The notes below the pieces were generated by a model, which did no database searches, was not told where the DNA came from, and was given only the letters and a program-made list of their open reading frames with translations. This document shows positions 1-32,389 of a stretch of DNA of 32,389 bases, in pieces (the first letter of the stretch is position 1; every line of letters begins with the position of its first letter). Where the stretch lies: contig QNEE01000007.1 in NCBI GenBank assembly GCA_003645085.1, forward strand, positions 1-32,389, given 5' to 3'. Origin of the DNA: a bacterium. GTDB lineage: Bacteria; UBP14; UBA6098. The position numbers and the translations under genes were made by a program.

Positions 1-13
1 AAATTAGAATAAT

Positions 14-646
14 ATGAAATTCGACCCGGAAACGAAAAAATTCGTAGCGGCCTTCATTATTATGGCGGTTTTTTCCGCTATGACGCGATTTACGGCCGGC
101 TATATCCTCGCCGGCGTTTTCGTTATTCTGGCACTTTTCTCGCTGTATTTTTTCCGCGACCCGGATAGAAATACCCCCGAAGACGAATCGCTACTCGTTT
201 CGCCCGCCGACGGCAAAGTCGTATTTGTCGGGAAATACGACGACCCGGCATTCGGAAAATCGCTGAGAATCGGTATATTTATGAGTATTTTCGATATCCA
301 CATTAATCGGTCCCCATGTAGCGGCGTTGTCGAACTTCTCGAATATGTCGAAGGCGGGTTCGGCTACGCGGGGAATCCTAACGCTTTCGGAAAGAACGAA
401 CGACAGGTAATTTTTATAACGAACGAACACTGCCCGATAATAGTCCACCAGATTGCTGGGATGGTCGCACGGCGAATTGTCTGCCGCGTATCGGAAGGTC
501 AGAATCTCGAGTGCGGCGAGAGAATAGGCATTATCCGCTTCGGGAGTCGCGTGGAAACTATCGCACCTTTTGATAAGGTCGAAACTCTAGTTAAGGTAGG
601 TGATAGGGTAAAATGCGGAACGACACCAATCGCAAGATGGGTATAA
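14..646 (+). CDS. psd: Phosphatidylserine decarboxylase, short (archaeal-type/PSD-A) form
   Basis: 210-aa ORF; motifs FFRDP, SPADGKV, FMSIFDIHINRSP and C-terminal RFGSRVE (Gly-Ser self-cleavage site giving the pyruvoyl group); hydrophobic N-terminus. Confidence 0.95.
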   Translation: MKFDPETKKFVAAFIIMAVFSAMTRFTAGYILAGVFVILALFSLYFFRDPDRNTPEDESLLVSPADGKVVFVGKYDDPAFGKSLRIGIFMSIFDIHINRSPCSGVVELLEYVEGGFGYAGNPNAFGKNERQVIFITNEHCPIIVHQIAGMVARRIVCRVSEGQNLECGERIGIIRFGSRVETIAPFDKVETLVKVGDRVKCGTTPIARWV

Positions 647-1389
647 AAAGATTCGCGCCGGCGATTCCGGGGTTTTTCACATTCGGAAACCTCGTGTGCG
701 GTTTTTTTGCACTATTGCACACTATGGGACCAAAACCGGAGAACGCCGCCTGGTTTATATTCCTCGGAGCTTTCCTCGACCTTCTCGACGGCAAACTAGC
801 CAGGCTAACCAGAGGCGCCACCCGAATAGGCATACAACTCGACAGCCTGGCCGACTTTATGACGTTCGGCGTGGCACCGGTGGCGCTTATGCACTCGGTC
901 GGCCTTTTTACACTGCGCGACTGGAAACTCGCCGTAGGTATATTATATCTTTTCGCGAGCGCTTTCAGATTGGCGCGTTTTAATGTCTCGGCGAAACTCG
1001 AAGGGGCAAACCATTTTTACGGTCTCCCTACACCTTGCGCGGCGATTGCCGTAGCCGGCGGAATATTATTTATTAAAAAGGTCTGGCCCCCGGTTTACGG
1101 AACCGGTGCGCTCGGCAGTGTGGCCGTTTTAGCGTGGCTGATGGTCTCCAATGTCAGATATCCAAAGTGGTTTCCGAAAACCGACCTATCGAAAGGGGTG
1201 AAATCGCTCTTAATAATTCCCTTATTTATAGTCATTTTAGCGTTGATTTTGTTTCCTGTATATACTATATATCCTCTAATCGTCATTTATATTATTGTCG
1301 GACTAATTCGCGAACTTATTTATACTCTGTCACGTCGGACGGCACGGACTTTAGAAAGCGAGGATAACGATGAAATACTATCGGGCTAA
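613..1389 (+). CDS. pssA: CDP-diacylglycerol--serine O-phosphatidyltransferase; start may be the internal ATG at 637
   Basis: CDP-alcohol phosphatidyltransferase motif DGKLARLTRGATRIGIQLDSLAD (DGxxAR...G...D...D); multiple TM segments; adjacent to psd. Confidence 0.94.
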   Translation: MRNDTNRKMGIKRFAPAIPGFFTFGNLVCGFFALLHTMGPKPENAAWFIFLGAFLDLLDGKLARLTRGATRIGIQLDSLADFMTFGVAPVALMHSVGLFTLRDWKLAVGILYLFASAFRLARFNVSAKLEGANHFYGLPTPCAAIAVAGGILFIKKVWPPVYGTGALGSVAVLAWLMVSNVRYPKWFPKTDLSKGVKSLLIIPLFIVILALILFPVYTIYPLIVIYIIVGLIRELIYTLSRRTARTLESEDNDEILSG

Positions 1390-1624
1390 AGTTACGGTCA
1401 GGAAAACCGAAACCGTCGCCGACCCGGAAGGCAAAACTATCTCGGAGGCACTATCGAGGCTCGGTTATCAGAACATAAAAAGTGTGCGGTCGGGTAAGGT
1501 TTTTTTTCTCGAGCTTGAGGCCGAAGATAAAGCTGCCGCCGAAACTCTACTTGAAACCGTCTCCCGCGATATCCTATCCAATCCGATAATCGAAAAATTC
1601 GCGTTCGAGATAGAGGAGATTTGA
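1370..1624 (+). CDS. purS: Phosphoribosylformylglycinamidine synthase subunit PurS
   Basis: 84 aa; PurS-like KVTVRKTETVADPEGKTISEALSRLGY...VRSGK; immediately upstream of purQ. Confidence 0.93.
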   Translation: MKYYRAKVTVRKTETVADPEGKTISEALSRLGYQNIKSVRSGKVFFLELEAEDKAAAETLLETVSRDILSNPIIEKFAFEIEEI

Positions 1625-2334
1625 TGCGTGCGGCGGTTATAGTTTTTCCCGGCAGCAATTGCGACCGCGACACCTACTGGGCGGTAGAACACGCCCTCGG
1701 CGAAAGCGCCGAATTTGTCTGGCACAGGGACACGAGCTTGTCCGGATTCGACCTTGTAATTTTACCCGGCGGATTTTCCTATGGCGATTATCTTCGGACG
1801 GGCGCATTTGCGAGTTTTAGCCCGGTTACGAAAGCGATTAAATCCTTTGCAGAAAACGGCGGATTGGTCCTGGGAATCTGTAACGGCTTTCAGGTGCTTC
1901 TCGAGTGCGGTCTATTGCCCGGCGCTATGATTCCGAACGACCATCTCAGGTTTATCTGTAGCGACGTTCTTATTCGCACCGAACGAACCGACACACCTTT
2001 CTCCAATGAGGCCGAAACCGGGCAGGTTCTGCGAATTCCGGTAGCGCATTTCGAGGGGAACTATTTTGCGGATAAAACCGTTCTGGACAGAATCGAGGCT
2101 AACAATCAGGTGCTTTTTCGCTATTCGGATAGCAATGGAAATGTCTCGGCCGAAACCAACCCCAACGGCAGCGCGAACAATATCGCAGGCCTAATCAACG
2201 AACGTGGAAACGTTGTCGGAATGATGCCTCACCCGGAAAGAGCCAGCGAGGAAGTGTTAGGTTCCACCGACGGTATGGTTATATTTAAGAGTATTTTGCG
2301 GTATGTCGAAGAGAAGGCGGTATCCAATGTCTGA
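1624..2334 (+). CDS. purQ: Phosphoribosylformylglycinamidine synthase subunit PurQ (class I glutamine amidotransferase)
   Basis: AAVIVFPGSNCDRDTYWAVE, LPGGFSYGDYLRTGA, LGICNGFQVL (nucleophile Cys), GMMPHPERASE; ATG at 1624 overlaps purS stop (TGATG); ORF track starts at TTG 1621. Confidence 0.96.
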   Translation: MRAAVIVFPGSNCDRDTYWAVEHALGESAEFVWHRDTSLSGFDLVILPGGFSYGDYLRTGAFASFSPVTKAIKSFAENGGLVLGICNGFQVLLECGLLPGAMIPNDHLRFICSDVLIRTERTDTPFSNEAETGQVLRIPVAHFEGNYFADKTVLDRIEANNQVLFRYSDSNGNVSAETNPNGSANNIAGLINERGNVVGMMPHPERASEEVLGSTDGMVIFKSILRYVEEKAVSNV

Positions 2335-2596
2335 GGTCAGACATAAATTCGCGGTAGTCTTTCTCGCGGTAGTCGTGGGGATACTCGTCGGCGCGCTTCT
2401 AACCGAAATACTAACCTTTATCCTCCCAACGGGTGTCGTGAAAACGTTTTTTATGAAGGAGGTCGGATTCGGCTTCGACCCCGTGCATATCGACCTCGCA
2501 TTACTTGAGTTTACGTTCGGTTTTACGTTCCATTTTAATTTCATAGCTATTATCGCAGTTGCACTTACGGTCTACTACTTCAAGTGGTGGCTTTAG
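2327..2596 (+). CDS. Small membrane protein, DUF4321-like
   Basis: MSEVRHK start at 2327 overlaps purQ stop; two hydrophobic segments; VGFGFDPVHIDLALLEFTFGFTFHFNF resembles DUF4321 from memory. Confidence 0.7.
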   Translation: MSEVRHKFAVVFLAVVVGILVGALLTEILTFILPTGVVKTFFMKEVGFGFDPVHIDLALLEFTFGFTFHFNFIAIIAVALTVYYFKWWL

Positions 2597-2644
2597 GTTA
2601 AGTGTTGAGGTCGTTGAGTAAAATGAAAATAAGAAAAAAAGTAG

Positions 2645-2672
2645 TTGACATTGCGCCAATACTCTCTATATT
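2645..2672 (+). promoter_or_regulatory. Putative sigma70-like promoter upstream of the first giant secreted protein
   Basis: TTGACA (2645-2650), 16-bp spacer, TATATT (2667-2672), preceded by an A-rich tract. Confidence 0.6.
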
Positions 2673-2821
2673 GTTCTAAAACGGATTAGCTATGTCGGTT
2701 TGTGTTTTACCACAGATAAACTTGCTAATTCATTGTTATTTAATAATTTGAAAACGAAAAAACCTCGATTTAAGAACGGCAACTTCAAAACCAAATTCTC
2801 TTTAGAGGGAAAGGAGACACC

Positions 2822-5800
2822 ATGAGAAAGTCACTTCTGGTCGGTCTACTTATGGTTTTCATTGCGGTCGGTGCGATGGCCAATGTCTATACGGACCGCG
2901 CAGTAACCGCTATGGAGTATGTTACCAACCCGGTTAACGGGATGTATCATCAAACGGAGGGCCTGGTTTGGATTAACACGGACCCGACTAACGCCGCGGC
3001 TCCCGCCGTGGATAACCAGAGTCCCGCTTATCTCGGAGCTTATTTCTGGACAACCGCCGGTCTTCTCGCCGGTATGAACGCGACCGATGTCAATGTGCCT
3101 TATGCGCATAATGCAATCGAACGCGTGTTCATCAACAATTTCGATTTCGGCGAGGATATCACTTTTGCAGGCGGAATCGAACCCTGGTATAGCGAATCCA
3201 CGACTATCGGCGGATGGACGGTCGATAGTCTGCTTATGGCAGACGCGCAGATACCGTGGCGTTTCGACCCAACGATGAGCTTCGCCGCTTCCGCCTCCGA
3301 TGTTTATCTCGAACGCGTTCTCTGGGCAACCTATTTCCTGACTCTCTGCGATAACATCGAATACTCGCAGTATATTGCTCGCGTTTTACGCGGCATTCGG
3401 AACAACCCAACCTATTACAACAGCACCAACGGCGCTATCAAATACAACGGCGTCGATAACACTTACCTGACCGCCCTCTGGGGTTTAGTTCTCGAAAGCT
3501 ATATGCGTTCGTTCGAGAGTTATCCCGTTCTGCGTCCCGGTTATATTCCGATAGAACCTCCTCCGACAGATTATGATTGGAGCGAGGAATCCGAGGGCGC
3601 GTGGCTTTTCGTTATGACAATGCTCGATTACTATTTCGGCTCCCAACTACCATCGTGGTGGTCGAGTTACTGGTGCCCCGAAAGTGACCGTTCTCCTATG
3701 GACCCGGCTCGCGGACTCGAACGCTGGGAGTATCTGCCGGTTATGATGTTCGCGGCTGCGCACGGCGAAATCGACACGGCTAATGGTTTATGGGATAATC
3801 ATATGGACGACGTAGGAGTGAACACGTGGCGCAACGATGTTAGAGACTATTTCAGGCAGGGGGCCATCTGGAACGGCAGCCGCGGTTATTATGCTCCGTT
3901 ACATAGGCGGCCTGCGATTTACGTATTCTATGAACTCGGCCAGATGGAGATGTATCGCGCGACATTGGATACCCAGTATATTAACCGAATTCTCAACGTT
4001 GAAGATAATCGATTCAACTCTACTTATTGGACCGGGGATTTCTGGGACCAGTCCCCATCGCGTCACGGCACACCTATGTGGAACGGTCTTCACGCCTGGG
4101 TTCTCGCCCATCTGCCGAATATAGAAATAGTCGGTATCGAGAGCAACCTGCCCAGCGAAGGCCCTCTGCCGTATGATTACTCGGCCAATACGGGGCAGGA
4201 CCACGTAGTTACGGTCTGGGTTGCGAACAACGGACTCGTTCCCATCGACTCGCTGCTTATGACAGTCAACGAGGATTACGCCGGCGGCAGCCGCACAGGC
4301 GCGGTGTATTGCCCGTTGATAAACCCCGGCGAGGTTGTAGGCGTTACTTACGACATTGGCGGCCCCGGTCTCCCCGGCGACCATAATATCTACGCGACCT
4401 TTATGGACGAGCCGTGGGTAGCCGGTTATACCGTGGTCGACAGCGACCTGGTAATCGATGTGCAAACGCCGGTCGCTATCGATATGATAGCGACTATCGG
4501 CGACCCCGTTACCGCTCCCAACAGCCCGCTCGTCTCGCGCCTAAGCGAATTCAATATCGAGGTTCAAATCCAGAACAACGGCGGTAGCACAATCCGCGAA
4601 CTCGAACTCGACCTCAGTCAGAGCAGCCCTTACGGCCTCGCTTTCACGTTCACAACCGGAACGCACTTCGACGGTGTAGTCGATATCCCCGGCGGGACTA
4701 CCGGCAGTATTTACTTCCCGGTGGTCGCGCCCGCGGACGTCGGTGCCGCGTTAGGCGACGATATTTTAGTCGAGGTGGACCTAGTGGACGCTATCGACGA
4801 GAATACCCGTCTTTCGGTTCCTCCGGGAGATATAGTGATAACCGACGACGAGGAATATTTCGATATTCAACACAGAGCCTGGCTCACACCGACCGGTTTC
4901 GGAACGACTACCGGCTGGGTTAACGCAACCGATATAGAACCTGTAACTGTTTGGTTCTCGAATTCGGCGGGTGATGTCGGAGAAGCCGACTCGCTCGATG
5001 TTTATTCCCATACATTAGAACTGATTTCGTCGGTCGTAACCGGAATCGGTGGAACCGACGCTCCATCCTTAATCGATGCGAGTGTAGCGGCAGGCGCCGC
5101 CGGCAGCGCGACTTTCGACCTGTTCAACGACGGCGCCAGCGAGAACGCGATTGTCGATGTCCATTATGTCGGCTACTACCACGACGGTAACAACGGCAAC
5201 GAGGCCTTCTCGCCGCATAGCCCGATGGACGTTACCTATGTAGGCTCACTCGGTATCGACGTTCTGTATCCCGACGCTCAGCCTCTCGCCCCGGCGGCGG
5301 GAACATTCTGGCCCCCCGACGATTGGGTAAGGGTCGAGGCCTGGGATAATCTCTCCGGCGTCGGTAGAGTAGAAATATTCGTTATGGACTTTGTCGGCGT
5401 CCAGTATTGGGATTTCACGACAGGCACCTGGGGCGCGACTCCCGACACGGTCGCACTCTCTTACTACGCTGCTTACGATGAATGGCGCGTCCAGCTCGTC
5501 AATCACCCGGCGGGCAACTGTGTTATGTTCGTTCTCTGCTGGGATAACGCCGGCAACCAGATGCCGCCGGAATATGTCCCGCTTGGAGATATCTACTACG
5601 GTCACATCGTAGAAATCGGCGCAGACCTCTGGCGCGGTGGGCCTCTGGCACCGGTCGACCCTCTTGCCGATTACGAATACGAATGCGATTGGAACTGGGT
5701 ATACGAATGTAGCGTCCTGGTTTTCAATCCCAACGGATTTACATTAAACAACGTCGAACTCGACCTGTTCAGCACATCCCCATATACCGGTATTGTCGAT

Positions 5801-8800
5801 TTGACCGGCGCGACGAGTATCGGCGCTTACGCAAGTATCTGGTATCGTTTCGAGGTTACCGAGCCGGGTTACACATTCAAAGATTCGCTCTATGCGCATA
5901 TCTCCGACGGAACCGACGCTGTCGGCAACCCGATAGGCGAACAGGTTACGGATAACGATTTCCGCGTATGGGTCGAGATGCCCGTCGATTTCGAGATTGT
6001 CGATGTCTGGATTGAACCCGAAAGCATCGAGGTCTGGATTGGCGACCCGACAGATACCGAAGAGGATACCGCTCTCGTGTCGCATTACCAAACCTTTGCG
6101 TATTACGCTACGTTCCGCAACAACGGCGAGGATGTAATCGACAGCGTCGAGGTCGCACCGTTCCAGAGTCATGGCTTTAACTCGATAATTACACCGACGG
6201 GGCCGTTTACTTATTACAATAAGGGCCAGGGCTGGACCGAAACGTTATTCTTCGGAGTTATAGCAGATACACTCGACCCCGGCATCAATCCAGAGCAATT
6301 CGACCAGTTTATGATGCTTATCTGGGACGATATCGGTTTCACCGCGCATAACCATCCGCCCGGCTACACTACAGGTCTGTCGACCATAACCGACGACCGC
6401 GCGCCAATCGGAATCCAGGAGCCCTCGCTTCTCGATGAATTCCTTATCTATACGGACGGAGATAGCAATTTCGTCTGGTTGAATATGACGAACACCGTCG
6501 CAGTCGAACTCGGATTGTGGAACCAGTGGGCAACCGCTGCAGGCACCCCGAAGACGGATAGAGCAGCAGCCGATAGAATAAACGACCCGGCCTACGACTG
6601 TATGTTGACCTTTATGGACCCAACCTACACGTGGAACGTAACGGAGGTCATCGACCGCGAGAACCCGATATATGTAACTTCGACGCTTGTAGAGCCGGGC
6701 GATAGCACGTATATAGGATGGGAAATCACATGGGACGGCACACCGCCGCCTTATGAAGGTGCGTTGAGAATATTCAGCGATATCGAATACGGCGACCAGA
6801 ATTGGCAGTCGCAGTTCGATTCTCGTTACAGCCCGGCAAATCGCTGGTTCTCGACCGACTATCTCGGTATCGACGTCTCGCGCCCGACCTGCGAAATTAT
6901 AGCTCCATACGACGGCGGTATGTATCCCGATTACCCCGAGACTATCCGGGTTCTCGCCGACGACGCGGTTTCCGGACTTGTCGAGGACAGCGTGAAGGTG
7001 CAATTCGAGAACCCTCTGGGCGAGATATGGAACGGCACCGACTGGTTCTCGGGAGATTGGTGGTTCACCGCTCATTATGATATCGCTCTCGGGCCGGATA
7101 CCTTCTGGTATGGTATCCCGACGCCGGACCTCGAGGGGTGTTACACCTACAGGGCTTATTCGTGGGACGTTGCCGGCAACCAGTCGCTTATCGACGAGGT
7201 CGATTTCATCTGGGACGCGACCGCGCCCAACAGCCATATAAACTATCCGTATAACGGGTATTACAGTTATACCGCCAATAACCCGTGGGACCAGGTTATC
7301 GAGGTCTGGGCGCTCGATGATACGACAAACGCGCCATACGAATGCGTTTCCCACGTCCGGAGCGTCTATGTCGCTATCCGCGACACGCTGCAGGATAAGT
7401 GGTGGAACGGCAGCGGATGGATAACCGCAGGAACCGCTTACTGGCTGCCATGCACTCCAACTTCCGACCCGGAAATCTGGGAATACCTCGGCTATACCGA
7501 TTCAGCGAGCGTTATTCTCGAGTTCTACTGCTATGCAAGGGATTCCGCAGGGAACCTCTTTGCTCCGGACGACACGCTACAGTATGTCCGAGTCGACGAG
7601 ATAAAACCGAACAGCGTCCTTACCGACCAGACGTTTGCCGAACTACCCGCTTTGGTAACCTGCAATCTGACGGACTGGAACACATTGATGGACGGGAAAA
7701 TCTGGGGTTACGCCGCGGATTCTATCACGAGAGTGGATTCGGTTAAATATTCTATCTGGGAGAGTCTCTCTGATATGCACTGGAATGGCTCGGTATTTGT
7801 GAGCAGCCCGGACGATATCTGGCTCGAACCGGATGAATACAACAAAGGCGGCGGCTGGTTCTCATCGACGACCCATCCCAATCCGGGTATCGCAGTCGAT
7901 TTCGACGACACGCTCTGGTGGCGCAACGATTGGACTCCGCCCGATTACGGTTACTATCGAATCCGCAGTATGTGCTGGGATGATATGTGGCACGAGGAAC
8001 CCGGGTTCGACTCGCAAAACGAGAAATGGGTAATATACGATAACTGCCCGCCGGTAATCCATCCGAGATTCCCGGAGGCAGGCGGTATATATTATATCGG
8101 CGACTGGCACGATAGCCTTGTCGTATTCGCTTATGATAGTTGCGGATATTTGCTCGACGAGGTCGATTCGGTCAAGCTCTGGATTACGGATGCCGCCGGT
8201 AATTATTGGGGTTTGCACCCGTTCTTCCTGATGTGGGGTTGGTGGCCTATGCCGCTTTCGGTCTATGCTACTCCTATCGCCGGCGAGACCGGTCTGTGGC
8301 AATACCGTTATCCCGGACTTATTACTGCGGCAGGCTCTTATACTATGTTTGTCAGGGCTTATGACCAGGCCGGCAACATCGGGCTTAACGCCTGGGGCTG
8401 GACGATTACCGTTACGGGCGCATATCTGACAATAGAGAATGTCGAACCGGACCCCTTCTTCGTGGATGAACACTGGCATTGCCGCGTTGTCGCGTGGCAC
8501 CATCCGGGAGTCGTGGATACGAACTTCGCCGCGGAACTGGTATTCGGCAATACTATGCCCGACCCATTGGACTTCGAGATACTCACACCGGGGCCGTATT
8601 ATACCTATCGCGGCACGTTGGATGTCGAGTGTGTCGGATACGAACCGATACTCGGCCTCGAGGTGTTCGTAGACGCCCCCACGACAACATTACCGAGAGC
8701 ATCCACAGAACCGATAGACATTATCGCAACCCCAGACGACGATATTGCGGGCTATGTGATGGATAACCCGTGCGACCAGGGTAACTGGTTGTGGATAGTC

Positions 8801-10612
8801 CACAATAGAACCCCACAAGACCCCGATTATTGCGGCTCCGAGCCTATCGACACGTCTTCGATTAAGATAGTCGATTACTATTACTTCCGCGATATGGACC
8901 TGTCGCCGGACCCGGCGGATACCGATTGGCAGCCCGTAACTATTGTCGAGGACGACAGCGATTGCGACAGCATCAGGATAAGGTTCGGTAACTTTAATAC
9001 GTTTGTTCAATACGATTATAGTATGTTCGTCGAGTTCGTAGTCCAGGGCCTCGGTATTCCGTTATTCACCGACCGGTTATATCTCGGCGACGGCGTCCCG
9101 GTGGACAATTGCGCTCCGTTGACTATCACTGACCTTACTATCGATATAGTTGGCGGCGACATCTATCTCGAATGGCCAGAAATCGCGTCCGGTATCGATA
9201 CTTGCACCGGAGATACCGTTCCGGAAATCGACCCTGCTACGAATATCGTCTACGATATTTACAGGTTCACCGACCCGTATGGCACTATCGGAACACCGTT
9301 AGTTACCGGATGGACAGTTCCGAATTATACCGATGTCACCGGAGCGGGCGATATAACTACACAATACTACTATGTCGTCAAAGGCCGGGACTACAATAAT
9401 AATGAAACTCCGGACGAATCGAACCGCGTGGGCGAGGTCGATTACGAGGTCGCCGATGGCTGGAACGCAGTCGCTTATCCGCTGCCGGTTACAGGCCTCG
9501 ACCAACCCGACGACTACGCTACCAGACTGGGCGTCCCGTTCGTGCATATGTATTCGTATGTGAACCCGCCCGGCGGCTGGAACGGCCTGATGGTCGGCGG
9601 TATTCCATTCTGGAACATTACTCCTGGACTGGAAGATATGACCGCATACGTAACCGGTATCGGCACAGGAATATATACCTGGACAGGCGACCTTCCGACC
9701 GACTCGACAGCTATATACTATACACTGGCCAATACCGGCGGAAACGGTTGGAACGGAATTATGCTCCCGCTGCATCACGGGCATATAACTACGGCCGAAG
9801 AGCTATACTATGAACTCGACGGCCTCGGTTTCGAACCCATTACCGTCGCGCGTAGAGTCCCCGGCGGTGGCTGGCAGAGCATCGTGGTCATAGGCGGAAC
9901 AGTCTACTTCGATTTCGATATCTACCCCGGACAAGCGTATATGGTCTGGGTCGAGGCTGGAGGCAACTGGCCTGCCTACGCACGTATTCGCTACGGTAAA
10001 ACGAATCCGGCACAGGTCGAACCGAAGGTTCAGGATGTAATCCGGATGCCGCTTTCTACCGCTATTCCGGTAATAACCGAAGACAACGCCGAAATCGACG
10101 AGGTAGTCGCTACAGCTACGTCCGGCGAATCGACTATCGACTGCTACTGCGACAAAGGTGTGGTCAAGGTCGAGTTCTCCGAATTCGATGATATCAAAGC
10201 GGGAGCGCAGGTCGTAGTCGAGGTCTCGGCGGACAACGGGACATACGTGGGTAATACCACGATAACGGTTCCCGAAGGTCCGGTCGAAATAGCGGCTCCG
10301 CTGACGCTTACAAAAGCGAGACCGGAACTGCCGAAAGAGTTCGCGTTGCACAATAATATCCCGAACCCGTTCAATCCGGCTACTACAATCAAATTCGACC
10401 TCCCCGAGGATGCCGTTTGCGACCTTGCAGTATTCAATATCAACGGCAGAAAGGTCCGGACGCTCGTTTCGGAGGACCTCAAGGCCGGTTACCATAAGGT
10501 TGTCTGGAACGGTGCCGACGATTCGGGACGGATATTGCCCGGCGGAATATACTTCTACAGACTCCGTGCAGGCGATTTCTCCGCGCAGCGTCGTATGATG
10601 TTCGTAAAATAG
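2822..10612 (+). CDS. Giant secreted multidomain protein 1 (2596 aa): signal peptide, uncharacterised Trp/Tyr-rich N-terminal domain, CARDB/Ig-like repeats, tandem GWN modules, C-terminal sorting domain
   Basis: MRKSLLVGLLMVFIAVGAMA signal peptide; AAAGGAG SD; repeated WNG..W....A.D.AGN modules; terminal FALHNNIPNPFNPATTIKFDLPE...GGIYFYRLRAGDFSAQRRMMFVK. Confidence 0.92.
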   Translation: MRKSLLVGLLMVFIAVGAMANVYTDRAVTAMEYVTNPVNGMYHQTEGLVWINTDPTNAAAPAVDNQSPAYLGAYFWTTAGLLAGMNATDVNVPYAHNAIERVFINNFDFGEDITFAGGIEPWYSESTTIGGWTVDSLLMADAQIPWRFDPTMSFAASASDVYLERVLWATYFLTLCDNIEYSQYIARVLRGIRNNPTYYNSTNGAIKYNGVDNTYLTALWGLVLESYMRSFESYPVLRPGYIPIEPPPTDYDWSEESEGAWLFVMTMLDYYFGSQLPSWWSSYWCPESDRSPMDPARGLERWEYLPVMMFAAAHGEIDTANGLWDNHMDDVGVNTWRNDVRDYFRQGAIWNGSRGYYAPLHRRPAIYVFYELGQMEMYRATLDTQYINRILNVEDNRFNSTYWTGDFWDQSPSRHGTPMWNGLHAWVLAHLPNIEIVGIESNLPSEGPLPYDYSANTGQDHVVTVWVANNGLVPIDSLLMTVNEDYAGGSRTGAVYCPLINPGEVVGVTYDIGGPGLPGDHNIYATFMDEPWVAGYTVVDSDLVIDVQTPVAIDMIATIGDPVTAPNSPLVSRLSEFNIEVQIQNNGGSTIRELELDLSQSSPYGLAFTFTTGTHFDGVVDIPGGTTGSIYFPVVAPADVGAALGDDILVEVDLVDAIDENTRLSVPPGDIVITDDEEYFDIQHRAWLTPTGFGTTTGWVNATDIEPVTVWFSNSAGDVGEADSLDVYSHTLELISSVVTGIGGTDAPSLIDASVAAGAAGSATFDLFNDGASENAIVDVHYVGYYHDGNNGNEAFSPHSPMDVTYVGSLGIDVLYPDAQPLAPAAGTFWPPDDWVRVEAWDNLSGVGRVEIFVMDFVGVQYWDFTTGTWGATPDTVALSYYAAYDEWRVQLVNHPAGNCVMFVLCWDNAGNQMPPEYVPLGDIYYGHIVEIGADLWRGGPLAPVDPLADYEYECDWNWVYECSVLVFNPNGFTLNNVELDLFSTSPYTGIVDLTGATSIGAYASIWYRFEVTEPGYTFKDSLYAHISDGTDAVGNPIGEQVTDNDFRVWVEMPVDFEIVDVWIEPESIEVWIGDPTDTEEDTALVSHYQTFAYYATFRNNGEDVIDSVEVAPFQSHGFNSIITPTGPFTYYNKGQGWTETLFFGVIADTLDPGINPEQFDQFMMLIWDDIGFTAHNHPPGYTTGLSTITDDRAPIGIQEPSLLDEFLIYTDGDSNFVWLNMTNTVAVELGLWNQWATAAGTPKTDRAAADRINDPAYDCMLTFMDPTYTWNVTEVIDRENPIYVTSTLVEPGDSTYIGWEITWDGTPPPYEGALRIFSDIEYGDQNWQSQFDSRYSPANRWFSTDYLGIDVSRPTCEIIAPYDGGMYPDYPETIRVLADDAVSGLVEDSVKVQFENPLGEIWNGTDWFSGDWWFTAHYDIALGPDTFWYGIPTPDLEGCYTYRAYSWDVAGNQSLIDEVDFIWDATAPNSHINYPYNGYYSYTANNPWDQVIEVWALDDTTNAPYECVSHVRSVYVAIRDTLQDKWWNGSGWITAGTAYWLPCTPTSDPEIWEYLGYTDSASVILEFYCYARDSAGNLFAPDDTLQYVRVDEIKPNSVLTDQTFAELPALVTCNLTDWNTLMDGKIWGYAADSITRVDSVKYSIWESLSDMHWNGSVFVSSPDDIWLEPDEYNKGGGWFSSTTHPNPGIAVDFDDTLWWRNDWTPPDYGYYRIRSMCWDDMWHEEPGFDSQNEKWVIYDNCPPVIHPRFPEAGGIYYIGDWHDSLVVFAYDSCGYLLDEVDSVKLWITDAAGNYWGLHPFFLMWGWWPMPLSVYATPIAGETGLWQYRYPGLITAAGSYTMFVRAYDQAGNIGLNAWGWTITVTGAYLTIENVEPDPFFVDEHWHCRVVAWHHPGVVDTNFAAELVFGNTMPDPLDFEILTPGPYYTYRGTLDVECVGYEPILGLEVFVDAPTTTLPRASTEPIDIIATPDDDIAGYVMDNPCDQGNWLWIVHNRTPQDPDYCGSEPIDTSSIKIVDYYYFRDMDLSPDPADTDWQPVTIVEDDSDCDSIRIRFGNFNTFVQYDYSMFVEFVVQGLGIPLFTDRLYLGDGVPVDNCAPLTITDLTIDIVGGDIYLEWPEIASGIDTCTGDTVPEIDPATNIVYDIYRFTDPYGTIGTPLVTGWTVPNYTDVTGAGDITTQYYYVVKGRDYNNNETPDESNRVGEVDYEVADGWNAVAYPLPVTGLDQPDDYATRLGVPFVHMYSYVNPPGGWNGLMVGGIPFWNITPGLEDMTAYVTGIGTGIYTWTGDLPTDSTAIYYTLANTGGNGWNGIMLPLHHGHITTAEELYYELDGLGFEPITVARRVPGGGWQSIVVIGGTVYFDFDIYPGQAYMVWVEAGGNWPAYARIRYGKTNPAQVEPKVQDVIRMPLSTAIPVITEDNAEIDEVVATATSGESTIDCYCDKGVVKVEFSEFDDIKAGAQVVVEVSADNGTYVGNTTITVPEGPVEIAAPLTLTKARPELPKEFALHNNIPNPFNPATTIKFDLPEDAVCDLAVFNINGRKVRTLVSEDLKAGYHKVVWNGADDSGRILPGGIYFYRLRAGDFSAQRRMMFVK
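5281..8410 (+). repeat. Five divergent Ig-like modules (V.SV.V.I...WNG..W...W.Y...A.D.AGN) in giant protein 1
   Basis: Protein-level repeats: GVGRVEIFVMDFVGVQYWDFTTGTW..CWDNAGN; EDSVKVQFENPLGEIWNGTDWF..SWDVAGN; VRSVYVAIRDTLQDKWWNGSGW..ARDSAGN; VDSVKYSIWESLSDMHWNGSVF..CWDD; VDSVKLWITDAAGNYW..AYDQAGN. Confidence 0.7.
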
Positions 10613-10622
10613 CAGTCTCTGA

Positions 10623-10649
10623 CGGTGGGGGGCTTTATGCCCCCCACCG
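10623..10649. terminator. Perfect 11-bp inverted repeat between giant protein 1 and the 225-aa gene; terminator or mRNA-processing/stability hairpin (no U-tract)
   Basis: CGGTGGGGGGC-TTTAT-GCCCCCCACCG. Confidence 0.55.
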
Positions 10650-10671
10650 AACCCGTTTCCCGGGAGGAACC

Positions 10672-11349
10672 ATGCGTTACGCTATAATTATAGCTGTGTT
10701 GTGTCTACTGGCAACCGGAGCGGTTTTCGGACAGGGAACGCCCTGGACAATCTACGGCGAGGTCCGAAACTCCGATATGACAATACCCCCCGCAGACTGT
10801 CTCCATTTTTGGGCTTATTACATACCAGATAGCGATACTATCCGTTACCCTGAGAATTCCGGGCCAGGCGAGGGCACAAATTATAACGAAGGTTCAGGTG
10901 TATGGCTGGTCGAGACAAGTTCGCTTTCTCCTCCACCCGAAGACGGCGAGGTGATATATATAGCGTTTATGAATATCTGCAACGACGAAACCGCACTTAT
11001 TACGGTTACGGTCGATTTCGATTCCGCCGGTTGGAACGCCGGTATGGTTACTCTTACTTTTATGGGTATCGAAGAAACGGCTTTTCCGGAAAGGCGGTCA
11101 TTGCAGGTTTTCCCGAATCCCTTTAATGCAACCTGCAATTTCAAAATTCAGAATTCAGAATTCAGAATTCAGAATTTAGAAATATACGATATCTCCGGAA
11201 AACTGGTTCGTTCTTTACCTGTAACTTCTACCGAAACCAATTCTATAATATGGGATGGCCGCGATAGGACGGGAAAAGAGCTTCCGGCAGGAGTTTATCT
11301 GGTCCGCGTGGGGAATAATAATTACGTCAGGGCTTTGATGATAAAATAG
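10672..11349 (+). CDS. Small secreted protein: signal peptide + N-terminal two-Cys module + C-terminal sorting domain
   Basis: MRYAIIIAVLCLLATGAVFGQ signal; TIYGEVRNSDMTIPPADCLHF module shared with the next two large genes; PNPFNATC...LEIYDISGKLVRSL...LPAGVYLVRV...ALMIK; GGGAGG SD. Confidence 0.9.
   Translation: MRYAIIIAVLCLLATGAVFGQGTPWTIYGEVRNSDMTIPPADCLHFWAYYIPDSDTIRYPENSGPGEGTNYNEGSGVWLVETSSLSPPPEDGEVIYIAFMNICNDETALITVTVDFDSAGWNAGMVTLTFMGIEETAFPERRSLQVFPNPFNATCNFKIQNSEFRIQNLEIYDISGKLVRSLPVTSTETNSIIWDGRDRTGKELPAGVYLVRVGNNNYVRALMIK
11145..11176 (+). repeat. Heptanucleotide tandem repeat (AATTCAG)x4 plus AATT inside a coding sequence
   Basis: Read directly: aattcag aattcag aattcag aattcag aatt; encodes IQNSEFRIQN within the sorting domain. 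Confidence 0.97.
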
Positions 11350-11382
11350 CGGTGTATTCTATCGCCGCTCTTTTGATTTTTT
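11348..11382 (+). terminator. Intrinsic terminator after the 225-aa gene
   Basis: Stem AGCGGTG / CGCCGCT (one G-U), 8-nt loop, then CTTTTGATTTTTT. Confidence 0.6.
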
Positions 11383-11441
11383 AGGATGTTAAGAGAGATT
11401 TAACCAAATTATTACCCATTTGGGTCAAACCCGAAGGAGGG

Positions 11442-14400
11442 ATGATGAGAAGAACCCTCGTAGTTCTAGGAATATTGTTCTTAGCCGGCCTGATTGTAGC
11501 GCAGCCGGCAAGTCCGCATACCGTCTATGGTAATGTCCAGCGGTATGAAGGGACGATACCCCCCGAAGCGTGCCTGCATATGCAATTCACGTTCGGTGTG
11601 AATACCTACGATGAAGCCGACCCAGAATTCACTTACGATGAATTAACCGGGACCTTCTTCCTGCAGATTACGGACGATTTATTTTCCGTCGGCGATTCGA
11701 TATATATCGATGCCGGCGATTCCTGTATGTTCGAGGAACAGGTCTATGTGGACGCTTTCGCTTTCGGCCCGGAAACATATATCGGCACTATATACCTCGA
11801 CCCGATAGAGGGCTTAAGGCCGGAGCTTCTCGCCGGTTATATGGACCCCACGACCGGTTATGTAACCGATGTCTTCGAGTTCGGCGTAACCTATCTTTCT
11901 AATCCGTGGGGCCGCGCACCGAATTACGTTCGCTTATGGATAGACGACACCGACTGGTGGAATATGTCCTGGGCCGGAACAGGAACCCCTCATTACGAAC
12001 TGGGAGAGCCTTACACTGTTAGTATCGACGGTTACGACATCGGAAAAGGAGACCATTACTACTACTTCTATGCCGAGGACAGTTATGGTTTGCCGGTCTG
12101 GACCGACCCGGTTGTTTTCACAATTCTCAATTCGGTGCCGACCGCACCCGCTATCCATCTGGAACCAGAATTGGCGTTCGACGACGAGGATATAAACGTA
12201 TTTATAGATACCCCCGGCGACGATGAGGACGACGACCCGTTGTCTTACTACTATGAATGGTATCGCGGCGGCGTGCTCGAAGCCGGTTATTCGGGTCTGG
12301 GAATGAATTCCCTTCCGTTCTCGGCGACGATTATAGGCGAGGTCTGGGAAGTCAGAGTCTATTCATACGATGGTGAGGCGTATAGCCCATACGCTTCCGA
12401 TGTGGCGACGATTATTGCGCCAATCCTTACCGACGGTGAGGTTGCACCGACTGCCGGAGACCGCAGCACTCTGTTCACATATACAGTAACCTACACAAAC
12501 GCGCGGAATATCGCGCCGGAGGGCGTCTATGTTATTATCGACGGCGGAGACCCAATCGAAATGACCGAAGAGCGCGATTACTCCGACGGCGTCGAATTTA
12601 GCTATAGCACTACGCTTGGATTAGGTGAACATACATATCGATTCCAGGCCGACGATGTTCTTGGCCACACGGCAGTGGGCGATACCGGTGAGCACACCGG
12701 ACCGACAGTAGGCAACAATCTGCCTTCGATTACGAATGCTGTTCTATTTGCCGACCCCGACCCGGCCACCGAACGCTCGACTATTACGGCCGTTCCCGCT
12801 GGATGGTATGACGCCGACGGCGACCCCGAAGGCTATCATTATGTGTGGTATATCAACGATAGCCCTATCGGTTATACCGGTGCCACAATCGATGGCGATT
12901 ATTTCGACCGCGGCGATGTGGTCTATTGCGAGGTATTCCCTTACGACGGTTACGACGAGGGGGACGGTATCGCGACCTCGACTATGACCATACAGAACTC
13001 CCTGCCGGACGCTCCGGTCGCAGGTTACGCTCCTATTCCCGTCTACGATAACGACGATATCGTTATAAGTATAACCACTGCGGCATACGACCCCGACGGC
13101 GACCCCCTTACTTATCATTACTCTTGGAGCATAGGCGGCTATTCGGTCGGGCATGATGACGCGACTCTCGACGCATCGGAGACCGAACCCGGCGATTTAG
13201 TGAATGTCGAGGTTTGGGCAAACGATACCTATGGCGACGGAGTTATCTACTCGATGGGCATTCCGGTCAATTGGCCTACCCTTTCCGGGGGCACTGTTAT
13301 TCCTGTAAGCGGCTTACCGACCGAGATATTCCGTTACGAGGTTACATATACATCCGCCCGCGATATCCCGCCGCACATCATTTACGTTATTATCGACGGC
13401 GACGATTTCGCGATGACTCCGACCGACCCCGGCGATATGGTTTATACCGACGGCTACGGTTATTACCTCGAAACTACTTTGCCTTACGGCGACCATACCT
13501 ATGCATTTATCGGAAACGATATTCAGGGGAACGAGGCTTTGGGCGAGGAAGACCCGCGCCCCGGTCCGGTTCAAGAAAACACACCGCCGGAGGTTACAGA
13601 AATAGAAGTTACACCCTATCCCGATGCAACAGAGACGGACACTATCCGTGCCGTCCCAACAGGTTACGACGCGGATAGCGACCCGTTCACGTTCGGTTAT
13701 CAATGGTATAATGCCGCCGGCCCGATTCCCGGTGCGACCGCAAGCTCGATAAGAGGAAATTATTTCGATAAAGGGGATATAGTCCGTGTCGAGGTCTGGG
13801 CAAACGACGGCTGGGAAAACGGCGAATCCGCTTTCTCGGATTACGTAACTATCATCAATACGCTGCCGACCATAAGCGACGTCGACCTGATTGCCGACCC
13901 CGCCGGCTGGTTCAACGAACTCGGCGAGTTGGTCGCGGTAGTAGATGCTAACGATGTAGATGACGACGATATTTTCTATACTTATGTATGGTATGTGAAC
14001 GGTGTGCCCGTTGTTCCGGGGCCCGCTGTCGACGACAGGCTCGATGGTGCCTATTTCGACCGAGGCGATACGGTCTATTTCGAGGTTACTGTCAGCGATG
14101 ACGAGGGTGAGGGCGAAACCGACATATCGGACGAAGTGGTTATCGGCAATGCCCCGCCAGTATTCGAGTATATGTTCCTGTCGCCGGAGAACCCTACCAC
14201 TACGAGCAGGCTCGAGGTGAATGTCGTTGTCAACGACCCCGACGGGGACGATGTCGACCTGACATACGAATGGTTTGTTGACGGTGATACCGTTGCGGGC
14301 TGGTTTAACGACTATGTCCCGGCATCTTTCACCGAGAAACACGAAACCTGGCAGGCGGTCGTAACCGCCGAGGACGAATTTGGCGGTGTCAGTCAGGCTA

Positions 14401-17400
14401 CCGATTCGAAGACTATACTCAACACGCCACCTATTGTCGGCGAGGTCGAGGAAACGTTAGTAGTCTACGGCGTCGATTATTATACGACTATCCGCGCGTT
14501 CGACCCGGATGCCGACCATATTGTCTGGCATCTCGTGGAAGGCCCGGAACATCTGGTTCTCGATACGCTGACCGGCGACCTTTCCTGGACGGACTTCACG
14601 GATGACGATTCGCTAGCTGTCCATTCTGTAGCTATAATCGTTACCGACGACGAGACCGAAGTTCCGGTCGCTTTCAACCTGCACGTGTATCCTTTCAGCC
14701 ACGAGATTTTCGCCCCATCTAATCTCGACGCTCTTAGCGGTTATCTTCTTTCCATCCCGATGAGCTGGGACGCGCCGGTATTTTTCGGCGCCGCTGACAT
14801 TCTGCCGTTGACGTTCGTCGAGTATGAAATACAGCGTTCGACAGACCTCGTTACCTGGTCTCCTCTCGCAACATCGGCAGGAACCGGTTATGTGGACGCT
14901 CTGGTTACGGGCGGCACGCTATACTATTACCGGGTAAGGGCGAGCTATATGGAAGGCCCGAGCTCCTGGTCGAATATCGATTTCGCTACGCCGGGAACAA
15001 TAAACTCCGATATGCTGTATTCGGCATATACCTATATGCCGCTGCCAGAACTCGATGGGGTTATCGAAGCGGGCGAATGGACCGACGCTACCGAGTTCGG
15101 TATCGGCGGTCAGAAGCTATTTATTAAAAATACGGAGAATATGCTATTTATTGCGTTCATAGACGCGGAAGACGACCAGCTTAATGTGGACGACGCTTTC
15201 TATGTTCAAATAGAGGACAGCCATAATCTCCGCTGGCCTGGCGACGAGGGTAGTATCGAGGGCGAGTATCGCGTTACCGTCGTCGACGATACTACCGCAG
15301 ATGCCACATTCCAGGGTATCTGGGGGGTCTACCCCGGTGCTATCGGAAGAGATACCAGAGGCTTCTATGATGAGGTCGACGGCGCGGCTGGCGGTGGTTA
15401 CGGTGAGCCGGTCGTCTATGAGATGGCTATAGCTATCAATCCCGATACGGACTACCCTGCAGCTATCAACAGCAATATTGGTAATGTCGTTGGGTTCAGG
15501 TTCGCATCTTACGACGCCGGAATGCTCACCTGGACCAATGAGTGGCTTACCGGCAGCCAGGCTACCGACCCGGAATCGTTCGGCAATCTGATGCTCGGGG
15601 TAGGGGCAGGCGGACCAAAATTCAGCGTTTGGCGTAGGTCCTACGAGGTCTGGCTACTCGAGGGCCTAACGACCGACCGACCGATGTGGGTCTCGAACCT
15701 CGGCAACGGTAGTATCGATTACGAGCTTTACGAAAGCTACTTGCCGTTCCGCGACCGCGATGAAGACCACCCGGTTCTTCTATATACGGACGAACAAACT
15801 ATTGGAGAGGACGCCCTTACGTTCCTGGGTTACTCCTACGACCTTGTCAATACCTCTGCCGCTTTCTTAACCGCGATAAGTTCAGAGGATTATGAGGCGG
15901 TTGTGGTCACCCGACTCGAGGCTTTGACCGTTGCCGAGTTGGCCACGCTCGAAGCTTACGTTGTCGACGGCGGTAAGGTTATTATAAACTGCCCCGACCT
16001 CGAAACTACAGGCACACATACGTTCTGGACAACACTCGGAATGGATATCTTCGGGGACCTCGGGCTTTACGGCAGCGCAATAACATGGGAAAACGACGCC
16101 CATCCGATATTTAATACACCGCTGGGCGTTCCACCGTCGGTAGAGACTGTCGAGGGCACTTTCGACGATTACGGCGACGCAGTTCTCAGCACCGGCGCGA
16201 CTATCCTCGCCACTTTCGACGATTTGCCCTATCCGGCTAACGGCGCTATCGCACTTTCCTCCGATGCCAATGTTATACTCAACAGCTTCGTGATGAGCGA
16301 TAGCCGCGATAGCGACTTCGACGATATGATTGACGGCGTGGAATTGCTGGTCAACGAGATATACTATCTTATCGCGCTGGAAGATATCCCATGGCTCGAT
16401 GTCGACCTGGAAAGCGGGACGCTGGCGAGCCACGAAACCCACGACGCGGTCGTAACATTCGACGCGACATACCTCACCGAAGGAGATTATCTGGGTTATA
16501 TAATGGCGACGTCAGACGACCCGGTAACCCCGCTTATTCCGGTGCCCTGTATGCTCCATGTCCGTGCGCCGACATATCACCTCGTCAGGATAGAATTCCC
16601 GGACGAATTGCTGATGTTCAGCCCCGGCGAGTCTTTCGAACTGCCTATCACGGCGACAGGTATCGAAGACGCCGGAATCTACGAATTGAGTATGACCATT
16701 CAGACCAATTCGACCGTGGTGTCACCAGTCAACGTTACCAGTGATTACGATGTCGTTGTAACCGGTTACGACCTCGACTATATTACATTCGAACTGACAA
16801 ACGATATCGTTATGGAGGACGGCGAGGTTTGTATGGTCGAGTTCGAGATGAACGATATGGCACCGGTGGCGGCGTTCAGTAATCTGGATATCGGTTCTAT
16901 AGGCTATAATGACGATGCTTATGTGGGAACTGTCGACGATGTGGACGGGCGCGTTATGGTCGAGGCCGGCGAGATGGACTGGGCGATTGAACTCGAATTC
17001 ACTCACGGCTCGCTTTCCGACGTGATTTACATCGGTGTGAACCCTGAAGGAACCGACCTGTATGATGTCGGGTTGGATATGCTTAACGACCCGCCGGGTG
17101 AATGGTTCGACCCGTTCAGCGACGTTTCTGACCTCGACCCGGGCAATCCGCAACTCGACGGCGATATTCGCAGCCCATACGACGACCTGATTACCTGGTA
17201 TATACCCGTGGGGGATTCCGCCGGTAAGCTGGAATGGAGTTTCCGCGACGAGGACACTCTATTCGCGATGGGCAGCCTGTTCCTTAACGGCGATATAGAT
17301 ATGAAAACGTCGTCGGTGTATTTCTTCGACCCGGCTGAAACTCTGATAATTACATACCGCCGCACCGGCGAATCCCCATTCGTCGTGAATCTCTATCCGG

Positions 17401-18482
17401 GTTGGAATATGGTTTCGCTTCCGATAATCCCCAGCGGAATAGAAGCTACGCCGGCGAACGTCTATCCCGGAGCCGAATACGTCTACTATTACGACCCCGC
17501 GACAGGCCTGTGGGCGGAAGCGACCGCAATAGAACCGGGCGTGGGTTACGTTCTGTTGTCCACATCTGAACAGCATTATACACTCTGGGGACAGCCGCTC
17601 GATTCATATACCTATGAACTGATTCGCGGGTGGGACTTGATAGGCTCTATATACCGGGATGTTAATTTCTCCGCCCCTACGACCAGTCCTCCGGGTGCTG
17701 TTATGGGTTCGCCGGACCACGCTTATTACTATGATGTTCTTTCGGCGACATATATAAGCTCGGACGAACTCGAACCCGGAAAAGGATATTTCGTCGCGTC
17801 GAACCTCGATGCCACACTCTCCATACCGGGAATCAGCGGACGCAAAGCTTGCGCGGTAACCAAAGATTATTCGGTTGCGTTGAACGTCGATATTGCCGGC
17901 GAAACGACTTCGTTAGTTCTCGGCGCGGCTTCCGCCGATTGGGTTGCGCCTATTCCGCCGACTATCGATGGCTCGGCTCCGTCAGCCTATCTATCCGTGG
18001 ATTGCTGGAAAGCGGGCGAGGCCTATTTCGTAGACGGAGTAACCTGCGACCTGATTGTCTCCGACGGCGCGATAGTAACTATCTCCGACTTGCCGGAAGG
18101 GTTAAGCGCCACAGTCGAAGTCGGCGGCCGAACCTTAACTCTCGAAGAGTCTATCGAACTACCGACAGCTGGAACATATAAGGTCGTTGTCGGCGACCTC
18201 CCGAGAAAATTCGCGCTGCATCCCAATATCCCGAACCCGTTCAACCCGACTACAACTATCTCGTTCGAGTTGCCTGAACGCTGCGATGTGAATCTCGAAA
18301 TCTACGACCTGTTGGGCAATAAAGTTATTACGCTCGCTAACGAGGAACTTACTGCGGGCGAGCACAGAATAACATGGGACGGCGAGGACAGCTACGGAAG
18401 AACGGCCCCCAGCGGCGTGTATTTCTACAGAATAAAAGCTGGAGAAAACAGCGCAACTCGCCGCATGCTGCTCCTCAAATAA
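11442..18482 (+). CDS. Giant secreted multidomain protein 2 (2346 aa): two-Cys module, A/B Ig-PKD-like repeats, cadherin-like, FN3, CBM9/DOMON-like, BACON-like with nested Rossmann/GATase1-like domain, cohesin-like, GWN x2, C-terminal sorting domain
   Basis: Signal peptide MMRRTLVVLGILFLAGLIVAQ; SD GGAGGG; DADGDP repeats; end FALHPNIPNPFNPTTTISFELPE...SGVYFYRIKAGENSATRRMLLLK. Confidence 0.92.
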   Translation: MMRRTLVVLGILFLAGLIVAQPASPHTVYGNVQRYEGTIPPEACLHMQFTFGVNTYDEADPEFTYDELTGTFFLQITDDLFSVGDSIYIDAGDSCMFEEQVYVDAFAFGPETYIGTIYLDPIEGLRPELLAGYMDPTTGYVTDVFEFGVTYLSNPWGRAPNYVRLWIDDTDWWNMSWAGTGTPHYELGEPYTVSIDGYDIGKGDHYYYFYAEDSYGLPVWTDPVVFTILNSVPTAPAIHLEPELAFDDEDINVFIDTPGDDEDDDPLSYYYEWYRGGVLEAGYSGLGMNSLPFSATIIGEVWEVRVYSYDGEAYSPYASDVATIIAPILTDGEVAPTAGDRSTLFTYTVTYTNARNIAPEGVYVIIDGGDPIEMTEERDYSDGVEFSYSTTLGLGEHTYRFQADDVLGHTAVGDTGEHTGPTVGNNLPSITNAVLFADPDPATERSTITAVPAGWYDADGDPEGYHYVWYINDSPIGYTGATIDGDYFDRGDVVYCEVFPYDGYDEGDGIATSTMTIQNSLPDAPVAGYAPIPVYDNDDIVISITTAAYDPDGDPLTYHYSWSIGGYSVGHDDATLDASETEPGDLVNVEVWANDTYGDGVIYSMGIPVNWPTLSGGTVIPVSGLPTEIFRYEVTYTSARDIPPHIIYVIIDGDDFAMTPTDPGDMVYTDGYGYYLETTLPYGDHTYAFIGNDIQGNEALGEEDPRPGPVQENTPPEVTEIEVTPYPDATETDTIRAVPTGYDADSDPFTFGYQWYNAAGPIPGATASSIRGNYFDKGDIVRVEVWANDGWENGESAFSDYVTIINTLPTISDVDLIADPAGWFNELGELVAVVDANDVDDDDIFYTYVWYVNGVPVVPGPAVDDRLDGAYFDRGDTVYFEVTVSDDEGEGETDISDEVVIGNAPPVFEYMFLSPENPTTTSRLEVNVVVNDPDGDDVDLTYEWFVDGDTVAGWFNDYVPASFTEKHETWQAVVTAEDEFGGVSQATDSKTILNTPPIVGEVEETLVVYGVDYYTTIRAFDPDADHIVWHLVEGPEHLVLDTLTGDLSWTDFTDDDSLAVHSVAIIVTDDETEVPVAFNLHVYPFSHEIFAPSNLDALSGYLLSIPMSWDAPVFFGAADILPLTFVEYEIQRSTDLVTWSPLATSAGTGYVDALVTGGTLYYYRVRASYMEGPSSWSNIDFATPGTINSDMLYSAYTYMPLPELDGVIEAGEWTDATEFGIGGQKLFIKNTENMLFIAFIDAEDDQLNVDDAFYVQIEDSHNLRWPGDEGSIEGEYRVTVVDDTTADATFQGIWGVYPGAIGRDTRGFYDEVDGAAGGGYGEPVVYEMAIAINPDTDYPAAINSNIGNVVGFRFASYDAGMLTWTNEWLTGSQATDPESFGNLMLGVGAGGPKFSVWRRSYEVWLLEGLTTDRPMWVSNLGNGSIDYELYESYLPFRDRDEDHPVLLYTDEQTIGEDALTFLGYSYDLVNTSAAFLTAISSEDYEAVVVTRLEALTVAELATLEAYVVDGGKVIINCPDLETTGTHTFWTTLGMDIFGDLGLYGSAITWENDAHPIFNTPLGVPPSVETVEGTFDDYGDAVLSTGATILATFDDLPYPANGAIALSSDANVILNSFVMSDSRDSDFDDMIDGVELLVNEIYYLIALEDIPWLDVDLESGTLASHETHDAVVTFDATYLTEGDYLGYIMATSDDPVTPLIPVPCMLHVRAPTYHLVRIEFPDELLMFSPGESFELPITATGIEDAGIYELSMTIQTNSTVVSPVNVTSDYDVVVTGYDLDYITFELTNDIVMEDGEVCMVEFEMNDMAPVAAFSNLDIGSIGYNDDAYVGTVDDVDGRVMVEAGEMDWAIELEFTHGSLSDVIYIGVNPEGTDLYDVGLDMLNDPPGEWFDPFSDVSDLDPGNPQLDGDIRSPYDDLITWYIPVGDSAGKLEWSFRDEDTLFAMGSLFLNGDIDMKTSSVYFFDPAETLIITYRRTGESPFVVNLYPGWNMVSLPIIPSGIEATPANVYPGAEYVYYYDPATGLWAEATAIEPGVGYVLLSTSEQHYTLWGQPLDSYTYELIRGWDLIGSIYRDVNFSAPTTSPPGAVMGSPDHAYYYDVLSATYISSDELEPGKGYFVASNLDATLSIPGISGRKACAVTKDYSVALNVDIAGETTSLVLGAASADWVAPIPPTIDGSAPSAYLSVDCWKAGEAYFVDGVTCDLIVSDGAIVTISDLPEGLSATVEVGGRTLTLEESIELPTAGTYKVVVGDLPRKFALHPNIPNPFNPTTTISFELPERCDVNLEIYDLLGNKVITLANEELTAGEHRITWDGEDSYGRTAPSGVYFYRIKAGENSATRRMLLLK
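11815..14435 (+). repeat. Higher-order domain repeat A0-B0, A1-B1-B2, A2-B3-B4-B5 in giant protein 2
   Basis: A: G.V.P..G....F.Y.VTY.......P..VYVIIDG...M......Y..G........L..G.HTY.F...D..G; B: LP.I........PDPAT....I.AV..G.DADGDP..Y.Y.WY.NG..I......I.G.YFDRGD.V..EV...DG. Confidence 0.7.
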
Positions 18483-18494
18483 CAGGAAATCTAC

Positions 18495-18522
18495 GGGGCC
18501 CCGCCTTCCGGCGGGGTCCTTT
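18495..18522 (+). terminator. GC-rich hairpin terminator after giant protein 2
   Basis: GGGGCCCCGCC-TTCC-GGCGGGGTCCT, followed by TT; weak U-tract. Confidence 0.65.
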
Positions 18523-18541
18523 GTCCATTTATTTTGTTTTA

Positions 18542-18564
18542 GGGCGGTTCGAACCGCCCGTTTT
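18542..18564. terminator. Second hairpin in the same gap: perfect 18-bp palindrome followed by GTTTT
   Basis: GGGCGGTTCGAACCGCCC-GTTTT at 18542-18564. Confidence 0.55.
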
Positions 18565-18614
18565 GGAATTATTCGCATTATCGTCAACTTATCGTCCCTC
18601 GAAAGGAGGAGAGT

Positions 18615-21600
18615 ATGTCCCTGAACAAGCTCCTTTGGCTCGCAATAATTATAGCCCTCGCAGCATCGGTCTTCGGACAGCCCCATATAGTGATGGGGTC
18701 TTTGCGTAATTCGGATAACAGTTACCCCAATCCGGATTGCATTATTTTCGAGGCCTGGATGACCGCTCGCCCGACCGAAATCCTTACACAGGAATCCGAC
18801 GGCTGCGATGTCGCCGACACTATGTGGTTCGTCAATATCGGCAGTTTCCATACCGCACCGGATGACGGCGAGGAACTTAATATCTGGTTCCGCGACACCT
18901 GCCTCGCCGAAACATTGACCGTAACAGGGACTGTTACTATCCCCGGTGCCGAAGAGAACTGGGGTAGTTTTACGCTTGTTCAAGAGCTTAAAGAAATCGA
19001 TATCACCTATCCTAACGGCGGCGATTATTTCTACTGGGACGACCCGATAGATATAACCTGGAACACGGTCGGTATCGTTACGGATGTCGCTATCAAATAC
19101 TCGCCGAACGCGGGATTGGACTGGTTTCCCGTATCGTTGTCAACCCCGAACGACGGCCTTTTCGAGTGGAGCGCCCCACATATAACGTCCTACGACGTTC
19201 TGTTCTGGATTTACGAGGTCTCCGACCCATCGGTGGATGACGTTTCCGACGGCTTCACTATTATTACACAGGCGCCATCGGTTCAGATGGATTACCCCAA
19301 CGGCGGAGAACTGTTCTGGGTCGACGATGTGGAAACGATAGAATGGTCGACTGCGGGGCCGGTCGGGACAGTCGAATTGCATATATCCTATAACGGTGGG
19401 GCAGATTGGGTCTATATCGACGGTGGACTCGGAGGGCGTGGCACTTACGATTGGACCGTGGTCGGCGACCCATCTACGAACTGCCTGTTCCGCGTCCGCG
19501 ATGAGGGCGACACGGCCGTATTCGATGTTAGCGACGCGGTTTTCGAAATCGACACGGTCGACCTGCCGCCTCCGGTAGACACTATACCACCCGCGCAGAC
19601 TACCGACCTATCCGTTATAGAGGTCGAACCGACCCGTGCGCATCTGACCTGGACTGCGCCGGGCGATGACGAGAATGTAGGAACGGCGACAGAATATATT
19701 ATGGGCTATGATGTATTCGATTTCGACTGGCCTCCGGCGAATTTTGTCCCCGCGATGCCGGCGCCCCAACCGGCCGGTTCCGATGAAGACGTATGGATAG
19801 AGGACCTCGACCCGGAGACGGAATACTGGGCAGCTTTAATCACACACGACGAGGTTCCGAACGAATCGCCCGTCTCGAATATGGTAAATTTCACTACTCC
19901 GGCAATCCCCGATACTATTCCGCCAGCGGATTTCGTTATCGATACGGTCGAATCGCGCGGAATTAGCTGGGACGAATTCGATATATACTGGGAAGCCCCC
20001 GGCGACGACGGCGATGTCGGCACGGCAAGTTATTACGATTTCCGATTCTCGACATCGGCGATTACGGAGGGTAATTTCGATATTTCGCCCGAACTAACCG
20101 AGGGGGTGCCGGACCCCTTACCCGCCGGGACACCGCAGATGCTCACGGTTAGCGGCCTAGAACCCGAAACCGATTACTGGATTGCGGGTAGAGCGTTCGA
20201 CGACGAGGACAACCCGGGCCCGATATCGAACGTGCTGATGATTACCACACCGGAATATGTCGATGAGATACAACCCGACCGTATTACGGACCTGACCTGC
20301 GGCGACCTCGACCCGAACGCTATCGAGCTTATTTTCACCGCTCCGGGAGACGACGGAGATACCGGAATTGTAGGAATCGGCTACGAGATACGCTATCAAC
20401 CCGATGTCGATTTCGACCCAATCGATTGGACATTCGTTCCGGTCTACGACACTATTCCACCGATGATGGCCGGAACGGAGGTTCACGTCTATGTGGAGGG
20501 TCTCGATAGCGGACGCGAGTATTTCTTCACCGTTCGTTCTCTCGACGACGACGGCCCCGACTCCGACCCGTCGTTCGTTACCGGATGCTGGACTATCGGG
20601 ACGGTCGGTCCGATTCCCGACCTCGTTAGGAACGAGGACGACCCGGATACCAATCTACCGCCGCTTTCAGGCGTGTTTCACCCGCCGAGCGGGATGGTCT
20701 ACGACGTCGTTTCTACCGAAGAGGGCGTAACGGCCACCCTTGTGGATTCTTCATACGTTCGGGTAGGTCTGGAACTGAATTATTTCGGCGAAAGCTGGAT
20801 TATTATCACCGCTACCGACGGCGAAGATGTTCTATACGACTCGGTCTATGTAACGGTCAATCCGGTGAACGACCCGCCGGTATTTATATCTTTCCCGGAA
20901 GATACGCTGCTTCTCGACGGTTTTCCGTGGAACTATCTGGCTATTGCCGACGACGCCGATGGCGATGTTGTATCTTACTTCCTTTCCGGCGGCCCCATCG
21001 GTATGGAGGTCGATATTACGGGTTATGTCGATTGGCTCCCTATCGATATCGAAGGGACGTATAATATACAAATCGCCGCTTGGGACGCCGAGGATACAAC
21101 TATACAGGAATTTAACCTCGTAGTTATAAAATATACGCACCCTGTATTCTTCCCGCAAAATCTCGAAGCTCTCGACGGTTTCCGCGGTTGCATCCCTGTT
21201 ATGTGGGACGCGCCACCGGCAGTTAGCACAGGTCTACCGGTAAATCTTTCCCACTACAGGCTCTATCGGAGCGAATATTTCGACATCGGCTACAGCGTTG
21301 TCGCCGATTCCGTGCCATACAACAGCTATTCGGACAATACTGTCGACCCCGGACGACTTTACTTCTATAAAGTCCAGGCGGTCTACCGCGACCCGGATTT
21401 CAACAGCGGGTTCTCGAATATAGACGGCGGCGCCTCGCTGGATGGTAATTTGCTTTACAGCAACTACACTACGACGGGGCCACCATCCCTGGACGGCAAC
21501 CTGAACGAACTTCCGTGGTTCGAGGCCACTATGGCTGTCCTGACCGACGATGCCGAGGTTCTACTAGCCAACGACCTGCATTATCTGTATGTCGGCCTCA

Positions 21601-24260
21601 GGATGGACGCATCTCTGGTCGATGGTTACACTTTCCGCTTTTTCTTCGACGATAATTACTCGAGAACCTGGGACCCGGCGAGTTCCACAGAGGGTTATTA
21701 CGAGATGACCTACGAGGCGGGAATGCCTTCTGTCGTGTATTTCCACCCGATTAACGTAGATTCGGTCGAACCGGCCGTGGTCTCGTCGGGTGCCCTTGCG
21801 GCCTGGGAGACGGTAGCGCCCGGCGATATGAGTCTCGAACTGGTAATAGATATGACTTTGCTCGAGGAGTTTTTCGCGCTGCCCGCTGATACAATCGGCG
21901 TCGCGCTCCAGCTTCTTAACGAGGTGGGAACGCCTTTATTGAACTGGCCGGTCGGCGCCGACTTCTATTCTGCCGACGAGCTTGCCACGTTACTGCTTGG
22001 CGCGCCCGGCGGTGTTCCACAATTCCAGGTTTCGCCTTTGATACTCGATGTCGAACTCGAAACCGGCTGGGAAACCGACGTTCCAATGAGACTTATCAAT
22101 ACTGGCGACGGAACCGCAGTCTGGTCGCTCGAGGAGGACGCCGCTTGGCTGAATATAACGCCCGAATCGGGTATTATCCCCCCCGGGACCGAAATCGGAA
22201 TAAATGCTCATTTCGTTTCAGGGATACTGGATACGGGACTTTACACCAGTGCCATAAGCTTTTTCTCTAACGACCCGATTGTCCCAGAGCAGAACGTGCC
22301 CGTCGAGTTCACGGTTACGCCAAAAGTGCCGTCGCATTACCTCGAGGTTTATCCGCCGAACGAGATAACGGCGAGCCCCGGAGACCTTATCGAAATACCG
22401 ATATACGTGGGCGAAACCTACACAAACGAGATTACCCAACTGGACTTCGCCGTTCTCACGAACCCCGATTTTATTACGCCGTTAACCGTTAATCGCGGCG
22501 CGGGCCTCCCGGCGGACTGGACCCTTATAGTAAGAAATATTTCGTTCGACCGCGTCCTCGTGAGACTGATAGGCCCGGAACCGATTTCCGGCGAGGCCGA
22601 AGTTATCAAAATAGAATACGCGGTAAGCACGAGTGTTCTGGTGGGTCGAAGCTGTCGTATAGACATTGCCGACCTGATTTTCAACTACGGACTCGACGAC
22701 CTGCCGATACCGGTCCCGATGAGCGGCGTTTTGGTTATCGGCGACGAAATAAGGTTCTTCTGGTCGGGGATGCTCGTTCACTACGATACGGCGTGGGAAA
22801 GGCAGGACTCGATACGGTTCGGCCTGCTCGATGCATCCACGGAAAACTACGACCCCGGAATCGACGTCCTCAATCTGCCACCGTTCCCCGGGCACAACGA
22901 TGCCTGGTTCTTAAGCGACGACTGGCGTATGTTAGGCACCGATATACGTCCAACCGGGGGATATGTTACCTGGGTGGCTTACTTCGAAGACGACGGATAT
23001 ATAGTCTGGGACCGCAGGCAGATGTGGGAAGGGCTGATTATGGATGGCTGGCTCGATATGACCGAGGACAGCCTGTTCGAGGTTCACCCCGATGAGCCGG
23101 TTATCATTACATATAACTCTACCCCGGGCGAGTTTACCTGGGAGATAGACATCAAGCGCGGCTGGAATATGATAAGCGCCCCGATTGTCGCTCCTTCGAT
23201 GAGCGTATCGGCACTTTTCCCGACCTCGATAGGCGGTGTCTGGCGCTGGAGTAATTCGCTTCTTTCCTATGTCGAGGAGCTTAACATCCAGATAGGCAGA
23301 GGTTATTGGCTGCTATCGAACAGGGATACGACCTATACGCGCACGGGAAATGCAGTCTATAACTACGACCGCAGTTTACCCACCGGATGGGTTATGCTCG
23401 GTAGCCCGGCGCACAGAACATATCTCGAAGACCAGGATATCACCCCGCCGGGTGCTTCAATGGAAGGGACTTTCTATTACTACGATACCGAGGGAATACC
23501 GCGTTACAGGTTGACCGACGAGTTCGTGCCGGGGCGCGCACAATGGATTTTCTGCAGTGAACCGGCAATTGCGAGAATATCCAGCATATATTTGCCCAAA
23601 GAAGCGCCAGATGTAGAGCGAATTCCCGAACTTTCGGGCGAGATTTATATCGAGGACGACCCAGGACAATTCGTGAGTTTCGCGATGGTCGATAATCCGA
23701 TGGACAGACCCGCTCCGCCAGCGGTTCCGGGAACTTCGAACAGAATAACTCTCGACGGCGAGATGCCGCTTTTCCACAGTGAGGTCTCTCCAGCCCGTAG
23801 CGCGGAATGGACTGGCAAACTCGAATTGGCTAAAAATTCCGCAATAGGCTGGAAATTCATCGGCGAGGGCGAATTCGTATTCGAAGTGGATGGTATAAGC
23901 TACAATATGTCTGATTGGAGCGGAATCGAAATCCAGGCCGGAGCGCATAATTTCAAGGTTACAGTCCGGAAAACGCTTCCAGACAAATTCGCGCTTCTAC
24001 CCAGCGTGCCGAATCCGTTCAATGCCGCGACTCGATTAAGGTTCGCTCTTCCTGAAGACAGCGAGATTACGCTCTCGATTTACGATATTACCGGAAGGTC
24101 AGTAAGGAAGTTAGTCGAGGGCGAAACACCTGCGGGCTATCATCGCGCGGTATGGGATGGTCGCACCGACGCCGGCAAAGAGCTGCCGAGCGGTATCTAT
24201 TTCTCGGTCCTAAAAACCGGCGACAGGGTCTTTAACCGTAAGCTATTGCTTATTAAATAG
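18615..24260 (+). CDS. Giant secreted multidomain protein 3 (1881 aa): two-Cys module, two PNGGE Ig-like modules, three FN3, cadherin-like, FN3, CBM9/DOMON-like, BACON-like, cohesin-like, GWN x2, C-terminal sorting domain
   Basis: SD AAAGGAGGAG; signal MSLNKLLWLAIIIALAASVFGQ; VMGSLRNSDNSYPNPDCIIFEAW; ITYPNGGDYF / MDYPNGGELF; WTAPGDDENVGTA, WEAPGDDGDVGTA, FTAPGDDGDTG; end PNPFNAATRLRFALPE...SGIYFSVLKTGDRVFNRKLLLIK. Confidence 0.92.
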   Translation: MSLNKLLWLAIIIALAASVFGQPHIVMGSLRNSDNSYPNPDCIIFEAWMTARPTEILTQESDGCDVADTMWFVNIGSFHTAPDDGEELNIWFRDTCLAETLTVTGTVTIPGAEENWGSFTLVQELKEIDITYPNGGDYFYWDDPIDITWNTVGIVTDVAIKYSPNAGLDWFPVSLSTPNDGLFEWSAPHITSYDVLFWIYEVSDPSVDDVSDGFTIITQAPSVQMDYPNGGELFWVDDVETIEWSTAGPVGTVELHISYNGGADWVYIDGGLGGRGTYDWTVVGDPSTNCLFRVRDEGDTAVFDVSDAVFEIDTVDLPPPVDTIPPAQTTDLSVIEVEPTRAHLTWTAPGDDENVGTATEYIMGYDVFDFDWPPANFVPAMPAPQPAGSDEDVWIEDLDPETEYWAALITHDEVPNESPVSNMVNFTTPAIPDTIPPADFVIDTVESRGISWDEFDIYWEAPGDDGDVGTASYYDFRFSTSAITEGNFDISPELTEGVPDPLPAGTPQMLTVSGLEPETDYWIAGRAFDDEDNPGPISNVLMITTPEYVDEIQPDRITDLTCGDLDPNAIELIFTAPGDDGDTGIVGIGYEIRYQPDVDFDPIDWTFVPVYDTIPPMMAGTEVHVYVEGLDSGREYFFTVRSLDDDGPDSDPSFVTGCWTIGTVGPIPDLVRNEDDPDTNLPPLSGVFHPPSGMVYDVVSTEEGVTATLVDSSYVRVGLELNYFGESWIIITATDGEDVLYDSVYVTVNPVNDPPVFISFPEDTLLLDGFPWNYLAIADDADGDVVSYFLSGGPIGMEVDITGYVDWLPIDIEGTYNIQIAAWDAEDTTIQEFNLVVIKYTHPVFFPQNLEALDGFRGCIPVMWDAPPAVSTGLPVNLSHYRLYRSEYFDIGYSVVADSVPYNSYSDNTVDPGRLYFYKVQAVYRDPDFNSGFSNIDGGASLDGNLLYSNYTTTGPPSLDGNLNELPWFEATMAVLTDDAEVLLANDLHYLYVGLRMDASLVDGYTFRFFFDDNYSRTWDPASSTEGYYEMTYEAGMPSVVYFHPINVDSVEPAVVSSGALAAWETVAPGDMSLELVIDMTLLEEFFALPADTIGVALQLLNEVGTPLLNWPVGADFYSADELATLLLGAPGGVPQFQVSPLILDVELETGWETDVPMRLINTGDGTAVWSLEEDAAWLNITPESGIIPPGTEIGINAHFVSGILDTGLYTSAISFFSNDPIVPEQNVPVEFTVTPKVPSHYLEVYPPNEITASPGDLIEIPIYVGETYTNEITQLDFAVLTNPDFITPLTVNRGAGLPADWTLIVRNISFDRVLVRLIGPEPISGEAEVIKIEYAVSTSVLVGRSCRIDIADLIFNYGLDDLPIPVPMSGVLVIGDEIRFFWSGMLVHYDTAWERQDSIRFGLLDASTENYDPGIDVLNLPPFPGHNDAWFLSDDWRMLGTDIRPTGGYVTWVAYFEDDGYIVWDRRQMWEGLIMDGWLDMTEDSLFEVHPDEPVIITYNSTPGEFTWEIDIKRGWNMISAPIVAPSMSVSALFPTSIGGVWRWSNSLLSYVEELNIQIGRGYWLLSNRDTTYTRTGNAVYNYDRSLPTGWVMLGSPAHRTYLEDQDITPPGASMEGTFYYYDTEGIPRYRLTDEFVPGRAQWIFCSEPAIARISSIYLPKEAPDVERIPELSGEIYIEDDPGQFVSFAMVDNPMDRPAPPAVPGTSNRITLDGEMPLFHSEVSPARSAEWTGKLELAKNSAIGWKFIGEGEFVFEVDGISYNMSDWSGIEIQAGAHNFKVTVRKTLPDKFALLPSVPNPFNAATRLRFALPEDSEITLSIYDITGRSVRKLVEGETPAGYHRAVWDGRTDAGKELPSGIYFSVLKTGDRVFNRKLLLIK

Positions 24261-24280
24261 TTGCACCACACATCCCACAC

Positions 24281-24307
24281 AAACGCCCCCGGATGGGGGC
24301 GTTTTTT
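24281..24307 (+). terminator. Strong intrinsic terminator directly upstream of the Omp85-like start codon
   Basis: AAACGCCCCC-GGAT-GGGGGCGTTTTTT; next gene ATG at 24312. Confidence 0.88.
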
Positions 24308-24311
24308 CATA

Positions 24312-25988
24312 ATGCAAAATTGGATTTGCATATCGTTCCTGATTATAATAAGTCTGGCTTTCGCCGATTTCGAGGTCGAGGTTCGGAAGGCCGGGCCGCT
24401 CGGGACAAAAGCGGTTACGGAATGCGCGGAGAACGCCGTTATTACTGAGGCCGGCGACTCTATCGAGGCACTGTATCGGCACGAAGGTTACCTGCTCGCT
24501 ACGGTCGAAACCACTATCGAAACGCTGGCGACAGGGGATATCCGCCTGGCTATCGAGGTTCATCCCAGAACAAGAAGCGTTGTTGTCGAATACGATGTAA
24601 TGGGTTACCCATTCGAATTACCCGACCTGTGCTTAGGTGTCGGCAGCCCTTTTAGGGAAGATTATCTTGCCTCAGATATGGAGCGATTAGTCGCCGAATT
24701 GGAAAACCGCTGCTACCCGTTCGGGCGTGTGGTTATCGATTCGCTCGAGGTAGGCCCCGTCGCGGGCGATTCGCTCCCCGTAAAAATATCGCTTCAGGTT
24801 TATCCCGGCGATTCTATAGCTATCGGGGCGATTATCGTCCCGGAAAAAGCGCGGACGAAACCTTATGTCGTCTGCAGAACTATGTTGATGGACCTCCCGG
24901 AATGCTTTTCGGAAAACCGTTTGCGCAAAGGTGTCGACCGATTGAATAATCTCCCGTATCTGCTCGTTTCGGGAGAACCAGAGCTTTTACTCGACGAGTC
25001 GGGGATGTGGTTGCTGCGCGTAAATATAGTCGAGAAAAGGTCCGTATTGGTCAACGGAATACTCGGTTACGCACCACGCTCGGGTGGCGAGGAAAAACTT
25101 ACAGGCCATCTCGACGCTACTTTCCTTAATATGTGGGGGACGGGACGGAATCTGATGCTCGTATGGGACCAGACCGCAGGTGAACACATCAGAATTAATG
25201 CAGTCTATACTGAACCGTGGATTCTCGGCGGTCCGGGAAACCTCTCGCTATCCGGCGAATTCTACGAACGGGATTCGACTTACTCTGAGCGCAGCTTTTC
25301 AGCAGAATACGAACTTCCTGTTTCATTTAAATTGAATCTCGATTTAGGCGGGGCATACGGAACAGTCGTGCCGGATTCCATCGGTCAGGACGTCTATAAT
25401 ATTCCACGCTCTTCGGAATATTCTGTAAAAATAGGGTTGAGTTGGGCAGGACTCAGACCGAGAATAAACCCCCGCCTCGGGTTCGACGCCAAACTAGGTC
25501 TAGAACCTTCCTATATAGACCGTAGAGGCCCCGACGATATTTTTGAAACCCTTAAACGCTACGAACCCCTGTTACGAACTAATGCGGATATCGAGGTCGC
25601 CCTCGAACCGCTCCGGGAACAGGTAATATATTGCGGTTTGCACGGCAGAAGCGTTATATCTGACGGCCCGTTGCCTCTTTCAGAGAAATACTATCTCGGC
25701 GGATGGGGCACACTGCGAGGATACCGAGAAGAGCAATTCTCGTCGGAACATCTTGCCTGGGGAAATCTCGAATGGCGTGCACTTTTAGGTGGCGATGCTC
25801 ACGCCTTCGCTTTTTTCGATTCGGGGATTATACGCCCGTCCGGCGAGAAATATACCTATAAATCGGCTTATGGCATAGGATTACGTTTATCGACCGCTAT
25901 CGGTAGATGGGATATATCTTATGGTGTAGCCACGGGAGAACCGCTTACGGCGGGATTAATCCATTTAGGTTTAAGCACCGGACTATGA
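24312..25988 (+). CDS. Omp85/BamA-TamA-like outer-membrane protein (POTRA + surface-antigen barrel); ORF track extends to TTG 24261 but the signal peptide starts at ATG 24312
   Basis: MQNWICISFLIIISLAFA signal; POTRA-like N-terminus (ALYRHEGYLLATVETTIE..., RLRKGVDRLNNLPYL); Omp85 signature LGGWGTLRGYREEQFSSEHLAWGNLEWR; amphipathic C-terminal strands. Confidence 0.85.
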   Translation: MQNWICISFLIIISLAFADFEVEVRKAGPLGTKAVTECAENAVITEAGDSIEALYRHEGYLLATVETTIETLATGDIRLAIEVHPRTRSVVVEYDVMGYPFELPDLCLGVGSPFREDYLASDMERLVAELENRCYPFGRVVIDSLEVGPVAGDSLPVKISLQVYPGDSIAIGAIIVPEKARTKPYVVCRTMLMDLPECFSENRLRKGVDRLNNLPYLLVSGEPELLLDESGMWLLRVNIVEKRSVLVNGILGYAPRSGGEEKLTGHLDATFLNMWGTGRNLMLVWDQTAGEHIRINAVYTEPWILGGPGNLSLSGEFYERDSTYSERSFSAEYELPVSFKLNLDLGGAYGTVVPDSIGQDVYNIPRSSEYSVKIGLSWAGLRPRINPRLGFDAKLGLEPSYIDRRGPDDIFETLKRYEPLLRTNADIEVALEPLREQVIYCGLHGRSVISDGPLPLSEKYYLGGWGTLRGYREEQFSSEHLAWGNLEWRALLGGDAHAFAFFDSGIIRPSGEKYTYKSAYGIGLRLSTAIGRWDISYGVATGEPLTAGLIHLGLSTGL

Positions 25989-26061
25989 CGGCCGAATACC
26001 GTAGATGCAGAATGTATCACTATACAAGCCATAAGCCCGTTGCCGATATAGTGCGGATATG

Positions 26062-26078
26062 CTGACTCCTGACTCCTG
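26062..26078. repeat. Short intergenic heptamer repeat (CTGACTC)x2 + CTG
   Basis: ctgactcctgactcctg between convergent genes. Confidence 0.85.
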
Positions 26079-26093
26079 TATTCTCATATTTAA

Positions 26094-27488
26094 TTATATT
26101 TCTACTTGTTCGCCCTCGTAGGGAACCGTTACCTCGATTCTCGGGCGCGCCTCCTTGACAGCGGCCGCAAACGATAGCGATTGCTTCTCCTCGCCGTGAA
26201 CGATGAATACGCGTTCGAGAGCCTTACCGCAATTCTTTACATAGTCCAGTAGTTCGTCACGGTCGGCGTGCGCGCTAAACGTATTCAGGACGACAATATC
26301 AGCCATTACAGCGTGCTCTTCGCCGAATATCCTGACCCTCTTCTCTTTCTCGACCAATCTGCGACCCAGCGTGTTTTCCGCCATATACCCTACGATAAGT
26401 ATTGTATTGCGCTTATCGCCGATATTATTTTTTAAATGATGCAGAATGCGTCCGGCTTCGCACATACCGCTGGCGGAGATTATAACCATAGGAGTCGGGT
26501 CGTAATTCAGCGATTTCGATTCCTCGACGCGCCGAACATAACGCACCTTGCCAAACCCGAAAGGGTCCTCGTGTTCGCGTATCATCCTCTGCGCTTCGGA
26601 GTCGAGATATTTGAGATTACGACGGAAGACCTGTGTAACGTTTATTGCCAGCGGCGAATCGATAACTATAGGTATATCGGGAATGCGGCTCTCATTATAA
26701 AGCTGATGCAGATAGTAGATTATTTCCTGAGTCCGTTCCATAGCGAAACTCGGCACTATAATCTTCCCGTCTCGCTCGACGGTGCGGTTGATAACGTCCT
26801 CGAGCTCCCCTTTAGCGTTTTCGACCGGGTCGTGCAACCGGTTGCCGTATGTCGATTCGATAATAAGGTTTTCGACCCCCGTTATTTGCTTAGGGTCGTG
26901 CAGGAGCGGGAGATTATTCCTACCAAGGTCGACCGCATAGGCGAAACGTTTTCTCTGGCCGTTCTCCTTAACCTTAAATTCGGTGATTGCGCTGCCGAGA
27001 ATATGCCCGGCGTCCCAGAAAATAGCCTTTATGTTCGATGTAACCCCGAACCAGCGGGAGTAGGGTCGCGGGACAAATTGGTGAACCGCGTCGATAGCGT
27101 CGGCTAACTCATAATTCGGTTCTATCGGTTTCAAACCTTTTCTGGCACGCTTTTTATTCACATATTCGATATCGCGTTCGTGAAGATAGGCCGAATCGGC
27201 GAGCATATATTTACATAGGTCGTCGGTGGGTTTTGTCGCGTAAATCGGCCCCGTAAAACCCTTTTTAACCAAACCGGGCAGATTGCCGGAATGGTCGATG
27301 TGCGCGTGACCGAGAACGACGGCGTCTATCGAGGAACAATCGAAAGGCAGGTTGCGGTTTTTCCTGCTGGTTTCTTCGCGATGTCCCTGAAACAACCCGC
27401 AATCCAGAAGAACACGTTCGTTGTCGGTTTCGATTAGATGCTTCGACCCGGTAACTTGTCGCGCGCCGCCGTAAAACGTTATCCGCAT
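26094..27488 (-). CDS. MBL-fold/beta-CASP metallohydrolase (CPSF/YSH1-like RNase family)
   Basis: MRITFYGGARQVTGSKHLIET, LDCGLFQG, GHAHIDHSG, DAGHILGSA, ESTYGNRLH, SGMCEAGRILHHLKN, FSAHADRDELLDY. Confidence 0.94.
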   Translation of the reverse strand: MRITFYGGARQVTGSKHLIETDNERVLLDCGLFQGHREETSRKNRNLPFDCSSIDAVVLGHAHIDHSGNLPGLVKKGFTGPIYATKPTDDLCKYMLADSAYLHERDIEYVNKKRARKGLKPIEPNYELADAIDAVHQFVPRPYSRWFGVTSNIKAIFWDAGHILGSAITEFKVKENGQRKRFAYAVDLGRNNLPLLHDPKQITGVENLIIESTYGNRLHDPVENAKGELEDVINRTVERDGKIIVPSFAMERTQEIIYYLHQLYNESRIPDIPIVIDSPLAINVTQVFRRNLKYLDSEAQRMIREHEDPFGFGKVRYVRRVEESKSLNYDPTPMVIISASGMCEAGRILHHLKNNIGDKRNTILIVGYMAENTLGRRLVEKEKRVRIFGEEHAVMADIVVLNTFSAHADRDELLDYVKNCGKALERVFIVHGEEKQSLSFAAAVKEARPRIEVTVPYEGEQVEI

Positions 27489-27504
27489 TATTCTCGTAGA
27501 CTCC

Positions 27505-29718
27505 TTACTTTAATAAAACAATTCTCGCTGTTTGGGATTTGCCGGCGCGAACAAGATATATTCCCGAAGATAGATTCTCTTCCGGTCGCCATATAGCCTC
27601 GCTGGGGCCCGTCCCTGGTCCGCCGGTTTCGACGCTTCGTATCGTTTCGACAGGCAATTTAGCAACCTGACACCCGCAGATATCGTATATTTCGATATAC
27701 CGAAATTGACTATAACCATTCTCTATGAAAATCCTGCAGGACGAATTAAATGGATTAGGGTGAACGGATATTCGGAATATATCGGGATTCAACCTGTTTT
27801 CCGACGCGATAACTGCGGTCGTGTCCGGATAGAATATCGAAACGTCGTCGATATACCAGCCGACCTGTGTGTTCACGCTCGACGAGCCGAAGTCCCAGCT
27901 AATATCCACATTCTCGCCACGCCAGAGACTTAAATCGGCGGTAACTTTGTGCCACCACTTAGCCCCGCTGAGGTCCGCGAACGCCTCCTGATACGGTATG
28001 AGATTGTTCCACTCGCTCATCGTGGCGATATAACCGGGTTCTGGTGTAAGTATAACGCTGTCAGTAGGCGAAGTCCATACTTTGATATTCCCGCCGTCGT
28101 GCCATGCAAAAGGGGTGCCGGTCGGCGGCTGGAAACTATACCACTGCCAGAAAGACAGTGTAAGGCTGTCCACATCCGGGAGAACTATATCCTCTAACAC
28201 CAACCGGCTCTGGCTGGAATCGTGATATTCGCCGGTAAGTTCGGTCGCCCAAACCTTATCGCCGGAATGAGCCGCGATAATTCCCTGCGACGGAATCCCC
28301 CATTCCCAATCCTCGTAATAGGCGAAACTACGTGTTAAGAACCCGCCGTTATCGGCCTCGAAATCGGTCTCGAAAACGTATTCGAGGTCTCTCGGTGTAA
28401 GCAGAACATCGAGCCGTGTCAACCCAGAATCCGGAACGACTACTGTAACGCTTTTCTCGGAATAACCCGGTTTGCTGAACGTCAGGTGATAGGTCCCGGC
28501 GAGTAATATCCGATGATAATAACCATTATCCGGGTCGGAAAAGACCTCCTTATCGACCTCGTCGATTTTGACATTTACGCCGAGACTTTCACCGGTTACA
28601 CTGTCGGTTACGACTCCGTGAACGCCGTGGTTTAGCATAACCTCGACAGCCGCCAGATACGCGTCGTAGTTGTCTTCCCACAGGTCGTCGAGAGTGCTAA
28701 AAGACGGCGTTTTTATATTATTTAGTTCTACCGTAAGATGCAAGTCGCCGTTAGTCCAGTAGGTCCAATCCTGTATCGAACCATCGACCTCATACCAATC
28801 GTAACCGTTAATTATACCGTATGGGAAACTACCAGAATACATAGGCGGATTGCGAATAGAGTAATTCACCGCGATGAATTTATACAGAGAATCATCGGTC
28901 GTGCGCGGCTCCTTATAATCCCATGGGTAGTTGGCTACCAAAGCCCCCGTATGGAAATTTATTGTGTAGCTTATGTTATGTTGCGGAAACCAATTCAGTA
29001 TGGCATCGGTCTCCGGCTCGACAGAAAATAAGTTGTCCTCTCCAATAGTCCCGTCCGGGACGGGATAATTTCGATTAAGGTCGATATTATGAGCGTTTCG
29101 CCTCGTCATAGCAACATAACCGTCCGGGTTCAGAAGCGGATTGATAAATATCTCGCACGAATCGACAAGCCGCGTTATTCGCGGGTCTATACCATAGTTG
29201 TCGGTCAAAGAATCGATAAACCACATAAGGAAAATCATTCCGGGTGGTTCGTCGCCGTGCATTGTGCTGATATAGCAGAATTCCGGCTCGGTTTCGTCCC
29301 ACGTGACCCGCGTGGATATTTTCATCATCAAAAGCGGCCTGCCGTTGACCGACCAGCCGAATGTATCCAGATTCGCGATGATTGGATGGTCGATTGCAAC
29401 ATTCTGCATAAAAGTAACGTATTCGGAGTGCAGAGGATACCCCGATGGTTCCATATTGGCGGCGGCGATGCGCCTCGCGTCCGTATCTGGCAATATCTCG
29501 ACAGGATAGCCCAGATTTTCCAGTGCAACCAAATCTTCCTCCCAGACGACACCTCTTGCGATACCGGTTTGGTTGTTATAATCGTCGACCATAAATCCCG
29601 CGTAGACAGCCTCGCGCAGCGACTCGCGGTCCGGAACGACGATTTCTACGGTAATTTCGCCGGAATATGAATAGGAGCAAATTAACACCGCAAATAGAAC
29701 GACATACGCTTTTCTCAT
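27505..29718 (-). CDS. Secreted M14 zinc carboxypeptidase with regulatory-like Ig domain, MAM/immune-inhibitor-A-like domain and C-terminal sorting domain
   Basis: Signal MRKAYVVLFAVLICSYSYSG; STMHGDEPPG (HxxE), NAHNIDLNRNYP, NFHTGALVANYPWD, LTVELNN; ends PNPFNSSC...SGIYLVRAGKSQTARIVLLK. Confidence 0.92.
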   Translation of the reverse strand: MRKAYVVLFAVLICSYSYSGEITVEIVVPDRESLREAVYAGFMVDDYNNQTGIARGVVWEEDLVALENLGYPVEILPDTDARRIAAANMEPSGYPLHSEYVTFMQNVAIDHPIIANLDTFGWSVNGRPLLMMKISTRVTWDETEPEFCYISTMHGDEPPGMIFLMWFIDSLTDNYGIDPRITRLVDSCEIFINPLLNPDGYVAMTRRNAHNIDLNRNYPVPDGTIGEDNLFSVEPETDAILNWFPQHNISYTINFHTGALVANYPWDYKEPRTTDDSLYKFIAVNYSIRNPPMYSGSFPYGIINGYDWYEVDGSIQDWTYWTNGDLHLTVELNNIKTPSFSTLDDLWEDNYDAYLAAVEVMLNHGVHGVVTDSVTGESLGVNVKIDEVDKEVFSDPDNGYYHRILLAGTYHLTFSKPGYSEKSVTVVVPDSGLTRLDVLLTPRDLEYVFETDFEADNGGFLTRSFAYYEDWEWGIPSQGIIAAHSGDKVWATELTGEYHDSSQSRLVLEDIVLPDVDSLTLSFWQWYSFQPPTGTPFAWHDGGNIKVWTSPTDSVILTPEPGYIATMSEWNNLIPYQEAFADLSGAKWWHKVTADLSLWRGENVDISWDFGSSSVNTQVGWYIDDVSIFYPDTTAVIASENRLNPDIFRISVHPNPFNSSCRIFIENGYSQFRYIEIYDICGCQVAKLPVETIRSVETGGPGTGPSEAIWRPEENLSSGIYLVRAGKSQTARIVLLK

Positions 29719-29728
29719 AATTTCTTCT

Positions 29729-31417
29729 TTATTTCATAAGCACGACGCGTGCGACTCGGTTATCGCCGTCGATTAAAGGCCTTATAAGATATATTCCGCT
29801 CGGTAAGTTTTCGCCCGAATTATCCAGACCGTCCCAGATCCCTGCCTCCATAGTTCTTACGAGTCTCCCGGAAATGTCGAATATTCCTACCGTTCCGGGA
29901 GTTTCAATTCTGCACGAAACATTGAAAGGATTCGGGACGATTTCTATAGAGTTCTTTTGTGGTCGAGGTCTATATTCTTCTATTTGCGCGAGTCTCACGG
30001 CCCGATACGCGTTAAGAAGACCGTAACCGGATTCGTTGTCCCATCCGGGTTCTATTATATCCGTCGCCGTGGTCGTAATAATACTATAACACTCGCTATT
30101 TGTATAGCTCGGGTTTTCCGCGCGGACGAGAGCGAGAACGCCAGCGACAATCGCCGCCGATAAGCCCGTCCCCACACCCGAATAAGCTATGTGTTCCCCC
30201 GGAGAATACCCTCGAGATGTATCGGCTACACTCGCCACTCCCGTCGACCATATAAGTTCTGCAGGTTCACCCCATTCTAATTCGCCGCCCGGAGCGACTA
30301 TTCCGATATGCGTTCCCGAATTTGAGAAAATACTTTTATCCAATTCGGAAGTGCAACTGCCCACACATATACAATTATCGTAACCCGCCGGGAAAAGCAC
30401 CGTGTCGCAGCCCGTATCTCCCGAAGGCGCTATTATTGTCGCGCCGCACGTAAAAAGCGAATCGATTCCGTAACGAATTACGATGTCGTCCTCGACTGCG
30501 AGGTCGATATAAACGATATCGATGTCGAGTATCGACGCCAGTTCGAGCGCCTGAAGGACGTCCGATGTATAACCCCAGCCTTCCGCATTAATCGCCCTGA
30601 TAGGCACTATCGTGCATTGCGCCAATCCCGCGAACATAAAATCGTTGTCTATCTCCGCGCCGATAATACCCGCCGCTGCAGTCCCACGCGAGACCGCGCG
30701 GTCTGGAGAATAAGTCGAATCGTAATCGGATAGCCCGTTGCCGCAGGACGGGTCCGGTTCCCCCCAGCCGTCGTCGCCGAAATAGTGGATATCGGGGTTG
30801 CCGTCCTCCTGCATCGAGTAGATACCGGGATTCAGAGCCTCCTCGACACTGCCGTGGACGCCGCCGACAAAATCGTAACCGTCGACCGGGTTTATATTCG
30901 CCGCTAAATCGGGGTGGTCGATATCGACCCCCGAACTTATAACTCCGACCCGAATCGAAGGTAAGCCCGTTTGATAATCCCACGCCGACAGCGCGTCGAT
31001 AAGTTCGAGATAATGCTGGTCGGGGATTGTATCCGCGCCAGCAAAGCCCCCAAAATAAGGGTCGTTGGGATAATGAAAGCTCGCGGAAACAAGCGGGTAA
31101 TTCGGAACGACCCACCGGAAAAGACGGGTCGATGCATAGTATTCTATTCGTTCCGTATAAGCTATTTCGATTGTGGTCCGGGAAACATCGAGCGGATTCG
31201 GGATTCGACACTGGATTTTATATATATCCCACAGATTTAAAAACCGCGTAATTCTGTCTCCGCCGGATATGACAACCTTTTCGATTTGCTCGAATCTCGT
31301 ATCGGAATTAGGTCTAACTAGGATTTCTCCATAGCACATATCGGACGGTTCACCGAATCCGACGGCGCAGAAAGCCACAGTTAACGCCGCTGCTATCTGC
31401 ACTGCGCGACATCTCAT
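29729..31417 (-). CDS. Subtilisin-like S8 family protein lacking catalytic residues (predicted pseudopeptidase), with C-terminal sorting domain
   Basis: S8 fold motifs recognisable but substituted: VISSGVDIDHPDL (for VIDTGV.HPDL), SRGTAAAGIIGA (for HGT..AGIIGA), APSGDTG (for ASGN.G), GVGTGLSAAIVAG (for GTSMA.P.V.G); intact ORF; ends PNPFNVSC...SGIYLIRP...ARVVLMK. Confidence 0.88.
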   Translation of the reverse strand: MRCRAVQIAAALTVAFCAVGFGEPSDMCYGEILVRPNSDTRFEQIEKVVISGGDRITRFLNLWDIYKIQCRIPNPLDVSRTTIEIAYTERIEYYASTRLFRWVVPNYPLVSASFHYPNDPYFGGFAGADTIPDQHYLELIDALSAWDYQTGLPSIRVGVISSGVDIDHPDLAANINPVDGYDFVGGVHGSVEEALNPGIYSMQEDGNPDIHYFGDDGWGEPDPSCGNGLSDYDSTYSPDRAVSRGTAAAGIIGAEIDNDFMFAGLAQCTIVPIRAINAEGWGYTSDVLQALELASILDIDIVYIDLAVEDDIVIRYGIDSLFTCGATIIAPSGDTGCDTVLFPAGYDNCICVGSCTSELDKSIFSNSGTHIGIVAPGGELEWGEPAELIWSTGVASVADTSRGYSPGEHIAYSGVGTGLSAAIVAGVLALVRAENPSYTNSECYSIITTTATDIIEPGWDNESGYGLLNAYRAVRLAQIEEYRPRPQKNSIEIVPNPFNVSCRIETPGTVGIFDISGRLVRTMEAGIWDGLDNSGENLPSGIYLIRPLIDGDNRVARVVLMK

Positions 31418-32389
31418 TACTTAAGCAATGTTACAGGTCGGTCGACTGCTCTCTCGCCAGAACTCACTCGGATGAGGTAAATTCCGCTGGGGAGTTCTTT
31501 CCCGGCCTCGTCTTTACCGTCCCAGAAAACTGAATTTGCCGTAGTTTCCTCGAATTCCCGAACCAATCTGCCGGAGATATCGAATATCTCGATATCGCCG
31601 TCGGCGGTTATTGTGCAGCTTGCGTTGAACGGGTTCGGGCGGATATCGAGTTTTAATATGTTGGGGTTTCGTTTTTCACAGATACTTAACGAACGCAAAG
31701 CGTTATAGGCGTTCACGAGGCCGTATCCGGTCTCGAGGTCGAAACCGGGGTCCATAACGTCGTCGGCGGTAGAATTAATAATATCCCTTATCTCCTCGTT
31801 GCCTAACGTGGGGTCTTCAGAGAGCAATAATCCGCAAATACCCGTAACCTGCGGGCAGGCCATACTCGTGCCTTCGGCGTGATTATAAATATGGTCGCCG
31901 GGGTCCAAAGACGGGTCGTCGTTGGCATCGGCTACCGAAGCCACCCAGGTCGACCAGATAGTCTCCGTAATGCTCGTTTCAGACGCACCTCCGGGCGCGA
32001 CAACATCGAGCATACTGCCGTGCTGGCTGAACGATGCACGGTTGCCCGATATATCGCAGCTACCAACAGCAATCGTCTGGTGTGAACTCGCCGGATATGC
32101 GCAGGTGTCGTTACCGATAAAAGGAATCCCTGCCATATTCCCCGACGCAGCCACTAATACCACTCCGGCAGACCAGGCGAAATCTATCATCGTGGACTCG
32201 GCCGGTTCCGGCTCGGAACTCATTCCGCCGAGGCTCATAGAGATAACGTGCGCGCCGGAAATAGTAGCAAACTCTATCCCCGCGACGATGTCCGATATTG
32301 TCATCGAACCCTCGGGGTTGCCTATTCTTACGGGAAGTATCTTGCAACCGCCTCCCGCTACTCCGGCGAACATAGTCGCGTTATCCATA
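31417..32389 (-). CDS. Subtilisin-like S8 serine peptidase, C-terminal part (5' end lies beyond the window)
   Basis: VLVAASGNMAG (oxyanion Asn), HAEGTSMACPQVTG (catalytic Ser), sorting domain PNPFNASC...SGIYLIRVSSGERAVDRPVTLLK; stop overlaps downstream start by 1 nt (TAATG). Confidence 0.93.
   Translation of the reverse strand, partial: MDNATMFAGVAGGGCKILPVRIGNPEGSMTISDIVAGIEFATISGAHVISMSLGGMSSEPEPAESTMIDFAWSAGVVLVAASGNMAGIPFIGNDTCAYPASSHQTIAVGSCDISGNRASFSQHGSMLDVVAPGGASETSITETIWSTWVASVADANDDPSLDPGDHIYNHAEGTSMACPQVTGICGLLLSEDPTLGNEEIRDIINSTADDVMDPGFDLETGYGLVNAYNALRSLSICEKRNPNILKLDIRPNPFNASCTITADGDIEIFDISGRLVREFEETTANSVFWDGKDEAGKELPSGIYLIRVSSGERAVDRPVTLLK

Follow-up and report, generated by a model that had tools for sequence, protein, structure and literature searches.

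Few bacterial S8 peptidases that have lost catalysis are known to have a function, and our literature searches yielded essentially only the Csp proteins of C. difficile. In this species, the dead S8 homologues CspA and CspC are encoded with the live CspB; the prodomain of CspC stays uncleaved, and a CspC:CspA heterodimer controls germination (PMC6636752, PMC12880746). Relatives outside the Csp pseudoprotease lineage have only active versions (PMC6636752, PMC12880746). The Csp family is defined by a jelly-roll insert of approximately 130 amino acids within the subtilase domain (PMC6636752).

In this study, we analysed an S8 subtilase gene in a window of 32,389 nucleotides (the whole stretch of DNA considered here, which is contig C7 of a 2.67 Mb draft genome of 268 contigs and approximately 90% completeness). 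The product, referred to below as the dead protein or dead copy, is most likely catalytically inactive, judging from its active-site residues. It has in common with CspC and CspA a subtilisin-like fold, a prodomain, a catalytic loss that includes the change of Ser to Gly, and a live S8 paralogue alongside. CspC and CspA have lost two triad residues, whereas the dead protein has lost all three and the oxyanion Asn. The Csp proteins belong to the spore and contain a jelly-roll insert, whereas the S8 domain of the dead protein (312 amino acids) is without this insert, is followed by a putative type IX tail and comes from an unrelated phylum. Membership of the Csp family was rejected on the missing insert and the different context, and the likeness to Csp is one of arrangement only. 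Compared with the live PF00082 orthologues of its own phylum, the dead protein has the same near-full-profile domain and the same layout of prodomain and tail, but lacks the catalytic and S1 residues and a DxDxDG-rich insert, and its prodomain is shorter. Compared with type IX cargo proteases (Por_Secre_tail / TIGR04183), its tail is homologous to above-cut-off tails of the same genome but lies just below the curated cut-offs, and its enzyme domain is dead. The features of the locus are collected in Table 1.

Table 1. Features of the dead S8 gene and its neighbours, with positions in the window
Feature	Position	Strand	Basis
Beta-CASP metallo-beta-lactamase-fold RNase-like protein, end of conserved gene row	26094..27488	-	Profile match, gene order
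M14 zinc carboxypeptidase	27505..29718	-	Profile match; start 10 bases after dead-gene stop
S8 subtilase, most likely catalytically dead (pseudopeptidase), 562 aa	29729..31417	-	ORF, Pfam, fold, substitutions
C-terminal sorting tail of T9SS type (PNPFN...)	29732..29962	-	Profile scores, comparison with live tail
S8 domain, aa 155-466, profile positions 4-288 of 288	30020..30955	-	Pfam
Nucleophile Ser position, Gly418 (GGC); GTSMACP changed to GTGLSAA	30164..30166	-	Alignment, codon read
Oxyanion Asn position, Asp334 (GAT)	30416..30418	-	Alignment, codon read
S1-pocket segment, invariant Ser and Gly of SLG changed to Asp305 and Ala307	30497..30505	-	Alignment
Catalytic His position, Arg244 (CGT)	30686..30688	-	Alignment, codon read
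Family-specific block DGNPDIHYFGDDGWGEPDPSCGNG	30734..30808	-	Alignment
Deletion point of DxDxDG-rich insert (~35 residues), between Asp179 and Gly180	30878..30883	-	Alignment
Catalytic Asp position, Ser161 (AGT)	30935..30937	-	Orthologue alignment, codon read
Prodomain, inhibitor-I9-like beta-alpha-beta layout	31100..31333	-	Model vs live-orthologue model; alignment
Predicted Sec signal peptide (MRCRAVQIAAALTVAFCAVGFGE), boundary approximate	31349..31417	-	Read from sequence
Live S8 paralogue, C-terminal 323 aa, cut by contig end	31417..32389	-	ORF, Pfam

The assignment of the dead protein to the S8 fold was secure. Peptidase_S8 (PF00082) matched it at 92 bits against a gathering cut-off of 21.8, and its AlphaFold2 model had a mean pLDDT of 80.1, with most of the subtilase core above 90. 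The model was superimposed on subtilisin and thermitase with TM scores of 0.90-0.94 (normalised to target length), which indicates that the catalytic columns were not misassigned. Solved subtilisins were also aligned pairwise with the dead protein as a second test of column equivalence beside Pfam and fold. An intact triad hidden by misalignment was ruled out by the orthologue alignment, Pfam, the solved-structure alignment and the fold; the equivalence of the S8 columns, for which an earlier note on this sequence had proposed HMM alignment and structure prediction as a check, was thereby upheld. The same note had listed substitutions of the catalytic Asp, His and Ser and of the oxyanion Asn. 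All four were found at the codons that it named, and the orthologues from 12 relative genomes of the phylum have D, H, N and S at these columns without exception (12/12). The Asp-His-Ser triad and oxyanion Asn by which an active S8 peptidase is recognised are thus absent, and the second His of the HGTH motif is Ala247. The altered SLG segment corresponds to Ser125-Leu126-Gly127 of subtilisin, in which the Ser and Gly line the S1 pocket. The DxDxDG-rich insert missing from the dead protein is present in every live orthologue aligned, where the loop is probably calcium-binding.

The earlier description of the reading frame as otherwise intact was borne out for most of the protein. The 562 codons contain no stop or frameshift, the N-terminus resembles a signal peptide (helix 3-18 was modelled at low confidence), and the I9-like prodomain, approximately 25 amino acids shorter than in live orthologues, and the fold are kept. 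The sorting tail is the part for which the description needs qualification, with 21 vs 27 bits for FlgD_ig and 21.1 vs 23 for TIGR04183, just under the curated cut-offs in both cases. This tail is 49% identical to that of the live copy, which scores above the cut-off. The genome encodes a PorU-like sortase (566 vs a cut-off of 420 bits) and SprA_N (112 vs 27 bits) and has 110 matches to the sorting-tail model, which together make type IX secretion plausible.

On the minus strand, the live S8 gene, represented by its C-terminal part, precedes the dead S8 gene, the M14 carboxypeptidase gene and the beta-CASP gene in this order, and the live-gene stop and the dead-gene start overlap as TAATG. In three relatives (G001, G002 and G004), M14 directly follows the live S8 gene, and the beta-CASP gene comes next in G002 and G004; the dead gene thus lies at a junction where no gene is present elsewhere. 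The SGN and GTSMACP motifs attributed earlier to the upstream gene were both read in its C-terminal part. At the right end of contig C77, which belongs to the same genome, we located an S8 gene of the family type, represented by its N-terminal half and running off at the matching place; where they overlap, it shares 80% identity with the orthologue from the sister genus. From this fit and the contig ends, the two halves almost certainly belong to one gene. Recovery of this half, as the earlier note had proposed for reading the Asp and His of the live copy, yielded an intact catalytic Asp, while the His codon falls within an assembly gap of approximately 30 codons (approximately 100 bases). The live state of the neighbour is supported by its residues at D, N and S, the His lying in the gap.

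The distribution of S8 active sites was surveyed in S8 domains from 17 genomes of the phylum, which were aligned or read, together with the 12 orthologues. The complete domains comprised 99 with D-H-N-S, seven with E-H-N-S and one, the window copy, with S-R-D-G; a few others were truncated. The window copy is the only domain among approximately 100 complete ones in the phylum with all four positions replaced. A wider group of dead S8 proteins in the phylum was rejected, because the seven Asp-altered proteins have Glu at this column and the other three residues (His, Asn and Ser) unchanged. A search of 17 genomes of the phylum found no orthologue of the dead copy in the 16 other species, and a first scan of genome contigs found none either. 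An alignment-based scan returned typical S8 proteins alone, and its patterns held the Ser motif and were thus biased toward live ones. A search for the same live and dead pair in related genomes, suggested in the earlier work, accordingly ended with the dead copy absent from every other phylum genome examined.

The origin of the dead copy is probably older than a recent tandem event. The motif WST.VASVAD...PG.HI, previously taken as support for tandem duplication of the two neighbours, also occurs in distant orthologues of other families; it is therefore ancestral to the phylum-wide orthologous group and provides no evidence of recent tandem duplication. The dead copy is 31-40% identical overall to the live orthologues. 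In the maximum-likelihood tree, it grouped with its family (95/98) and outside the five live copies of this family (86/95), on a branch of 2.67 vs a median of 0.3 (about nine times). A sister pair of dead and live copies was rejected only marginally by AU tests in two data sets (p 0.034 and 0.047). Recent tandem duplication is not favoured, given the phylum-wide motif and a tree and AU tests that lean against a sister pair, but the long dead branch makes this judgement less certain. An old duplication, with the split near the family base and loss in sister lineages, appears more likely from these sequence comparisons, and a younger duplication followed by fast evolution of the dead copy less likely. 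Some of the change on the long branch may date from a time when the copy was still an active enzyme.

The pattern of conservation separates the fold from the active site. The dead copy retains 73 of the 93 residues that are invariant among the live orthologues, compared with 71 of 232 at columns that vary (p 3e-15), which argues against free drift over the whole branch. The losses are densest around the active site: of the invariant residues no more than five positions from a catalytic column, 11 of 21 are retained, compared with 63 of 73 elsewhere (p 0.002). Retention of this kind indicates that selection preserved the fold while constraint on the active site was relaxed, a pattern compatible with a protein maintained for its fold and its surface. 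In the stretch around GDDGWGEPDPSCGNG up to the His motif, 19 of 20 invariant residues are kept. The dead S8 looks like a maintained pseudopeptidase rather than a decaying gene, as judged from a single genome with no orthologue of the dead copy found in the other species.

We therefore propose, with a probability of roughly 65%, that the gene encodes a secreted subtilisin-like pseudopeptidase, which arose when the live S8 gene of its operon was duplicated, probably long ago. This duplication would fall on the stem of the bacterial family or close to it. The dead copy would then have lost the triad, the calcium-loop-like insert, the S1-pocket segment and the oxyanion Asn while keeping its fold, prodomain and secretion tail. 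The protein would be exported by the type IX secretion system of the genome along with its live neighbour and would fold with its own prodomain as chaperone. A protein without catalysis could not cut its own prodomain, which would stay covalently attached, and the dead protein would act by binding. The earlier idea of a retained secreted pseudopeptidase stands insofar as the protein is fold-intact, dead, apparently retained and placed beside a live paralogue and M14, while the tandem-duplication evidence offered with it does not.

The gene order and the TAATG coupling speak for a connection with the live S8 and M14 enzymes. By analogy with CspC and CspA, the most likely role of the dead protein, although a tentative one that is less probable than not, would be as partner or regulator of its live paralogue, or as a binder that presents a shared substrate to the live S8 and M14 enzymes. 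It is possible, if somewhat doubtful, that the two genes form an independently evolved live/dead pair: the pseudopeptidase, secreted by the type IX route and unable to shed its prodomain, would regulate or target the live enzyme of the operon at the cell surface. If true, the pair would represent a second, unrelated origin of a Csp-like arrangement, outside sporulation. Dead proteases are already known elsewhere; the present protein adds a clear-cut case to them and does not establish a new principle. A second, unrelated dead S8 with all four mechanistic residues lost and with live orthologues in 12 relatives provides a clean comparison, which bears on the role of the subtilase fold without catalysis and on whether live/dead operon pairs recur as a control of secreted proteases.

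The preserved surface could also belong to a free-standing adhesin, ligand binder or structural protein of the cell surface, unlinked to the live protease and using the subtilase fold as a displayed scaffold. The retained secretion signals and fold, the almost complete retention of the GDDGWGEPDPSCGNG block and the many exported cargo proteins implied by approximately 110 sorting-tail matches would all suit such a protein. However, the place of the gene within the live S8-M14 row and its TAATG coupling suggest a shared role, and we consider the free-standing binder rather unlikely.

Recent disablement would instead place the gene on its way to decay, its frame intact as stops had not yet accumulated. 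The absence of the dead gene from the junction in relatives, the lack of an orthologue and the very long branch agree with such a history. However, so many changes (to every mechanistic residue, to the S1 segment and to the loop insert) take time, and the fold residues have been selectively retained. Neutral drift was simulated on a comparable coding sequence of 420 codons in 100 runs. At the observed identity, the runs had accumulated a mean of nine stops and not one run was free of stops (0/100), whereas the real frame of 562 codons contains neither a stop nor a frameshift. Stops were gained early, with a mean of 1.9 (zero in 11% of runs) at 10% of residues changed and a mean of 3 (zero in 4% of runs) at 20%. 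On this evidence, recent decay is improbable. A re-tooled enzyme using other chemistry through, for example, Asp334, Arg244 or Asp305 would explain the polar residues that fill the former active site, but there are no orthologues showing conservation of the new residues, no enzyme with the S8 fold is known to us to function in the absence of Ser and His, and this reading is very hard to credit.

Several further observations were made on the genome and its relatives. The Glu-bearing proteins of the survey form a separate S8 clade with Glu for the catalytic Asp (VTVTEGVEWYHPDLYD) and intact His, Asn and Ser (loci L131, L151, L156, L163, L167, L120 and L137); the clade is conserved in several genera of two families and is possibly an E-H-S subtilase variant. 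The end of contig C77 (G000:C77:11170-12079, L268) contains a DNA stretch closely resembling the dead paralogue. The beta-CASP protein at 26094-27488 matched the NCBIfam model of type VII CRISPR Cas14 at 402 bits, against a cut-off of 800, and also matched aCPSF1; it is probably an ordinary beta-CASP RNase. Three giant ORFs at 2822-10612, 11442-18482 and 18615-24260 (2596, 2346 and 1881 amino acids) end in C-terminal tails of FlgD_ig/CHU_C type and apparently encode large secreted surface proteins, and the third is conserved in G002 beside the same Omp85 gene.
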